From Sphaerotilus mobilis (GTDB lineage Bacteria > Pseudomonadota > Gammaproteobacteria > Burkholderiales > Burkholderiaceae_C), in NCBI RefSeq assembly GCF_004216565.1, contig NZ_SGWV01000011.1, forward strand, positions 248,001 through 312,000: a DNA stretch of 64,000 nt, written 5' to 3'. The translations under genes were made by a program, and so were the position numbers. Each line of letters starts with the position of its first letter. Position 1 is the stretch's first letter. The notes under the pieces are model-generated. The model saw nothing but the letters and a program-made list of their open reading frames with translations, ran no database searches and was not told the DNA's origin. Below are positions 1-64,000 of the stretch, in pieces.

Positions 1-237
1 CTCGACCGGCCGGTGCCACAACTGGATGCGGCCATCGGTGGGCGCCAGCAGGCCGGCGATCATCTTCAGCAGCGTGCTCTTGCCGCAGCCTGAAGGGCCC
101 AGCAGCGTGACGAACTCGCCTTCGCGGATCGACAGGTCAACCGGCAACAGCGCCCGCGTGCCATTGGGGTAGACCTGCTCGGCCGACATGATGTCGATGG
201 CCGGGACCGTGGGCGGGTCCGCGTCGGTGGCGGTCAT
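1..237 (-). CDS. ABC transporter ATP-binding protein, N-terminal part (cut by window edge)
   Basis: Only the first 79 residues are in the window. They read as the start of a nitrate/sulfonate/taurine-type ABC ATPase (SsuB/TauB group) that would power import from the cytoplasmic face. A Walker A motif GPSGCGKST lies near residue 49, preceded by the usual REGEFVTLL strand. The ATG overlaps the stop codon of the upstream oxygenase gene as ATGA, so the two genes are translationally coupled. The NMT1-type binding protein at 1285-2289 is the natural partner, and a permease gene probably lies just outside the left edge. The family is clear. The substrate is unknown, but the riboswitch-controlled context suggests a purine or a purine breakdown product. 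Confidence 0.9.
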
Positions 238-1208
238 GCGGTGTTCTCCGTGAGCGTGGTGCGGCGGTACATCTCGACGATGTGCTCGCCAGCGGTGATG
301 GGGGCATGGCGCGCCGGGTTGTCGGCGCTGCAGCAGGTCGGCAGCACCTCGACGCGGGCGTGGTAGTCGATGTCGAAGAAGTAGGCGATCGAGTGCCGGT
401 CCCGGCCGCTCTGGGCGTTGACCACCCGGTGCAGCGTGGAGCGGTAGGCGTCGTTGGTCCAGCGCTGCATCAGGTCGCCCAGGTTGACGACGAAGCTGCC
501 CTCGATCGGCCGCGCGTCCAGCCAGCGGCCGAGTTCGTCGCGCACCTGCAGGCCGCCGGCATCGTCTTGCGCCAGCAGCGTGATGCCGCCCCAGTCGGTG
601 TGTGCGCCCGAGCCGATCTGGTCATCGAGCTGGCTGGCCTGCTGCGGCGGGTAGTGCAGCAGCCGCAGGATCGGCATGGGGTCGTGCAGGAAGGGCTCGA
701 AATGCGTGCGCGGCAGGCCCAGGCCGAGGGCGATCAGGCCCATCAGGTGACGGCCCAGCCGCTCCATCGCGGCCGCATAGGTCTCGCAGGCCTGCCGAAA
801 GCCGGGCGCATGGGCCTCGTCCGGCCACAGGTTGGGGCCGTGGTTGGGCGTGCCGGCGCGCACCAGCGGGTCGTCCAGGCCACGTTCGGCGCCGAGGTAA
901 TAGCTCTCCTTGAGATCGGCGGGCCGACCGGCTTCGAGCGCCTGCCAGCCGATCGGGTCATAGCCGCGCTTGAGGCCGCCGGAGCGTTCGATGTGGCAGG
1001 CGTTCTTGATGGCCTCGGGCAGCTCGAAGTAGCGCCGATTGACCATGAACAGGTGGCTGATCAGGGCCAGCGGCACGCCGTGGCCGACCACGTAGAAGAA
1101 GCCGTGGCGGCGGCAGGCCGCGTCGATCTGGCGGGCCACGGCGCGCGGGCCGTCGGGATCGGTGCCGAAGCTCGGCGCAAGGTCGATGACGGGCAGGTTG
1201 GCTTGCAT
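234..1208 (-). CDS. isopenicillin N synthase family 2-oxoglutarate/Fe(II) dioxygenase
   Basis: A 324-residue soluble oxygenase of the isopenicillin-N-synthase-like fold. A DIOX_N-like half starts at PVIDLAPSF, and the 2OG-Fe(II) domain carries the iron ligands in HTDWGG (His and Asp) and in STLHRVVN (distal His). RDRHSIAYF supplies the Arg-x-Ser that binds the 2-oxoglutarate carboxylate. I chose the ATG at 1208 because ACGGAGAC stands just upstream; an in-frame extension of 23 residues looks unlike the family. It ends in a 4-base overlap with the ABC ATPase gene and follows the binding-protein gene by 76 bases, so it belongs to the riboswitch-led unit that starts near 4470. The substrate is not known. 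A purine or ureide is an inference from context only. Confidence 0.88.
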
Positions 1209-1284
1209 GCGGGTCTCCGTGTGGCCTGGGCGCGCGGCTTCTCGGGGAGGTCGCAGGCGCCCAGGCTGATAGGGCATGGCGACC

Positions 1285-2289
1285 TCAGGGCATGATCTTC
1301 AGGTCCTTGACGAACTCGGTGGTGTAGACCGTCTTGAGGTCGACCTTCGAGGCATCCAGCAGCTTGTTGGCGACCATCATGTCGTAGGTCTTTTTCATGC
1401 GCTCGTCGGTCATGATGCCGATGCCGAGCTTGGCGGCGTCCCCGCCCATGACCATGCCGGTCTCCTTCATCTTGGCGATGCCGTTGGCGATGACGTCGTC
1501 GGTCATGTTCGGGTTGTCCTTCTTGATCAGCGCATTGGCCGGTGACGGGTCCCCCGTGAGGTAGGACTTCCAGCCTTCCATCGTCGCCTTGACGAAGGCG
1601 GCCACCACGGCCTTGCGCTCCTTGACGGTCTTCTCCATGCAGACCACCGAGGTCGAGTAGGGCGGCCAGCCGAAGTCCGACAGCAGGAAGACGCTGGGCT
1701 TGAACTTGCCTTCCTTCTCGATCTTGAAGGGCTCGCTGGAGAGGTAGCCCTGCTGCGCGATCTCCTTGTCGGCCATGAAGGGCTGCACGTTGAAGGTGTA
1801 GGGCTTGGCCATGTCGTCGGTGTAGCCGTAGGTGGTCTTCAGCCACGGCCAGAAGGTCGAATGGGCCGACGAGGAGATCAGCACCGTCTTGCCCTTGAGG
1901 TCCTCCAGCTTCTTGACATGGGGGTGCGCCAGCAGCACCTGCGGGTCCTTCTGGAACGAGGCCGCGACCGTCATGGCCGGCACGCCCTGCTCGCGCGCCT
2001 TCATGGTCTGCGTGTCGTAGCCCATGTAGCAATCGGCCGCGCCGGCGGCGATCAGCTGCAGGCCGTTGACCTGCGGGCCGCCCATCTTCACGGTCACGTC
2101 CAGGCCGGCCTTCTTGTAGAGGCCGGTGGCGAGTGCCTGGTAGAAGCCGCCGTGTTCGGCCTGTGCGTACCAGTTGGTCAGGTAGGTGAACTTCTCCTGC
2201 GCCTGGGCTTGCGTGTGCGTGGCAAGGGCCACAGCACCGATCAGCATGAGACGGCCGAGGGTGCGCGACGAACGAAGGAACGTGGGCAT
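1285..2289 (-). CDS. NMT1/THI5-like ABC transporter substrate-binding protein
   Basis: A 334-residue periplasmic binding protein. A signal peptide is visible (basic start, LMLIGAVALATHTQAQA, then QEKFTYLTNW). The mature part has the SsuA/NMT1 pattern: YLTNWYAQAEHGGFYQALATG, a central LEDLKGKTVLI segment opening the second lobe, and a C-terminal helical tail. The start at 2289 is set by CGGAG about 8 bases upstream; a 30-residue upstream extension has no family resemblance. It lies in the unit led by the riboswitch at 4419-4470, between the creatininase-family gene and the oxygenase gene. Proteins of this family are the ones after which the NMT1 RNA motif was named, which agrees with the RNA found here. 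The ligand cannot be read from the sequence; a xanthine- or urate-related compound is inferred. Confidence 0.88.
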   Translation of the reverse strand: MPTFLRSSRTLGRLMLIGAVALATHTQAQAQEKFTYLTNWYAQAEHGGFYQALATGLYKKAGLDVTVKMGGPQVNGLQLIAAGAADCYMGYDTQTMKAREQGVPAMTVAASFQKDPQVLLAHPHVKKLEDLKGKTVLISSSAHSTFWPWLKTTYGYTDDMAKPYTFNVQPFMADKEIAQQGYLSSEPFKIEKEGKFKPSVFLLSDFGWPPYSTSVVCMEKTVKERKAVVAAFVKATMEGWKSYLTGDPSPANALIKKDNPNMTDDVIANGIAKMKETGMVMGGDAAKLGIGIMTDERMKKTYDMMVANKLLDASKVDLKTVYTTEFVKDLKIMP

Positions 2290-2375
2290 GGCGAGGCTCC
2301 GGGGTTGAGGTTGGGGACGGTGAATGTGTGGGTCTGCGGGGATGTGTGCGTGAGCGTGTTCTGGGGGAGCGCGCA

Positions 2376-3182
2376 TCAATCGACCTCCCGCGCTGGCCAG
2401 TCCAGCCGGTGCAGGTCGGTGATGGCAGCGGCCCAGCTGTCGGCCAGCGAGTCGAGGATGGCGAGGCCCTGCTCGCGCGTGGCCGGGTGCGGGTCGCCGA
2501 TGACGCCGCTCGGGCCGAAGTCGCGGGCGACCCAGGCGGCGGTGGGCCGGCCGTCGGGTGACAGCGAACGCGGGAACTCGCGCGGGTAGTGCGCCACCGC
2601 CCGGTCCATGTGGACCGTCTCGGGCGCCAGCGCCAGGATCAGCGCGGTCTCGGCATGGCCAGCGTGCATGGCCAGGCGGCGCTCGCGTTCATCGAGGTAG
2701 CGGTGGGCCACATTCGGCACGCGCCAGGTGAAGTGCGGCACGACCACGAAGTCGCCGTGGCGCAGCCGCAGCGCACGGGCTGCCATGTCCATCACCTGCG
2801 GCTGGCCGCCGTGGGCATTGACGATCAGCAGCTTGCGAAAGCCCGCCCGCCAGACCGACTCGCCGATGTCCTCGACCAGGGCCTGCAGCGTCGCGCCACT
2901 GGTCGTCAGCGTGCCCGGGAAGTGTGTGTGTTCATCGGACTTGCCGTAGGTCAGCGGGGGCAGCGCATAGGCCGGCACGGCCGCATCCAGCCGCTGCAGC
3001 GCCGCGCCAACGACACCGGCGGCGATCAGCGCATCGACCGCGCAGGGCAGGTGCGGGCCATGCTGCTCGATGGTGCCCGCGGCCAGCACGATCACCGTGT
3101 TGGCACGGTCGGGCAGGGCCTCGATGGCCGTCCAGCTCAGATAGGGCAGGAAGCGGTGCGGGGGGATGTCGCCATGCAGCAT
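2376..3182 (-). CDS. creatininase family protein
   Basis: A 268-residue metal-dependent amidohydrolase of the creatininase/formamide-hydrolase family. The hallmark GTIEQHGPHLP (Glu and His metal ligands) is near residue 40, followed by an Asp in CAVDALI, VNAHGG in the middle and HAGHAETALI further on. That last motif replaces the usual HAGExET. These enzymes hydrolyse cyclic or linear amides and include creatininase and the riboflavin-pathway formamide hydrolase. The ATG at 3182 is preceded by CCAGGAGTGACCCG, a good ribosome site. It sits 20 bases after the RidA gene and 86 bases before the binding-protein gene in the riboswitch-led unit. In that setting it could open a purine-derived ring or ureide, but this is inference and creatinine itself is not excluded. 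Confidence 0.87.
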   Translation of the reverse strand: MLHGDIPPHRFLPYLSWTAIEALPDRANTVIVLAAGTIEQHGPHLPCAVDALIAAGVVGAALQRLDAAVPAYALPPLTYGKSDEHTHFPGTLTTSGATLQALVEDIGESVWRAGFRKLLIVNAHGGQPQVMDMAARALRLRHGDFVVVPHFTWRVPNVAHRYLDERERRLAMHAGHAETALILALAPETVHMDRAVAHYPREFPRSLSPDGRPTAAWVARDFGPSGVIGDPHPATREQGLAILDSLADSWAAAITDLHRLDWPAREVD

Positions 3183-3202
3183 CGGGTCACTCCTGGGTGG
3201 GG

Positions 3203-3664
3203 CTATGCATCGGGCGTGCCGAGCCAGACGGTGGCCTCGACCTCGACCAGGATGTCCGGCGACGGCAGCATCGCGCTGACCTCCACCACGGTCGACGCGG
3301 GCGGCAGGCCGGGGAAGAAGAGCTTGCGCACGCGGCTGTAGTTCGGGAAGTGGTCCAGGTCGCGGAAGTACTGCACCAGCTTGACGACCTGGTCCATGCG
3401 CGCACCGGCGCTCTCCACCGTGGCGCGGATGCGGTCCAGCACATACCAACTCTGCGCCAGGATCGGCCCCTCGCGCCAGTCGGTCGAAAACTCGTGGCTG
3501 CGCCCGAGCAGCGCCTGGGCCTCGGGCGGGATGTCGTCATAGCCGCGCACGATGCGGCCGGCGGCCGGATCGACCGCGATCACGCCCGACAGCAGCAGCC
3601 AGTCGCCACAACGCCGATAGGCGCTGTAGCGGGCCAAGGGTTGGGCGATGTCCTGCGTGTTCAT
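3203..3664 (-). CDS. RidA family (YjgF/YER057c/UK114) protein
   Basis: A 153-residue member of the RidA superfamily, small trimeric proteins that hydrolyse reactive enamine/imine intermediates or act in catabolic pathways (RutC is the pyrimidine example). The conserved core is visible as LLLSGVIAVDP near the N-terminus, DRIRATVESAGARMDQVVKL in the middle and STVVEVSAML toward the end. Two ATGs lie six bases apart. GAGGAGG directly abuts the upstream one at 3670, leaving no spacing, and is at proper distance from the one at 3664, so the latter is chosen. It lies 11 bases downstream of the flavodoxin-like gene and 20 bases upstream of the creatininase-family gene. A role in clearing an unstable imine made by one of the neighbouring oxygenases is plausible but unproven. 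Confidence 0.88.
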   Translation of the reverse strand: MNTQDIAQPLARYSAYRRCGDWLLLSGVIAVDPAAGRIVRGYDDIPPEAQALLGRSHEFSTDWREGPILAQSWYVLDRIRATVESAGARMDQVVKLVQYFRDLDHFPNYSRVRKLFFPGLPPASTVVEVSAMLPSPDILVEVEATVWLGTPDA

Positions 3665-3675
3665 CGGCATCCTCC

Positions 3676-4287
3676 TCAGGCGCGCACCCGCGACAGCGTG
3701 TGGCGCACACGCGCCAGGAAACGGCTGCGGTCCGCGTGACTGGCATAGTTCATCGCATGCAGCTGCAGCCAGGTGGTGCGGCAGCCACGGGCATACAGCG
3801 GCTTCAGGCCGCGCAGGAACAGGCGCCGGCCCGGGTCGCCGATCCAGCGCAGCCACCACCACGGCGAGCCCGAGGTCGTGATGCCGCAGAACCAGCGGAT
3901 GTTGGTCAGCGCGCCGACGATCGGCCGGTGCCGCGAGCCGCCCAGGCCGAAGCTCACGCCCGGCAGGAAGACCCGGTCCAGCCAGCCCTTGAGCAGGGCC
4001 GGCGGGCCGTACATCCAGGTCGGGTAGACGACCACCCAGCCCTCGGCCCAACGCAGCGCGTCCACATGGGGCTGCACCGCCGCGATGTTGCGGTCGGTGT
4101 CGACCAGGTAGCTGCGCTTCTCATCCGGGCTCAGCACCGGGTCGAACTGGCCTTGCGCATGCAGGGCGTAGAGGTCGACCTCGCGCAGCTCGTGGCCAGC
4201 CTCGCGCAGGGCGTCCGCTGCCGTCTGCCGCAGCGCGGCGCTGTAGCTGTTTGGATCGGGGTGGCACCAGAGCAGCAGGATCTTCAC
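3676..4287 (-). CDS. NAD(P)H-dependent flavodoxin-like oxidoreductase (Flavodoxin_2 / MdaB-KefF type)
   Basis: A 203-residue flavoprotein of the NQO1/MdaB/KefF type. The first strand KILLLWCHPDP with NSYSAALR forms the FMN/FAD phosphate loop, and WVVVYPTWMYGPPALLKGWLDRVF is the classic second signature of the family near residues 85-110. The chosen GTG at 4287 gives the normal family N-terminus; there is no good Shine-Dalgarno sequence, and upstream GTG starts would add unrelated residues. It is the first gene after the riboswitch at 4419-4470, about 130 bases downstream of it. Known relatives reduce quinones or other small electrophiles with NAD(P)H. Whether it also feeds electrons to the neighbouring Rieske oxygenase is speculative, since Rieske reductases normally carry an iron-sulfur centre and none is visible here. 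Confidence 0.86.
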   Translation of the reverse strand: MKILLLWCHPDPNSYSAALRQTAADALREAGHELREVDLYALHAQGQFDPVLSPDEKRSYLVDTDRNIAAVQPHVDALRWAEGWVVVYPTWMYGPPALLKGWLDRVFLPGVSFGLGGSRHRPIVGALTNIRWFCGITTSGSPWWWLRWIGDPGRRLFLRGLKPLYARGCRTTWLQLHAMNYASHADRSRFLARVRHTLSRVRA

Positions 4288-4387
4288 GGTGGACGTGCGT
4301 CGGTTCTTGATCAGGTCGATGCCGCACCCGCGCGCTGCGCGGCCACTGCCGCGACGGGTCACGCCGGGTGCAACACCAGAACTTGGC

Positions 4388-4408
4388 GTGGCTCACGCGA
4401 TGAGCCAC
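4388..4408. repeat. hairpin between riboswitch and first gene, containing a 17-base palindrome
   Basis: A perfect 8-base-pair stem (GTGGCTCA / TGAGCCAC) with a five-base loop lies just downstream of the riboswitch core, on the minus strand. No T-run follows, so it is not a standard terminator. Its core GGCTCA-N5-TGAGCC recurs at 5788, 10479 and 49672. Confidence 0.6.
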
Positions 4409-4418
4409 ACCGGCTGGT

Positions 4419-4470
4419 CAAGAGCAATTTCCTGCCACCCGAGGCGGGTGGCTGAACGCTTCTACTCTTG
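4419..4470 (-). promoter_or_regulatory. NMT1-motif RNA (xanthine/urate riboswitch), copy 1
   Basis: Read on the minus strand, the element has a P1 stem CAAGAG(U)/(G)CUCUUG, a 5' internal-loop strand AGAAGCGUUCA, a perfect P2 hairpin GCCACCCG-CCU-CGGGUGGC, and a 3' loop strand AGGAAAUU. This architecture and both loop strands match my memory of the NMT1 RNA motif, reported as a xanthine/uric-acid riboswitch upstream of NMT1-type transporters and purine genes. The same loop strands occur in the second copy at 5649-5718, with different stems. It precedes the flavodoxin-RidA-creatininase-transporter-oxygenase unit by about 130 bases. The stems and loops are seen; ligand and switching mode are inferred from the family. 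Confidence 0.85.
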
Positions 4471-4575
4471 TGCGAGATCAATGCATGGGCCGTGCCAGCC
4501 GTGTATCGCGGGGATCGTGGCCTTCATGCACCGGCGACAGGCGCGGTGCACCGGGACACATCGCCGCGACCAACC

Positions 4576-5607
4576 TCAGCGGTGCACCTCGGACTCGCCG
4601 TGGCGCGCCAGCAGTTCCATCAGGTGCTTGCGGATCAGCATGCCGGGCCGGTCGCTGTCCATCGAGAACTCGACGCCGCGCCGGCGTGTGTCGACCAGCG
4701 CGTCCGGATCGGTCGACTCCAGGATGGCCTTGTCCTCGCGCGTGATCTCGGCATCGAAGTCGATCAGCAGTTGCGCCGGGCAGTCTTCCTCGGTGTCGTT
4801 GCGGAACAGCCATTGGCAGAGCTGGATGTGGCCGTCGTCGATGGGCGTGAAGCAGTTGATGATGACGTGGCGCACCCCGCCGGGGTACTCGATGTCCAGC
4901 CGGCGCGAGAAGGGCAGGTAGTAGGCATTGCGCATGTGGCGCGTGGTGATGGGCTCGCTCACGCCGCTGATGCGCTGAAAGGCGGGCGGGTTGACGGCGG
5001 CGATCACCGTCTCGGCATGGAAGCCGGCCTCGGTCGTCACCAGCTCGTAGCGGCTCGGCGCCGGCTGGGCCGCGACGCCGAAGGTCGCGCGGTGCACGAA
5101 GCTGAAGTGCGAGTTGTCGAAGCTGTTCTCCAGCGCCCGCAGCGGGCTGCAGGCCCAGGTCTCGTGGAACTGGAAGATGGTGCGCCAGCCCGGCGCGCCG
5201 AACTCGGGGATGTCGGGGATGTCGGCCAGCGGCGCCTCGTCCGGGCCGACCAGCGCGACCCAGGCATAGCCGTGGCGGGCCACGCAGCGATACGCGGGCG
5301 TGCAGTAGTCGGGCGGGATGGCCCGCTCGGGCGGGTACTGCGGGATCTCGATGACACGACCGCTGCGGTCATAGCGCCAGCCGTGATAGCCGCACTGGAT
5401 CGTGCCGCCCTTGCACCAGCCCAGGGACAGCTTGGCGGTGCGGTGGCAGCAGCGGTCCTTCAGCGCGGCGGGTTGGCCGTGTTCATCGAGGAAGAGCACG
5501 ATCGCCTCGCCCAGCAGCGTGAACGGACGCGGTCCGTCGGCCAGGTCGGTCAAGGGCATCACGGCGTGCCAGAAGCGGCGGAAGACGGCTTGTTGCGCGG
5601 TCAGCAT
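4576..5607 (-). CDS. Rieske [2Fe-2S] aromatic-ring-hydroxylating-type oxygenase, alpha subunit
   Basis: A 343-residue Rieske non-heme iron oxygenase. The Rieske centre is CCHR followed about 16 residues later by CGYHGWRYD (pattern C-x-H...C-x2-H) at residues 49-72. The mononuclear iron site is marked by FDNSHFSFVHRATFG near residue 160. Length and layout fit single-component-type terminal oxygenases such as the vanillate, N-methylxanthine (NdmA) or HpxD relatives. The ATG at 5607 has AAGGAG eight bases upstream. A riboswitch at 5649-5718 sits in its leader, so xanthine or urate probably controls it. No ferredoxin-reductase partner is adjacent. A purine substrate is inferred from the riboswitch and from purine-acting Rieske relatives; the exact reaction is unknown. 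Confidence 0.88.
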   Translation of the reverse strand: MLTAQQAVFRRFWHAVMPLTDLADGPRPFTLLGEAIVLFLDEHGQPAALKDRCCHRTAKLSLGWCKGGTIQCGYHGWRYDRSGRVIEIPQYPPERAIPPDYCTPAYRCVARHGYAWVALVGPDEAPLADIPDIPEFGAPGWRTIFQFHETWACSPLRALENSFDNSHFSFVHRATFGVAAQPAPSRYELVTTEAGFHAETVIAAVNPPAFQRISGVSEPITTRHMRNAYYLPFSRRLDIEYPGGVRHVIINCFTPIDDGHIQLCQWLFRNDTEEDCPAQLLIDFDAEITREDKAILESTDPDALVDTRRRGVEFSMDSDRPGMLIRKHLMELLARHGESEVHR

Positions 5608-5648
5608 GGGGTCTCCTTCCGGTCGGGTGGACCAGCGTGGTGAAGGGA

Positions 5649-5718
5649 ACCGAGCAATTTCCGGCCGCACGCAGCACCGGCCTCGGGCCAGGTGCGGGGG
5701 TGAACGCTTCTACTCGAC
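5649..5718 (-). promoter_or_regulatory. NMT1-motif RNA (xanthine/urate riboswitch), copy 2
   Basis: On the minus strand a P1 stem GUCGAGU/GCUCGGU (with G-U pairs) encloses the same internal-loop strands as copy 1: AGAAGCGUUCA on the 5' side and GGAAAUU on the 3' side. P2 is longer here: CCGCAC/GUGCGG closed over an inner GGCC-CGA-GGCC hairpin. The 3' end of the element lies about 25 bases before the AAGGAG ribosome site of the Rieske oxygenase gene, close enough for control of translation initiation. Identity of both loops while stems and loop lengths differ is the pattern expected of a conserved ligand pocket. Confidence 0.85.
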
Positions 5719-5753
5719 GTGCAGCGGTCTTTGCAGGTCGCGTGCCAGGCATG

Positions 5754-5780
5754 AAAAAAGCCGCCCGAAGGGGCGGCTTT
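5754..5780 (-). terminator. intrinsic terminator of the cold-shock gene
   Basis: On the minus strand GCCGCCC-CTTC-GGGCGGC is followed by six T residues. It stands 57 bases past the stop codon of the cold-shock gene and upstream of the riboswitch-led Rieske gene, so it separates the two units. Confidence 0.85.
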
Positions 5781-5787
5781 CGCATCA

Positions 5788-5804
5788 GGCTCATCGACTG
5801 AGCC
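5788..5804. repeat. 17-base palindromic repeat GGCTCA-N5-TGAGCC
   Basis: The site reads GGCTCATCGACTGAGCC, a six-base-pair stem with a five-base loop. It lies between the cold-shock stop codon and its terminator. An identical 17-mer occurs at 10479-10495 inside a coding sequence; related copies are at 4390-4406 and 49672-49688. Confidence 0.6.
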
Positions 5805-5836
5805 ACCCGCAGCGCGGGCGGCTGGTCGTGGGCTGA

Positions 5837-6052
5837 TTACATCGGCTTGATGTTCGCGGCTTGCAGGCCCTTCGGGCCTTGCTTGACTTCGAACTCGACC
5901 TTCTGGTTTTCCTGCAGGCTGCGGAAGCCGCCGCCGTTGCGGATTTCGCTGTGGTGGGCGAACAGGTCCTTGGAGCCGTCAGCCGGCGTGATGAAGCCGA
6001 AGCCCTTGCCGTCGTCGAACCACTTGACCGTGCCTTGTTGAGTCGTGCTCAT
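5837..6052 (-). CDS. cold-shock domain protein (CspA family)
   Basis: A 71-residue single cold-shock domain that binds single-stranded RNA/DNA and acts as an RNA chaperone or antiterminator. Both RNP motifs are present: KGFGFITP (RNP1) and DLFAHHSEI (RNP2), after the typical [10 protein letters not shown] start. Length equals that of family members. The ATG at 6052 has AAAGGA about 9 bases upstream. The gene is monocistronic, with its own terminator at 5754-5780 and a spacer of some 270 bases to the preceding gene that can hold the long leader usual for cold-shock genes. It separates two parts of the purine island and has no evident link to them. Confidence 0.95.
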
Positions 6053-6324
6053 GGGAGTTTCCTTTGTGTGTGTCGGAAAAAACAAAAACACCCGCCGGCA
6101 AACGCCTGCGGGGACAGCAACACTCAAGAAACGTCAAACCGGGAGTTGGAAGACTTGGCCGGCGGTGATCGGTGCAACCTGCGAGAGGTTGTGAACCACT
6201 GCGGAAGAGGAGCAAGACCTTGAAGAAACGGCCTTGGTGCATGTCTGTGGCTGCAGGATAGCCTGTTTGTGCGGGGTAGCACCCATTTATTTATGGCGAG
6301 CACACATCAGTGGGTGATGCGGCC

Positions 6325-6843
6325 TCAGCGCAGGCGCCAGAAATCACGGTGCAGCGCGGCGATCTCGTCTTCGACCTCGGGCACCGGGCCCCAGACGCCG
6401 ATGGCCTTCTGGCCGCGTGCGAAGACATCGCGGCAGGGCAGGTCCAGCGTCGGGTTCTCGGCGTGGTTGCCGGTCAGGTGGAGCAGGCGGGCCTCGGACA
6501 TGCCGTAGACCAGCCGGCCGATGTGGGCCCAGTACTGCGTGCCGGCACACATGCAGCAGGGCTCGACGGTGGTCACCAGCGTGCTGCGCCAGAGCGTGTG
6601 GGCATCGAAGCGGCGGGCCGCCTCGCGCGCCAGCACCGCCTCGGCATGGTTGACGCTGTCGACGTTGCCCTGCGTGAGCAGCACCGTCTCGCCGTCCGGC
6701 CCGATCAACAGCGCACCGAAGGGGTGATGGCCTTGTGCCAGTGCCTGTGCGGCGATGTCGTTGGCGGCGCGCAGCCAGCGCGCCAGCTGGGCTGGAGTAG
6801 GAGCGGGCGTAGGGGCGGCAGTAGGGTCGTCGGGTGTCGTCAT
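6325..6843 (-). CDS. zinc-dependent nucleobase/nucleoside deaminase, guanine-deaminase-like
   Basis: A 172-residue cytidine/deoxycytidylate-deaminase-fold enzyme. The zinc site is complete: VNHAEAVLA (His ligand and catalytic Glu) near residue 70, and VEPCCMCAG (two Cys) near residue 100. The HAE plus PCxMC pattern followed by YWAHIGRLVYG resembles the GuaD/tRNA-adenosine-deaminase branch, which includes bacterial guanine deaminases that make xanthine. It lies 31 bases after the permease gene on the same strand, at the far end of a purine-catabolic run, which favours guanine to xanthine. No strong Shine-Dalgarno is visible before the ATG at 6843. Other deamination substrates cannot be excluded. 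Confidence 0.85.
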   Translation of the reverse strand: MTTPDDPTAAPTPAPTPAQLARWLRAANDIAAQALAQGHHPFGALLIGPDGETVLLTQGNVDSVNHAEAVLAREAARRFDAHTLWRSTLVTTVEPCCMCAGTQYWAHIGRLVYGMSEARLLHLTGNHAENPTLDLPCRDVFARGQKAIGVWGPVPEVEDEIAALHRDFWRLR

Positions 6844-6874
6844 GGCAACAGTCTGCCGTCTCGCTCGTCGCGCT

Positions 6875-7660
6875 TCAATGCCCCTGCGACCCCCGATGTG
6901 CCCAGCCCGTCGTGCGGCGCTCGACCACCGAGAACAGCTCGTACATGGCCATGGCCATGGCACCGACCACCACCAGGCCGGCGAAGGCCAGGCCCATCTG
7001 CATGGAACTGCCGGCGCTGATCAGGAGGTAGCCGATGCCCTCGTTGGCAGCGGTCATCTCCGAGACCGTGGTGCCGACGAAGGCGAGCGTGATGGCGACC
7101 TTCAGCGAGCCGTAGAAGTAGGGCATCGAGCGCGGCAGGCCGACCTTGATCAGCACGTCCCAGCGCTTGGCGCCCAGCACGCGCAGCACGTCTTCCAACT
7201 CGGGCTCCAGCGTTGCCAGACCGGTGGCGATGTTGACCATGATGGGGAAGAAGCTGATCAGGAAGGCGGTCAGCACGGCCGGGCCAACCCCGATGCCGAA
7301 CCACACCACCAGGATGGGCACGAAGGCGGCCTTGGGCAGGGCGTTGAAGGCCGTCATCAACGGGTAGACGGCGGTGTAGGCCATGCGCGAGCTGCCGATC
7401 AGGAAGCCCAACAGCACGCCCACGACGATGGACAGGCCGAAGCCGGCCATCGTCACCCAGAAGGTGCGCCAGGCGTGGCCGGCGATGGTCTTGCCGTGTT
7501 CGGCGATCGCCTGCGCGATCGCCCAGGGGCTGGGGAAGATGAACTCCGACACGCCCAGGCCGCTGCACAGCAGCTGCCAGATCAGCAGCGTGGCGACCAG
7601 CAGGAGCCAGGGCGAGGCTTGTTCGAGGCGGCGTGCGCGTGTCGTCTGCAGGCTGCTCAT
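6875..7660 (-). CDS. ABC transporter permease (SsuC/TauC type)
   Basis: A 261-residue inner-membrane permease with about six hydrophobic segments, the first at PWLLLVATLLIWQLL. The binding-protein-dependent permease signature (EAA loop) is seen around ARTLEPELEDVLRVLGAKRWDVLIKVGLP-like residues 140-170. The ATG overlaps the stop of the ATPase gene by four bases, so the importer subunits are coupled as binding protein, ATPase, permease (9554 to 6875). Being between ureide/allantoin genes and a guanine-deaminase-like gene, the system probably imports a purine-related compound. No riboswitch of the NMT1 type precedes this importer in the window, unlike the one at 1-2289. Confidence 0.9.
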   Translation of the reverse strand: MSSLQTTRARRLEQASPWLLLVATLLIWQLLCSGLGVSEFIFPSPWAIAQAIAEHGKTIAGHAWRTFWVTMAGFGLSIVVGVLLGFLIGSSRMAYTAVYPLMTAFNALPKAAFVPILVVWFGIGVGPAVLTAFLISFFPIMVNIATGLATLEPELEDVLRVLGAKRWDVLIKVGLPRSMPYFYGSLKVAITLAFVGTTVSEMTAANEGIGYLLISAGSSMQMGLAFAGLVVVGAMAMAMYELFSVVERRTTGWAHRGSQGH

Positions 7661-8469
7661 GGCGTGGCCTCCGTGCGGTTCTGGCGGATCGCGCCGATGT
7701 GGCCGCGCAGCTCATGCACGATGGCGGTGAACTCGGGTGTGTAGGTCAGCTCCAGGTCACGCGGACGCGGCAGGTCGATCTCGCGGCGGACCACGAAGCG
7801 GCCGGGGCTCTTGCTCATGACGTAGACCGTGTCGGCGAGGAAGACGCTCTCGCGCAGGTCGTGCGTGACCAGGATGACGTTGAACTTCTGCGTCGCCTGC
7901 AGGTCGCGCAGCACGCACCACAGCTCTTCGCGGGTGAAGGCATCGAGCGCGCCGAAGGGCTCGTCGAGCAGCAGCATCTTGGGCTCGTGGATCAGCGCGC
8001 GGCAGATCGACGCGCGCTGCTGCATGCCGCCGGAGAGCTGCCACGGGAACTTGTCCTCATAGCCGCCCAGGCCGACGCGCTGCAGCAGCGCGCGGGCTTT
8101 TTGCTCGTATTCATCGCGCTTCTGGCGAAACGAGCTGCGCCAGGGTTCGACGATCTCCAGCGGCAGCATGACGTTGGCCACCGTCGTGCGCCAGGGCAGC
8201 AGGCTGGGCGCCTGGAAGGACATGCCGGTGATCTTCAGCGGACCGTCGACCTCGCGGCCGTCGATCACGACCGTGCCGCGACTGGGCCGCCTGAGGCCCG
8301 TCGCCAGCTTCATGAAGGTCGACTTGCCACAGCCCGACGGGCCGACGATGGCGATGAACTCGCCCTCGTGGACCTTCAGGTTGATGTCCTCGACGGCGTA
8401 GTGGCCGGCGGCTTCCAACTCGTCGTTGTAGGCGAGCCAGACGCCATCAAAGTCGACGAAGGCGCTCAC
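7657..8469 (-). CDS. ABC transporter ATP-binding protein (SsuB/TauB type)
   Basis: A 270-residue ATPase with all motifs intact: Walker [10 protein letters not shown] near residue 43, signature LSGGMQQR near residue 148, Walker B KMLLLDEPFGALD and the switch His in VTHDLRES. It drives import with the permease at 6875-7660 and the NMT1-type binding protein at 8466-9554. Its start and stop each overlap the neighbouring gene by four bases (ATGA), a tight three-gene translation chain. The insert FRQKRDEYEQKARALL between Walker A and the signature is charged and somewhat long for the family. Substrate inferred only from the purine-degradation context. Confidence 0.93.
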   Translation of the reverse strand: MSAFVDFDGVWLAYNDELEAAGHYAVEDINLKVHEGEFIAIVGPSGCGKSTFMKLATGLRRPSRGTVVIDGREVDGPLKITGMSFQAPSLLPWRTTVANVMLPLEIVEPWRSSFRQKRDEYEQKARALLQRVGLGGYEDKFPWQLSGGMQQRASICRALIHEPKMLLLDEPFGALDAFTREELWCVLRDLQATQKFNVILVTHDLRESVFLADTVYVMSKSPGRFVVRREIDLPRPRDLELTYTPEFTAIVHELRGHIGAIRQNRTEATP

Positions 8470-9554
8470 TTCTTCTTGGCCCCGAAGATGTCGCGCTCGG
8501 CCGCGCTCGGCAGGAAACTGCCGTTCCAGATCGCGGCAACGTTGACCCGTTCCTTGGTGGCAAACGCGTCCGAGACCTGACTGGCCATCAGCGCCAGGCG
8601 CGGGCCCTTGACCTCGCCGAAGCCTTCGGCGCGCGCGTCCGGCGTCAGCACGGTGGCGTCCAGCGCCAGCTGCAAGCGGCGGGTCTCCAGCGCGGCATTG
8701 ACGATGCCATCGCGTTCCTTGACGGTGGCGACCGCTGCAGCCGGGTCGGCGATGACGTCCTTCAGGCCCTTGGTGAAGGCGCGCAGGAAGGCCTTCACCG
8801 CGTCCGGGTTCTTCTTGAGGAAGTCCTCGCCGACGATGATCGCGTTGCCGTAGAGCTTCACGCCGTGCTGCGGGTAGGGCAGCACCACGATGTCCTCGGT
8901 CTTGACGCCGCGGGCTTCGAGGTTGAGCAGCGAGGTGAAGGAAAAGCCGGTGATCGCGTCGATGTCGCCGCGCACCAGCATGGTCTCGCGCAGCGGCGGG
9001 TCCATCGCGGTCCAGGCCACGTTGGTGATCTTGTTCTCGGCCGCGAAGATCGGCCAGGCCTTGCGGCCGGCGTCGAAGACCGGCGCACCGAGCTTCTTGC
9101 CGCTGAGGTCCGAGGGCTTGCTGATGCCGCTCTTCTTCAGGGCCAGCACCGCCGCCGGCGTGTTGTTGTAGACCATCATGACGGCGACCGGCTTGTTGGG
9201 CACCGTCGGGTTGTTGGCGTGGAACTCCATCAATGCGGCCAGGTCCGCAAAGCCCATGTCATAGGCACCCGAGGCCACGCGGGTGACGGTGCCGCCCGAG
9301 CCGTTGCCGGCGTCGACGGTGACGGTGAGCTTCTCGGCCTTGTAATAGCCCTTGGTGGCCGGCACCAGGAACAGTGCGGCCGGACCCTCGAAGCGCCAGT
9401 CGAGCTGGAACTTGATGGCGGTCTCTTGCGCCAGCGCCGGGCTGACGGCGGCCAGTGCCATCGATGCGCCGGCGGCGAGGCTGCAGATCAGGCGGATGGA
9501 CAGGTCCAGTGCGCGGCGGCGGGGCAGGGCTTGCGAGCGGTCATCGTGGTGCAT
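8466..9554 (-). CDS. NMT1/THI5-like ABC transporter substrate-binding protein
   Basis: A 362-residue periplasmic binding protein. A long signal peptide is visible: a basic stretch LPRRRALDLSIR, the hydrophobic ICSLAAGASMALAAVS and an ALAQ/E cleavage site near residue 46. The mature part begins FQLDWRFEGPAALFLVPATKGYY and contains DLSGKKLGAPVFDAGRK at the lobe junction, as in SsuA/NMT1 relatives. AGGA stands about 8 bases before the ATG at 9554. It is the first of three coupled importer genes. The sequence differs clearly from the other NMT1 protein at 1285-2289, so the island holds two separate importers rather than a recent duplication. Confidence 0.9.
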   Translation of the reverse strand: MHHDDRSQALPRRRALDLSIRLICSLAAGASMALAAVSPALAQETAIKFQLDWRFEGPAALFLVPATKGYYKAEKLTVTVDAGNGSGGTVTRVASGAYDMGFADLAALMEFHANNPTVPNKPVAVMMVYNNTPAAVLALKKSGISKPSDLSGKKLGAPVFDAGRKAWPIFAAENKITNVAWTAMDPPLRETMLVRGDIDAITGFSFTSLLNLEARGVKTEDIVVLPYPQHGVKLYGNAIIVGEDFLKKNPDAVKAFLRAFTKGLKDVIADPAAAVATVKERDGIVNAALETRRLQLALDATVLTPDARAEGFGEVKGPRLALMASQVSDAFATKERVNVAAIWNGSFLPSAAERDIFGAKKK

Positions 9555-9641
9555 GGTGGCGTCCTGGCTGGGGGTTTGGAGTGAGCCCAGTCCAGGGTGC
9601 AAGAACCATGCGCACGGTCGACGCGCCAAAGCGGTGCGTCT

Positions 9642-9663
9642 GGGCGTGCCTTGAGGCACGCCC
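9642..9663. other. strong GC hairpin in the gap between M20 hydrolase and importer genes
   Basis: A perfect nine-base-pair stem GGGCGTGCC / GGCACGCCC with a TTGA loop lies ten bases past the M20 stop codon. No T-run follows on either strand. It could protect the transcript end or reduce expression of the importer relative to upstream genes. Confidence 0.5.
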
Positions 9664-9672
9664 CGCGCCAGA

Positions 9673-10965
9673 TCAGCGCAGCAGGTCCAGCAAGGTGCGC
9701 GCGACGACCTTCGTGGCACGTCGCAGGTCGTCCAGCACGATGTGCTCATCGGCCCGCTTGGCGTTGGACTCGCGCACGGTGCGCGGGCCGGCGCCGTAGA
9801 TCACCGCCGGGATGCCGCGCTCGCAGTACAGCCGCACATCGGTGTAGAGCGGCGTGCCGGACTCGGGGATGGGCTCGCCGAAGACCTCCTCGCCGTGGCG
9901 CTGCAGGGCCTCGACCAGCGGCCGGTTGCCGGCCAGCGGCTTGAGCGCGTGCGCCATCAGCATGCGCTTGATGTCGACCGTGACGCCGGGCACCGTGGCC
10001 GCTGCCGCGCGGATGACGGCGTGCAGCGTGGCCTCGACCTCGTGCGGGTTCTCCTCGGGGATCATGCGGCGATCGAGCTTGATCACGACCTTGCCGGGGA
10101 TCACGTTGGTGTTGGTGCCGCCCTGGATCAGGCCGACGTTGAGGTAGGGGTGGGTGATGCCCTTGACCGACGAGCGCACCTGCTTGTAGAGCACGTTCTG
10201 CGCATACAGCGCGTTGAGCACGGCGGTGGCGCCCTGCAGCGCGTCGACGCCGCTGTCGGGAATGGCGGCATGGGCCATCACGCCGTGCACCGTCACCTCC
10301 ATCTGCAGACAGCCGTTGTGGGCCGTCACGACCTGGTAGCTGAAGCCGGCGGCGATCTCGAAGTCGGGCTTGGTGAGGCCGTGGTCCAGCAGCCAGCCGG
10401 GGCCCAGCTCGCCGCCGAATTCCTCGTCGTAGGTGAAGTGCAGCTCTACGCCGCCCTTGAGCGGGTTCTGGCTCGACGGGCTCATCGACTGAGCCAGTGC
10501 CTCGACCGCCCGCACCGCGTAGGTGAAGGTCGAGAAGTCGCACTTGCTGACCGCTGCGGCGCGGCCATAGAGCTTGCCGTCGGCGACGTCGCCGCTGTAG
10601 GGGCCATGTGTCCAGCCTTCGCCCGGCGGGACCACGTCGCCGTGGGCGTTCAGGGCGATCACCGGGCCGCCCTCGGCATAGCGGCGGCGCACGATCAGGT
10701 TGGTGATGGATTCGAGCCCGGCGGCGCGCACGGCCTCGGCCGGCACGGCGTGTTTCTCGGCGACCAGGCCCATGGCGGCGAGCAGCTCGGCGGTGCGTTC
10801 CGCGTGGGGCGCGTTGTTGCCGGGCGGCGTGTCGGTCGGCACGCGCACGAGTTCCTGCAGGAAGCGCACCTGCTCGTCGAAGTGCTCGTCGATCCAGCGG
10901 TCGAGGGCGGCGTAGGAAGGGGTGGCGCTGGCGGTGGGAACAGCGTGGTCAGGCGAGTCGCTCAT
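9673..10965 (-). CDS. M20 family metallohydrolase (ArgE/DapE/AllC-like)
   Basis: A 430-residue dinuclear zinc hydrolase of the M20/ArgE-DapE family. NAHGDVVP carries the first His-x-Asp pair, YDEEFGGELGP the catalytic Glu and metal Glu, and the dimerisation domain follows from about residue 200 to 310. A GGTNTNVIPGKV segment is typical of the family. Members remove acyl, carbamoyl or peptide groups from amino-acid-like substrates. The gene sits 57 bases after the allantoate amidohydrolase fusion gene in the same direction, which makes a ureido or N-carbamoyl compound of purine breakdown a sensible guess. The ATG at 10965 has GGAAAG upstream. The substrate cannot be determined from sequence. 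Confidence 0.87.
   Translation of the reverse strand: MSDSPDHAVPTASATPSYAALDRWIDEHFDEQVRFLQELVRVPTDTPPGNNAPHAERTAELLAAMGLVAEKHAVPAEAVRAAGLESITNLIVRRRYAEGGPVIALNAHGDVVPPGEGWTHGPYSGDVADGKLYGRAAAVSKCDFSTFTYAVRAVEALAQSMSPSSQNPLKGGVELHFTYDEEFGGELGPGWLLDHGLTKPDFEIAAGFSYQVVTAHNGCLQMEVTVHGVMAHAAIPDSGVDALQGATAVLNALYAQNVLYKQVRSSVKGITHPYLNVGLIQGGTNTNVIPGKVVIKLDRRMIPEENPHEVEATLHAVIRAAAATVPGVTVDIKRMLMAHALKPLAGNRPLVEALQRHGEEVFGEPIPESGTPLYTDVRLYCERGIPAVIYGAGPRTVRESNAKRADEHIVLDDLRRATKVVARTLLDLLR
10479..10495. repeat. 17-base palindromic repeat inside the M20 gene
   Basis: GGCTCATCGACTGAGCC, identical to the intergenic copy at 5788-5804, lies within the coding sequence and is read as part of ALAQSMSP on the minus strand. 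An intragenic copy of a palindrome that is also intergenic is unusual. Confidence 0.55.
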
Positions 10966-11022
10966 GTCGGGCTTTCCGGGCGGTTGAGGCGGTCGGTTGA
11001 GGCGGGGGGATGTGGTTCGATC

Positions 11023-12774
11023 TCAGGCGAGGTGTTCGAGCAGGTGCAAGAAGGCCCGCACGCTCAGATCGATGTCGTCGTTGGTGCTCGATTCGAGCGG
11101 GTTGTGGCTGATGCCCGCGTTCAGGCCGCGCACGAACAACATGGCCTGTGGCATGACCTCGTGCAGCTTCATCGCGTCGTGGCCGGCCCCGCTGGGCATG
11201 CGGTGCAGCGGCAGGCCGAGGGCGGCAACGGCGGCTTCCCAGCGCGCCTGCCACGCCGGTGCGCTCGGGGCGGCCGAGGCGCGCATGGTTTCTTCCAGCG
11301 TGAACTGCAGGCCACGTCGCTCGCAGATGCGGGCCAGTTCGGCGCGCACGTCGTCGGCCAGCGCGTCGCGGGCGGCGTTGGTGGTGGCGCGCAGGTCCAG
11401 GCTGAACGCGCAGCGACCGGGCACGACGTTGATCGAGCCTGCCGGCACGGCCAGCATGCCGATGGTGCCGACCACGTCGGGGACCGAGGCGGCGCGGCGC
11501 TCGACATAGAGCGCCAGTTCGGCGACCGCCACGGCGGCGTCGCGGCGCCGGTCCATCGGCGTGGTGCCGGCGTGGCTGGCCATGCCGATGACCTCGCCGG
11601 TGTAGCGCACGCTGCCGTTGATCGAGCGCACGATGCCCAGCGGCAGGTCCAGCTCGCTGAGCACCGGGCCCTGCTCGATGTGGACCTCGACGAAGCCGAG
11701 GTAGCGCGTCGGGTCGCGCGCCACCTTGCCGATGTCGTCGACGCACAGGCCGGCGTGCTGCATGGCCTGGCGCATCGTGATGCCGTCGGCATCGGTCTGG
11801 TCCAGCCATGTGCTGTCGAAGTGGCCGGTGACGGCGCTGGAGCCCAGGAAGGTGGCCTTGTAGCGCTGGCCTTCCTCTTCGGCGAAGCCGATCACTTCGA
11901 GCCCGTGGGGCAGGCGCCGACCGGCGCGGTGCAGCTCGCGCACGCAGGCCATGGCCACCAGGATGCCGAGCCGGCCGTCGTACTTGCCGCCGTTGCGCAC
12001 GGTGTCGTAGTGGCTGCCGGTCAGCAGGCGTGGCGCTGAAGGATCGCTGCCGTGGTAGATGCCGACGACGTTGCCGACCGCATCGATCGAGACCTCGTCG
12101 AAGCCGCAGTCCTCGCGCATGCCGTGCGCCAGGCGCTGGGCGCAGGCGCGGTGGGCATCGGTCAGGTAGGTGACGGTCAGGGCGCCGTCGACGTCGCTGT
12201 GCTGTGCCAGCTTCTCGGCCCAGTCCCACACCAGGTTGCCCAGCGTGGGCTCGACGCCGAACTTGTCGTTCAGGCGGATCTCGGCGATGCGGTGGATGTT
12301 GCGCAGCGCCTCGGCACGTTCGATGTCGACCGGGTGGCGCAGGCGGCGCTCGAAGGTCGCGATGATCTCGTGGCGGTTCAGCCCCAGGCCACGCGGACCG
12401 CGCACCGCGAGGATGAAGGGAAAGCCGAACCTCGCGTTGTAGTCGGCATTGAGCTGCTGGATGTGGGCGAACTCGGCCGGCGTGCAGTCGGTCAGGCCGG
12501 CCTTGCCCTGTTCGTTCGTCGACTCGGCCGTCAGGCTCTTGCTGACCATGGCCTTGCCGGCGAGCTCCGGGTGGGCTCGGATCAGCCGCAACTGGGCCTC
12601 GACGCCGGCTTGTGCGAGCACCGTGACCATGGCGTGCTTGAGGGCCCCCAGCGACACGAAGGGCCGCTGCGCCCAGGCCGCTTCGGCGATCCAGGGCGAG
12701 TGTTCGTAGGTGCCGTCCAGTGCCTGCGTGAAGTCGGCCTGCGACAGGCCGTTGAGGTGATCGAGGGTCAGCAT
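11023..12774 (-). CDS. bifunctional OHCU decarboxylase / allantoate amidohydrolase
   Basis: A 583-residue fusion. Residues 1 to about 165 are 2-oxo-4-hydroxy-4-carboxy-5-ureidoimidazoline decarboxylase (UraD), with the catalytic His in IRAHPELAGK (His68), and yield S-allantoin from the product of hydroxyisourate hydrolase. From about residue 175 the protein is an M20-type allantoate amidohydrolase: GSHYDTVRNGGKYDG (metal His and Asp), FAEEEGQRY (Glu) and EVHIEQGPVL (His). Thus one polypeptide covers the steps before and after allantoinase, whose gene is 13 bases upstream. This domain combination is known from other beta-proteobacteria. The start at 12774 gives the normal UraD N-terminus. All catalytic motifs appear intact and there is no sign of a frameshift at the junction. 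Confidence 0.93.
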   Translation of the reverse strand: MLTLDHLNGLSQADFTQALDGTYEHSPWIAEAAWAQRPFVSLGALKHAMVTVLAQAGVEAQLRLIRAHPELAGKAMVSKSLTAESTNEQGKAGLTDCTPAEFAHIQQLNADYNARFGFPFILAVRGPRGLGLNRHEIIATFERRLRHPVDIERAEALRNIHRIAEIRLNDKFGVEPTLGNLVWDWAEKLAQHSDVDGALTVTYLTDAHRACAQRLAHGMREDCGFDEVSIDAVGNVVGIYHGSDPSAPRLLTGSHYDTVRNGGKYDGRLGILVAMACVRELHRAGRRLPHGLEVIGFAEEEGQRYKATFLGSSAVTGHFDSTWLDQTDADGITMRQAMQHAGLCVDDIGKVARDPTRYLGFVEVHIEQGPVLSELDLPLGIVRSINGSVRYTGEVIGMASHAGTTPMDRRRDAAVAVAELALYVERRAASVPDVVGTIGMLAVPAGSINVVPGRCAFSLDLRATTNAARDALADDVRAELARICERRGLQFTLEETMRASAAPSAPAWQARWEAAVAALGLPLHRMPSGAGHDAMKLHEVMPQAMLFVRGLNAGISHNPLESSTNDDIDLSVRAFLHLLEHLA

Positions 12775-12787
12775 GTCGAAGCGGTCC

Positions 12788-13753
12788 TCATTCCCAGATG
12801 AACGCGGTGGACGCGTCGAAAGGGTGGGTCTGGCGCCAGTGATTGGCGATGTCGATGCGGCGCGTGACCCAGACGCGGTCGTGCGCCTGCACATGGTCCA
12901 AGAAGCGCTGCAGCGCTTTCATGCGGCCGGGCCGGCCCAGCAGGCGGCAGTGCATGCCGATCGACATCATCGACGGCCGTTCGTCGCCTTCGGCCCAGTG
13001 CACGTCGAAGGCGTCCTTGAGGTATTGGAAGAACTCGTCGCCATGCGAATAGCCCTGCGGCAGCGCGAAGCGCATGTCGTTGCAGTCCAGCGTGTAGGGC
13101 ACGACCAGGTGCGGGGCCAGCGCGCCGTCGGTCTTGCGCACCTGCAGCCAGAAGGGCAGGTCGTCGCCGTAGTAGTCGCTGTCGTAGGCGAAGCCGCCGT
13201 GATCGGCCACCAGGCGGCGGGTGCGGGGGCTGTCGCGGCCGGTGTACCAGCCCAGCGGACGCTCGCCGGTCAGGCGCTCGATGATGTCCATGCCGGTGCG
13301 CAGGTGGGCGCGTTCGGTCTCGGCGTCGACGTTCTGGTAGTGGATCCAGCGCCAGCCGTGGCAGGCGATCTCGTGGCCGAGTTCGACGAAGGCCTGGGTC
13401 ACGTCGGGGCAGCGTTCCAGCGCCATCGACACGCCGAAGATGGTCAGCGGCAGGCCACGCCGCTCGAACTCGCGCAGGATGCGCCAGACGCCCACGCGCG
13501 AGCCGTATTCGTAGATGCCCTCCATCGACAGGTGACGGTCCGGGAAGGCTGGCGGGTTGAACATCTCGGAGAGGAACTGCTCGCTGCCGGCGTCGCCGTG
13601 CAGCACGCTGTTCTCGCCACCTTCCTCGTAGTTCAGGACGAACTGGACGGCCACGCGGGCCTGGCCCGGCCATTGCGCATGGGGCGGGTGGCGGCCGTGG
13701 CCGCGCAGGTCGCGGGGATAGCGCGGGAGGCTGGCGGGGGTCGGTTCGGTCAT
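12788..13753 (-). CDS. puuE: allantoinase, polysaccharide-deacetylase type (PuuE)
   Basis: A 321-residue NodB-fold hydrolase of the PuuE type, which opens allantoin to allantoate without the cyclic-amidohydrolase fold. Typical elements are YPRDLRGHGRHPPHAQWPG at the N-terminus, FVLNYEEGGENSVLHGD, YGSRVGVWRILREFE, the GHEIACHGWRWIHYQ metal-site block and YDSDYYGDDLPFW. Length matches PuuE proteins of about 310 residues. The ATG overlaps the stop of the GntR-type regulator gene by four bases, and the fusion gene for the flanking steps follows after 13 bases. Regulation by the co-transcribed GntR protein is likely. Confidence 0.94.
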   Translation of the reverse strand: MTEPTPASLPRYPRDLRGHGRHPPHAQWPGQARVAVQFVLNYEEGGENSVLHGDAGSEQFLSEMFNPPAFPDRHLSMEGIYEYGSRVGVWRILREFERRGLPLTIFGVSMALERCPDVTQAFVELGHEIACHGWRWIHYQNVDAETERAHLRTGMDIIERLTGERPLGWYTGRDSPRTRRLVADHGGFAYDSDYYGDDLPFWLQVRKTDGALAPHLVVPYTLDCNDMRFALPQGYSHGDEFFQYLKDAFDVHWAEGDERPSMMSIGMHCRLLGRPGRMKALQRFLDHVQAHDRVWVTRRIDIANHWRQTHPFDASTAFIWE

Positions 13754-14526
13754 GGTGTCGGCGGGGTTGGGAGGGAAGGGGGGCGCAAGGCGCTGGCCAG
13801 ATCGGGCACGCGCGGGTTCAGGCGCAGGTTGCGCTCGACGTTGCCCAGGTGCTGCTGCATCAGGCGCACGGCGGCGCGGACGTCGCGCTTCTCGAGCGCA
13901 TCGACGATCTCGACGTGCTCGGCCTGCGAGTGCTCGGCCGAATGGGCGCTCTGGTACATCAGCGAGATCAGCGAGGAGCGCGACAGCAGGTCGGCCAGCA
14001 ACTGGGCCAGCACCTCGTTGCCGAGCAGCCGGGCCAGCTTGACGTGGAAGTCGGCCAGCAGCCGGGTGCGGCCGGAGACGTCGGTGCGCACGACCGCATT
14101 CGCCTCGTCGCGCAGGTGGCGGCGCAGCTCGGCGATCTGGGCGTCGGTGATGACGGCGCACAGCTCGCGCACCATCGCCGCTTCCAGCATGCCGCGCACC
14201 GCGAAGACCTGCTGGGCCTCCTCGACGCTGGGCTGGGCGACGTGCGCACCGCGCGCCGGCTCGAGCGTCACCAGATGGTCGCGGCTGAGCTGGTTGAGGG
14301 CCTGGCGCACAAGGGTGCGCGAGACCTGGAAGATGTCGGCGATCTGCTGTTCGGCCAGCTTGGTGCCGGGCATCAGGCGGCGCTCGATGATGGCCGTGGT
14401 GATGGACTCGACGATGCGGTCGGTGACGCTGGCCGAGCCTGGCTTCCCATCGGTCTGGGCTGCTTCGGCGAGGCCCTCGTCGACCTCGGCGGCGCTGCTG
14501 CTGCGGGGCTTGCGGACGGCGGGCAT
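13750..14526 (-). CDS. GntR family transcriptional regulator, FCD domain
   Basis: A 258-residue regulator with an N-terminal winged helix (SVTDRIVESITTAIIERRLMPGTKLAEQQIADIFQVSRTLVRQALN pattern at residues 33-80) and a C-terminal FCD all-helical ligand domain. The FCD metal-type residues appear as ADFHVKLARL and QAEHVEIVDALEKRD. It heads the ureide operon, being translationally coupled to puuE, and is divergent from uraH. A perfect 14-base palindrome in the 95-base gap is its likely operator. Known members of this group respond to small acids or ureides, so repression relieved by a purine breakdown product is the natural model. Confidence 0.92.
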   Translation of the reverse strand: MPAVRKPRSSSAAEVDEGLAEAAQTDGKPGSASVTDRIVESITTAIIERRLMPGTKLAEQQIADIFQVSRTLVRQALNQLSRDHLVTLEPARGAHVAQPSVEEAQQVFAVRGMLEAAMVRELCAVITDAQIAELRRHLRDEANAVVRTDVSGRTRLLADFHVKLARLLGNEVLAQLLADLLSRSSLISLMYQSAHSAEHSQAEHVEIVDALEKRDVRAAVRLMQQHLGNVERNLRLNPRVPDLASALRPPSLPTPPTP

Positions 14527-14567
14527 CGACGTGGCTTCCGGGGTCTGGTGGGTTGACGTGTGTGCTC

Positions 14568-14581
14568 AAGTGTATACACTT
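14568..14581. promoter_or_regulatory. operator-like palindrome between the GntR-type gene and uraH
   Basis: AAGTGTATACACTT is a perfect 14-base palindrome centred 41 bases from the regulator's ATG and about 47 bases from that of uraH. A second half-site TTGTACAC follows at once (14581-14588). GntR/FCD operators are commonly GT-rich/AC-rich palindromes of this kind, so it probably controls both divergent units. Confidence 0.7.
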
Positions 14582-14621
14582 TTGTACACCGCGCAAGCGT
14601 TCCAACCCGACAGGACACCCG

Positions 14622-14978
14622 ATGGGAAAACTCACCACCCACGTGCTCGACACCGCCCACGGCTGCCCCGCCGCCGGCATGGCCGTGACGCTCTTCCGCC
14701 TGGACGATGACGGCCGGGCGCAGCCGCTCAAGGCCATCACGCTGAACCACGACGGCCGTGCCGACGGCCCGCTGCTCGAAGGCGACACGCTGCAGGTCGG
14801 CCGCTACCGCCTGGTCTTCGCCGTCTCGGCCTACTTCGCCGCGCGCGGCACGGTGCAGGCCGATCCGCCCTTCCTCGGCGAGGTCCCGCTGGACTTCGGC
14901 ATCGCCGACACGGCGGCGCACTACCACGTGCCGCTGCTGGCGAGCCCGTGGAGCTACAGCACCTATCGGGGCAGTTGA
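14622..14978 (+). CDS. uraH: 5-hydroxyisourate hydrolase (transthyretin-like)
   Basis: A 118-residue transthyretin-fold enzyme that hydrolyses 5-hydroxyisourate, the unstable product of urate oxidation, to OHCU. The signatures are LTTHVLDTAHG at the N-terminus (active-site His7), the Arg of the RYRLVF strand, PPFLGEVPLDFGI, and the diagnostic C-terminal tetrapeptide YRGS. Length is normal. AGGA precedes the ATG by eight bases. It is divergent from the GntR-led operon, whose UraD domain acts on its product. No urate oxidase or xanthine dehydrogenase gene lies in the window, so those steps are encoded elsewhere or done by other enzymes. Confidence 0.96.
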   Translation: MGKLTTHVLDTAHGCPAAGMAVTLFRLDDDGRAQPLKAITLNHDGRADGPLLEGDTLQVGRYRLVFAVSAYFAARGTVQADPPFLGEVPLDFGIADTAAHYHVPLLASPWSYSTYRGS

Positions 14979-17129
14979 TCAGGCGGCGACCGGCGCCGTC
15001 AGACGAGCCACGCCGCTGCGATGCTGGCGCAGCCAGTCGACGAAGTCGGTCGACGACAGCGGTCGGCTGTAGAGATAGCCCTGGGCCTGGTCGCAGCCGA
15101 AGGCGCGCAGGCGCTGGCTGACGGCCTCGGTCTCGATGCCCTCGGCGACCACGCTCAGGCCCATGTGATGGGCCATGTCGATGGTCGAGCGCACGATGGT
15201 GACGTCGGCCTCGTCGCGGTCCAGGCTGCTGATGAAGGAGCGGTCGATCTTCAGCTCCTGCACCGGCAGCTTCTTCAGGTAGGCCAGCGAGGAATAGCCG
15301 GTGCCGAAGTCGTCGATCGCCAGGCGCACGCCCAGGCGGTTCAGGGCCTGCAGGCAGTCCATCGCCAGCAGCGGGTCGTCCATGATGGCGCTCTCCGTGA
15401 CCTCCAGGCAGAGGTGGCCGGCCGCCACGCCGGCATGGCGCAAGGCGCGTTCGACCTGGGCCGGGAAGTCCGGCTGCATCAGGTCACGGGTCGACACGTT
15501 GACGTTCAGCGACAGGCCCGCCCAGCCCTCGCGGTGCCACTGCGCCAGTTGCAGCAAGGCATGGCCCAGCACCCAGCGGGTGATGGCCTTGATCGCGCCG
15601 GTCTGTTCGGCAAACGGGATGAAGCGGTCCGGCGGCACGATGCCGCGCTGCGGATGACGCCAGCGCACCAGCACCTCGGCGGCGTCGCAACGGCCATCGT
15701 CCAGGCGCAGCTTGGGCTGGAAGAGCAGGAAGAACTCGTCGGCCTCGGCCGCCCGGCGCAGGTCGCTCAACAGCGTCAGACCGTGTTCGATGTGGCGCTC
15801 CATGCCGGGCTCGAACAGACGCACGCCATGGTTGGCCGACTTGGCCTCGTTCATGGCCAGGTCGGCGCGCGCCATCAACTGGGCCGGGTTGAGCCCCTCG
15901 CGGTCGGCACAGGCGATGCCGATGCTGGCGCTGACATCGACGCGCTGGCCCTGGACCGGCACGGGCGCCTCCAGCGCGGCCAGCACACGACGGCCCAGCG
16001 CCAGGGCGGCCTGCGGGTCGCGGGTGGGCAGCAGCACGCCGAACTCGTCGCCGCCGAGGCGGGCGATCGCGTCGGTGGTGCGCGAGAGCGTGTCGCGCAG
16101 CCGGATGGCAACCTCCGCGAGCACCTCGTCGCCAAGCCGGTGGCCCAGCACCTCATTGACCTGCTTGAAGCGGTCGAGGTTGAGCACCAGCACCGACAGC
16201 GCATTGCCCTGCTGGCTGGACTGCTGCAGGGCGGTCTCCAGCCGGTTGCTGAACAGCGTGCGGTTGGCCAGGCCGGTCAGCTCGTCGCGGAAGGCCAGCT
16301 CGGCGATGCGGGCCTCGCGGCGCGCCAGGCTCAGGCGCATCTGGTCCATCGCGGCGGTCAGGCGACCGACCTCGTCATCGGCCGCTGGCGGCAAGGCGGT
16401 GTCGAGCCGACCGGCCGAGATCGCATCGGCCAGCGCGACGACCTCGCGCAGCGGCCGGGCGATCGAGCGGGTGATCAACAAGGCCGAGGCCAGCGCGAGC
16501 AGCACGGCCGCCGCGCCGATCGCCAGCAGGCGCAGCCGCACGGCCTCGTGCAGCGCGCGCAGCCGGGCGATGTCGTCCCCGGCGCGGCGGGCGCGCTGCT
16601 CGATCAGGTCCTCCAGCGCGAGTTGCAGTTCGTGTAGCGCCGGCATGGTCCGGTGGACCATCACCGGGCGGGCATGGGCGGTGTCGACCGCCAGGCTGGC
16701 GAGCGCCTCGTCGAAGGCCTCGATGTAGTGGCTGCGGGCCTGCACGACACGGCCGAGCCCATCGCCCTGCAGGCCACTGGCGAGGCTGCCGTCGAGCAGT
16801 GCGTCATAGGCGACCTGTTGGGCGCGGGCACTCGCGTCGACATGCTGACGCAGCGCGGCGCGGGCCTCAGGCTGGTCGACGACAAAGAGCGCGTAGAGGT
16901 GCTCGGCGCCGATCTGCGCGGTGTTCTGGGTCCGCTGGGCCAGCATGACCTGGTGCAGCGTGTCCTGGGTGATGGTGTCGACCGCCCGCTGCGTGGCGGT
17001 GGTCTGCGCCAGCGCCTGCGCCAGCACGATGCCCAGCACCAGCAGCACGAGCGCGAATGCCGCGCCCAGGCGTGCGGCAATGGGGATGCGCCGGATCTGG
17101 CGGATGAGGAGGGGCTCGACGGGCGACAC
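14979..17129 (-). CDS. GGDEF-EAL protein with periplasmic sensor and HAMP domain
   Basis: A 716-residue inner-membrane c-di-GMP enzyme. TM1 is at about 19-42, followed by a helical periplasmic sensor region to about 190 and a second segment LLAIGAAAVLLALASALLI. HAMP then lies near 216-270, GGDEF near 285-440 and EAL near 450-705. The GGDEF motif is intact in RLGGDEFGVLLP. The EAL motif reads EVL (AEVLVRW), but EVTESAIMD, DDFGTGYSSLAYL and KIDRSFI are conserved, so phosphodiesterase activity is possible. The start is a GTG with a weak ribosome site, so the N-terminus is uncertain. Its stop directly abuts that of uraH on the opposite strand. No link to purine metabolism is evident. Confidence 0.92.
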   Translation of the reverse strand: MSPVEPLLIRQIRRIPIAARLGAAFALVLLVLGIVLAQALAQTTATQRAVDTITQDTLHQVMLAQRTQNTAQIGAEHLYALFVVDQPEARAALRQHVDASARAQQVAYDALLDGSLASGLQGDGLGRVVQARSHYIEAFDEALASLAVDTAHARPVMVHRTMPALHELQLALEDLIEQRARRAGDDIARLRALHEAVRLRLLAIGAAAVLLALASALLITRSIARPLREVVALADAISAGRLDTALPPAADDEVGRLTAAMDQMRLSLARREARIAELAFRDELTGLANRTLFSNRLETALQQSSQQGNALSVLVLNLDRFKQVNEVLGHRLGDEVLAEVAIRLRDTLSRTTDAIARLGGDEFGVLLPTRDPQAALALGRRVLAALEAPVPVQGQRVDVSASIGIACADREGLNPAQLMARADLAMNEAKSANHGVRLFEPGMERHIEHGLTLLSDLRRAAEADEFFLLFQPKLRLDDGRCDAAEVLVRWRHPQRGIVPPDRFIPFAEQTGAIKAITRWVLGHALLQLAQWHREGWAGLSLNVNVSTRDLMQPDFPAQVERALRHAGVAAGHLCLEVTESAIMDDPLLAMDCLQALNRLGVRLAIDDFGTGYSSLAYLKKLPVQELKIDRSFISSLDRDEADVTIVRSTIDMAHHMGLSVVAEGIETEAVSQRLRAFGCDQAQGYLYSRPLSSTDFVDWLRQHRSGVARLTAPVAA

Positions 17130-17280
17130 GTGACGGGGTGGAAGGCCGTGGAGACCTTGCGCAGGCTGTGGTTGACCTGTGCTTATCGGCCGCGTCGTGT
17201 CGACCTGAACCTTGACATCGATCCAGTTGGTGCGGAGCCGGCGGCCTTGCCAGATCGGTCACGCTCGCAGGTCCGCAAGC

Positions 17281-17297
17281 CGCTCGCGATGCGAGCG
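17281..17297. other. inverted repeat upstream of the ada-type gene
   Basis: CGCTCGC-GAT-GCGAGCG, seven-base arms with a three-base spacer, lies about 80 bases before the Ada-AlkA start in the 246-base gap between divergent genes. It could be an operator; no classic E. coli Ada box was recognised. Confidence 0.35.
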
Positions 17298-17361
17298 CAG
17301 CGGCCAGGGTGGGACGCGATTTCCAGGTCCGAAAACGGCGAGCCTGCGGCTGGGCGCTGAG

Positions 17362-17367
17362 TATGAT
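17362..17367 (+). promoter_or_regulatory. possible -10 box giving a leaderless ada-type mRNA
   Basis: TATGAT ends nine bases before the ATG at 17376, so a start of transcription at normal distance would leave a leader of one or two bases. No Shine-Dalgarno sequence is present. The matching -35 region is poor. Confidence 0.35.
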
Positions 17368-17375
17368 CGTGTCGC

Positions 17376-19040
17376 ATGGACCCCCGGATCGAGCCACCTC
17401 AACGCGCCCAAGCCATCGATCGGCTCGATCCCGAGGCCTGTCACGCCGCCTTGCTGGCGCGTGATGCGCGCTTCGACGGGCAGTTCTTCGTCGCGGTGCG
17501 ATCGACCGGCATCTATTGCCGACCGGTCTGCCGGGTCCGCTCGCCACGGCCTGAGAACTGCCGCTACTACCGCCATGCGGCTGCGGCAGAGGCGGCCGGC
17601 TTCCGACCCTGTCTGCGCTGCCGGCCGGAACTGGCGCCGGGGCTGGCCGCGCTGGACATGCCGTCGCAGCTGGCCTGGGCCGCAGCCCGGCGCATCGAGG
17701 CCGGTGAACTGGATGACGGCGACCTGCCGCAGCTCGCCGCCCGGCTGGGCATCACCGACCGGCATCTGCGGCGGGTCTTCCAGGCGACCTGGGGCGTCAG
17801 CCCGATCGACTATGCCCAGACGCAGCGCCTGCTTCATGCCAAGCGCCTGCTGGCCGACACCGACCTGCCGATCGGCGAGGTCGCGCTGGCGGCGGGCTTT
17901 GGCAGCCTGCGGCGCTTCAATGACCTGTTCCGACAGCGCTACCGCCTCGCGCCGCAGGACCTGCGCAAGCGCCGTGACCGTGCTGCCCGCGACGTTGAGG
18001 TCGACACCCCACACGACGGCCCACACGACGGCCCACGCGACACCCCCGGCCGCTGGAGCTTCGAACTGGCCTGGCGTCCGCCGTGTGACTGGTCCGGCTG
18101 GCTGGACGACCAGGCGCTGCGCGCGGTGCCGGGGCTGGAATGGCTGGACGGCGAGCGCCCGGCGCTGGCTGCAGGCGATCGCCGTGTCTATGCCCGCACG
18201 CTGCGCCTGACGGCGCGGGGTGGTGAACACCTCGGCTGGATCGCCCTGCAGCGCGCCGCGCCGGACCGTGAGGCGCTGCGCCTGACGCTGTCGCCCAGCC
18301 TGGCCGGCGCCTTGCCGCAGGCGCTGGCCGCTGCGCGCCGGCTGGCCGATCTGGGCGGCGACCCGCGGGCGGTGGCCGCCGTGCTGGGCGACCTGTGCGC
18401 CGCCGCGCCCGGCTTGCGCCTGCCCGGCGCGGCCGATCCGTTCGAGATGGCCGTGCGCGCGGTGCTGGGCCAGCAGGTCAGCGTGGCGGCGGCGCGCACC
18501 GTCGCGTCCCGGCTGGCACGGGCCTTCGGCGATGCGATCGAGACGCCCTGGCCGGCGCTGGACCGGGTCTTCCCGTCGGCACAGCGGCTGGCGGCCTGCA
18601 CGCTCGACGACATCGCCGGGCTGGGCATCGTGGCCCAGCGTGCACGCGCCGTGCTGGCGCTGGCCCAGGCCGTGGCCGATGAGCGCATCAGCCTGGCGCC
18701 GAGCGCCGACCTTGCGGCGACACTCGCCGCCCTGCAGGCCTTGCCCGGCATCGGCGCCTGGACGGCACAGACCATCGCGCTGCAGGCGCTCGGCTGGCCG
18801 GATGCCTGGCCCAGCGGCGACCGGGTGCTGTTGCAGGCGCTGGCGCAGCGCGGCGACCTGCAGCCCGAAGACCCGGCGCGGTTCAGCCCCCGCGATGTGC
18901 GCGCCGCCGACGCCCGGGCCGAGGCCTGGCGACCCTGGCGCGGCTACGCCACCTTGCACCTCTGGCGACAGGCGCTGGCTTCCCGCAGTGCCCCGCCGAG
19001 CGAACCGACCGCATCACCCGATGCTCAGGACACCCGATGA
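17376..19040 (+). CDS. bifunctional Ada-type regulator / DNA-3-methyladenine glycosylase II (Ada-AraC-AlkA fusion)
   Basis: A 554-residue three-part protein. Residues about 20-88 form the Ada methylphosphotriester-sensing zinc domain with Cys48, Cys52, Cys79 and Cys82 in GIYCRPVC and FRPCLRC. Residues about 90-190 form an AraC-type double HTH (LAARLGITDRHLRRVF, and IGEVALAAGFGSLRRFND). The rest is an AlkA glycosylase with AlkA_N and an HhH-GPD domain (AVRAVLGQQVSVAAART; LPGIGAWTAQTIALQALG followed by the catalytic Asp in WPSGD). It should sense methylated phosphate, activate transcription and excise alkylated purines. Its stop overlaps the start of the ogt-type gene by four bases. This fusion is known in other bacteria. 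Confidence 0.95.
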   Translation: MDPRIEPPQRAQAIDRLDPEACHAALLARDARFDGQFFVAVRSTGIYCRPVCRVRSPRPENCRYYRHAAAAEAAGFRPCLRCRPELAPGLAALDMPSQLAWAAARRIEAGELDDGDLPQLAARLGITDRHLRRVFQATWGVSPIDYAQTQRLLHAKRLLADTDLPIGEVALAAGFGSLRRFNDLFRQRYRLAPQDLRKRRDRAARDVEVDTPHDGPHDGPRDTPGRWSFELAWRPPCDWSGWLDDQALRAVPGLEWLDGERPALAAGDRRVYARTLRLTARGGEHLGWIALQRAAPDREALRLTLSPSLAGALPQALAAARRLADLGGDPRAVAAVLGDLCAAAPGLRLPGAADPFEMAVRAVLGQQVSVAAARTVASRLARAFGDAIETPWPALDRVFPSAQRLAACTLDDIAGLGIVAQRARAVLALAQAVADERISLAPSADLAATLAALQALPGIGAWTAQTIALQALGWPDAWPSGDRVLLQALAQRGDLQPEDPARFSPRDVRAADARAEAWRPWRGYATLHLWRQALASRSAPPSEPTASPDAQDTR

Positions 19041-19609
19041 ACACGCATGAATTCCTCGACGTGGCCGCCACGTCAGCCGTCCGCTGGACCCGTCACGAGA
19101 TCGCGCTGGGTCCGTTGGTGCTGGCCGCCAACGAGGCCGGGCTGGCCGGCATCTGGTTCGAGGGCCAGCGCCATTTCGACGGCCCCTTGGCCGGCTGGCG
19201 GCGCGACGATGCAGACGCCCTGCTGCATGAGACCGCCCGCCAGCTCGACGCCTGGTGTGCCGGCCGGAGACGCGATTTCGCGCTGCCGCTGGCCCCTGTC
19301 GGCACCCCTTTCCAGCGCGCCGTCTGGCGTGGTCTGTGCGAGATCGACCATGGCCAGCGCCTGAGCTATGGCGAGCTGGCGGCGCGGCTGGGCAAGCCGC
19401 AGGCCTCGCGGGCGGTCGGCGCGGCGACCGGGCGCAACCCGATCTCGCTGGTGATCCCCTGCCATCGCCTGGTCGGCGGCCAGGGCGCGCTGACCGGCTA
19501 TGCCGGCGGGCTGCACCGCAAGGTCGCGCTGCTGGCCTTCGAGGCCGGGCAGGCCGACCTGCTGCTCGATCCGTTGGACGAGGTGGCGGGCCAGGCGGTG
19601 CCGGCATGA
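19037..19609 (+). CDS. ogt: methylated-DNA--[protein]-cysteine S-methyltransferase
   Basis: A 190-residue suicide repair protein that takes methyl groups from O6-methylguanine in DNA. The active-site motif is IPCHRLVG with Cys142, preceded by the HTH region YGELAARLGKPQASRAVGAA. The RNase-H-like N-terminal domain is degenerate, as in Ogt proteins. ATGA overlaps couple it to the Ada-AlkA gene upstream and to the EamA-type gene downstream, so three proteins are made from one message. Together with the Ada-AlkA fusion, it divides the functions of E. coli Ada and AlkA over two polypeptides. Confidence 0.96.
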   Translation: MNTHEFLDVAATSAVRWTRHEIALGPLVLAANEAGLAGIWFEGQRHFDGPLAGWRRDDADALLHETARQLDAWCAGRRRDFALPLAPVGTPFQRAVWRGLCEIDHGQRLSYGELAARLGKPQASRAVGAATGRNPISLVIPCHRLVGGQGALTGYAGGLHRKVALLAFEAGQADLLLDPLDEVAGQAVPA

Positions 19610-20508
19610 CGGCGGTGGCGCGCATGACGCCGCGCGACATCGCCGAGATGGTGCTGCTGGCGGCGCTCTGGGGCGCGTCCTACCTGTTCATGCGCCATGC
19701 CGCGCCGGCCTTCGGCGCGGTGCCGCTGATCTGGCTGCGGGTGACGCTGGCCGCGTTGGTGCTGGTGCCGCTGCTGTGCTGGCATGGCGAATGGGCCGAG
19801 CTGCGGCGCGAGATCCGGCCGGTGGCCGTCGTCGGCATCCTCAACTCGGGCCTGCCCTTCGTGCTGATCGCCTGGGCGACGCTGTCGGTGACGGCCGGCT
19901 TCGCGGCCATCGTCAATGCGTCGACGCCCATCTTCACCGCGCTGGTCGGGGCGCTCTGGCTGGGCGACCGGCTGGACCGCAGCCGCAGCCTGGGTCTGGC
20001 GATCGGCTTTGGCGGGGTGTTGATGCTGTCGGCCGACAAGGCCGACTTCCGTCCTGGTGGCAGTGGCTGGGCGGTGGTGGCGCTGATGTCGGCTGCGCTG
20101 TGTTACGGCTTCGCGGCCAACATCGCCAAGCGTCACCTGGCCGGCGTCAGCGCGCGGGTCGGCGCCGGTGGCACGCAGGCGGTCTCGGGGGTGCTGCTGG
20201 CACCGCTGGCCTGGTGGCTGTGGCCCGAGACGCCGCCGCCGACCAGTGCCTGGGGCGCGGCGGTGTCGCTCGCCTTGCTGTGCACCGCCGCAGCCAACCT
20301 GCTGTTCTTCAGGTTGCTGGGCCGGCTCGGGGCGTCGCGGACGGTCACCGTCACCTTCATGATCCCGGTGTTCGGCAGCCTGTGGGGCGCGCTGTTCCTG
20401 GGCGAGTCGGTGACCGGCGCGATGTGGCGAGGCGGTGCGGTGATCCTGCTGGGCACCGCGCTGGCCACCGGCATCTTGCGGCTGCGCTGGCCGGCTCCGT
20501 CACGCTGA
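19606..20508 (+). CDS. EamA/DMT family transporter
   Basis: A 300-residue inner-membrane protein with ten predicted hydrophobic segments in two homologous halves. EamA signatures include LLAALWGASYLFMRHAAP in the first helix and ASTPIFTALVGALWLGDRL at the end of the first half, mirrored by MIPVFGSLWGALFLGESV in the second. The family exports metabolites such as amino acids or drugs. The ATG overlaps the ogt stop by four bases. Co-translation with alkylation repair genes suggests expression under alkylation stress, but the sequence does not reveal the substrate. Confidence 0.93.
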   Translation: MTAVARMTPRDIAEMVLLAALWGASYLFMRHAAPAFGAVPLIWLRVTLAALVLVPLLCWHGEWAELRREIRPVAVVGILNSGLPFVLIAWATLSVTAGFAAIVNASTPIFTALVGALWLGDRLDRSRSLGLAIGFGGVLMLSADKADFRPGGSGWAVVALMSAALCYGFAANIAKRHLAGVSARVGAGGTQAVSGVLLAPLAWWLWPETPPPTSAWGAAVSLALLCTAAANLLFFRLLGRLGASRTVTVTFMIPVFGSLWGALFLGESVTGAMWRGGAVILLGTALATGILRLRWPAPSR

Positions 20509-20559
20509 ACCTGGTCCAGGCCCAGGCCCAGGCCTTGTGCTTGGCCGTGACGCGGCTGC

Positions 20560-21156
20560 TCAGAGCGCCGGGCGCACGCGCACGTTGTCCATCGCCAGCT
20601 GGTCCCAGTCGCCACCCTTGCCGGTTTTGGCGAACACGATCGCGACATAGTCGACCGGGCCGGTGTAGCTCGGGCGGATCAGCGTCTTCGCGCCGCTGAA
20701 TCGCATCTTGCCGCGCTTGTCGGTGCGGCCGTCGTAGACCACCTTGCCCTTGAGTTGCAGCACGTAGTGGAAGGTTCCGCCGGCATCGACGCCACGGCGG
20801 CTCCAGAAATCGGCGCCGTCAAACAGGAAGGCGCTGCCGTCGGCCTTGCGCAGCGTGGCGGCACCGCCCGACAGGGCCAGGAAGACCTCGCTCGGCGCGC
20901 TGGCCAGCGTCATGAAGTGCCAGTTGCTGTTGGCGTACGACAGGCCCGCGTGGGGCGACGGCATCGGCGTTCCACCGGTGGATGCGCCAAGCTCGTTGTA
21001 GTTGATCGCCGTTTGGGCCGACGCCTGCCCGGTCAGACCGAACATCGCCACGCCCAGCCCGATGGCCAACACGGTGGCACGGCCACGTCCCGTCCAGGTG
21101 CGATGAGCGGTGTCGATCAGGCGGTGGTTCGGTTGGGCGGGGTGGTGACGGGTCAT
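20560..21156 (-). CDS. secreted protein of unknown function
   Basis: A 198-residue protein that I cannot assign. A long N-terminal region ends in a signal sequence (ATVLAIGLGVAMFGLTGQASAQ, cleavage near residue 47). The mature part is rich in Gly, Ser and aromatic residues and looks like a beta-sandwich surface protein: FLALSGGAATLRKADGSAFLFDGADFWS, followed by a GPVDYVAIVF strand and a final WDQLAMDNVRVRPAL. The closing DNVRV pattern recalls PEP-CTERM-type extracellular proteins, but no PEP-CTERM sorting signal is present. I chose the ATG at 21156, which has AGGAG eight bases upstream. It converges with the EamA gene. Confidence 0.75.
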   Translation of the reverse strand: MTRHHPAQPNHRLIDTAHRTWTGRGRATVLAIGLGVAMFGLTGQASAQTAINYNELGASTGGTPMPSPHAGLSYANSNWHFMTLASAPSEVFLALSGGAATLRKADGSAFLFDGADFWSRRGVDAGGTFHYVLQLKGKVVYDGRTDKRGKMRFSGAKTLIRPSYTGPVDYVAIVFAKTGKGGDWDQLAMDNVRVRPAL

Positions 21157-21326
21157 CTGCAAGGCTCCTGGCTCGACGGGTGGGTGGTGACATGCGCTGC
21201 GGCTGATTCCGGATGGCGCGAAACCAGTCTAAGGATCGGCAAGGTGCGGTCGCCGTGCAGATGGCACGGTCTGCCCATCACATTCGTCACAAGTGGGTAA
21301 ATTCCCCCATGTTTGAGGGGGCGCGC

Positions 21327-21382
21327 AAAAAAGCCCGGCCGGACAGGCAGGCCACCCGAAGGTCGCCGCCGTCCGGCCGGGC
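21327..21382 (-). terminator. intrinsic terminator with a long perfect stem
   Basis: On the minus strand the 12-base arms GCCCGGCCGGAC and GTCCGGCCGGGC enclose a 26-base loop and are followed by six T residues. It lies 40 bases after the stop of the Ser/GRGTDD-repeat gene. Confidence 0.8.
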
Positions 21383-21422
21383 CGGTTGGGCGAGGTCGGC
21401 GGTCGTGCGACCGCCGAACCGA

Positions 21423-22121
21423 TCAGCCGCGCTGGACGTCGTCCGTGCCACGGCCGCGGTTGCGGCGCAGCAGGTCGTCTTCGGTGGTGCTGGGCGTGTC
21501 GTCGGCGCTGCCGTTCGGGCGCTGACCGCCCTTGTCGTCGCCTGCGGCGTCATCGGTGCCGCGACCTTGACGGACATGGCCCGGGGCGTCGTCGGTGCCA
21601 CGACCCTGGCGGACATGGCCCGGGGCGTCATCGGTGCCGCGACCTTGGCGAACGTGGCCCGGGGCGTCATCGGTGCCACGACCTTGGCGGACATGGCCGG
21701 GAGCGTCGTCCGAACCACGGCCCTTGCTCGTGCGGCCGGCGCTGTCGTCGCTGCTGGACGAGGAACTGCTGGAGGACGAGCCGCTCGACGACGAGCTGCC
21801 CGACGACGAGCTGGAGCCGCTCGACGAGGAGCTGGAACCGCTCGACGAAGAGCCCGACGACGACGAACCCGACGACTTGCCGCTGGACGACGAACCGCTG
21901 TTCGACGACGAGCTCTTGGACGAGCCGCCCGACGAGGAAGTGCCGCTCTTGCTGGCCAGCAGCATGACCGGACGCTCGGCATCGGCGCTGCCGACGACGA
22001 CCGGGGCGGCGCTGAAGCTCAGCGGGCCGGCCGGCAGGTGGGCCGCTTGGGCGACGGAACTGGCGAAGCCGAGGGCGGCCAGGGCAAGGGCGATGGGCAG
22101 GTGGCGGGTGGTCATGGTCAT
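21423..22121 (-). CDS. exported low-complexity protein with Ser/Gly run and GRGTDD repeats
   Basis: A 232-residue protein with no recognised domain. A signal peptide (LPIALALAALGFASSVAQA, cleavage near residue 27) is followed by a short ordered piece, then residues 61-125 made almost only of Ser and Gly with a few Lys. Residues 134-190 hold four tandem copies of a 13-residue unit (GRGTDDAPGHVRQ and variants) plus a partial fifth; another GRGTDD lies near the C-terminus. The tail is charged and presumably disordered. ACGGAG precedes the ATG at 22121, and a strong terminator follows. Such composition suggests a flexible, perhaps metal-binding (DD, H) envelope or extracellular protein. The function is unknown. 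Confidence 0.72.
   Translation of the reverse strand: MTMTTRHLPIALALAALGFASSVAQAAHLPAGPLSFSAAPVVVGSADAERPVMLLASKSGTSSSGGSSKSSSSNSGSSSSGKSSGSSSSGSSSSGSSSSSSGSSSSSGSSSSSGSSSSSSSSSSDDSAGRTSKGRGSDDAPGHVRQGRGTDDAPGHVRQGRGTDDAPGHVRQGRGTDDAPGHVRQGRGTDDAAGDDKGGQRPNGSADDTPSTTEDDLLRRNRGRGTDDVQRG
21552..21722 (-). repeat. 39-base tandem repeats in the GRGTDD protein gene
   Basis: About 4.4 copies of a 39-base unit encode GRG(T/S)DDAPGHVRQ in frame. The copies differ mainly at silent positions, which suggests recent amplification with selection on the protein. Confidence 0.85.
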
Positions 22122-22138
22122 GGTGTTTCTCCGTTAGA

Positions 22139-22155
22139 GATGGGAACGTTTCCCA
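22139..22155. promoter_or_regulatory. inverted repeat upstream of the GRGTDD protein gene
   Basis: ATGGGAA-CGT-TTCCCAT, seven-base arms with a three-base spacer, lies about 18 bases before the ATG at 22121, overlapping the expected leader. It could be an operator or a leader hairpin. Confidence 0.4.
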
Positions 22156-22282
22156 TGTGTTGAAGTATAGAGAGGTCTTCAGGCTTGTGAAGCCTTCTTC
22201 AGGAAAAGTTCTGATGGCTGAATTGGGTGTGAACCTTCAGGGTCGAGGCGTGGGCAAGGCCCAGGGCGAGGCCTGAAATGGG

Positions 22283-22306
22283 AAAGGGCCGCAGATGCGG
22301 CCCTTT
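22283..22306 (-). terminator. intrinsic terminator after garD
   Basis: AAAGGGCCGC-AGAT-GCGGCCCTTT, a ten-base-pair stem with short T-runs on both sides, sits 45 bases past the garD stop codon and can work in both directions. Confidence 0.75.
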
Positions 22307-22350
22307 CGGGGGGAGATCGGAGCGACGACGCGTCGGTGCCGGTCCTTGGC

Positions 22351-23931
22351 TCAGGTCACGGGCGCCGGGTTGAACAACACCAGCGCGTTGTGCAGCTTCC
22401 AGCGCTCGGCCCAGGTGGGGCGGCCGCTGGCGGTGGCGAGGATCTGCTCGAACAGCGCCTCGCCGGTCGACTCGACGGTGGCCTCGCCGCTGGCGATGGC
22501 GCCGGCGTCCAGGTCCATCAGGTCGTGCCAGCGGCGTGCCAGCTCGCTGCGGGTCGCCACCTTGATGACCGGGCAGGCCGCCAGGCCGTAGGGCGTGCCG
22601 CGGCCGGTGGTGAAGACGTGCACGTTCATGCCGGCGGCCAGTTGCAGCGTGCCGCAGATGAAGTCGCTGGCTGGCGTGGCGGCGTAGACCAGGCCGCGCT
22701 GGTCGGCGGCCAGCTTCTCGCCGGGTGCGAGCACCGACGAGATTGGCGCGCGCCCGCTCTTGATCACCGAGCCCATGGCCTTCTCGACGATGTTGGACAG
22801 CCCGCCGGCCTTGTTGCCCGGCGTGGTGTTGGCGCTGCGGTCGACCCGGCCGCGATCGAGGTAGCGGTCGTACCAGGACAGCTCGCGCACGATGGCCTCG
22901 GCCACCTGCGTCGTGGCGGCGCGGGCGGTCAGCTGCTCGACGGCGTCGCGCACCTCGGTGTTCTCGCTGAACATGACCGTCGCACCGGCACGCACCAGCA
23001 GGTCGGCGGCATGGCCGACCGCCGGGTTGGCGGTGACACCGGAAAACGCGTCGCTGCCGCCGCACTGCACGCCGACCACCAGCGCACTGGCCGGCACGGT
23101 CTGGCGGCGGCGCTGGTTCAGCCGTTCGAGATGCGGCCGGGCGCGCGCCACGATGGCGTCGACCATGCTCATGTAGCCGACGTGGGCAGCATCCTGCAGG
23201 CAGACGGTGTCGGGGCCGCTGGCCGGCAGGCCTTCGGGCTGGATGCCGAAGGAGCCCGGCGGCAGCAGGCGATCGGGCTGCAGCTTCTCGCAACCGAGGC
23301 TGACGACCAGCACCTCGCCGCCGAAGTTCGGGTTCAGGCTGATGTGGCGCAGCGTGCGGATGGGGATGACGGCATCGGGCGCGTCGATCGCGACGCCGCA
23401 GCCGTAGCTGTGCTCCAGGCCGACGACGCCGTCGACGTTCGGGTAGAGCGGCAGCAACTCGGCCTCGATGCGCCGCACCGCATGGCTGACCACACCGGCG
23501 ACGCACTGCACCGTCGTCGTCACCGCCAGCAGGTTGCGGGTGCCGACGCTGCCATCGGCGTTGACATAGCCCTCGAAGCTGCGGCCTTCCAGCGGCGGCA
23601 TGTCGGGCCGCGGTGCGCTGGCCAAGGGCAGGCCGTCAAAGCCGCGGGCCTCGGGCATGCGCAGCAGGCGCTCATGGACCCAGCTGCCAGCGGCGATGTC
23701 GCGCAGCGCGTAGCCGATCGCCACGCCGTAGCGACGCACCGCCGCACCTTCGGCGAGGTCGACCAGCGCCACCTTGTGGCCCTGCGGCACGGTGTCCTTG
23801 AGCGTCAGGCCCGCGCCGGGCACACCCGCAGGCAGGACGGTGCCGGCGCGCAGGCCGCCGTCGTTGGCGACGATGGCGACGTCGTCGTCCGGGTGGATGC
23901 GCAGGGTCAGCGGCGCGCGGGTCTCGGTCAT
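22351..23931 (-). CDS. garD: galactarate dehydratase (UxaA/GarD family)
   Basis: A 526-residue dehydratase, close in length to E. coli GarD (523). The N-terminal SAF-like domain runs from [15 protein letters not shown] to about residue 90. The C-terminal catalytic part begins at [17 protein letters not shown] and includes [27 protein letters not shown] and [20 protein letters not shown], the conserved blocks of altronate/galactarate dehydratases, with iron-binding Cys. It would turn galactarate into 5-dehydro-4-deoxy-D-glucarate. AGGAAG precedes the ATG. It ends the minus-strand uronate unit and is followed by a terminator. The companion kdgD gene on the plus strand takes the product, which supports galactarate rather than altronate as substrate. 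Confidence 0.88.
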
Positions 23932-23953
23932 GGCGGGGACTTCCTGGGCGGCC

Positions 23954-24931
23954 TCAGACGGCGCCAGCGGTGTTCACGTAAAGGGCGTAGAGCGAATGGC
24001 TGGCCGCCATGAACAGGCGGTTGTGGCGCGCGCCGCCGAAGCAGACGTTGGCGCAGCGTTCGGGCAGGTGGATGTGGCCGATGGCCGTGCCATCGCTGGC
24101 GTAGACCCGCACGCCGTCCAGCGTGGTGGCATCCGAGGCCGGCGCGCCGGTGCTGCCGTAGCCGCACCAGAGGTTGCCGTCGCGGTCGACCGCCATGCCG
24201 TCCAGCGCGCCGTGATCGCTCGCCTCGATCAGCAGGTGACGCGGGCCGAGCGTGCCGTCGGCCTGGTGCGCATAGGCCCAGATGCGGCGTGGCGTGGCCC
24301 GGCTCTCGATCACGTAGAGCAGCGATTCGTCCGGCGAGAAGGCCAGGCCGTTGGGCGCCGCCAGGTCGTCGATGACGCAGCGCAGCGCCCCCGTCTGCGG
24401 GTCGATGCGGTAGACCGCATGCGGCCGCTCGGGCGTGGCGCGTTCGCCTTCCCAGTCGCTCTCGATGCCAAAGCTCGGATCGGTGAACCAGATGCTGCTG
24501 TCGCGGGCCACGGTGATGTCGTTGGGCGAGTTCAGCCGCGCGCCCTCGAAACGCTCGGCCAGCACGCTGATGCGGCCGTCGTGTTCGGTGCGGGTGATGC
24601 GCCGGCCCAGGTGTTCGCAGCTGACGAGCCGGCCTTGACGGTCCCGCGCATGGCCATTGGCATGGCCGGCCGGTTGGCGGAACACGCTGGTGCCGCCGGT
24701 GGTCTCGTCCCAGCGCAGGATGCGGTCGTTGGGGATGTCGCTGAGCAGCAGGTAGCGCCCGTCGCCGAACCACACCGGGCCTTCGGCCCAGCGCAGCCCG
24801 CTGGCCAGTTGCTCGACGCCGGCACTGAACAGCCGCAGCGGTCGCATGCGTGGATCGAGGATCTCGATGGCCGGATCGGGGTAGCGCGCGCTGGGCTGGA
24901 AGGGGATGGCCGGGCCGGTGGTTGCTGGCAT
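23954..24931 (-). CDS. SMP-30/gluconolactonase family lactonase
   Basis: A 325-residue six-bladed beta-propeller lactonase. The first metal ligand lies in [27 protein letters not shown], the second in [23 protein letters not shown] and the third near [32 protein letters not shown] marks a later blade. These are the divalent-metal Glu/Asn/Asp sites of the SMP-30 family. Placed between TRAP transporter genes and galactarate dehydratase, with a uronate dehydrogenase gene upstream, it most likely opens galactaro- or glucaro-lactone (Gli/UxuL role) to the aldarate. Gluconolactone is an alternative. Confidence 0.9.
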
Positions 24932-24962
24932 GTCAGGTCACTTCAGGTCGATTCGTGTCGGT

Positions 24963-26246
24963 TCACTTCAGCAGCAGGTTGGGCAGCCACATCGCGAAGC
25001 CGGGCACATAGGTCACCAGCATCAGCGCGGCGACCAGGGCGCCGTAGAAGGGCCAGATGGTCTTCATGACCTCGCCAACCGAAATCTCGCCGATGGTGCA
25101 GCCGACGAACTGTGTTGTGCCGACCGGCGGCGTGTTCAGGCCCAGCGCGCAGTTGATCAGCATGACGATGCCGAACTGCTCGGTGCTCATGCCGTACTGC
25201 TGGCAGATGGGCAGGAAGATGGGCGTGCAGATCAGGATGGTCGCGGCCATGTCCAGAAAGGTGCCCAGCACGAACAGGATGATGTTGACCCACAGGAAGA
25301 TCACCCACGGTTCACTGCTCAGGCCCGACAGCATCTTGCCGGTCAACTCAGCCACGCCGTACAGGCCGATGAGGTAGCCGAACATCGAGCTGATGCCGAT
25401 CAACAGCAGCACCGTGCCGGTCGTCTTGACCGCCTTGGCGGCGGCCTTCAGGAACTGCTCGCGCGTCAGCCGGCGGTAGACCACGGCCGACAGGAACAGC
25501 GCCCACAGCACCGCCACCGAGGCCGACTCGGTCGCCGTGAAGGCGCCCGACAGGATGCCCACGACGATGATGGCCACGATGGCCAGGCCCGGCAGCGACT
25601 GCAGGAAGCTCTGGCCGACGATGGCCCAGCCCGGGAAGGTGCCGGCTGGGTAGCCGCGCTTGACCGCCACGGCATAGGCGGCGACCAGGTTGCAGACCGT
25701 CAGGATGGCCGCCGGCACCAGGCCGGCGAGGATCAGCGCGGCGATGCTGACCTTGCCGCTGGCGGCCAGCGTGAAGATGATGAGGTTGTGCGAGGTCGGC
25801 ATCAGCGCACCGACGAGCGAGGCGTGGGTCGTCACGTTGACCGCGTAGTCAGCGTGATAGCCCTCCTTCTTCATCTGCGGGATCAGCACCGCGCCCATCG
25901 CCGAGACGTCGGCCACCGGCGAGCCGGAGACGCCGCCGAACAGCGTGCAGGCCAGCACGTTGCTCATGCCCAGTCCCCCGCGCACATGGCCGGCCAGGGC
26001 CTTGGCGAAGGCGACGATGCGGTCGGCGATGCCGCCGTACATCATGATCTCGCCGGCAAAGATGAAGAAGGGGATCGCCAGGAAAGAGAACGGGTTCATC
26101 CCGGAAATCATCTGCTGGAAGCCCACCGCCAGCGGCAGGCCTTCGTAGAGCAGCGTGGCCAGCGAGGACAGGCCAATCGAGAACGCCACCGGGACGCCCA
26201 GCAGCAGGAGGAGCGTGAAGCTCACGCAAAGGATGGTCAGGGCCAT
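24963..26246 (-). CDS. TRAP transporter large permease (DctM)
   Basis: A 427-residue inner-membrane protein with about twelve hydrophobic segments. Family blocks include FSFLAIPFFIFAGEIMMYGGIADRI near residue 50, FGGVSGSPVADVSAMG, and NCALGLNTPPVGTTQFVGCTIG near the end. It transports the solute across the membrane using an ion gradient, together with DctQ (26295-26798) and the DctP binding protein (26820-27809). The genes are in the order dctP, dctQ, dctM within the uronate cluster. The substrate is therefore most likely a hexuronate or aldarate. Confidence 0.95.
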   Translation of the reverse strand: MALTILCVSFTLLLLLGVPVAFSIGLSSLATLLYEGLPLAVGFQQMISGMNPFSFLAIPFFIFAGEIMMYGGIADRIVAFAKALAGHVRGGLGMSNVLACTLFGGVSGSPVADVSAMGAVLIPQMKKEGYHADYAVNVTTHASLVGALMPTSHNLIIFTLAASGKVSIAALILAGLVPAAILTVCNLVAAYAVAVKRGYPAGTFPGWAIVGQSFLQSLPGLAIVAIIVVGILSGAFTATESASVAVLWALFLSAVVYRRLTREQFLKAAAKAVKTTGTVLLLIGISSMFGYLIGLYGVAELTGKMLSGLSSEPWVIFLWVNIILFVLGTFLDMAATILICTPIFLPICQQYGMSTEQFGIVMLINCALGLNTPPVGTTQFVGCTIGEISVGEVMKTIWPFYGALVAALMLVTYVPGFAMWLPNLLLK

Positions 26247-26294
26247 GGTGTCGTGTGTCTCTTGGTCGTCGTCGTCGGCGGCGGCGGCGAGGCG

Positions 26295-26798
26295 TCAATG
26301 CCAGGCGGGCTCGACCTCGGTGCCGCGCAGCAGGGCCAGGATGTGCTCGAAGGAAAACAGCGCCACCAGGGCGCCGGCGACGGCCGGCGGCGCGTACTTG
26401 AAGGCCTCGGACAGGCCCAGCGTGGGGATCTTGTAGTCCCACACGCTGAGCGCCAGCAGGCTGCAGTTCCAGGCCATCACCAAGCCGAAGAGCAGCACCA
26501 GCGCATGGATCAGCAGTTCCATGCGCAGGCGCACCCGCTCGGGCACCAGCACCAGCATCGACTCCAGGCCGATGTGGCCCGCATCGCGCACGCCCACGGC
26601 CATGCCGAGCATGGTCACGTAGAGGACCAGCAGCACCGCGCCGCTCTCGGCCCAGGTCGGCGTGTCGTTGAAGACGTAGCGGCCGATGACTTGGTAGAGC
26701 ACGGCGACGATCAGCAGCACCAGCCCGGCCACGCCGAAGCCCATGCACAGCCGCGCGAGGGCGGCGCAAAAGCGTGTGTACATCGTGGGATTGCGCAC
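26295..26798 (-). CDS. TRAP transporter small permease (DctQ)
   Basis: A 167-residue membrane protein with four hydrophobic segments and the DctQ signature VIGRYVFNDTPTWAESGAVLLVLYVTMLG in the second. It is the small membrane subunit that partners DctM. The start is ambiguous: a GTG at 26798 with a weak GGA upstream, or an ATG at 26783 without a visible ribosome site; the longer form is given. It lies 21 bases after the binding-protein gene. Confidence 0.9.
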   Translation of the reverse strand: MRNPTMYTRFCAALARLCMGFGVAGLVLLIVAVLYQVIGRYVFNDTPTWAESGAVLLVLYVTMLGMAVGVRDAGHIGLESMLVLVPERVRLRMELLIHALVLLFGLVMAWNCSLLALSVWDYKIPTLGLSEAFKYAPPAVAGALVALFSFEHILALLRGTEVEPAWH

Positions 26799-26819
26799 GT
26801 GGTTGTCCGGGCCGTCGGC

Positions 26820-27809
26820 TTACTTGACCTCGCCGATGCGGCGGACCATGTCCTGCAGCTTCGGGTCCTTCAGGAACTTGTCGTAGACCGGCCGGGCAGC
26901 GGCCTGGAAGCTGGCCTTGTCGACGTCGATCACCTGCGCGCCACCGGCCTTGACCAGGGCCAGCGACTTTTCCTCGCGCTCGTCCCACAGCTTGCGCATG
27001 TAGACCACGCTCTCCTTGGCGGCGGCGCGGATCTGCTTCTGCTCGTCGGCCGACAGCGTGTCCCAGGTGCGCTTGGAGAACAGCAGGATCTCCGGTGCCA
27101 TCGAATGTTCGGTCTTGTTGTAGTACTTGGCGACCTCGAAGTGGCGGGTGCTCTCGTAACTCGGGTAGTTGTTCTCGGCGGCATCAACCAGGCCGGTCTT
27201 CAGCGCGGTGTAGACCTCGCCGAAGGGCATCGGCGTGGCGTTGGCGCCCATCGCCTCCATCAGCGAGACCCACAGGTCCGACTGCTGCACGCGGATCTTC
27301 ATGCCCTTGGTGTCGGCCACGGTCTTGACAGGCTTCTTGACCGAGTAGATCGAGCGCGCTCCGGAGTCGTAGAAGGCCAGGCCGATGAAGCCCTGGGCTT
27401 CGCAGTCCTTGAGGATCTCGTCGCCGATCGCGCCGTCCAGCACCTTGCGCATGTGCTCGGTCGAGCGGAACAGGAAGGGCATGGTCGGCACCATGGTGGC
27501 CGGGCAGATGTTGTTCATCGGCGCGACGTTGACGCGGGTCATCGCCAGCGCGCCGAGCTTGGTCTGCTCGATGGTGTCCTTCTCGCCGCCCAGGGCCGAC
27601 TTGGAGAACACCTTGATGCTGTGCTTGCCGCCACTGCTCTTGGCCAACAGCTCGCCCATGTGGCGCACCGCCTGCACGGTCGGGTAGTCATCGGGGTGGA
27701 TGTCCGACGAGCGGAATTCGGTCGCCTGGGCCGACAGGCCGGTGGCGGCCAGCAGCGCGGCGGCGGCCAGGCGGGTCAGGGTGCGGGTCGGGATGCTGAG
27801 GCGTGTCAT
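26820..27809 (-). CDS. TRAP transporter substrate-binding protein (DctP)
   Basis: A 329-residue periplasmic binding protein. The signal peptide is clear ([19 protein letters not shown], cleavage near residue 29). The mature protein shows DctP motifs: [34 protein letters not shown], and [46 protein letters not shown]-type residues from about 165 to 215 that include the carboxylate-binding Arg. AGGAG stands about 9 bases before the ATG. Family members bind monocarboxylates, hexuronates or aldarates, and the surrounding enzymes favour galacturonate or glucuronate. Confidence 0.95.
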
Positions 27810-27910
27810 GTCGGTGTCTCCTGGGTGTGGGTCTGGGGGGCGGTCAAGGAAAGGGGTAAAGGGACGGAAGGGGTGTGGGGACGTGGACGGACGGGTGGGG
27901 GATCGGGCCG

Positions 27911-28729
27911 TCAGTCGAACGGCCCGGTGCGCACGAAGGGGCCGCCTTGGTAGAGGACGGCCGGGTCGTTGCGATCGAGCACCGCTTCGGCCGCCTCGAC
28001 GGCCGGGCGGAAGGGCTCGGAACTGTCCTGCGGCCGCCAGCCCAGATGGCGCGCCGAGGTGTTGTCCCACCAGGTGGTGGTGTTGTCGCCCATGCCGTAG
28101 ACGACGGTGTGGCCGACCACCGGTGCGGTCAGGCTGGCCATCACCAGGCGTTCGAGGTCGTCGAAGCTCATCCAGGTGGCCAGCATGCGGCGGTTCTTCG
28201 GTGCGGGAAACGACGAGCCGATGCGCACGCTGACGGTCTCGATGCCGTGGCGGTCGAAGTAGAGCTGGGCCAGGTTTTCGCCAAAGGCCTTGGACAGGCC
28301 GTAGAGGCCGTCCGGGCGGACCGGGTCCTTCGGCGAAATCACCTCGTCCTGCCGGTAGAAGCCGGTGACGTGGTTGGAGCTGGCGAAGACGATGCGGCGC
28401 ACGCCGTGGCGGCGGGCCGCTTCGTAGAGGTTGTAGGCGCCGACGATGTTGGCCTGCAGGATGGGCTGCCACGGCTGCTCGGTCGACACGCCGCCGAGGT
28501 GCACGACCGCGTCGACCCCGGCCAGCAGCGCATGCACGGCGGCGGCGTCCTCCAGCGCGGCGCGCTGCAGTTCCTCACCGGCGGCGGCGGTGCCGAGATC
28601 GGCGACGTCCGACAGCCGCAGCGTGTCGCAATAGGCTTTCAGGCGCGGGCGCAGCGCCTGGCCGAGGCCACCGGCAGCGCCGGTGAGCAGCAGGCGGCCA
28701 AAACGCAGAGGGGTCGGGTGTGCGGGCAT
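27911..28729 (-). CDS. udh: uronate dehydrogenase (NAD-dependent epimerase/dehydratase fold)
   Basis: A 272-residue short-chain/extended reductase. The nucleotide-binding start is [19 protein letters not shown], followed by [35 protein letters not shown] and the catalytic YGLSKAFGE (Tyr-x3-Lys). The [11 protein letters not shown] and [19 protein letters not shown] blocks are characteristic of uronate dehydrogenases, which oxidise galacturonate or glucuronate to the aldaro-lactone. The ATG at 28729 gives the standard N-terminus; an upstream in-frame ATG at 28816 would add 29 unlike residues. It leads the minus-strand unit and is divergent from the FadR-type gene, with an operator-like site between them. 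Confidence 0.9.
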
Positions 28730-28832
28730 GGTGCGGGTCGGTGCTTCTGGACGTCGCGACGGGGACGTCGTGGGGGCTGGAGCCGAGGGGCTGGACTTGA
28801 TAAAGTCCGAGCTCATTGCTTGTGCGTCATCG

Positions 28833-28845
28833 GTTGTCGTACAAC
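28833..28845. promoter_or_regulatory. operator-like site 1 for the FadR-type uronate regulator
   Basis: GTTGT-CGT-ACAAC, an inverted repeat with five-base arms, lies between udh and the divergent regulator gene. It shares the nine-mer TCGTACAAC (in the opposite orientation) with site 2 upstream of kdgD. Confidence 0.65.
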
Positions 28846-28902
28846 ATGGAGCGGAATGTAGCCCCAGGCTTGCCGCGATGACCTAGGGAAACCACCAAGA
28901 CC

Positions 28903-29652
28903 ATGCCCACCGACCTCACCCCCGCCAGCACCGATCTGGCGCGCCGGCGCAAGCCCCGTTCGCTGGCGCTGGAACTGGTCGAGTCGCTCGGCGACCGCAT
29001 CCGCGAAGGCCGCCTGGCGACCGGCGACAAGCTGCCGACCGAGGCGGCCATCATGGCGGAGTTCGCCGTCAGCCGGACCGTCGTGCGCGAGGCCATCTCC
29101 AAGCTGCAGGCCGCCGGGCTGGTCGAGACGCGGCACGGCATCGGCACCTTCGTGACCGGTGTGGGCGAGGCGCCCGGTTTCCGCATCGCGCCCGAGCAGT
29201 TCAACACCCTGCGCGACGTCATCGCGGTGCTGGAGTTGCGCATCGGCATCGAGACCGAAGCCGCCGCGCTGGCCGCGATGCGCCGCAGCGACGGCAATCT
29301 GGCCCAGATGCGGCTGGCGCTGGACGCCGTTGCGCTGGCCGTCGAGCAGGGCCGCGATGCGGTCGCCGCCGACTTCCAGTTCCACCTCGAAATCGCCCGC
29401 GCGACCCAGAACAGCCACTACACCGAGCTGATGGGCACGCTCGGCAGCGGCATCATTCCGCGCGCCCGGCTGGAGGCCGTCGAGTCGCTGGACGACGAGC
29501 GCCGGCAGTATCTGCGGCGGGTCAATGGCGAGCACGAGAGCATCTACGACGCCATCGTCAACCAGGATGCGGACGCGGCCCGCGCGGCGATGCGCACCCA
29601 CCTGGCCAACAGCCGCGAGCGGCGTCGACGGGCCCAGGCCGAGGCCGGCTGA
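28903..29652 (+). CDS. FadR/GntR family transcriptional regulator of uronate catabolism
   Basis: A 249-residue regulator with an N-terminal winged helix ([50 protein letters not shown] at residues 29-80) and a C-terminal FCD domain ([44 protein letters not shown]). It is transcribed away from udh and toward kdgD. Operator-like sites occur at 28833-28845 and 29720-29739, one on each side of the gene, so it probably controls both the minus-strand udh-TRAP-lactonase-garD unit and the plus-strand kdgD-aldehyde dehydrogenase unit. The inducer is probably a uronate or aldarate. Confidence 0.92.
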
Positions 29653-29719
29653 GGCGGCGCGGGGACGTCGCGAGGGCCGGGCGTCCGGCGCGGAGGCGGT
29701 TGCGTTGGGCATCCGTTTG

Positions 29720-29739
29720 GTTGTACGATGACCTACAAC
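29720..29739. promoter_or_regulatory. operator-like site 2 upstream of kdgD
   Basis: GTTGTA-N8-TACAAC, six-base arms, lies about 70 bases before the kdgD start. It contains GTTGTACGA, the reverse complement of TCGTACAAC in site 1. Confidence 0.65.
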
Positions 29740-29810
29740 ATAACGGCGATGACCCACGGGTCGATCCGCTGCTGACCTTCACGCCCCACCCACGCCAGGA
29801 GACCCGATCC

Positions 29811-30722
29811 ATGTCGCCCCAAGAGCTCAAGCACGTCATGCAGGCTGGCCTGCTGTCTTTCCCGCTGACCGACTTCGATGCCCAGTTGCGCTTCGCGCCG
29901 CGGCCCTATGCCGAGCGGCTGGAGTGGCTGCAGCCCTATGGCGCGACGGTGCTGTTCGCGGCCGGGGGCACGGGCGAGTTCTTCTCGCTGACGCCGGCCG
30001 AATACAGCGAGGTCATGAAGGTCGCGCTCGACACCTGCCGGGGCCGCACCCCCATCGTCGGCGGGGCCGGTGGTGGCACGACGCTGGCGATCCAGTACGC
30101 GCAGGAGGCCGAGCGCCTGGGCGCACAGGGCGTGCTGCTGCTGCCGCACTACCTGACCGAGGCCAGCCAGGAGGGTCTGGTGGCACACGTCGAGGCGGTC
30201 TGCGCCAGCGTGAAGATCGGCGTCATCGTCTACAACCGCGGCGCCTGCCGCCTGACGCCGGCCAGCCTGTTGACGCTGGCCGAGCGCTGCCCGAACCTGG
30301 TCGGCTTCAAGGACGGGCTGGGCGACATCGAGCGCTTCGTCTCGATCCGCCAGACGCTCGGCGACCGGTTTGCCTACCTGGGCGGTCTGCCCACGGCCGA
30401 GGTCTTCGCCGGTGCCTACAAGGCGATGGGCTGCCCGGTCTATTCGTCGGCGGTCTTCAACTTCATCCCGCGCACGGCCATGGACTTCTACAACGCCCAT
30501 GCCGCCGGGGATGACGCCACCTGCAACCGGCTGATCCGCGACTTCTTCCTGCCCTACATCGCGCTGCGCAACCAGGGCGAGGGCTATGCCGTGTCCATCG
30601 TCAAGGCCGGCGCGACGCTGGCCGGCCACGGCGCCGGTCCCGTGCGCCCGCCGCTGTCGGACCTGAAGCCGGCCGAGGTCGAGCAACTGGCCGCGCTGAT
30701 GGCCCGGCTTGGCCCGCAGTGA
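29811..30722 (+). CDS. kdgD: 5-dehydro-4-deoxyglucarate dehydratase
   Basis: A 303-residue class I aldolase-fold enzyme of the DHDPS/NAL family. Motifs: [21 protein letters not shown] for the carboxylate-binding loop, [13 protein letters not shown] with the catalytic Tyr, and [15 protein letters not shown] with the Schiff-base Lys. It removes water and CO2 from 5-dehydro-4-deoxyglucarate to give 2-oxoglutarate semialdehyde, the substrate of the dehydrogenase encoded next. AGGAG precedes the ATG at 29811. FFSLT and the FKDGLGD form are typical of KdgD rather than dihydrodipicolinate synthase. Confidence 0.94.
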
Positions 30723-30765
30723 TCGCCGTGATTGCAGCGCCACGACATTCAGCAGGACCGTCCCG

Positions 30766-32205
30766 ATGATCCAGAACCTCATTGCCGGCGAGTGGGTCGA
30801 AGGCCCGCGCGCCAGCCGCAACATCAACCCGTCGGACACGCGTGACGTGATCGGCGAATACGCCCAGGCCGACGCCGCCCAGGCCCGCGAGGCCGTGGCT
30901 GCCGCCCGCGCGGCCTTCCCCGCCTGGTCACAGAGCACGCCGCAGCAACGCTTTGACCTGCTCGATGCGGCCGGCAGCGAGATCCTGGCGCGCCGCGCCG
31001 AGCTGGGCGACCTGCTGGCACGCGAGGAGGGCAAGACCCTGCCCGAGGCCATCGGCGAGGTCGCCCGCGCCGGCAACATCTTCAAGTTCTTCGCCGGCGA
31101 GGCCTTGCGCGTGGGCGGCGAATCGATCCCGTCGGTGCGGCCCGGCATCGGCGTGGAGGTCACGCGCGAGCCGCTCGGCGTGGTCGGCCTGATCACGCCG
31201 TGGAACTTCCCCATCGCCATCCCGGCCTGGAAGCTGGCGCCCGCGCTGGCCTTTGGCAACACGGTGGTGATGAAGCCGGCCGAACTGGTGCCGGCCTCCG
31301 CCTGGGCGCTGGCCGACATCCTGCATCGCCACGGCTGTCCCAAGGGCGTCTTCAACCTGGTGATGGGCCGTGGCTCGGAGGTCGGCGCGGTGCTGCTGGA
31401 CGACCGCCGGGTCGACGCCATCAGCTTCACCGGCAGCGTGGCCACCGGCCAGAAGATCGCCCAGGCCTGCGTCGCCCGCATGGCGAAGTTCCAGCTGGAG
31501 ATGGGCGGCAAGAACCCGATGGTGGTGCTCGATGATGCCGACCTGGACGTGGCGGTGGCCGCCGCCGTCAACTCGGGCTACTTCAGCACCGGCCAGCGCT
31601 GCACGGCATCGAGCCGGCTGATCGTCACCCGTGGCATCCACGACCGCTTCGTCGCCGCGCTGACCGAGCGTCTGCGCTCGATCAAGGTCGACGACGCCCG
31701 CAAGGCCGGCACCGAGATCGGCCCGGTGGTCGACGCCAGCCAGCTGGAGCAGGACCTCGCCTACATCGCCATCGGCGAGGCCGAGGGCGCCCGGCGTGTC
31801 GTTGGCGGCGAGGTCATCGCCCAGAGCAGCGACGGCGCCCCCGGCCACTACCTGCGCCCGGCGCTGTTCGTCGACACCACGCCGGAGATGCGCATCAACC
31901 GCGAGGAGATCTTCGGCCCGGTCGTCAGCGTGATCGCCGTGCGCGACTACGACGAGGCGCTGGCGCTGGCCAACGACACGCCCTTCGGTCTGGCCGCCGG
32001 CATCGCCACGACCAGCCTGAAGCACGCCACCCACTTCAAGCGCCACGCCCAGGCCGGCATGGTGATGGTCAACCTGCCCACCGCCGGAGTGGACTACCAC
32101 GTGCCCTTCGGCGGTCGCAAGGGCAGCAGCCACGGCCCGCGCGAGCAGGGCCGCTACGCGGCGGAGTTCTACACCACGGTCAAGACGGCCTACACACAGG
32201 CATAA
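30766..32205 (+). CDS. aldehyde dehydrogenase, probably 2-oxoglutarate semialdehyde dehydrogenase
   Basis: A 479-residue NAD(P)-dependent aldehyde dehydrogenase. Conserved parts: GLITPWNFPIAIPAWK for cofactor binding, FTGSVATGQKIAQ, the catalytic Glu in LEMGGKNPMVV, the catalytic Cys in FSTGQRCTASSRLIV, and EEIFGPVVSV. It lies 43 bases after kdgD and should oxidise 2-oxoglutarate semialdehyde to 2-oxoglutarate, ending the oxidative uronate route. AGGA precedes the ATG by eight bases. The stop codon lies inside a short tandem repeat (32197-32244). Confidence 0.93.
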   Translation: MIQNLIAGEWVEGPRASRNINPSDTRDVIGEYAQADAAQAREAVAAARAAFPAWSQSTPQQRFDLLDAAGSEILARRAELGDLLAREEGKTLPEAIGEVARAGNIFKFFAGEALRVGGESIPSVRPGIGVEVTREPLGVVGLITPWNFPIAIPAWKLAPALAFGNTVVMKPAELVPASAWALADILHRHGCPKGVFNLVMGRGSEVGAVLLDDRRVDAISFTGSVATGQKIAQACVARMAKFQLEMGGKNPMVVLDDADLDVAVAAAVNSGYFSTGQRCTASSRLIVTRGIHDRFVAALTERLRSIKVDDARKAGTEIGPVVDASQLEQDLAYIAIGEAEGARRVVGGEVIAQSSDGAPGHYLRPALFVDTTPEMRINREEIFGPVVSVIAVRDYDEALALANDTPFGLAAGIATTSLKHATHFKRHAQAGMVMVNLPTAGVDYHVPFGGRKGSSHGPREQGRYAAEFYTTVKTAYTQA

Positions 32206-32244
32206 ACGCAGGCATTAACGTTGGCATCAACGCTGGCCTGAGCC
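32197..32244 (+). repeat. 12-base repeats across the stop codon of the aldehyde dehydrogenase gene
   Basis: Units CAGGCATAAACG, CAGGCATTAACG, TTGGCATCAACG and the more diverged CTGGCCTGAGCC follow one another. The first unit contains the TAA stop. The frame stays open for 11 more codons in repeat register before TGA. Confidence 0.6.
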
Positions 32245-32260
32245 GCAGCACCTCAGCTAC

Positions 32261-33427
32261 TCAGCGCTCGACCAGCGACTCCGACAGCGTCTTGAACACC
32301 GGCTTGACCAGGTAGCCCAGCACGGTGTTGGTGCCGGTGATGACCTCGACCGTGGCGGTCATGCCGGGCTGGATCTCGACCTCGCGGGCCTTGTCGCCCT
32401 TGAAGCGCTTGGCGGTGATCAGGATGTGGGCGCGGTAGTAGGCCTGATCGCCCTGCGGCGTCTTCTCGACCAGCGCGTCCGGGCTGATGTAGTGGACCCG
32501 GCCGTCCATCGAGCCGTAGATGCTGTAGTCGTAGGCATCGAGCTTGATCGAGGCGGGCAGGCCGGTGCGCACGAAGCCGATGTCGGCGCTGCGCACCTTG
32601 GCCTCGACGATCAGATCGTCTCCGGTGGGCAGCACCTGCATGATCTCGTCGCCCGGGCGCAGCACCGCGCCGATGGTGGTCTGGTTGATCAGGTTGACCA
32701 CGCCGTCGGTGGGCGCGCGCAGCTCGGTGTGTTCGAGTTGCGCGCTGCGATCGGCCAGGACCTGCTCGACCGAGGTCAGGTCTTCTTCGGCCTTGGCCAT
32801 CTCGGCCTGGGCATCCTGGAAGTACTTGTTGCGCAGCTTGGTGACCATGGCCTGCGCCTCGTTGACGGCGCGGCGCAGGCGCAGCACCTCGGAGGCGCTG
32901 ATGTCGCCGCTCTGTTCCAGCGGCAGGACCAGGGCCAGCTCGCGCGCGGCCAGGCGCTCGCTCTCGGACAGCGCGCGGATCTCGGACTCCAGCGCCTCGC
33001 GCCGGCGGTTGTAGAGCTGGCGCTGGTTGGTCGTGAAGGCGGTGTATTTCTCCACCTCGGGCGGGAAGACCAGCGGCGTGCCGTAGACCTCCGCGCGCAG
33101 CCGCGCCAGGGCGGCGCGCAGCGCGGCGGCGCGGCCTTGGGTCTCGGTCAGCGCGGCTCGGGCCTTGGCCTCGTCCAGCCGCACCAGCAGCTGGTTGCGG
33201 GTGACGCTCTGGCCTTCGCGCGCCAGGATCTCGCGCACCACGCCGCCGTCGGGCGCCTGCACGCTCTGCGTGCGCGACAGCGCGATCACCTTGCCGGGCG
33301 CACGCGTGACCTGTTCGAGTTCGGCCTGGGAGGACCAGGCGATGAACAGGGCGCCAAACAGCGCCGTGCCGATCAGGGCGTAGCGGGGACGGGCCACGCC
33401 GCCGCCGAGTCGTTTGCTGGAAGCCAT
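32261..33427 (-). CDS. type I secretion membrane fusion protein (HlyD/LapC family)
   Basis: A 388-residue periplasmic adaptor. One N-terminal membrane segment (YALIGTALFGALFIAWSS, residues 16-33) is followed by a first biotinyl-lipoyl half, VQAPDGGVVREILAREGQSV. A long alpha-helical hairpin spans about 85-235, and the second lipoyl half is LRAPTDGVVNLINQTTIGAVLRPGDEIMQVLP. The C-terminal beta domain ends with IQPGMTATVEVITGTNTVLGYLVKP, the HlyD-family close. It links the inner-membrane exporter (33477-35645) to the TolC-like pore (35642-37033). Order on the strand is TolC, ABC exporter, adaptor. Confidence 0.94.
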   Translation of the reverse strand: MASSKRLGGGVARPRYALIGTALFGALFIAWSSQAELEQVTRAPGKVIALSRTQSVQAPDGGVVREILAREGQSVTRNQLLVRLDEAKARAALTETQGRAAALRAALARLRAEVYGTPLVFPPEVEKYTAFTTNQRQLYNRRREALESEIRALSESERLAARELALVLPLEQSGDISASEVLRLRRAVNEAQAMVTKLRNKYFQDAQAEMAKAEEDLTSVEQVLADRSAQLEHTELRAPTDGVVNLINQTTIGAVLRPGDEIMQVLPTGDDLIVEAKVRSADIGFVRTGLPASIKLDAYDYSIYGSMDGRVHYISPDALVEKTPQGDQAYYRAHILITAKRFKGDKAREVEIQPGMTATVEVITGTNTVLGYLVKPVFKTLSESLVER

Positions 33428-33476
33428 GGGGGCTCGATTTCTGGTTCAGGGGTGTAGGGAATCGGCGTGGCCGGGC

Positions 33477-35645
33477 TCAGGCCGGCACCGAGCCGGCGGC
33501 GACCTGCGGAGCCTGGGAAGCTTGTTGGGACTGGGCGCTTTGTGCGTTCGCCGCCGGTGCCCGGGCCCGTGCGAGATGGGCAAGGACCTGGTCCCGCGGG
33601 CCGTCCAGCAGCACGCCGCCGCTGTTCGGGTCGATCACGACGATGCGTTCGACCAGGGCCAGCAAAGCCGGACGGTGCGTCACCAGCAGCATCGTCTGCC
33701 CGGCCTTCAGCGCTTCGGCCAGGATGCCGACGCAGTGCTGCTCCATGCCCTCGTCCATGCCGGAGGTCGGCTCGTCGAGCAGCCAGATGCGCTTGTCGGC
33801 CACCAGATGCCGTGTCAGCGCGACGAGCTGGCGCTGGCCACCGGAGAGTCCGCGACCGCCTTCGGAGATGGGCAGCTCCAGGCCCTTGGCGTTCTGACCG
33901 ATCAGGCGCCAGAGACCGGTCTTGCGGCAGGCATCGATGACCGCCTCGTCGCCCAGGTCCGGTTGGCCCAGCAGCAGGTTGTCGCGCAAGGTGCCCGAAC
34001 TCAGCCAGGAGGTCTGCGGCATGTAGGCGATGTGGGACGCGACCCAGCCGGCGTGCAACTGCGCGATGTCCATGCCGTCGAGGTAGACCGTGCCCTTGCT
34101 CGGCTTGAACTGCCCGCTGGCCAGACCCAGCAGCGTGCTCTTGCCCGCACCGATCGGGCCGATCACGGCCACCCGCTCGCCCGCCTTCAGATGGAGCTGC
34201 GCCAGGTTGAGCACGCTGTTGCGGCCGGGATAGGCGAATTCGACGCCTTCGAAGCGCAGCTCGCCGCGCACCGCGCCGGGCACGATCGGGCGTTCGACAC
34301 CGTCGTTGTCGCGCTTGAGCTTGAAGACGGCGTCCAGGCCCTTCATGGCGGCGGCGGCGTGGGCGAGTTGCACCAGCAGGCCCGGGATCATGGCCGACGG
34401 ACCCATCACCCGGCCCGACAGGATCGAGCAGGCGATCAGCGCACCCTGCGTGATGTGACCCTGGATCGTCAGGGTTGCCCCGAGCGCGACCATCGCCACG
34501 TAGCCGATCTGCTGGAAGGCAGCGGCCAGGTAGCCCGTGGCATCGGTCAGGTGCTTGATCTGCAGGGTCTGGCTGGCATTGGTCTCGACCAGTCCGGCCC
34601 AGCGGCCCTCGAAACGCCAGCCTGCGCCCAGGCCCTTGATGGTTTCCGCACCCTCGATGGACTCGACCAGCAGGCCGGTCTTGCGGTTGCCCGTGTCGAC
34701 GCTGGAAGCGACCAAGCGGTTCATGCGCCGCCGCTGCAGCAGGCCGGCAAAGGTGGCCAGCGGGAACAGCACCAGCGGCACCGCCGCCATCATCGGCCCC
34801 GCGATAAAGGCGATCACGGTCACGAAGATCAGCGCCATCGGCAGGTCGAACAGCAAGAAGAGCGTCGACGCCGACAAGACGCCACGGATCATCTCGTAGC
34901 CTTGCAGCTGCGAGGCCAGCGTTCCGACGATGGGCGGGCGTTGGTCCAGACGCACCGCGCCCATGCGGGCGAAGATGGCCTTGGACAGGTTCAGGTCCAT
35001 CTCTTTCAGGCGTGGTTCGATCAGGTGGGCCCGGGCGACCTTGATGAACCACTCCAGCACGATGCTGAAGATCACGCCCACGCTCAGCACCCACAGCGTC
35101 TGATAGCCCTGCGACGGGATCACACGGTCGTAGACCTGCATGCTGTAGAACGACACCAGCAGGCCGACGATGGTCAGCAGCAGCGAGGTCAGGCCGGCCT
35201 CGATGAACACGCTGCGGTTGTTCCTGAACTGTTCACGCACCAGTTGCGCGGCGCTGGCATGGCCCTCACGGCCTTCATCCATGACGATGCGGTGCAGGCA
35301 GGGCTGGCCGTCCAGCGGCAGGTCCAGACGTTTGCCGCTGGCGTCCTGGGCCAGCCACAGGCCCTGCGAGGCCCGCGACAGCACGACCAGCCAGCCGTGT
35401 TCGTCATGGCGGCTCAACAGCGGCAGGGCGGCCACGTCCGGTCCGTCCAGCTTGACGAAGTGGGCGCCAGGATCCAGTTCGATGGCGGCCTCGGCGACCA
35501 GCGCCGTCCAGTCATCGGTCGATCCCGGAAGGGGAATGGCCAGCCGACCCAGCACGTTCTTGATCTGGCCACGGGGCAGGGCGTGGCCCTTGAGCTGCAG
35601 CCAGCGGCCGAGCGTGGCGCCCAGCGCCTCATGTTCTGTCGTCAT
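33477..35645 (-). CDS. type I secretion ABC exporter (LapB-like, with C39-like domain)
   Basis: A 722-residue exporter. Residues 1 to about 125 form a C39-peptidase-like domain without a recognisable catalytic Cys/His pair, as in exporters of large adhesins that dock rather than cleave. Six hydrophobic segments follow (about 155-430, e.g. LTSLLLTIVGLLVSFYSMQVYDRV). The ATPase carries Walker A GPIGAGKST, signature GLSGGQRQLVAL, Walker B RIWLLDEPTSGMD and switch VTHRPALL. The C-terminal tail is Gln/Ala-rich. Its ATG overlaps the stop of the TolC-type gene by four bases. The likely cargo is the repetitive protein encoded at 37394-40087. Confidence 0.94.
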   Translation of the reverse strand: MTTEHEALGATLGRWLQLKGHALPRGQIKNVLGRLAIPLPGSTDDWTALVAEAAIELDPGAHFVKLDGPDVAALPLLSRHDEHGWLVVLSRASQGLWLAQDASGKRLDLPLDGQPCLHRIVMDEGREGHASAAQLVREQFRNNRSVFIEAGLTSLLLTIVGLLVSFYSMQVYDRVIPSQGYQTLWVLSVGVIFSIVLEWFIKVARAHLIEPRLKEMDLNLSKAIFARMGAVRLDQRPPIVGTLASQLQGYEMIRGVLSASTLFLLFDLPMALIFVTVIAFIAGPMMAAVPLVLFPLATFAGLLQRRRMNRLVASSVDTGNRKTGLLVESIEGAETIKGLGAGWRFEGRWAGLVETNASQTLQIKHLTDATGYLAAAFQQIGYVAMVALGATLTIQGHITQGALIACSILSGRVMGPSAMIPGLLVQLAHAAAAMKGLDAVFKLKRDNDGVERPIVPGAVRGELRFEGVEFAYPGRNSVLNLAQLHLKAGERVAVIGPIGAGKSTLLGLASGQFKPSKGTVYLDGMDIAQLHAGWVASHIAYMPQTSWLSSGTLRDNLLLGQPDLGDEAVIDACRKTGLWRLIGQNAKGLELPISEGGRGLSGGQRQLVALTRHLVADKRIWLLDEPTSGMDEGMEQHCVGILAEALKAGQTMLLVTHRPALLALVERIVVIDPNSGGVLLDGPRDQVLAHLARARAPAANAQSAQSQQASQAPQVAAGSVPA

Positions 35646-37033
35646 CGCGGGAGTTCCTGGCCGAAGCTGAAGTCGTTGTTGAGATCGGGTGCGCGCACCA
35701 GCAGCAGCACCCGGTAGGCGGCCACGCGCTGGTCGACCAGTGCGACGGCGGCGTCCAGGTCGGCCTGGTGGACCTCACGAACCATGTTGAGCAGTTCCAT
35801 CCAGCTGCGCCGTCCGGCGTCGAACTGACGCCGGTAGGACGCCAGCACCGTCGAACTGGTCTGCGCATAGGCCTGGGTCAGGCGGGCACGCTGGTCGGCC
35901 GAGGCATGGCGGATGTGCTCCTGGGTGTACTGGTCGCGCAGCTCGTTGCGCAGCGTCTCCACCGCCAGGCGGGCCGACTGGATGCGGGCCTCCTGCACGT
36001 CCAGCGCGGCCAGCCCGCCGAGCCCGGCGCCGGTCGAACCCTGCAGCGCGATCGTCACCCGCTCGTCCTTGATGGCGCCCCACTGGCGGTCGAGCCGCAG
36101 ATAGACCTGCGGGTGCAGGCCTGCGCGGCGCTGGGCCAGTTCGGCCCGGGCGATCTCGATCTCGACGGCCGCCCGGTTGAGCGCCGGCGCCGACTCGATC
36201 GCGTCGATCACCTCGGCCAGCGTCGGCACGTCCGGAAGCGCGCCATCGAGGTCGCGCAGGAGCGCGTCGTCGACCGTGCCGGCGGTGTTGCGTTCAAGCT
36301 GGGTGCGGCTCCAGGCCAGGTCGATGCGGGCCTGGGCCTGTTCGCCCAGCGCGCCTTCCAGCCGGGCCCGGGCGAGGGCCTCGTCGGACACCGTCGCCGA
36401 GCCTTGCGCATAGCGGCGGCTGATCATCTCCAGCAAGGCGGCCTGCTGTTCGACCAGCTTGCCCAGGCGCTCGACCCGCAGGCTGGCGCGGGCCCAGTCC
36501 GACCAGTTCGCGGTGATCTTCAGCGCCAGGTTGCGTTGCGCCTCGCGCAGCGCGTGGCGAGCCCGGGTGGCCTGATGCTGGGCCAGGTCGATGCCAGCGG
36601 TGATCTGCCCGCCGGTCCACAAAGGTTGCTGGACACGCAACAGATTCGAGTAGGTCTGGCTGGCGTACTTGCCCGCATATTCACGCGAGAAGGTCGCCGT
36701 CGGCGCCCGCTGCCAGCGCGCCGCGTCGGCGCCGGCCAGCGCGCCCGTCACCGAGCTGCGGGCTTCCAGGATGGATGGATGGCCGGTCGTGCCCCGGGCG
36801 ATGTGCTGGCCCAGGGCCAGGCCCCAGGCCGAGGAGTCGCGCGGCGCGGTAGCGGGCGCATCCGAACCCAGCACGTCGGACAGGCGCAGCACCTGCCGCT
36901 GGCCCGGCGCCGGCACCGCCACGCCGCCGCCGGCCACCTCGCCCGCCGATGCCGGAGGGGCCGCCAAGGCCTGGCCGGTTACCAAGGCCAAAGCGATGCC
37001 GGCGCACAGATCGGTCAGCGAGCGGCTGCACAT
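35642..37033 (-). CDS. TolC family outer membrane protein
   Basis: A 463-residue outer-membrane channel of a type I secretion system. A signal peptide (LCAGIALALVTGQALA, cleavage near residue 25) precedes two TolC-repeat halves of long alpha-helices with beta segments, such as YSNLLRVQQPLWTGGQITAGIDLAQHQ and IALQGSTGAGLGGLAALDVQEARIQSA. The ATG at 37033 lacks a strong ribosome site; an upstream GTG start would add 23 residues without signal-peptide character. It is the first gene of the secretion unit and reads away from the adhesin-like gene across a 360-base AT-rich gap. Confidence 0.92.
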   Translation of the reverse strand: MCSRSLTDLCAGIALALVTGQALAAPPASAGEVAGGGVAVPAPGQRQVLRLSDVLGSDAPATAPRDSSAWGLALGQHIARGTTGHPSILEARSSVTGALAGADAARWQRAPTATFSREYAGKYASQTYSNLLRVQQPLWTGGQITAGIDLAQHQATRARHALREAQRNLALKITANWSDWARASLRVERLGKLVEQQAALLEMISRRYAQGSATVSDEALARARLEGALGEQAQARIDLAWSRTQLERNTAGTVDDALLRDLDGALPDVPTLAEVIDAIESAPALNRAAVEIEIARAELAQRRAGLHPQVYLRLDRQWGAIKDERVTIALQGSTGAGLGGLAALDVQEARIQSARLAVETLRNELRDQYTQEHIRHASADQRARLTQAYAQTSSTVLASYRRQFDAGRRSWMELLNMVREVHQADLDAAVALVDQRVAAYRVLLLVRAPDLNNDFSFGQELPR

Positions 37034-37393
37034 CCAGGTCAGTCCCCGGGCTGACGGGCGTGGGCATCGTGGGTGATGCGGACCTTGGGTTGAGTGAGAC
37101 ACGGGACCTCGGTTTGGGTGGATGTCCGGCAGTCTTCCTGCTCACCTGTGGAGCGGCAATTACATAAACATGTTGGTTTGCCAACATTAATAAGTAGATC
37201 GGCGGCTGTTTTTTCCAAAACTCGATCTGAAAATCGGATTCCTATGGGTTTATAGGTAGCTTTAATGGGTTTGACTACATATTTAGGTAGTGGTTTAAAA
37301 GAGTCCCACTTTTATACTGGCTTCATGCCTCGGCAATCTTTGGGTAGGTAATCAAGATTGTTGTAGGTCCTCATCCCACCGGAGCAAGGCTCA
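37034..37393. promoter_or_regulatory. AT-rich divergent control region between secretion operon and adhesin-like gene
   Basis: This 360-base gap holds no gene. It is far richer in A and T than its surroundings between about 37155 and 37350. It contains an inverted repeat ATGTTGG-TTTG-CCAACAT (37170-37187) and the heptamers ATAGGTA (37252-37258), TTAGGTA (37283-37289) and GTAGGTA (37344-37350). These read TACCTAT/A/C on the other strand, close to the NarL-family site TACYYMT. A plausible sigma-70 promoter is TTGACT (37271) and TTTAAA (37294), spaced by 17 bases; TATACT at 37313 is another possible -10 box. A NarL-type regulator is encoded downstream at 40223. Confidence 0.6.
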
Positions 37394-40087
37394 ATGAGCA
37401 ACAGCGCATACACGATTCGAGTGATCAAGGGCGGCATGACGGTCAGCCGCCTGGCGGTGCCACCGCAGGCCGGTGGCAAGGGCGAGGCGGTGACATTGCC
37501 CGCGCAGCCCGGTGCCAGCTACCAGCTCGCCCTGACCAGCAGCAACCAGGGGCCGACAAAGATTCGCACCCGCCGCGAGGGTGCTGACCTGTGGATCAGC
37601 GTCGACGGCACCGATCCGAACCAGCCCGACGTCGTCATCCGGGGCTACTACGACCAGCCGACCCCACCGACCCTGCTGGGTCTGGATGCGGCCGGTGAGG
37701 TCCAGACCTACCGCCTCGCCGATGTGTCGCCGCTGGCCTCGCTGCACGGCCTGACCGAGGGCGGTCCGCCGCCGAGCGACGACGGCCTGTACTTGGGCGG
37801 CAAGGCGGCCGCCTCGCTGATCGACGGCCTGTCCGACACGGCCCTGATGTGGGGTGGTGCGGCGGTGGGCGGCCTGCTGATCTACCAGTCGGTGTCGGGC
37901 AGTGGCAGCGACGACACGCCGCCCATCGACACGATCAAGGCCTATGCCGACAGCCCCCTGGCGACGGCGCCGACGGTGTCGACCTATGAAAAGGCAGGGG
38001 TGCAGGGCGTCACGTCGTCCAACCTGGAGGCCATCAACAGCGCGGTGTCGACGCTCAAGTCCAGCGGCATTCCGGATGTCGACGCGCTGCGCAAGGTCGT
38101 CACCGCCTACAACAAGATCCTCGCCCAGGCCGATGGCATCGCCAGCGCGGACCCAGCCCAGGAGGCGCTGGTGGCGGCGGACTACGCGACCCTGGGGGTG
38201 AAGGTTCACCTGCTGGAGAAGTCCGAGCTGGCCATCGCGCTGCTCAACGACGTGGTCGATGTGCGCACCGCCAGCTTCGTCGACACCATCAAGGAACTCA
38301 ACGACATCGTCACCGCCGTCGACAAGGTCCAGGAGACGATCAACGGCACCAGCAGCACGCTGACCGTGGCGGATTTCGGCAACCTCGCGGTCGGCGCCAA
38401 GGAGGGTTCGATCGCCGTGACGACCGCGAACCTGCCCGGCGTGAAGTCTGCGCTGCTGGCGTCGAAGGACGCCGTCGGCGATGCCCGCATCGACCACGTC
38501 AGCGAGATCCAGACCATCGTCACGGCCTACGACAAGATCATCAAGTTCGCCGACGGCAGCGCCACCACCTCGACGGGCACGCTGCCCACGGTGCAGGACT
38601 ATGCAGACGTGCGTGCCGACATCGGCATCGCCAAGGGCGGCGTCGCCGGCGCCAGCGCCACGGCGGCGGACAACGCGCTGAAGCTGCTCGGCGAGGTGGT
38701 CGGCGTGAAGTCAGCAACGGATGTCGATTCGGTCGACGAACTTGTCAAGATCGGTGCCGCCATCGATCACCTCATGGCGCTGGCGGGCATGGCGGCCGCG
38801 CCCACAAGCTCGCCCGACTTGACGATCGACGACCTCAAGCTGTTGCTGGGCGACAAGGACATGCCCAGCATCGATCCCGCCAAGCTGCCCAAGGTCTGGG
38901 CGGCGATCGCCGAGACCGTTGACAACGGATCGGGCGTCAACACGCGGACCCAGATCCGCAACCTCGTCACCGATGCGGTGTCCGGCCTCAGTGCCAGCGA
39001 GGCGCTGGAGGCCATCCGGGTCTGGACCACCACCGGTGGTACCCCGCCGTCGTACAAGACGTATGAAGCGGCCGGTGTGGCGGGGGTGTCGTCAAGCAAC
39101 GTCGACGCCATCAACTCGGCGGTCCAGGCGCTGGAGCCGGTTGCCGTCAACAGCGTCGATGGCATCAACAAGGTGGTGCAGGCCTATGCGCGCATCCTGG
39201 ACAAGGCCAACGGCCCGTTGCCGGACAGCACGCCCGACGTGGATCTGACCGTGAACGACTACCAGGCGGTCGGCACCGCTCTGCGCTCGCTCGAAACTCC
39301 GCGGGGCTTGGCCCTGCTCAACGACGTGATCGAGAACCGCCCGCAGTCGGCGGTGGATTCGGTCGACGCGGCCGGCCTCAACGGCATCGTGGCATCGGTC
39401 GAGCGGCTGATCGACACGATTGATGGCGGGCGTCTGGGCCTGAGCCTCACCGTGGCCGACTACGCCACGCTGGGGATGACCGACAGCGCAGGCAATGTCG
39501 TGACCGCGTCGACGGCGAACTTCAATGTGGCAGCCATCCAGTCCTCGCTGAGGGCGGCCCCGAAGACTGGTGACGCAGCCATCGACACCATTGGCGAATT
39601 GCAGGCGATCGTCAGTGGCTACGAGAAGATCCTCTCCTATGCCGACGGGCCGAGCGTGACCAACCAGCCTGCGGCCGGGCCGCAGGCGAGCGACTATGTG
39701 TCTGTCTGTGCGGACATCGGCCTGGCTGCGACGGGTGCCCTGGGCAAGGACGCGACCCTGGCCGACAACGCCCTGCGTCTGCTCAATGAATCGGTCGGCT
39801 ACAGGTTCGCTGCGGGGGTCGACACGGTCAAGGAGATCAATGACATCGCCAAGGCCGTCGATCACGTCATGGCTTTGGCTGCGCTCACCAACCTGGACGG
39901 GTACACGAGGCAATTGACCGGAGCCGACCTCCGCCTCCTTGGCTTGTCGGTCAGTACCGACGAGCTGGGCAAAAAAGAACAGTTCGAAGCCTTCTGGACG
40001 TCCGTCGCCAACACGGCGAATACAGGGTACGAGGTTGCCAGCCTGAGCCAGTTGCAAGCGTTCTACAACGCGTCCCTGACGATTTGA
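37394..40087 (+). CDS. large repetitive surface/adhesin-like protein with BapA-type prefix
   Basis: An 897-residue acidic protein. Residues 1-150 resemble the prefix region of BapA/LapF-type biofilm adhesins (YTIRVIKGG at the start, QPDVVIRGYYDQ near 80, then LADVSPL). A hydrophobic Gly-rich segment (ALMWGGAAVGGLLIYQSV, about 150-168) follows. The rest is a duplicated block, about residues 196-550 and 555-897. Each block consists of four different helical modules of 80-100 residues that recur in the same order, with repeated patterns such as YEKAGVQGVTSSNLEAINSA, ADNALKLLGEVVG and ADGP. There are no RTX nonapeptides and no obvious C-terminal secretion signal. Position opposite a type I secretion operon suggests export by it and a role in adhesion or biofilm. 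Confidence 0.8.
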   Translation: MSNSAYTIRVIKGGMTVSRLAVPPQAGGKGEAVTLPAQPGASYQLALTSSNQGPTKIRTRREGADLWISVDGTDPNQPDVVIRGYYDQPTPPTLLGLDAAGEVQTYRLADVSPLASLHGLTEGGPPPSDDGLYLGGKAAASLIDGLSDTALMWGGAAVGGLLIYQSVSGSGSDDTPPIDTIKAYADSPLATAPTVSTYEKAGVQGVTSSNLEAINSAVSTLKSSGIPDVDALRKVVTAYNKILAQADGIASADPAQEALVAADYATLGVKVHLLEKSELAIALLNDVVDVRTASFVDTIKELNDIVTAVDKVQETINGTSSTLTVADFGNLAVGAKEGSIAVTTANLPGVKSALLASKDAVGDARIDHVSEIQTIVTAYDKIIKFADGSATTSTGTLPTVQDYADVRADIGIAKGGVAGASATAADNALKLLGEVVGVKSATDVDSVDELVKIGAAIDHLMALAGMAAAPTSSPDLTIDDLKLLLGDKDMPSIDPAKLPKVWAAIAETVDNGSGVNTRTQIRNLVTDAVSGLSASEALEAIRVWTTTGGTPPSYKTYEAAGVAGVSSSNVDAINSAVQALEPVAVNSVDGINKVVQAYARILDKANGPLPDSTPDVDLTVNDYQAVGTALRSLETPRGLALLNDVIENRPQSAVDSVDAAGLNGIVASVERLIDTIDGGRLGLSLTVADYATLGMTDSAGNVVTASTANFNVAAIQSSLRAAPKTGDAAIDTIGELQAIVSGYEKILSYADGPSVTNQPAAGPQASDYVSVCADIGLAATGALGKDATLADNALRLLNESVGYRFAAGVDTVKEINDIAKAVDHVMALAALTNLDGYTRQLTGADLRLLGLSVSTDELGKKEQFEAFWTSVANTANTGYEVASLSQLQAFYNASLTI

Positions 40088-40222
40088 TCGGGCCGACGGC
40101 GGGCGACCCTCAAGTCGCCGCTGCCCTGGTCGATAGCGCATCCAACCACCTGTCCGACCTTCGGGGTCATGTCGGCAGCCTTTGTCCAACGGCGAGACCT
40201 CGTCAACGACCGAGTCCCAGCG

Positions 40223-40891
40223 ATGTCCATCTCCGTAGCCATCATCGAAGACGACCCGCTCGTCAGCCAGCACGTGTCCGACCTGATCCTCCGGTCGATC
40301 CACTGCACGCTGGCGGGCACCGCGCGCAACAAGTCGGAGGCCATGGCGCTGATCGCCGACGACCGGGCCGACGTCTACCTGGTCGACCTGGGTCTGCCCG
40401 ACGTCGATGGCGTCGACCTGATCGCCAACATCAAGTCGAACTGCCCGCAGGCGCAGAGCATGGTGCTGTCGACCTTCGGCGACGCCAAGCACATCAGCCG
40501 CAGCCTGAAGGCCGGGGCGACCGGCTACCTGCTCAAGGACGAGCGCGGACCGACGCTGATCGACAAGATCGTGGCCTTGCACAACGGCTATTCGCCGGTC
40601 AGCCCGCAGGTTGCCAAGGTGCTGGTTCAGGGCATGGCCGGTCAGCCGATCGACACCCGCAACGACGCCGACCGGGCTGAGGCGCTGGCCCGCTACCGAC
40701 TGGTGCCGCGTGAGGTCGAGGTGCTCGGCCTGCTCGGCGAGGGCCTGCCGATCGTGACGATCGCGGACCGGCTGTCCATCTCGACCCACACCGTCAACCA
40801 GCACCTGCGTGGGGTCTACCGCAAGCTGTCGGTGCGATCGCGCGCGATGGCCGTGCACGTCGCCCGTGCCCAGGGCCTGCTCGATGACTGA
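40223..40891 (+). CDS. NarL/FixJ-type response regulator
   Basis: A 222-residue two-component regulator. The receiver domain begins ISVAIIEDDPLVSQHVSD, with the acidic pair at Glu8/Asp9, the phospho-acceptor Asp55 in YLVDLGLPDVDG, and Lys near 105 in GYLLKDE. The LuxR-type HTH is at about 155-215 (LVPREVEVLGLLGEGLPIVTIADRLSISTHTVNQHLRGVYRKL). The start at 40223 gives the normal receiver N-terminus, though an in-frame ATG at 40169 also exists. It follows the adhesin-like gene by 135 bases and overlaps the histidine kinase gene. It probably controls the secretion/adhesin locus through the heptamers upstream of 37394. Confidence 0.93.
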   Translation: MSISVAIIEDDPLVSQHVSDLILRSIHCTLAGTARNKSEAMALIADDRADVYLVDLGLPDVDGVDLIANIKSNCPQAQSMVLSTFGDAKHISRSLKAGATGYLLKDERGPTLIDKIVALHNGYSPVSPQVAKVLVQGMAGQPIDTRNDADRAEALARYRLVPREVEVLGLLGEGLPIVTIADRLSISTHTVNQHLRGVYRKLSVRSRAMAVHVARAQGLLDD

Positions 40892-42866
40892 TCGTCTGCG
40901 TCCGGCCCTGCCAGCCTTGCTGCTGGCGGTGTTGATGGCAGGGGTCCTGGCCTGGCTCTGGACGGCCCAAGGTCCGCAGATGGTTGCCGTTCGCACGGCA
41001 CAGCTGACACCCGATCAACAAGGCCGCGCCGCTTATGGCGAGCCGGGGGTGACCGTCGAGCTGCCGCACTTCACCGTGCGCAGCGAACGCCGCGAGGCTG
41101 CCTCCATCGCCTATGCCCTGACGCTGGATGGCGAGGCGGGGTCGATGCTGGCGTCGACCGCCACATCGGGCGCGGCCGGCGACGTGCCGCGTCATGCGGT
41201 CCTGTTCACGCAGGTGATCAACGGCGGCGACTTCTACCTCAACGGCCACTGGATCGCCGGCCTGCCTCGATCGACCGCGCAGGACCGCTACGTCTGGTAC
41301 CGGCCCTTGCTGATCCCCTTGCCGCCGCGGCTGCTGAACCACGATGGTCGGCCTGACGTGTTGACGGTCGAGCAATCGACCCATGAGCCCTACATCCTGG
41401 TGTCGCCCGTGCTGGTCGGCCGCACCGGCGATCTCGCCCATGTCGAGGGCGTGATCGCCTTCCTCAGCGGCACGCTGGCCCATGCCTCGAACCTGTTCTG
41501 CCTGGTGGCTGGCCTGTTCATGATCGGCGCCTGGGTGGCTTCGCCGCGCGAGCGCATCTTTGCGCTGGCCGGCGCGGCGATGGTGCTCTGGGGCATGTTG
41601 TTCACGCTGGCGCTGTGGTCGCACGTCCCGATGGACATGTACCGGCTCTGGCGCACCTTGCTCTACGCGGCCGAAGGCGGGTTGATCGCGCTGATGTCGA
41701 TGTTCGTGCTGTCCTTTGCGGGCGAGCCGATGGGTCGTCGTTCGACCCGCGTCTTCATCGGCTTCGCGGCAGTGGCCCCGGTCGTCTACCTGATCGGCGG
41801 CAGCCCGACCGAGAACCTGCTGGACCGGCTGTGGACCGGGCCGATGCTGGTCGTCTATGTCTACGCCAGCGCCAGGCTGGCTCGCCTGGCCATTCGGCCA
41901 GGGCAGGGCGCGGCCAAGGCGCTGCTGTTGCAGTCGGTGTTCTGCATCGTGCTGGCCTTCCACGACTATGGCGTGCTGACCGGCTTCCTGGTCCGGCTGA
42001 TGCCTGAGGCCCCCGGTTGGCACTGGTACGCGCTGGCCTTCGAGCCCATCTACCTCAGCCACCTCGGTCTGCCGCTGCTCTTGCTGGTGGTCGGCTACAT
42101 CCTGCTGGTGCAGCACCAGGGCAGCGTCGAGGGCGTCAACAACGCCAACGCGGTGCTCAAGCGCACGCTGGCCGAGCGCGAGGCCGAGCTGGCCGCAAGC
42201 TACGAGGAACAGCGCCGGCTGGCGCAGGTCGAAGCGGCCCGGCTCGAACGCGACCGCATCTATCAGGACATGCACGACGGCATCGGCTCGCGTCTGATCA
42301 CGACGCTCTACAGCGTGCGTGCATCGACCCGAGGCGCTATGGACATCGAGGCCCAACTGCAGGCCTGCATCGACGACATGCGGCTGGTGCTCTATGCCCA
42401 TCAGGACGAGGACAGCGACATCCAGTCCTGCGTCTTCGACTACTGCCTGAAGCTGGAGGCCCAGCTCGAGGGCAGCGGCCTGCAACTGGCCTACGACATC
42501 GCCGACGGCGAGCCCTTGCTCCTGGCCCCGGAGGTGCGCATCAACGTGTTGCGCATCCTGCAGGAGGCGGTCACCAACTGCATCAAGCATGCGGGCGCTT
42601 CGACGCTGGAGGTTAGCCTCAAGATCGACACCGACGAGCTCGTGCTCGACGTGCTCGACAACGGCCGCGGCCTGTCGGTGCGGCCTGAGCGTCATGCCGG
42701 CGGCAACGGCAAGGGCATGCCCGGGCTGGCCAGCCGCGCGGCGGCGATCGGCGGGCAGTGCGTCGTGGGCAATGCGTCGCCCGGCACGCGGGTGCGACTG
42801 AGCCTGCCGCTGACGCGTGGTCACGCCGAGGCGCACAGCCCATCGAACGAGGAGGTCTCTACATGA
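40884..42866 (+). CDS. 7TMR-DISM sensor histidine kinase (HisKA_3 type)
   Basis: A 660-residue membrane sensor kinase. TM1 is at about 8-27, a periplasmic domain extends to about 190 (a 7TMR-DISM extracellular type, with FYLNGHWIAGLP and YVWYRPLLIPLP), and seven further membrane helices fill about 195-410. A coiled-coil leads into HisKA_3 with phospho-acceptor His464 in DRIYQDMHDGIGSRL, and the HATPase domain has EAVTNCIKHAGA and DNGRGL. The gene overlaps its response-regulator gene by eight bases and the next gene by four. DISM sensors are thought to bind carbohydrate-like ligands, which is not testable here. Confidence 0.92.
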   Translation: MTDRLRPALPALLLAVLMAGVLAWLWTAQGPQMVAVRTAQLTPDQQGRAAYGEPGVTVELPHFTVRSERREAASIAYALTLDGEAGSMLASTATSGAAGDVPRHAVLFTQVINGGDFYLNGHWIAGLPRSTAQDRYVWYRPLLIPLPPRLLNHDGRPDVLTVEQSTHEPYILVSPVLVGRTGDLAHVEGVIAFLSGTLAHASNLFCLVAGLFMIGAWVASPRERIFALAGAAMVLWGMLFTLALWSHVPMDMYRLWRTLLYAAEGGLIALMSMFVLSFAGEPMGRRSTRVFIGFAAVAPVVYLIGGSPTENLLDRLWTGPMLVVYVYASARLARLAIRPGQGAAKALLLQSVFCIVLAFHDYGVLTGFLVRLMPEAPGWHWYALAFEPIYLSHLGLPLLLLVVGYILLVQHQGSVEGVNNANAVLKRTLAEREAELAASYEEQRRLAQVEAARLERDRIYQDMHDGIGSRLITTLYSVRASTRGAMDIEAQLQACIDDMRLVLYAHQDEDSDIQSCVFDYCLKLEAQLEGSGLQLAYDIADGEPLLLAPEVRINVLRILQEAVTNCIKHAGASTLEVSLKIDTDELVLDVLDNGRGLSVRPERHAGGNGKGMPGLASRAAAIGGQCVVGNASPGTRVRLSLPLTRGHAEAHSPSNEEVST

Positions 42867-43363
42867 GGGCTCTCCTGACCGCTGTTGCCCTGACGGCGGG
42901 ATTGGCCGGGGCTGCATCGGCGCAAGAAATCGACCGGCTGCGCGCGCTGGGTGCGCGGCCGGCAGTCGACCCGCTCGAAGGCCACTGGCTGGCGAGCGAC
43001 CCGGACGGCGAGCTGTCGACGCGCTCGGTCGTCCACATCTACCGCCGCAATGGCCGGCTTTACGGCCGCATCGTGCGCACGCTGGACGCGCAGGGACGCG
43101 AGCTGTCGCCGGTATGCGAGCGCTGTGTCGGCGATCTCAAGGGCAAGCGCTACACCGAGATCGAGTTCATCCGCGACCTCAAGCCGACCAGCAAGGGCTG
43201 GACCGGTGGTTCGGTCATCGATCTGCGCCCAGGCGCCTTGCAAGGCGCCCTGGCCAACTGCGATCTGAGCTTGCAAGACGATGACAAGGCCGTGCTGCAC
43301 GGCTACCTGGGCCTGCGCTGGCTCGGGCGTTCGAGCACCTGGGTGCGTCACGCCGAACCTTGA
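42863..43363 (+). CDS. DUF2147 family exported protein
   Basis: A 166-residue protein with a signal peptide (ALLTAVALTAGLAGAASA, cleavage near residue 20) and a DUF2147 lipocalin-like domain: PLEGHWLASDPDGELSTRSVVHIYRRNGRLYGRIVRT, then GWTGGSVIDLRPG and a C-terminal GYLGLRWLGRSSTWVRH. GGAGG precedes the ATG, which overlaps the kinase stop. The two-Cys SPVCERCVG segment is typical of the family. DUF2147 proteins are periplasmic and of unclear function. Co-translation with the two-component system makes a role as accessory or target of the sensor possible. A terminator follows at 43421. Confidence 0.9.
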   Translation: MRALLTAVALTAGLAGAASAQEIDRLRALGARPAVDPLEGHWLASDPDGELSTRSVVHIYRRNGRLYGRIVRTLDAQGRELSPVCERCVGDLKGKRYTEIEFIRDLKPTSKGWTGGSVIDLRPGALQGALANCDLSLQDDDKAVLHGYLGLRWLGRSSTWVRHAEP

Positions 43364-43420
43364 CCGGTTGGCCGACAGGTCTGCCACCTGAATCGGACGC
43401 ATAAAAGAACGCACAAAAGA

Positions 43421-43447
43421 AAAAAGCCGCAACACGTGCGGCTTTTT
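43421..43447. terminator. bidirectional intrinsic terminator
   Basis: AAAAAGCCGCA-ACACG-TGCGGCTTTTT, an 11-base-pair stem with T-runs on both strands. It ends the plus-strand regulator unit and can also stop transcripts of the tRNA on the minus strand. Confidence 0.88.
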
Positions 43448-43477
43448 CTCGTCTTTGGGATGTGATCCCAGCAATCC

Positions 43478-43554
43478 TGGTCGGGGTGAGAGGATTCGAA
43501 CCTCCGGCCTCTACGTCCCGAACGTAGCGCTCTACCAGGCTAAGCTACACCCCG
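43478..43554 (-). tRNA. tRNA-Pro (anticodon CGG)
   Basis: A 77-base tRNA with encoded CCA. The acceptor stem is CGGGGTG/CACCCCG with discriminator A. The D-arm region is TAGCTTAGCCTGGTAGAGC, the anticodon arm CTACG-TTCGGGA-CGTAG with anticodon CGG, and the T-arm contains GGTTCGAATCC. It is on the minus strand, just downstream in that direction of the ispB gene (43594-44580). Confidence 0.97.
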
Positions 43555-43593
43555 ATTTCTGCTGCTCAGCGACTTCTTTGAGTCATTTGGACC

Positions 43594-44580
43594 TCAAGAA
43601 TTTCGCTCAACAGCCTGAACACATAAGTATAGGAGGGCTTCCTTGAATTGGGAAGGGGGGAGTGAAGAAATGTGGTCCTGTGCCTTTCGCGCCTCATCTT
43701 GCGCGGCCCGGCGGGTGGCCTCGATGGCGCCCGTGCTGCGCACGATCTCGACGATCTCGTCCAGGCGTTCAACCTCGCCGTGCTCGATGGCATGGCGAAT
43801 GATCTGGCGCTGATCCTCGGTACCGGCCTGCATGGCCAGCAGCAGCGGCATCGTTGGCTTGCCTTCGCGTAGATCGTCGCCGACGTTCTTGCCCAGCTGT
43901 GCGGTGGCACCTTCGTAGTCCAGCAGGTCATCGACCAGCTGGAAGGCGGTTCCCAGGCAGCGACCGTAGGCGGCGCAGCTTTCCTCGCTCGACTCGTTGA
44001 CGCCGGCCAACACGGCGCCCAGGCGGGCGCTGGCCTCGAACAGCTTGGCGGTCTTGTATCGGATCACGCGCAGGTAGGCGTCCAGCGTGATGTCGGGGTC
44101 GTGCATGTTCAGCAGCTGCAGGACCTCGCCCTCGGCGATCACGTTGGTCGCTTCGGCCAGCACGTCGAGCACGCGCATGCGATTGACCGACACCATCATC
44201 TGGAAGGAGCGCGAATAGAGGAAGTCGCCGACCAGCACGCTCGCGGCATTGCCGAAGATCGCATTGGCCGTCTTGCGTCCGCGACGCAGGTCGGACTCGT
44301 CGACCACGTCGTCGTGCAGAAGCGTCGCGGTGTGGATGAACTCCACAGTGGCGGCCATCTCGAATCGCTCGTGGCCCTGGAAACCCAGCGCGCGGGCAAA
44401 CAGCAGCACCAGCAGCGGCCGGATGCGCTTGCCTCCGGCGCTGACGATGTAGTTCGAGATCTGGTTGATCAGCACGACCTCGGAGGCGAGGCGGCGGTGG
44501 ATCACGGCGTCGACCTGGGCCATCTCGTCGGCCATCAGGGCCGCAGGCAGGGTCGGATTCGGTGCGGTGGCGAGGCTCAC
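43594..44580 (-). CDS. ispB: polyprenyl (octaprenyl) diphosphate synthase
   Basis: A 328-residue trans-prenyltransferase making the ubiquinone side chain. First Asp-rich motif [15 protein letters not shown], second motif [12 protein letters not shown], and the GGKRIRPLL start of the catalytic domain are all present, and length suits octaprenyl synthases. The start is uncertain: a GTG at 44580 or an ATG at 44535, neither with a good ribosome site; the longer form is given because homologues have an N-terminal extension before the helix [12 protein letters not shown]. It is divergent from rplU, the usual arrangement in proteobacteria. Confidence 0.92.
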
Positions 44581-44731
44581 GGGGGGGCGGGTTGGACAGT
44601 CGGATCGCCGCCAGTCGTGGCGTCCCGGGACGCGGCCAGCGTGGCGCAGCAACCGTCGATTATAAGAAGCGCCTCCTTGACCTTGTGGACTCACCGTGCG
44701 CTGTGCCACATCTGCGCGACAGGGCGTGTGC

Positions 44732-44737
44732 TAGACT
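44732..44737 (+). promoter_or_regulatory. possible extended -10 box of the rplU operon
   Basis: TGTGC-TAGACT resembles an extended -10 element about 140 bases before the rplU start, in the 297-base gap between ispB and rplU. The -35 region is weak. Nothing else in this gap was identified. Confidence 0.35.
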
Positions 44738-44877
44738 CGCGGGCTTCGCGTGGAGCGGGTGTGTGCCTTTTTGGGTGTGCCCTGCGGGTGTTCGACGAAC
44801 GCCATGGTTGTCCAGCGAGCATCCTGCAAACGCTGGCGGGCCGCGCGAAGGTGTTCTTTGTATTTGAAAGGGCTGAT

Positions 44878-45189
44878 ATGTACGCGGTCATAAAAACCGG
44901 TGGCAAGCAATACAAGGTTGCTGCCGGCGAGAAGATCAAGGTAGAACAGATTGCTGCGGAAGTTGGCCAAGAGATCGTGATCAACGAAGTTCTCGCGCTC
45001 GGAAGCGGCGCAGAACTGAAGGTGGGCACGCCCTTGGTTGAAGGCGCAACGGTCACCGCCACGGTCGTGGCACAGGGCAAGCACGACAAGGTGCGCATCT
45101 TCAAGATGCGTCGTCGCAAGCACTACCAGAAGCGCCAGGGTCATCGCCAGACTTACACCGAGCTGCAAATCAGCGCGGTGCAGGGCTGA
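44878..45189 (+). CDS. rplU: 50S ribosomal protein L21
   Basis: A 103-residue ribosomal protein with the family start [14 protein letters not shown], the GxxVxxxxVL core [13 protein letters not shown], and the basic block [21 protein letters not shown] with the L21 signature. Length is as in E. coli. It is first in the conserved order rplU-rpmA-obgE-proB and lies 32 bases before rpmA. Confidence 0.98.
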
Positions 45190-45221
45190 AGCAGACGTTG
45201 CACCTCACCAGGAGCTGATAA

Positions 45222-45479
45222 ATGGCACAGAAAAAAGGCGGCGGTTCCACTCGGAACGGCCGTGACTCGCAGCCCAAGATGCTGGGCGTCAAGGCGTTTG
45301 GCGGCCAGGCTGTCAACGCTGGTTCGATCATCGTGCGCCAACGCGGCACGCGTTTCCACGCTGGCACCAATGTCGGCATGGGCCGTGACCACACGCTGTT
45401 CGCGCTGGTCGACGGCACCATCACGTTTGACGTGAAGGGCGCGCTGAACCGCAAGACGGTGTCGGTGACGCCGGCCTGA
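45222..45479 (+). CDS. rpmA: 50S ribosomal protein L27
   Basis: An 85-residue ribosomal protein beginning [23 protein letters not shown], whose N-terminal tail reaches the peptidyl-transferase centre; [15 protein letters not shown] is the family signature. AGGAG stands about 8 bases before the ATG. A strong terminator 22 bases after the stop separates it from obgE in part. Confidence 0.98.
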
Positions 45480-45501
45480 GCGAACGCTCTCGCCCGACAA
45501 G

Positions 45502-45526
45502 AGCCCCGGCCTGCCGGGGCTTTTTT
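45502..45526 (+). terminator. intrinsic terminator after rpmA
   Basis: AGCCCCGGC-C-TGCCGGGGCT followed by a run of six T residues. It stands between rpmA and obgE, so obgE is either read through or has its own promoter in the 145-base gap. Confidence 0.9.
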
Positions 45527-45624
45527 GCTTGTTCGACGCAAGCGGCGCGAGCAGCAGAGCGCGTGACGGCGACACGCCCCACCCGGGGCGCATCGGCGTG
45601 GCGCCATCCAACGAAGGGGTATCC

Positions 45625-46734
45625 ATGAAATTCGTCGACGAAGTCACCATCGACGTGACGGCCGGCAATGGCGGTGCCGGCTGCGCCAGCTTCCGGCGAG
45701 AGAAGTTCATCCCCTTCGGCGGTCCCGACGGCGGCAATGGCGGCCGCGGCGGCCACGTGTATGCGGTCGGTGACCGCAACCTGAACACGCTGGTGGACTT
45801 TCGCTACACCCGTCGCCACGAGGCCCGCAACGGCGAGGCCGGTCGCGGCTCCGACCAGTTCGGCGCCGCTGGCGAGGACGTCGTGCTGCGCATGCCCGTG
45901 GGCACGATGATCCTGGATGCCGAAACCGGCGAGAAGCTGGCCGAGCTGCTGGTGCACGGTGAGCGCGTGCTGATCGCCAAGGGCGGCGACGGCGGCTTTG
46001 GCAACCTGCATTTCAAGACCAGCACCAACCGCGCGCCGCGCCAGAAGACACCGGGCTGGCCCGGCGAGATCAAGTCGCTGCGGCTTGAACTGCGTGTGTT
46101 GGCCGACGTTGGCCTGCTGGGCATGCCCAACGCCGGCAAGTCGACGCTGATCGCCGCGATCTCGAACGCTCGGCCCAAGATCGCCGACTACCCGTTCACG
46201 ACCTTGCACCCCAACCTCGGCGTGGTGCGCGTGGGTCCGAGCCAGAGTTTCGTGGTGGCCGACATCCCCGGCCTGATCGAGGGCGCCTCCGAAGGCGCCG
46301 GACTGGGCCACCTCTTCCTGCGGCATCTGCAGCGCACGCGCTTGCTGCTGCACGTGATCGACTTCGCGCCCTTCGACGAGAACGTTGACCCGGTCGCGCA
46401 GGCCAAGGCCATCGTCAAGGAACTGAAGAAGTACGACGAGTCGCTGCACGCCAAGACCCGCTGGCTGGTGCTCAACAAGCTGGACATGGTGCCGGCCGAG
46501 GAGCGCGCCGCCCGCATCAAGGACTTCGTCAAGCGCATGAAGTGGAAGGGCCCGGTCTTCGAGATCTCGGCGCTGACCCGCGAAGGCTGCGAGCCGCTGA
46601 TCCGGGCGATCTACCAGCATGTGGCCTCGCTGCAGGATCACCCCCCTGAGGACGTCGACGTGCGCTTCCTGCCGACCGAAGACCTGAGCGAGGCGGCACC
46701 CCGGCCCGATGCCGACGATCCCCGCTTCCGTTGA
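45625..46734 (+). CDS. obgE: GTPase ObgE/CgtA
   Basis: A 369-residue essential ribosome-associated GTPase. The Gly-rich Obg fold covers residues 1-158 ([35 protein letters not shown]). The G domain has G1 [10 protein letters not shown]2 [14 protein letters not shown]3 [18 protein letters not shown]4 NKLDMV and G5 EISALTREG. The ATG at 45625 has AAGGGG upstream. The C-terminal tail is short and acidic, as in beta-proteobacterial Obg. It lies 32 bases before proB. Confidence 0.98.
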
Positions 46735-46766
46735 CCTGCTGAACCGCTGAACACCCGAGCCCTGCC

Positions 46767-47885
46767 ATGAGCGATGTCCTGAAGAACGCCCGCCGCATCG
46801 TCGTCAAGGTCGGCTCCAGCCTGGTCACCAACGAGGGCCGCGGCCTGGATGCCGAGGCGATCAACGCCTGGTGCGTGCAGCTGGCCGCGCTCGTCAGGCA
46901 GGGTCGCGAGGTCGTGATGGTCTCGTCCGGCGCCATTGCCGAAGGCATGAAGCGACTGGGCTGGGCGACACGCCCGAAGGAGCTGCACGAGTTGCAGGCC
47001 GCCGCCGCTGTCGGGCAGATGGGGCTGGCGCAGATCTACGAGACCTCGCTGAGCCAGCAGGGCCTGGGCAGCGCACAGGTGCTGCTCACGCACGCTGACC
47101 TGGCCGACCGTGAGCGCTACCTCAACGCCCGCTCGACCCTGCTGACGCTGCTGGGCCTGGGCGTGGTGCCGGTCATCAACGAGAACGACACCGTCGTGAC
47201 CGACGAGATCAAGGTCGGCGACAACGACACGCTCGGCGCGCTGGTGGCCAACCTGGTCGACGCCGATGCGCTGATCATCCTGACCGACCAGAAGGGCCTG
47301 TATTCGGCCGACCCGCGCAAGGACCCCGACGCGCGCTTCATCCACGAAGCCGTGGCCGGCACGCCCGAGCTGGAGCAGATGGCCGGCGGCGCGGGCTCCA
47401 GCATCGGCAAGGGCGGGATGATCACCAAGATCCTCGCGGCCAAGCGGGCGGCCGGCAGCGGTGCGTCCACCGTGATTGCCTGGGGCCGCGAGCCCAGCGC
47501 ACTGCTGCGCCTGGTCGACGGTGAGTCGATCGGCACGCTGCTGGTGGCCACCACCGCCAAGGTCGCCGCTCGCAAGCAGTGGATGGCCGATCACCTGCAA
47601 CTCAAGGGCTCGGTGGTGGTCGACGATGGCGCCGTCCTCAAGCTGCGCGAGGAGGGCAAGAGCCTCCTGCCCATCGGCGTGGTGGAGGTGCACGGCGACT
47701 TCGTGCGCGGCGACGTCATCGCGGTGCGCTCCAGCGCCGGTGCCGAGGTCGCCCGCGGCCTGGCCAACTACGCGGCCAACGAGACCCGCCTGATCATGCG
47801 CAAGCCTTCCTCACAGATCGAGGGCTTGCTGGGCTATGCGAACGAGTCCGAGCTGATCCACCGCGACAACCTCGTCCTCGCGTGA
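46767..47885 (+). CDS. proB: glutamate 5-kinase
   Basis: A 372-residue enzyme for the first step of proline synthesis. The amino-acid kinase domain ([72 protein letters not shown]) is followed by a C-terminal PUA domain from about residue 278 ([24 protein letters not shown]). All substrate-binding motifs appear intact and the length matches E. coli ProB. It ends the rplU-rpmA-obgE-proB block and converges with metH. Confidence 0.98.
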
Positions 47886-47935
47886 CCTGAAGCAGGCACG
47901 GACCGGCAACTGGGCCGGTCCGCCATGACGCCGTG

Positions 47936-50710
<2,775 letters not shown>

Positions 50711-50720
50711 GGGCTGAAGG

Positions 50721-51824
50721 TCACGCGTTGATCAACGTGCTGAAGGGCGCGTGCTGTGCGCAGCGGGGCTGGTAGCGGCCCACGCGCTGCGCGATCTCCG
50801 CGATGTGGGCGGGGGTGGTGCCGCAGCAGCCGCCGGCGATGTTGAGGAAGCCAGCCGCCGCGAACTCCTCGACCAGCCGGCCGGTGACCTCGGGGGTCTC
50901 GTCGAAGCCGGTGTCGCTCATCGGGTTGGGCAGGCCGGCATTCGGGTAGCAGGAGACAAAGGTCTCGCCGGCGATGCGGGACAGCTCCTCGATGTAGGGC
51001 CGCATCAGCGTCGCGCCCAGGGCGCAGTTCAAGCCGATGGCGAGCGGGCGCGCGTGGCGCACGCTGTGCCAGAAGGCGCCGACCGTCTGGCCCGACAGGA
51101 TGCGCCCGGAGGCGTCCGTGACGGTACCGCTGACGATCACCGGCAAGCGTTCGCCGGTGGACTCCATCAGCTCGTCGAGCGCGAAGATCGCAGCCTTGGC
51201 ATTGAGGGTGTCGAAGATGGTCTCGACCAGGAACAGGTCGACGCCGCCATCGAGCAGGCCGCGGGCCTGTTCGAGGTAGGCAGCCCGCAGCGCGTCGAAG
51301 TCGACGTTGCGGGCACCCGGGTCGTTGACGTCCGGGCTGATGCTGGCGGTCTTGGGTGTGGGGCCGAGGGCGCCGGCCACGAAGCGCGGCCGGTCGGGCG
51401 TGCCGTGGCGATCGCAGCATGTGCGCGCCAGTCGGGCTGCGGCCACGTTCATCTCGTAGGCGATGTGACCCAGGCCGTAGTCTTCCTGCGCGATCGAGGT
51501 GGCGCCGAAGGTGTTGGTCTCGATCAGGTCGGCACCGGCGGCCAGGTACTGGTCGTGGATCTCGGCGATCACGTCCGGCCGGGTCAGCACCAGCAGGTCG
51601 TTGTTGCCCTTGAGGTCGCTCGGGTGATCGGCGAAGCGGGTGCTGCGGAAGGCGGCCTCATCGAGCTTGTAGCGCTGGATCATCGTGCCCATCGCGCCGT
51701 CGAGCACCAGGATGCGACGGGCGAGCAGCGCGGGCAGGGCGCCACCACGGGTGTAGGCGATGGCCGGGGTGATGGCCGGGACGATGTCGGGGGCGCGGGC
51801 AGGCGCGGAGGGGGCAGCGGTCAT
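50721..51824 (-). CDS. metH: homocysteine S-methyltransferase part of split methionine synthase
   Basis: A 367-residue protein equal to the N-terminal domain of Met[20 protein letters not shown] opens the barrel, and [17 protein letters not shown] follows. The zinc Cys ligands are in IGLNCALGA and [10 protein letters not shown]. With the following gene it reconstitutes full methionine synthase, transferring methyl from methylcobalamin to homocysteine. The start is preceded by TAGAATCGCGGG and no ribosome site, which suggests leaderless transcription. Splitting of MetH at this point is common in beta-proteobacteria. Confidence 0.95.
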
Positions 51825-51830
51825 CCCGCG

Positions 51831-51836
51831 ATTCTA
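51831..51836 (-). promoter_or_regulatory. possible -10 box giving a leaderless metH mRNA
   Basis: TAGAAT on the minus strand ends six bases before the ATG at 51824, so transcription would begin at or next to the start codon. No Shine-Dalgarno sequence is present; the -35 region is weak. Confidence 0.4.
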
Positions 51837-51883
51837 GGGAGGCACCGATGGCCTCGCCGGTCCCCGTCCACCGCGTGGAACGA

Positions 51884-52180
51884 TCAGTGCAGCACGACGG
51901 GTTGCTGGGCCAGCACGGTGTAGCCGGCCAGGTACTCGTCGACGTCGTCGTCGTTGGGCGAGGCCGAGATCAGCGCCTGCACGCCTTCCTTGAAATGCTC
52001 GGCGAGGGCGCCCTCGATGAAGATCTCGCGGCGCGCGTGCTTGTCGACGATCTCGTAGCCCGCGCGGGTCAGCGAGATGCCTTCGGCGACGTCGGGGCGC
52101 ATCGGGAAACCGGTCGGCTCGTTGACGTCGACCTCGAAGTGGACGACCGCATAGTTCTCCGAGTTGTAGAGCATCTGCAT
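51884..52180 (-). CDS. DUF3567 family protein
   Basis: A 98-residue cytoplasmic protein of the DUF3567 family, which is largely confined to beta-proteobacteria. The family start MQMLYNSENYAVVHFEVD and the central GISLTRAGYEIVDKHARREIFIEGALAEHF are clear; the C-terminus is acidic (NDDDVDEYLAGY). CGGAGAAC precedes the ATG. It lies 59 bases upstream of the split metH pair on the same strand. Function unknown; a role near methionine synthesis is not implied by sequence. Confidence 0.9.
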   Translation of the reverse strand: MQMLYNSENYAVVHFEVDVNEPTGFPMRPDVAEGISLTRAGYEIVDKHARREIFIEGALAEHFKEGVQALISASPNDDDVDEYLAGYTVLAQQPVVLH

Positions 52181-52353
52181 GGCGTGTTCTCCGGTTCCGA
52201 TGGGTGGCTGGTGTCTGGTCAGGGGCAGGTGCGACGCCTGTCGAGGCGTTGTGCAGGTCCTGCTGCTTGCCAACGTCATCGGCCCCCGGTCGGCGATCTG
52301 TAGGCCGGTGTGCGGCGTTCGTGACTTCCTGCCGCCGCGCAGACGACGCTCGT

Positions 52354-53397
52354 TCAGCGCTTGCGCAGCACCAGCTCGATCGGTTCGCCCTGCCGCTCGG
52401 TCAGGCGGACCCGGCGCGGCCAGTGGCCGGCCGTCGGATCGGTCCAGACCTCGGCCTGCGTCGCGTCGGGCTCGCCGGTGTCGCGCCGCCAGTGCCAGCT
52501 GCCGTCGGTGGCGCGGCCTTGAAGCACGAAGTGCCAGTCCTGCACGTCGCCACCGGCGCTGGCCACGTCCATCTCGATGCGGCTGCCGACGGCGGGCAGG
52601 GCGCTGTGGCCCGCGAGGCGCGCGGCCAGTTGGACCATCCAGCTGACACGATCCTGCGCGCCGCTGCGCAAGGGCGCCTCGCCGGTCGTGGCCGAGAAGG
52701 TGATGCGCCCGCCTTGGCCGTCGGCTGGCCGGTTGAAGTTGACGGCGCGCTCGCTGCGCCGCAATCGCCGCTCGGTGTAGCGCAGCGGCGCCAGTCCGGC
52801 GGCGTCGAAGCCGCCCTCGCTGTGCTGGTGCATCAGCGTGCCGATCAGCGGCAGCTGGCCGTCCAGGTCCAGCGTGTAGCGACGGCCGTCGTGGCGCCAG
52901 TCCAGCCGGGCCTCGCCGCCGATGGCGCCGCGCTGCAGCTTGTAGTCCAGCCGGATCGGTGCTGGCGCGGTGACCGGCGGCCGGTGGCTGGACGGGTCAG
53001 CGGGCACGCTCGCCTGTTCGGGGGCGGGCGCGGCCGATGTGGCTGCGCTGGCTGCTGCGTCGTTCAAGGCCACGACGTGGTGGATCGACGGGGTCGGTGC
53101 GGCCGGGCGCCGGGCCGGGGCGACTGCGCGGGTTGGCGTGACGTCGGCGACGGTGGCTATGGGGGCGGGTGCGGCAGGTGCGACATGTTCGGTCGGCACC
53201 GACATCGTTCGCGTCGACACGCTGCGGGGCGATGCGGGCACCTCGCTCGCGGCCTGGGCCGGTCGGGCCAGCCAGGACGGCGCCTCGCGCAGCGCCAGGC
53301 CATGCAGGCCCAGCACCGCCAGCAGGCACAGCCAGGGCGCACGACGCGGGCGTCGCAGGGCCAGGTTCGAGGGGGAAACGGGAATCTTCGAGCTCAC
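52354..53397 (-). CDS. DUF3108 family exported protein
   Basis: A 347-residue protein. An N-terminal hydrophobic segment (WLCLLAVLGLHGLAL, residues 22-36) is followed by a Pro/Ala/Thr-rich linker to about residue 145. The DUF3108 beta-rich domain then contains RLDYKLQRGAIGGEARLDWRHDGRRYTL, ERAVNFNR, GRITFSATTGE and a closing PIELVLRKR. The best start is GTG at 53397, giving a short basic N-terminus; no ribosome site stands out. It is divergent from the FAH-like gene with 75 bases between them. Proline-rich linkers suggest it spans the periplasm. Function unknown. Confidence 0.85.
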   Translation of the reverse strand: MSSKIPVSPSNLALRRPRRAPWLCLLAVLGLHGLALREAPSWLARPAQAASEVPASPRSVSTRTMSVPTEHVAPAAPAPIATVADVTPTRAVAPARRPAAPTPSIHHVVALNDAAASAATSAAPAPEQASVPADPSSHRPPVTAPAPIRLDYKLQRGAIGGEARLDWRHDGRRYTLDLDGQLPLIGTLMHQHSEGGFDAAGLAPLRYTERRLRRSERAVNFNRPADGQGGRITFSATTGEAPLRSGAQDRVSWMVQLAARLAGHSALPAVGSRIEMDVASAGGDVQDWHFVLQGRATDGSWHWRRDTGEPDATQAEVWTDPTAGHWPRRVRLTERQGEPIELVLRKR

Positions 53398-53426
53398 GTG
53401 GGGAGGGTCCGGGTGAACCCGAAATC

Positions 53427-53432
53427 TACAAT
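53427..53432 (+). promoter_or_regulatory. possible -10 box of the FAH-like gene
   Basis: TACAAT lies 40 bases before the ATG at 53473 in the 75-base divergent gap. The corresponding -35 sequence is not convincing. Confidence 0.35.
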
Positions 53433-53472
53433 GACCGGTGCCCTTTGGCCGCTCCGGAACCTGCCCGAATTC

Positions 53473-54420
53473 ATGAAACTTGCAAGCTACAAGGACGGCT
53501 CGCGCGACGGCCAGCTGGTGGTTGTCTCGCGCGACCTGACCCAGGCCCTGTACGCCACCGGCGTGGCCAGTCGACTGCGCGATGTCCTCGACGACTGGAA
53601 CTTCCTCGCCCCGCAGTTGCAGGACCTGTCCCACACGCTCAACCACGGCAAGGCCCGCCACGCCTTCGCCTTCGACCCGGCGATGTGCCTCGCGCCCCTG
53701 CCGCGGGCGTCGCGGCGCATCGAGGCCTGGGCCTACCCGGCTGCGCGCGAGCGGCAATGCGGCGGTCTGGGCCTGCCCGTGCCCGAGAACTTGCGCAGCC
53801 AGCCCGTGCTGCGAGAACGGCCGGCCGACCTGGGCCTGGGCGCACGCCAGGATCTGGCCGTGCGCACCTTGGCCGGCGGTGTCGACCACGAGGTGCAATG
53901 GGCGGTGGTGACCGGCGACATCGCCTGCGCGGCCACGCCCGAACAGGCCCTCGAAGGCGTGCGCCTGGTCGGCCTGATGAATGCCTGGGCGTTGCGCGCG
54001 GTGAGCGATGACGCGTCGGCCTGCCTGCCGCCGGGCTGGGCGCCAACGCTGGTCACGCTCGATGAGCTGGACGGTGCCTGGATGCGTGGCCGGCTGGGCC
54101 TGCGCATCGACCTGAAGCTCGACGGCCGGCGGGTGGCCCGGCTGGCCAGTGGCGAAGGCCAGCACTGGCATGTCGGCCAGCTGCTCGCCCTGCTGGCCCG
54201 CGAGCGGCCAATCGCCTGCGGCAGCGTGCTGAGCTGCGGCCCGATCGGTGCGGCGGACGTGTCGGGTGGCGTCGCCAGCCGGGCCGAGCAGGTCCATGCG
54301 GCGGGCGATGTCGCCGCGCGTTGGCTCGACGATGGCGTGCGGGTCGAGGTCGACGCGGTCGATGCCCAGGGCCACCCGGTCTTCGGGACCCTCGACCAGT
54401 CGGTGGTGCTGCGTGCTTGA
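53473..54420 (+). CDS. fumarylacetoacetate-hydrolase-like protein with altered metal site
   Basis: A 315-residue relative of bacterial FAH-family hydrolases. The N-terminus (MKLASYKDGSRDGQLVVVSRDL, then FDPAMCLAPLPRA) and VVTGDIACAATPEQALEGVRLVGLMN are unmistakable. However, the metal-binding E-x-E is HEVQW here (Glu140 kept, Gln142 in place of the second Glu), the usual N-D after LMLV is Asn170-Ala171, and the block that normally carries the active-site Lys (SKPATAF in relatives) is replaced by a shorter segment ending PPGWAP. It may therefore be inactive as a hydrolase. It overlaps the next gene by eight bases. Confidence 0.85.
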   Translation: MKLASYKDGSRDGQLVVVSRDLTQALYATGVASRLRDVLDDWNFLAPQLQDLSHTLNHGKARHAFAFDPAMCLAPLPRASRRIEAWAYPAARERQCGGLGLPVPENLRSQPVLRERPADLGLGARQDLAVRTLAGGVDHEVQWAVVTGDIACAATPEQALEGVRLVGLMNAWALRAVSDDASACLPPGWAPTLVTLDELDGAWMRGRLGLRIDLKLDGRRVARLASGEGQHWHVGQLLALLARERPIACGSVLSCGPIGAADVSGGVASRAEQVHAAGDVAARWLDDGVRVEVDAVDAQGHPVFGTLDQSVVLRA

Positions 54421-55606
54421 GCGTCAACGGCGGCGCGCCAGCCGCTTCCGGGCCTGCCTGCTGGCGCTGGCCTTCGGCGTGGGACACGTCGGTGCCAGCG
54501 CTTCGCCGCTGTTGCCGCAGGCCTTGTCGCTGTTGCACGCCGACGTGGCCGCCCGGGACGCCAGCGGCAACCCCCGCGAGGGCTGCCCGTCCCTGCCCGC
54601 CGCGCTCAGCGACGAGGCCTACGAGGCCTTGCTGGCCAGCACGCCCAGCCGTGGCGTGCTGCTGCGCATCACCCATCCGGATCAGCGCCTGGCGCCGGTC
54701 CCGGTGGCCACGGAGGTCGACGCCGACGCCGATGCGGAGGCTGGCGAGCCGCCTGTCGTCGATCCGGACGATGCCCCGATGCGCGAGTCCTACCTCTACG
54801 CCCTGCCGCCGATCGCGCTGCAGGCCTGGCTCGTGCCGGGTCCGGAGGTGCAGGCCGCGATGGCCTCGGTCGACCGGGTCGTGTTCGAACTGGACCTGGC
54901 CGATGCGGCGGTGTTCGACAGCATGGACGCGATGGCGCGCCGGCCGCTCGTGGCAGCGGACGGCAGCCGGACGGCCTTGCCGCGCCTGCCCGATGAGCTG
55001 GCGCTGCAACTGCAGCAGGCCCTGTCGGCAGCCTGCCTGGATCCGCCCACCGATTGGCGACCCGAGATCCGCGCGCTGGCCTTGCTGACGGGCCTGATGC
55101 GGCGTGACGGTCATGAGCCGGCGTATTCGATCGCTGGCTCGCTGGCCGATCTGGCCGTCGCCATGGGCAAGCCGACGGCCGGCCTGGAGACGCCCGAGCG
55201 CCAGCTCGCGCCGCTGCTGGGCGAAGGTCAGGATGACGTCGCCGAGCGTGTCCGCCTCGTGCTCGATGCCGCCACACGACCGGAGACCCTGGCCGCGCTG
55301 GCGCGTTTGCAGGAGGGCTACGACAGCGCCGTGCTGGGCGACCTGCGCCTGTTCGAACGGCGCTGCAACTGCCGCCAGACGGCCCTGGAGCAAAGGCTGT
55401 GGCGCGATCTTGAGGTCCGCAATGCCGCACTGGCCGAGCAGATCGCCGGCATCCACCAGCGCGGCAGCGCCGTGTTCGCCGCCATCGGCGCGCTGCAGCT
55501 GACCGGCAGCGGCGGCGTGATCGCGATGCTGGAGGCCCAGGGCTACCTGATCCAGTGGGCCTCCTATCCACGCCGCCCGCCCGAGCGTCGCGGCAGCGGT
55601 GGATGA
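54413..55606 (+). CDS. TraB/GumN-like exported protein with lost His motifs
   Basis: A 397-residue protein starting at a GTG inside the end of the FAH-like gene. A signal-like segment (ACLLALAFGVGHVGASA) is followed by a region alignable with TraB/GumN proteins: GVLLRITHPDQ, ESYLYALPPIAL, VDRVVFELDLADA and the C-terminal SAVFAAIGALQLTGSGGVIAMLEAQGYLIQ. In typical members the second block reads YLFGTxH and the last GALHLxG; both His are absent here. The protein also has an acidic insert (DADADAEAGEPPVVDPDD). It may be a catalytically dead relative of TIKI-type metalloproteases. Assignment rests on these aligned blocks. Confidence 0.7.
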   Translation: MLERQRRRASRFRACLLALAFGVGHVGASASPLLPQALSLLHADVAARDASGNPREGCPSLPAALSDEAYEALLASTPSRGVLLRITHPDQRLAPVPVATEVDADADAEAGEPPVVDPDDAPMRESYLYALPPIALQAWLVPGPEVQAAMASVDRVVFELDLADAAVFDSMDAMARRPLVAADGSRTALPRLPDELALQLQQALSAACLDPPTDWRPEIRALALLTGLMRRDGHEPAYSIAGSLADLAVAMGKPTAGLETPERQLAPLLGEGQDDVAERVRLVLDAATRPETLAALARLQEGYDSAVLGDLRLFERRCNCRQTALEQRLWRDLEVRNAALAEQIAGIHQRGSAVFAAIGALQLTGSGGVIAMLEAQGYLIQWASYPRRPPERRGSGG

Positions 55607-55693
55607 GGTCGACACAAGCGCGCGGGGCGCCGCTACGATGAATGCGCTCCGCCACGACGAAGGCGGCCACCCGAAGACATCGACGGAGACACC

Positions 55694-56590
55694 ATGACCG
55701 ACACCAGCGGCTACGCCCAGGCCTACCAGCAGGCCAGCGAGGCTTTCGGCAAGTTCGTGCCCGGCTTCGAGTTCCTGCAGGGACTCGTCAAGAACGCCGG
55801 CAAGTCCATGCCCTCGATGGGCCAGTGGATCGCGCCGACCCTCGATCCCGAGGAACTCGAACGCCGCATCGAGGAGCTCAAGACGGTCCAGTTCTGGCTC
55901 GAACAGAACGCCCGGATGATCGGCGCGACCGTGCAGGCACTGGAGGTCCAGCGCATGACGCTCGGAGCGCTCAAGGGCATGAACGTCTCGATGGGCGACC
56001 TCACCGAGGCGCTCAAGGTCAAGGTGCCGGACATCTTCACGGCGGCTGCAGAAGCCGCTGCGGCGCCCGCGCCTGCGCCCGCACCTGCGACGAAAACGGC
56101 CCGAAAAGCCGCTGCACCGATCGACGACGCCCACAGCGATGACGCTCCCCCGGCCGGCAGTGCCGGGGCGGATGACGCTTCGCCGGCAGTTGATCCGATG
56201 CAGTGGTGGGGCGCCTTGACCCAGCAGTTCACCGCTTTGGCCGGTCAGGCCATGCAGGCCACCAGCGAGGCCGCTCGCCAGGCCACCGAGGCGGCACGTC
56301 AGGCCTCGGAGGCAACCAGCGACGCCACCGCGCAAGCGGTGCAGGCCGCACAGGCAGCGGCCGAAGCGGCGGCCGAAGCGGCGGCCGAGGTCGCCAAGCC
56401 GATGGCTGACGCGGTGCGCCAGGCCACCGCGCCGGTGCCAGGCAAGACCACGTCCACAACGGCCCCCAAGGCCAGCGCCAAGGCGACCTCTTCCGCCGCG
56501 TCCAAGTCTGCCGTTAAGAAGGCGCCCGCGAAGAAGGCGGCGAAGGCCGCCGCTGCGCCCCGCAAGGCCACACGGCGGACCGCCGGTTGA
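55694..56590 (+). CDS. phaM: PhaM-like polyhydroxyalkanoate granule protein
   Basis: A 298-residue protein. Residues 1-110 hold the PhaM-type helical region: FEFLQGLVKN, WIAPTLDPEELERRIEELKTVQFWLEQNARMIGATVQALEVQRMTLGALKGM. A long Ala/Gln/Thr helix-prone middle (residues 190-245, AAxQA repeats) and a basic Lys/Ala-rich tail (KKAPAKKAAKAAAAPRKATRR) follow. In Ralstonia, PhaM activates the PHA synthase and ties granules to the nucleoid through such a tail. There is no other pha gene in the window. The alanine repeats make it longer than the characterised PhaM of about 260 residues. Confidence 0.85.
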   Translation: MTDTSGYAQAYQQASEAFGKFVPGFEFLQGLVKNAGKSMPSMGQWIAPTLDPEELERRIEELKTVQFWLEQNARMIGATVQALEVQRMTLGALKGMNVSMGDLTEALKVKVPDIFTAAAEAAAAPAPAPAPATKTARKAAAPIDDAHSDDAPPAGSAGADDASPAVDPMQWWGALTQQFTALAGQAMQATSEAARQATEAARQASEATSDATAQAVQAAQAAAEAAAEAAAEVAKPMADAVRQATAPVPGKTTSTTAPKASAKATSSAASKSAVKKAPAKKAAKAAAAPRKATRRTAG

Positions 56591-56618
56591 GGTCCGCCAT
56601 GCAGCCAGGCGTCCTGCC

Positions 56619-57866
56619 ATGAGCACCACGAAACCCTGCGTGGTACCGGCCTTCTGGCATGCCCATGCAACACATCCGGATCCGCACATGGCGCTGGCGC
56701 TGGCGGCCGCGCAGATCGACGCCCAGGCTGGCGCCGAACGCGGCCGGGCGACGCTCGGCTGGCTCTACTTCAGCGACCGTTACGCGCCCCATGCCGAAGG
56801 CCTGCTGGCCGAGCTGCGGCAACGCTGGCCGACGGTGGCCTGGGTCGGCACGGTCGGGGTGGCGATCTGCGCCAGCGGGGTCGAATACAGCGACGAGCCC
56901 GCGCTGGCGCTGATGCTGGCGGCGCTGCCACCGGGCAGCTTCACGCTCTACAGCGGCGAACACGGCCTGCCGTCTGGCGCGGGCGATGGCTCGGTCCACG
57001 CCGCGCTGGTCCATGCCGACGGCCACACGCCCGAGCTTGGCGAGCTGATCCATGAACTGGCCGGCCGGACGGCGAGCGGCTACCTGTTTGGCGGGCTGAC
57101 GTCCTCGCGCACCCGCGCCGTCCAGCTGTGCGCCCCGGCACCCGGCTCGTCCTGGGGCGGCGGCGTCTACGAAGGCGGTGTCTCTGGCGTCGCCTTCGGG
57201 CCGGAGCTCGGGCTGATCTCGCGCGTGACCCAGGGCTGCCAGCCGATCGGGCCCAGCCATCGCATCACAAAGGCCGAACAGAACATCGTGCTGATGCTGG
57301 ACGGCGAGCCGGCGCTGGACGTGCTGCTGCGCGAGCTGGGCATCACGCTGGACGAGCCGCGCCTGGCGCTGCCGGTCTTGCGCCAGACGCTGGCCGGCCT
57401 GAGCGACGCGGCCGATGAGAGCCTGTCGCGCGGCGGCCAGTTCGGTGCCGACACCCGCGTGCGCCACCTGATCGGGCTGGACCCGGGCCGGCTCGGCTTT
57501 GCGGTCGCCGACCGGGTCGAGGCCGGCATGCGGCTGGCCTTCTGCCAGCGCCATGTCGAGGCCGCCCGTCGCGACCTGGTGCGCATCTGCGCCGAGATCC
57601 GCGAGGAGCTCTGCCCGGACGACCCGGACACGCTGTCCGCACCGGCCGACCCGGCCGACCCGGCCGCTCACATCGCCGGGGCGATCTACGTCAGCTGCAA
57701 CGGCCGGGGCGGGGCGCACTTCGGCGCGCCGTCGGCCGAGCTGCAGCTGATCCGCCATGCCCTGGGCGACGTGCCGCTGGTCGGCTTCTTCGCCGGCGGC
57801 GAGATCGCCCGCCATCACCTCTACGGCTACACCGGCGTGCTGACCGTGTTCACGCGCACGCCGTGA
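56619..57866 (+). CDS. FIST domain sensory protein
   Basis: A 415-residue soluble protein with FIST_N (about 20-215) and FIST_C (about 225-390) domains, thought to bind small ligands such as amino acids. Marks are GWLYFSDRYAPHAEGLLAELRQRWP, WVGTVGVAICASGVEY, GLISRVTQGCQPIGPSHRITKAEQNIVLMLDGEPALDVL and GAIYVSCNGRGG, with the final VGFFAGGEIARHHLYGYTGVLTVF. It lacks any output domain. The stop overlaps the GTG start of a LysR-type gene (GTGA), so the two are translated together, which suggests joint function. Confidence 0.92.
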   Translation: MSTTKPCVVPAFWHAHATHPDPHMALALAAAQIDAQAGAERGRATLGWLYFSDRYAPHAEGLLAELRQRWPTVAWVGTVGVAICASGVEYSDEPALALMLAALPPGSFTLYSGEHGLPSGAGDGSVHAALVHADGHTPELGELIHELAGRTASGYLFGGLTSSRTRAVQLCAPAPGSSWGGGVYEGGVSGVAFGPELGLISRVTQGCQPIGPSHRITKAEQNIVLMLDGEPALDVLLRELGITLDEPRLALPVLRQTLAGLSDAADESLSRGGQFGADTRVRHLIGLDPGRLGFAVADRVEAGMRLAFCQRHVEAARRDLVRICAEIREELCPDDPDTLSAPADPADPAAHIAGAIYVSCNGRGGAHFGAPSAELQLIRHALGDVPLVGFFAGGEIARHHLYGYTGVLTVFTRTP

Positions 57867-58750
57867 TCCCGCCGATCCACTGCCTGCTGGCCTTCGAGAC
57901 GCTGGCCCGGCTGCGCAGCGTGACCGCCGCTGGCGAGGCGCTGCACATCACCCCGAGTGCGGTCAGCCACCGCATCCGCCAGCTCGAAGGCCTGTTGGGC
58001 CGCCAGCTGTTCCGGCGTGACTTCAGCCTGACCGCAGAAGGCCAGGCCGCGCTGGTTCCCGTGCGCGAAGGCCTGCGCGCGCTGCAGCAGCTCGCCCCAC
58101 TGCCGGCGGCGGCACCGTCGCCGACGCGGCTGCGGCTGGCGGTCACGCCGACCTTCTCGCGCCAGGTGCTGATGCCGCGCCTGCCGATGTTCCGCCACGC
58201 CTACCCGGACATCGAGCTGATCCTGCAGGTCGCCATCCCGCTGGCCGACGTCACCGCCGAGCAGGCCGACCTCGAGATCCGCTACGGCCCCGGCGGCTAT
58301 GCCGGCGTCGAGCAGGTCTGCCTGATGGGCGACGCGGTCACCCCCGTCTGCAGCCCCGACTACCTGCATGAGCACGGCCCTTTCGACGGCTTCGAGCGGG
58401 CGGCGGACATCGACCGGGCGCGGCTGATCCGCAGCCCGCTGGAGCCCTGGTCGACCTGGTTCCGCGCCGTCGGCCTCGACCGGGCCGAGCCGGTGGTGGG
58501 CGCGCAGTTCAACGACGTCGGCCTGGTGCTGGACGCGGCCGCCGCCGGGTTCGGCGTCGCGCTGCTGCGGCTGCAACTGGGCGCGGCGTGGCTGGACAGC
58601 GGCCGGCTGGTCCGCCTGTCGCCGCGCAGCGTGGCCTCGCCCAACGGCCACCACCTGTGCTGGGCACCGGGGGCGCTGGCACGCTGGGAATGTGCGGCCT
58701 TCGTCGACTGGCTGACGGCCAGCCTGGACACCGGCCCGGCCGGCGCCTGA
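57863..58750 (+). CDS. LysR family transcriptional regulator (GcvA-like)
   Basis: A 295-residue LysR-type regulator. The HTH is at residues 4-62 (LLAFETLARLRSVTAAGEALHITPSAVSHRIRQLEGLLGRQLFRR), and the substrate-binding domain runs from about 90 (RLRLAVTPTFSRQVLMPRLPMF) to the end, with ADLEIRYGPGGYAG as in GcvA relatives. It starts with GTG overlapping the FIST gene stop and lies 145 bases upstream of glcD on the same strand, so glycolate genes are one possible target. LysR proteins usually regulate a divergent gene; here none is divergent. Confidence 0.93.
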   Translation: MIPPIHCLLAFETLARLRSVTAAGEALHITPSAVSHRIRQLEGLLGRQLFRRDFSLTAEGQAALVPVREGLRALQQLAPLPAAAPSPTRLRLAVTPTFSRQVLMPRLPMFRHAYPDIELILQVAIPLADVTAEQADLEIRYGPGGYAGVEQVCLMGDAVTPVCSPDYLHEHGPFDGFERAADIDRARLIRSPLEPWSTWFRAVGLDRAEPVVGAQFNDVGLVLDAAAAGFGVALLRLQLGAAWLDSGRLVRLSPRSVASPNGHHLCWAPGALARWECAAFVDWLTASLDTGPAGA

Positions 58751-58895
58751 AACCTTTTCACGCCAGCCCGCAGCAGCTTTCACGCCGCCCGGCCGACGCC
58801 CGCCTACCCTGCGACCAGCGGGCCGGTTTACAGTGGCGGCCCGACCCTGCAGGCCCCCTGGCCTGTGCCTGCCTTCGAGTGGAGTGCCTGCACCG

Positions 58896-60434
58896 ATGAA
58901 CGCCCCCCTGTCGCGAGACGCGGCCAACGAATTCGCGCCGACCGAGGTTCTGCTGCAGCCCGACGCCGCCGCCCGTGCGCGTCGCCAGACCGAGGTCGTC
59001 AACGCGCTCGCACCGCTGCTGCCCAGCCATGCGTTGCTGTGGACGTCCGAGGACACCGTGCCCTACGAGTGCGACGGCCTGACCGCCTACCGCGAGCGCC
59101 CGCTGGTTGTCGCGCTGCCCGAAACCGAGGCCCAGGTCGCCGCCGTGCTCAAGGCCTGTCACCGACTCAATGTGCCGGTGGTCGCTCGCGGCGCCGGCAC
59201 CGGCCTGTCCGGCGGGGCGATGCCCAATGCGCTCGGCGTGACGCTGTCGCTGGCCAAGTTCAACCGCATCGTCTCGATGGACAAGCGCAGCCGCACGGCG
59301 GTCGTGCAATGCGGCGTTCGCAACCTCGCCATCAGCGAAGCCGCTGCGCCCCTCGGCCTCTACTACGCGCCCGATCCGTCCAGCCAGATCGCCTGCACCA
59401 TCGGCGGCAACGTGGCCGAGAACTCCGGTGGCGTGCACTGCCTGAAATACGGCCTGACGCTGCACAACGTGCTGCAGGTGCGCGGCTACACCATCGAGGG
59501 CGAGCCCGTCACCTTCGGCAGCCTGGCGCTGGACGCCCCTGGGCTGGACCTGCTGAGCATCGTCGTCGGCAGCGAAGGCATGCTGGCCGTCACCACCGAG
59601 GTGACCGTCAAGCTGGTGCCCAAGCCGCGCCTGGCGCGCTGCATCATGGCCAGCTTTCCGACGGTGCAGACGGCCGGCGAGGCGGTCGCGCAGATCATCG
59701 CCAACGGCATCATCCCGGCCGGTCTGGAGATGATGGACAAGCCCATGACCGCAGCGGTCGAGGACTTCGTGCACGCCGGCTACGACCTCGATGCCGCCGC
59801 CATCTTGCTGTGCGAGAGCGACGGCACGCCCGAGGAGGTCGAGGAAGAGATCGGCCGCATGCAGGCCGTGCTGTCGTCCTGTGGCGCGACCCGGCTGGAG
59901 GTCAGCCGTGACGAGGCCCAGCGCCTGCGCTTCTGGAGCGGCCGCAAGAACGCCTTCCCGGCGTCTGGCCGCATCAGCCCGGACTACATGTGCATGGACT
60001 CGACCATCCCGCGCAAGAAGCTGGCCGAGATCCTGCTGGCCATCGCCGAGATGGAGAAGCAGTACCAACTCGGCTGCTGCAACGTCTTTCATGCCGGTGA
60101 TGGCAACCTGCACCCGCTGATCCTGTTCGATGCCAACGACCCGGACCAGCTGCACCGGGCCGAGCAGTTCGGCGCCGACATCCTCGAGACCAGCGTGATG
60201 CTGGGCGGCACCGTCACCGGCGAACACGGCGTTGGCGTCGAGAAGCTCAACTCGATGTGCGTGCAGTTCACGCCCGAGGAACGCGAGCAGATGTTCGCCG
60301 TCAAGCGGGCCTTTGACGCGCGCGGGCTGCTCAACCCCGGCAAGGTCATCCCGACGCTGCACCGCTGTGCCGAATACGGCCGCATGCACGTCAAGAAGGG
60401 CCTGCTGCCCTTCGCCGAGCTGCCGCGGTTCTGA
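58896..60434 (+). CDS. glcD: glycolate oxidase subunit GlcD (FAD-linked)
   Basis: A 512-residue FAD-binding oxidase. The PCMH FAD domain (RPLVVALPETEAQVAAVLKACHRLNVPVVARGAGTGLSGGAMP; SSQIACTIGGNVAENSGGVHCLKYG) is followed by the FAD-oxidase C domain with GLEMMD, FHAGDGNLHPLI and GGTVTGEHGVGVEK. It forms the catalytic subunit that oxidises glycolate or D-lactate, passing electrons to GlcF. GGAG precedes the ATG by 11 bases. glcE and glcF follow at 69 and 29 bases. Confidence 0.96.
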   Translation: MNAPLSRDAANEFAPTEVLLQPDAAARARRQTEVVNALAPLLPSHALLWTSEDTVPYECDGLTAYRERPLVVALPETEAQVAAVLKACHRLNVPVVARGAGTGLSGGAMPNALGVTLSLAKFNRIVSMDKRSRTAVVQCGVRNLAISEAAAPLGLYYAPDPSSQIACTIGGNVAENSGGVHCLKYGLTLHNVLQVRGYTIEGEPVTFGSLALDAPGLDLLSIVVGSEGMLAVTTEVTVKLVPKPRLARCIMASFPTVQTAGEAVAQIIANGIIPAGLEMMDKPMTAAVEDFVHAGYDLDAAAILLCESDGTPEEVEEEIGRMQAVLSSCGATRLEVSRDEAQRLRFWSGRKNAFPASGRISPDYMCMDSTIPRKKLAEILLAIAEMEKQYQLGCCNVFHAGDGNLHPLILFDANDPDQLHRAEQFGADILETSVMLGGTVTGEHGVGVEKLNSMCVQFTPEEREQMFAVKRAFDARGLLNPGKVIPTLHRCAEYGRMHVKKGLLPFAELPRF

Positions 60435-60503
60435 CGCTTCCGCCGTGAAGCCGTCCCCGCTGCAGCGTGTCCCCCTTCAACCGATTCCGGTCCACACATC
60501 ACG

Positions 60504-61637
60504 ATGAGCAAGGCATTGAACAGCCTGGTCGAGCGCGTGCGCGCCGCCCGGTCCGACGGCCGCACGCTGGCCATCCAGGGCGCTGGCAGCAAGGCCTTTT
60601 ACGGCGAGGCCGTGCACGGCGACCGGCTCGACACGCGCGAGCTGTCGGGCATCAGCAGCTACGAGCCCAGCGAGCTGGTGCTGACCGCGCGTGCCGGCAC
60701 GCCGCTGGCTGACGTCGAAGCTGCGCTGGCCGAACGGGGCCAGTGCCTGCCTTTCGAGCCCCCTCGCTTCCCCGATCCGGACCGGCCCGGCCAGCGCGGC
60801 GGCACGGTCGGCGGCATGGTCGCCAGCGGCTTGGCCGGGCCGAGCCGGGCCAGCGTGGGCGGCGTGCGCGACTACGTGCTGGGTGCGACGCTGCTCAATG
60901 GCCGGGCCGAGGTCCTGAGCTTCGGTGGCCAGGTCATGAAGAACGTCGCCGGCTACGACGTCTCGCGCCTGCTGGCCGGCTCGATGGGCATGCTGGGCGT
61001 GATCTGCGAGGTTTCGCTCAAGGTCCTGCCCGTGGCGCCCGCCAGCGCCACTTTGCGTTTCGAGTGCAGCGAGGCCGACGCCATCGAGCGCCTTCAGGCC
61101 TGGGGCGGCCAGCCGCTGCCGCTGCAGGCGAGCGCGTGGTGGCAGGGCGCGCTGGTGCTGCGGCTGGGTGGGGCCAAGGCAGCGGTCGACGCGGCCGTGG
61201 CGGCCTTCCAGGCACAGGGCGGCGATGTCATCGAGGCCACGCTGGCGCAACGCTTCTGGGGTGGCCTGCGTGACCAGACCGACGAGTTCTTCGACCAGGC
61301 CCGCCGCAGCCTGCTGGACGGTGCGGCCGGACTCTGGCGCATCAGCCTGCCGGCCGGTGCCGCACCGCTGGCCTTGCAAGGCGAGCAGCTGATCGAGTGG
61401 CATGGCGCGCAGCGCTGGTGGGTCAGCCGCGAGCCGGCCGCGCACATCCGCGCCATCGCGGCCCGCGCCGGAGGCCATGCCACGCTCTACCGGGCCCGCG
61501 ACAAGGCTGCGCTGCTGGCCGGTGCCAGCGTGTTCGAGCCGCTGCAGGCACCGCTGGACCGCATCCATCGGGAACTCAAGACCAGCTTCGACCCCGACCG
61601 CGTGTTCAACCCCGGGCGCCTCTACCCGGACCTCTGA
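60504..61637 (+). CDS. glcE: glycolate oxidase subunit GlcE
   Basis: A 377-residue second FAD-binding subunit of glycolate oxidase, with the PCMH fold: LAIQGAGSKAFYGE, ELVLTARAGTPLADVEAALAERGQCLPFEPPRF, GGTVGGMVASGLAGPSRASVGGVRDYVLG and KNVAGYDVSRLLAGSMGMLGVI. The C-terminal end FDPDRVFNPGRLYPDL is the family close. It lies between glcD and glcF and completes the GlcDEF complex. Confidence 0.96.
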   Translation: MSKALNSLVERVRAARSDGRTLAIQGAGSKAFYGEAVHGDRLDTRELSGISSYEPSELVLTARAGTPLADVEAALAERGQCLPFEPPRFPDPDRPGQRGGTVGGMVASGLAGPSRASVGGVRDYVLGATLLNGRAEVLSFGGQVMKNVAGYDVSRLLAGSMGMLGVICEVSLKVLPVAPASATLRFECSEADAIERLQAWGGQPLPLQASAWWQGALVLRLGGAKAAVDAAVAAFQAQGGDVIEATLAQRFWGGLRDQTDEFFDQARRSLLDGAAGLWRISLPAGAAPLALQGEQLIEWHGAQRWWVSREPAAHIRAIAARAGGHATLYRARDKAALLAGASVFEPLQAPLDRIHRELKTSFDPDRVFNPGRLYPDL

Positions 61638-61666
61638 ACCCGACCTCCGAACCGCTTCCCGATCCC

Positions 61667-62941
61667 ATGCAAACCCATCTCGCCCCCGAATACGCCGGCA
61701 CGCCCGAAGGCGAGGCCGCGCAGGCCATCCTGCGCAAATGCGTGCACTGCGGCTTCTGCACCGCCACCTGCCCGACCTACCAGCTGCTGGGCGACGAGCT
61801 GGATGGGCCGCGTGGCCGCATCTACCTGATCAAGCAGGTGCTTGAAGGCGAGACGCCGACCCGCAAGACCCAGCAGCACCTGGACCGCTGCCTGACCTGC
61901 CGCAACTGCGAGACCACCTGCCCATCAGGCGTGCAGTACGGCCAGCTGGTCGAGATCGGCCGCGCGGTGGTCGAGGCCAAGGTCGAACGACCGGCCGCCG
62001 AGCGCCTGGTGCGCAGCGCCTTGCGCGAGGGCATGACCTCGGCCCTGTTCGCGCCGGCCCTCAAGCTCGGCCAGATGGTCAGGCCGCTGCTGCCGCCGTC
62101 GCTGCGCAACAAGGTGCCGCCCAAGCCGTCGGACGACCAGCAGGCCCGCGCCCACCGCTGGCCGACCCGCAGCCATCCGCGCCGTGTGCTGATGCTGATG
62201 GGCTGCGTGCAGCCGGCGCTGGCGCCCAACATCAACGCGGCGACTGCGCGTGTGCTCGATGCCTGCGGCATCCAGACCCTGGTGTCCGACGAGGCCGGCT
62301 GCTGCGGCGCGATCCGCGCCCACCTGAACGACCACGACGGCGCGCTGGTCGACATGCGCCGCAACATCGACGCCTGGTGGCCGCTGGTCGAGGGCATTGG
62401 CGACAACCAGCCGGTCGAGGCCATCGTCTTCAACGCGTCCGGCTGCGGCGTCACCGTCAAGGAATACGGCCACGCGCTGCGCCACGACCCGGCCTATGCC
62501 GACAAGGCCGCGCGCATCAGCGCGGTGGCGCGCGACCTGTCGGAGCTGCTGGTCGACCTGCTGCCGGCACTGAAGTCGCGCCTGGGCCTGCGCCCGGCCG
62601 GCTCGCCCAGCCGCGGCAAGCTGGCCTACCACCCGCCGTGCACGCTGCAGCACGGTCAGAAGCTGCGCGGCGGCGTCGAGACGGCCTTCACCGAACTGGG
62701 CTATGAGGTCCACCTCGCCACCCAGGACCCGCACCTGTGCTGCGGCTCGGCCGGCACCTACTCGGTGCTGCAGCCGGAGATCGCCTACCAGCTGCGCGAC
62801 CGCAAGGTCGGCACGCTCGATGCGCACCGGCCGCAGGCCATCATCAGCGCCAACGTGGGCTGCATCCAGCACCTGCAGACCGGCACCGACACGCCGGTGC
62901 GCCACTGGGTCGAGGTGCTGGACGAGGCGCTCGAGCGCTGA
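61667..62941 (+). CDS. glcF: glycolate oxidase iron-sulfur subunit GlcF
   Basis: A 424-residue ferredoxin-like electron-transfer subunit. Two 4Fe-4S motifs occur near the N-terminus (CVHCGFCTATCPTYQ and CLTCRNCETTCPSG), then CCG-type domains with DEAGCCGAIRAHL, FNASGCGVTVKEYG, HPPCTLQHGQKL and LCCGSAGTYSVLQPEIA, which may bind further cofactors. It takes electrons from GlcD/GlcE to the quinone pool. It is the last gene of the glc unit and converges with the gene at 62957-63559. Confidence 0.96.
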   Translation: MQTHLAPEYAGTPEGEAAQAILRKCVHCGFCTATCPTYQLLGDELDGPRGRIYLIKQVLEGETPTRKTQQHLDRCLTCRNCETTCPSGVQYGQLVEIGRAVVEAKVERPAAERLVRSALREGMTSALFAPALKLGQMVRPLLPPSLRNKVPPKPSDDQQARAHRWPTRSHPRRVLMLMGCVQPALAPNINAATARVLDACGIQTLVSDEAGCCGAIRAHLNDHDGALVDMRRNIDAWWPLVEGIGDNQPVEAIVFNASGCGVTVKEYGHALRHDPAYADKAARISAVARDLSELLVDLLPALKSRLGLRPAGSPSRGKLAYHPPCTLQHGQKLRGGVETAFTELGYEVHLATQDPHLCCGSAGTYSVLQPEIAYQLRDRKVGTLDAHRPQAIISANVGCIQHLQTGTDTPVRHWVEVLDEALER

Positions 62942-62956
62942 GCCGGTCGCCCGGGC

Positions 62957-63559
62957 TCACTCGATCACGAGCCGATCCAGCCAGCGCACGCCCGGCGCGA
63001 TGTCGTCGCGCAGCGCCGGCCGGTACGGTGGCTCGCCGGGCCGATCCGGCGGTGCGCTGATGCGGTTGAGGTCGACGGCCTGAGGCTTGCCGACCAGCCG
63101 GTCGCCATCGACCTCGAAGCGGTAGTACAGCCCGTTCCACAACTTGGCCCCGAACTCGCGCGGCTGCTTGTAGAGGAACAGCAGGCTGTGCTCCAGCCAC
63201 CGCCAGTCGCCCGGCTTGACGCTGGCTGGCTGGGCATAGGGGTAGGGCACATGGCAGGCCAGCTCGACCGCGCCGCCGATGCACTTGAACTCCTTCATCG
63301 ACAGGAAATGGTCGGTGAAGACGGCAGGTTCCAGTGTCAGCGTGAAGCGCGCACTGCCGTCGCCTTGCGGCTCGAAGCGGACCCGGCCGAGCACGACCGG
63401 CTCGCCTTCGCCAGCGCGCGGATGAGCCGTCAGCGTGCGCTCACCTTGCGGTTCGAAAGCGGCATGCGCAGGGGCCAACGCGGCCAGCCCGGTGAGGCCC
63501 AGGGTGGCCAGCGCGGCCCGTGCGCCCCTTGCGCCGGGTCGCCTTGCTGGCGTGATCAG
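62957..63559 (-). CDS. secreted protein of unknown function, probable non-canonical start
   Basis: A protein of about 200 residues that I cannot assign. The mature part (AFEPQGERTLTAHPRAGEGEPVVLGRVRF and on) contains a LACHVPYPYAQPASVKPGDWRWLEHSLLFLYKQPREFGAKLWNGLYYRF block typical of conserved hypothetical exported proteins. In frame upstream of the first conventional start (a TTG at 63478) there is a complete signal peptide: basic ARRPGARGARAAL, hydrophobic ATLGLTGLAALAP, cleavage at AHA. No ATG, GTG or TTG opens that segment. A CTG at 63559 overlaps the preceding gene's TGA as CTGA and is the best candidate start. The four-base overlap implies translational coupling to the YegP-type gene. 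Confidence 0.65.
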   Translation of the reverse strand: MITPARRPGARGARAALATLGLTGLAALAPAHAAFEPQGERTLTAHPRAGEGEPVVLGRVRFEPQGDGSARFTLTLEPAVFTDHFLSMKEFKCIGGAVELACHVPYPYAQPASVKPGDWRWLEHSLLFLYKQPREFGAKLWNGLYYRFEVDGDRLVGKPQAVDLNRISAPPDRPGEPPYRPALRDDIAPGVRWLDRLVIE

Positions 63560-63888
63560 GTGAGGTCCTTGACGCTGGTGGTCGGCCCGTTGGTCTGCAC
63601 CGAAGCGATGCCGTTGTCGCGCCCGTCCTCGGACTTGTAGAGCTGGCTGCTGCCGATGACCTGGTGGTTGCCGGCCTTCAGGTTGAAGTGGAAGCGGCCG
63701 TCGCTGGCGGTCTTGCGCTCGTAGCGGGCCTCGTCCGGGCTGTTCTTCTGCACCGAGGCGATGCCATTGCTGGCCGACGCCTTGCTGTCGTACTGCTCGC
63801 TGCGCAGGATCGTTTCGGCGTTGCCCGCCTTGAGCACAAACGAGAACTGTCCCTTGTCGTTCTTGCTGAGTTCATACCAACCGGCCAT
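63556..63888 (-). CDS. YegP family protein with two DUF1508 repeats
   Basis: A 110-residue protein made of two DUF1508 units of about 50 residues. The first has WYELSKNDKGQFSFVLKAGNAETILRSEQYDSKASASNGIASVQKN, and the second RYERKTASDGRFHFNLKAGNHQVIGSSQLYKSEDGRDNGIASVQTN. Each unit is a small beta-beta-beta-alpha fold with the F-x-LKAxN and GIxSVQ marks. The function is unknown; it is a common cytoplasmic protein in proteobacteria. GGAG precedes the ATG at 63888. It is followed in a CTGA overlap by the secreted-protein gene at 62957-63559. Bases 63889-64000 hold nothing I can identify. Confidence 0.93.
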   Translation of the reverse strand: MAGWYELSKNDKGQFSFVLKAGNAETILRSEQYDSKASASNGIASVQKNSPDEARYERKTASDGRFHFNLKAGNHQVIGSSQLYKSEDGRDNGIASVQTNGPTTSVKDLT

Positions 63889-64000
63889 GAGGTTTGCTCC
63901 ACCTTGCATCGATGCAGGCGGCGCCCGTCGCCCCTGCTTGGGTTCGATGCTATCGGCCGCTCGTGCGGGTGCGGATCAGGGCCTGCCCAGGGCTGACCGT

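Follow-up and report, generated by a model that had tools for sequence, protein, structure and literature searches.

The closest described system to the locus analysed here is the regulon of the NMT1 motif, or xanthine riboswitch (RF03054), reported by Yu and Breaker in 2020 (PMC7373994). According to the main text of that report, other members of the family bind xanthine or urate and switch translation off, and the class operates as an OFF switch on genes described as acting upstream of xanthine. The first genes listed there are of the kinds met here, namely NMT1/tauA binding proteins, DIOX_N/pcbC 2-oxoglutarate (2OG) oxygenases, Rieske enzymes (hcaE), PRK12393 amidohydrolases and tadA, and divergent riboswitch pairs are also described. 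Its discoverers ascribed the regulon to purine oxidation and found it notable that the class controls no genes degrading oxidised purines; its main text nowhere mentions pterin, pteridine, lumazine or creatinin. A second point of reference is the pterin deaminase route of Variovorax sp. F1 and Arad3529 (PMC9513972), in which a proven deaminase, with a published identity of 37.0% to Arad3529, lies 5′ of a gene named 'endoribonuclease'. In the passages devoted to it, this route covers the deaminase and carboxypeptidase G, with no riboswitch, oxygenase or creatininase-family protein. Finally, according to a review, amidohydrolases from the Sargasso Sea deaminate isoxanthopterin and pterin-6-carboxylate, the source of the isoxanthopterin deaminase being environmental DNA (PMC5270733).

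The window considered here is a stretch of 64,000 nucleotides from the genome of Sphaerotilus mobilis. The genes and the two riboswitches that the earlier note had named lie at one end of it on the minus strand, as recognised by Pfam and by the RF03054 covariance model (Table 1), and they were rightly seen as a single metabolic module with an importer, a xanthine/urate-type RNA control and a tie to purine catabolism. Both riboswitches pass the gathering cut-off and they are the only RF03054 elements in the whole genome. Chance is an improbable explanation for the lower-scoring match, since a relative, Leptothrix discophora (L040), carries a riboswitch of 42.4 bits at the matching site 5′ of its Rieske gene; the Rieske proteins of the two organisms are 93% identical. 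The operon does not stop at the window edge: it continues through the ATPase gene to those for a permease, an amidohydrolase of deaminase type and an FAD oxidase, with ureD following. Next door, two of the neighbours named in the earlier note are found, namely a UraD-allantoate amidohydrolase fusion of the ordinary urate route (NCBIfam PRK13799 971.7 bits, under the cut-off of 1087; UHCUDC domain 178.7 bits, cut-off 96.25) and an allantoinase-type polysaccharide-deacetylase domain. Two other neighbours recur elsewhere in the bacterial family, the window's type of CDA-fold deaminase in 18 and the permease type of the second importer in 21 of its 56 riboswitch neighbourhoods.

Table 1. Features of the module and its neighbours; positions are those of the window unless a contig is given
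Feature	Position	Strand	Basis or remark
ABC ATPase, start of gene	1..237	-	operon runs on beyond window edge
Second oxygenase, Fe(II)/2-oxoglutarate (DIOX_N + 2OG-FeII_Oxy)	234..1208	-	Pfam
NMT1/ThiY-type periplasmic binding protein of ABC importer	1285..2289	-	Pfam NMT1
Creatininase-family hydrolase	2376..3182	-	Pfam 239.2 bits
Rid-family protein without RidA arginine	3203..3664	-	Pfam Ribonuc_L-PSP; motif PPASTVVEV
Flavodoxin-fold NAD(P)H oxidoreductase	3676..4287	-	Pfam Flavodoxin_2/FMN_red
Xanthine (NMT1) riboswitch 2, 5′ of long operon	4417..4472	-	RF03054 57.7 bits, E 3e-10
Rieske non-haem iron oxygenase (Rieske + VanA_C)	4576..5607	-	Pfam; AGGAG-type ribosome site 5′ of start
Xanthine (NMT1) riboswitch 1, 5′ of Rieske gene	5647..5720	-	RF03054 37.4 bits, cut-off 36
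CDA-fold deaminase (TadA/guanine-deaminase-like), neighbour	6325..6846	-	Pfam dCMP_cyt_deam_1
Second NMT1/Tau-type ABC importer (permease, ATPase, binding protein), neighbour	6875..9749	-	Pfam, NCBIfam
UraD-allantoate amidohydrolase fusion (ordinary urate route), neighbour	11023..12894	-	OHCU_decarbox + M20
Permease, outside window	G000:C5:246496-247413		operon continuation
2paj-type deaminase (amidohydrolase), outside window	about C5:245114-246493		operon continuation
FAD oxidase, outside window	C5:243637-about 245100		operon continuation

The Rieske enzyme retains its metal motifs (CxH..CxxH and DxxHx4H), and its closest solved structures are NdmA (108.6 bits), SxtDIOX (104.6), SxtT (104) and NdmB (90.6). 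The methylxanthine N-demethylases NdmA/NdmB, likewise Rieske oxygenases with intact metal motifs, stand at a distance, NdmA being the best solved relative. No Rieske-type reductase was found among the examined genes adjoining the Rieske gene; the flavodoxin-fold oxidoreductase probably supplies the reductant, and clusters of Klebsiella and Pantoea contain instead a PDR/VanB reductase, 5′ of the deaminase-Rid-creatininase genes. The second oxygenase (nearest solved structures 9ovh and 6jyv), with intact HxD...H and RxS motifs, is indeed of an unrelated family, as had been noticed. For the NMT1 binding protein, the nearest solved structure is 3ix1, a binder of formyl-aminopyrimidine (45.9 bits). 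The catalytic arginine of true RidA, an imine deaminase, sits before xxVEV. At this site the Rid protein (nearest solved structure 3lyb, 202.8 bits) has a serine (STVVEV), and the arginine is absent from 73 of 74 Rid copies in such clusters, the match of the 74th stopping short of the site; judged by this position, the proposal of an imine-clearing RidA is not supported. The creatininase-family hydrolase belongs to the Pfam superfamily but fails the NCBIfam creatininase equivalog (108.3 bits, cut-off 235). Its residues E39, H41, D50 and H124, which we take to be metal ligands, show conservation of 97% or higher across 99 copies from such clusters.

The survey of riboswitch neighbourhoods reveals a recurrent pattern. 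Among 67 of them, a Rieske enzyme occurs in 27, an unrelated 2OG oxygenase in 36, and both in none; the 11 loci outside the family were counted by eye, contig ends cut 17 of the 56 family neighbourhoods to less than 20 kb, and the pattern-based riboswitch scan used for some neighbourhoods misses variants. Neither type lies in the stretches of L134, L148, L169 and L206, although in the last case a separate contig of the genome (L205) carries the 2OG type. The same exclusion is seen at a 50% identity limit in 37 full-length creatininase loci (Rieske 9, 2OG 17, both 0, neither 11), where two further loci with Rieske relatives of 29-31% are left out of the nine. Behind 94 riboswitches positioned by the covariance model, three of which score under the Rfam cut-off, the first gene encodes a binding protein in 39 cases, a 2OG oxygenase in 27, a Rieske enzyme in 22, a deaminase in 2 and another protein in 4. 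The two oxygenases are probably two enzymes for one step, and the exchange probably occurred more than once, since genera g21 and g115 each contain both states.

Importer, oxygenase and deaminase make up the minimal riboswitch module. The long block of reductase, Rid, creatininase and associated genes is an optional partner of the riboswitch module, because 35 of the 56 riboswitch genomes have no creatininase. The creatininase gene is present in 25 of 299 family genomes and close to a riboswitch in 7 of these 25, while 23 of the 37 full-length loci selected by creatininase have a riboswitch. The Fisher p-values for the gene counts of this survey ignore shared ancestry. No riboswitch above the cut-off was found in clusters L045, L052, L056, L176 and L182. 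The neighbours of cyanobacterial creatininase homologues (L108-L119, 8 inspected closely) are mostly unrelated genes; an FAD-oxidase relative adjoins the one in L114. Neither the long block nor the mutual exclusion of the oxygenases is described in the passages of PMC7373994 considered here, and no usable literature turned up on PDB 6v42/6v43, on creatininase together with Rid or guanidine, or on tetraoxypteridine.

The main clue to the substrate comes from the deaminases. The operon amidohydrolase is 52% identical to PDB 2paj and 41% to 3hpa, and groups with the former in a tree. Of 23 columns diagnostic of the subfamilies, it shows the 2paj state in all, whereas the other copy in the genome, located roughly 2 kb from PuuD, shows it in none. 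These data rule out the 3hpa-type (8-oxoguanine-deaminase-like) assignment suggested by the NCBIfam names PRK12393 and 8-oxoguanine deaminase. We take 2paj to be the isoxanthopterin deaminase of Hall et al. 2010. Riboswitch-linked relatives reach 64% (Klebsiella), 83% and 90% identity to 2paj, the latter two in genomes of the same order whose operons consist of binding protein, Rieske, ATPase, permease and deaminase genes. Genes of the 2paj type (at least 54%) occur in 7 of 56 family riboswitch neighbourhoods, not counting a 31% paralogue in L151; outside the family, 4 of 11 neighbourhoods hold a close one. Of the family genomes, 7 of the 18 with such a gene have no riboswitch. A second deaminase, PRK07583-like, is present in 29 of the 37 full-length loci with the reductase/Rid/creatininase/importer/FAD-oxidase block. 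In Variovorax it lies directly 5′ of the Rid gene, by position matching the proven pterin deaminase of strain F1 (PMC9513972), and its 37.9% identity to the deaminase of the Rhizobium cluster is consistent with the published value for Arad3529. Matches to this family are found in 8 family neighbourhoods, two of them to relatives of only 29-31%, and it provides the first gene 3′ of the riboswitch in L048 and L134, as the 2paj type does in L042. The S. mobilis genome has no orthologue of the Variovorax F1/Arad3529-type enzyme (best match 29%) and has the 2paj type in its place. Both linked amidohydrolase families have been described as pterin deaminases, which makes a pterin a likelier substrate than the purine first proposed, an N-substituted purine being retained as a candidate.

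We therefore consider it reasonably probable that the module carries out pterin catabolism feeding the ordinary purine route and is repressed by its product, xanthine. Specifically, the NMT1/ThiY-type importer would take up a pterin, the 2paj-type amidohydrolase would remove the 2-amino group, and one oxygenation would be catalysed by the Rieske enzyme or, in the same setting in sister genomes, by an unrelated 2OG oxygenase. The flavodoxin-fold reductase, FAD oxidase, Rid protein, creatininase-family hydrolase and second 2OG oxygenase may process the ring or side chain. The resulting xanthine would be degraded by xanthine dehydrogenase (XDH), PuuD and the UraD/allantoate enzymes and, on accumulation, would halt translation through both riboswitches. 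Bacteria reportedly convert isoxanthopterin to xanthine (McNutt, 1963-64), and it is on this work of the 1960s that the proposed end-point rests. Several observations count against a pterin. In the minimal riboswitch modules, neither ring contraction nor decarboxylation has an enzyme to which it can be assigned. CDA-fold deaminases, found in 39 of the family's 56 riboswitch neighbourhoods, suit guanine-type purines equally well. The long block is an optional partner with its creatininase gene seldom close to a riboswitch in the family, 2paj-type genes are likewise infrequent in the neighbourhoods, and the S. mobilis genome has no close deaminase of the Variovorax type.

Accordingly, salvage of an N-methylated or otherwise modified guanine has to be weighed, although we think it unlikely: after import, the Rieske or 2OG enzyme would N-demethylate oxidatively, guanine would be deaminated to xanthine, and xanthine would shut the riboswitch. 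N-demethylation is an established activity of both oxygenase classes, the solved proteins closest to the Rieske enzyme include NdmA and NdmB, and only importer, oxygenase and deaminase, that is the minimal module, would be required. A single CDA-fold representative searched, from L079, has guanine deaminase as its best match, but at 62.9 bits and level with a CMP/dCMP-deaminase-type entry; likewise, the NdmA match about equals those to saxitoxin-pathway enzymes. Within the family, no riboswitch neighbourhood contains the 2paj type together with the CDA type, but the rule does not hold everywhere: the two kinds occur side by side in L198 and L210, which are not of the family (the L210 gene being only 40% identical to 2paj), the present locus has a 2paj-type and a separate CDA-type gene, and L064 has a 38% paralogue with a CDA-type gene. 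Pterin is thereby made slightly weaker as a substrate and methylguanine slightly stronger. Against methylguanine stand the membership of the operon amidohydrolase in the 2paj rather than the 3hpa subfamily, and the Rid/creatininase/FAD-oxidase block and Variovorax-type pterin deaminase, which it leaves without a role.

The proposal of the earlier note, under which hypoxanthine, xanthine or urate would be oxidised by another chemistry that stands in for xanthine dehydrogenase and urate oxidase, has in its favour the adjoining urate-route genes and the likeness that Yu and Breaker draw between riboswitch-linked dioxygenases and Klebsiella HpxD/HpxE (PMC7373994). Both enzymes are lacking from the window, as had been observed, but the genome encodes XdhB (1237.5 bits) and a PuuD-type urate oxidase (430.2 bits) elsewhere, and XdhB is present in 55 of the 56 riboswitch genomes among the 299 of the family; the module is therefore not a substitute for them. 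An OFF switch triggered by xanthine is also ill-suited to a step consuming xanthine or urate, and we hold such a pathway to be very unlikely. We give hardly any credit to nitrogen scavenging from a different cyclic ureide or amidine (creatinine-, hydantoin- or pyrimidine-like), with abundant purine nitrogen simply silencing the pathway. It would fit the creatininase-family hydrolase, the adjoining ureD (in Rhizobium, urea carboxylase/allophanate hydrolase) and relatives with a cytosine-deaminase-like enzyme and RutR-like regulator. The Rut pyrimidine pathway has analogous parts in its oxygenase, NAD(P)H reductase, Rid protein and amidohydrolase, with a TetR regulator in relatives, but its RutC (32.2 against 169.1 bits) and RutR (132.4 against 368) models are missed by far. 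Against nitrogen scavenging stand this RutR result and the similar shortfall of the creatininase model (108.3 against 235 bits), and the 2paj-type deaminase is left unexplained.

Returning to pterin catabolism, a possibility, albeit a doubtful one, is that the main role of xanthine riboswitches as a class is feedback control of a pathway contracting the pteridine ring to xanthine, with the Rieske and 2OG enzymes exchangeable for one ring-hydroxylation step. Tetraoxypteridine isomerase, a hydrolysis/recyclisation activity, has been known since the 1960s, and in some genomes the creatininase-family enzyme might perform this step; the true ligand in some hosts may be a pteridine or xanthine-8-carboxylate. 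Pterin catabolism as proposed for the module would, if correct, account for a riboswitch class governing importers, oxygenases and deaminases but no genes for the degradation of oxidised purines. It would also provide candidate genes for breakdown of the pterin ring of folates, a process for which the relevant passages of PMC9513972 give cloned genes for carboxypeptidase G and the deaminase only. The data further suggest that a single switch governs two unrelated iron oxygenases which substitute for one another, so that their reaction could be tested with either enzyme.

The genes and two xanthine (NMT1, Rfam RF03054) riboswitches that an earlier note had grouped into a candidate alternative purine-oxidation module are real, lying where it had placed them in Sphaerotilus mobilis, and no further xanthine riboswitches were found in a search of the entire 4.65 Mb genome. 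Specifically, the first riboswitch precedes a Rieske oxygenase gene, and the second leads an operon for a flavodoxin-fold reductase, a Rid-family protein, a creatininase-family protein, an NMT1 binding protein and a 2OG oxygenase, with gaps of 11, 20, 86 and 76 bases. The module is larger than the note described: beyond the window edge the operon continues with ABC ATPase, permease, amidohydrolase and FAD oxidase genes, after which comes ureD. Leptothrix discophora has the identical arrangement, including both riboswitches. A cold-shock protein gene lies between this gene group and the next one in the window.

Coordinates of the features discussed (C5 and C4, contigs of the S. mobilis genome G000; L196, a Klebsiella pneumoniae plasmid locus)
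Feature	Location	Strand	Remark
Window	G000:C5:248001-312000		
Xanthine riboswitch before Rieske gene	window 5647-5720	minus	above Rfam cut-off
Xanthine riboswitch before long operon	window 4417-4472	minus	above Rfam cut-off
Cold-shock protein gene	window 5837-6127		
PuuD urate oxidase and 3hpa-type amidohydrolase	G000:C4:162999-167209		outside window; amidohydrolase about 2 kb behind PuuD
Creatininase block and riboswitch-led operon	L196:3441-15957		

The proposal that the module substitutes for the usual purine route fails, and replacement of xanthine dehydrogenase is rejected, since the genome encodes both XdhB (1237.5 bits) and a PuuD-type urate oxidase. Moreover, among the 299 genomes of the host's GTDB family, XdhB is found, at the limit used, in 250, and in 55 of the 56 carrying the riboswitch, the sole exception being a genome 80% complete. 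As xanthine binding turns genes off in published members of this riboswitch class (PMC7373994), genes under its control should act before xanthine.

To describe what the riboswitch controls, 94 examples outside the S. mobilis genome were counted, 91 of them above the Rfam cut-off. The first gene most often encodes an NMT1/Tau-type binding protein (39 cases), followed by 2OGb, a 2OG oxygenase type other than that of the window (27), the Rieske enzyme (22) and a deaminase (2), with other proteins making up the last 4; in 34 neighbourhoods riboswitches face both directions. The riboswitch occurs in 21/25 genomes with the creatininase gene (p 1e-13), 27/35 with the Rieske gene (p 4e-16) and 11/18 with a 2paj-type deaminase (p 4e-5), kinship being uncorrected in all three values. 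The family's 55 other riboswitch genomes provided 56 neighbourhoods, 17 shortened by contig ends. The Rieske gene is found in 25/56 of them, with 56-82% identity to that of the window. The creatininase gene lies inside only 6/56 fetched neighbourhoods, plus the window; the long block is therefore an optional partner of the riboswitch.

The remaining family neighbourhoods contain 2OGb (28) or neither oxygenase (3), and none of the 56 contains both. In an evenly drawn phylum sample, the riboswitch was present in 17/398 genomes, 10 of them outside the family, and 11 neighbourhoods from this sample hold Rieske in 2, 2OGb in 8, neither in 1 and both in 0. Likewise, the 37 full-length creatininase loci (50% identity limit), drawn partly from lineages already counted, gave 9, 17, 11 and 0, respectively. 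As the two never occur together in these neighbourhoods, and both states are found within each of two genera, the simplest reading of the sequences is that a single step would be carried out by either Rieske or the unrelated 2OGb. The 2OG oxygenase of the window falls in another 2OG subgroup, whose members are found alongside either enzyme in some loci.

The nature of the substrate is suggested by the operon amidohydrolase just beyond the window, which scores 470.3 bits (52% identity) against PDB 2paj, reportedly the enzyme that Hall et al. (2010) described as an isoxanthopterin deaminase, versus 297.9 against 3hpa and 278.7 against an 8-oxoguanine deaminase entry. At 23 columns separating the 2paj and 3hpa subfamilies, picked without the S. 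mobilis sequence, it has the 2paj state in 23/23, and the PuuD-linked second copy, 72% identical to 3hpa, in 0/23. Among riboswitch-linked relatives, identity to 2paj is 64% for the one in Klebsiella and 83% and 90% for those of two same-order genomes, and a 46% identical homologue, adjoining a riboswitch-led 2OG gene, is annotated 'Isoxanthopterin deaminase' in a plasmid record. According to a review (PMC5270733), amidohydrolases from the Sargasso Sea act as deaminases on isoxanthopterin and pterin-6-carboxylate. 2paj-type genes occur in 7/56 family neighbourhoods, and close ones in 4/11 outside the family; a CDA-fold deaminase is present in 39/56. The two kinds share 0/56 family neighbourhoods but are both present in loci L198 and L210, and hence are not strict alternatives.

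The conserved block comprises reductase, Rid protein, creatininase-family protein, importer and FAD oxidase. Of 68 non-cyanobacterial loci (L040-L107) picked by creatininase, some of them short, all contain creatininase, 65 the binding protein, 60 the FAD oxidase and 58 Rid; with variations, the block extends to Klebsiella, Pantoea and Rhizobium records. In Klebsiella and Pantoea a PDR/VanB reductase takes the place of the flavodoxin-fold protein, which suggests an electron-supply role for the latter. The arginine typical of RidA is absent from the Rid protein, leaving the 'imine clearing' once attributed to it unsupported. The Klebsiella pneumoniae plasmid carries, besides its PDR/VanB-containing block, a riboswitch-led operon of binding protein, 2paj-type deaminase and 2OG genes. 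Genome G105 (L191) has the creatininase block in two consecutive copies. Cyanobacterial creatininase-family homologues (L108-L119) show 54-56% identity, with a common divergent neighbour gene in 6/8 loci examined.

A second deaminase, PRK07583-like (at least 41% identity to the probe), belongs to the block in 29/37 full-length loci and is the riboswitch's first gene in L048 and L134. In Variovorax sp. MHTC-1 it ends 15 bases ahead of the Rid match; to clone the Variovorax sp. F1 pterin deaminase, You et al. (PMC9513972) placed a primer in a conserved downstream 'endoribonuclease' gene, and they report 37.0% identity to Arad3529, close to the 37.9% between the Variovorax and Rhizobium cluster deaminases. 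The match to this enzyme is by position and identity, not accession, and the published length is 399 residues versus 444 here. Agrobacterium plasmid p3 (L201) carries a pterin-deaminase-like amidohydrolase and a BMP-type ABC importer near the cyanuric-acid genes atzD/E/G; Pseudomonas sp. ADP plasmid NC_004956 encodes a homologue, 47% identical to the L048 protein.

Judged by gene content, the interpretation with the best support is a pterin pathway repressed by xanthine. The Variovorax-type pterin deaminase is missing from the S. mobilis genome, and the minimal modules have no gene to which ring contraction is given; both count against it. A methylguanine-type substrate would suit the minimal module of importer, oxygenase and CDA-fold deaminase about equally simply. 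In the pterin pathway, an imported 2-amino-4-oxopteridine would be deaminated and then oxygenated once, either by the Rieske enzyme or by 2OGb. Additional oxidation, together with hydrolysis of an amide, would yield xanthine, which would enter the ordinary XDH/PuuD/allantoate route. Enzymes of the creatininase family open and close cyclic amides, and for this reason the creatininase-family protein might, as a conjecture, be the candidate ring-contraction enzyme. McNutt (1963-64) reportedly found that Alcaligenes degrades isoxanthopterin to xanthine by way of trioxo- and tetraoxypteridine, then xanthine-8-carboxylate. If this route is right, its end product would be the riboswitch ligand itself, and the control would be plain product repression.
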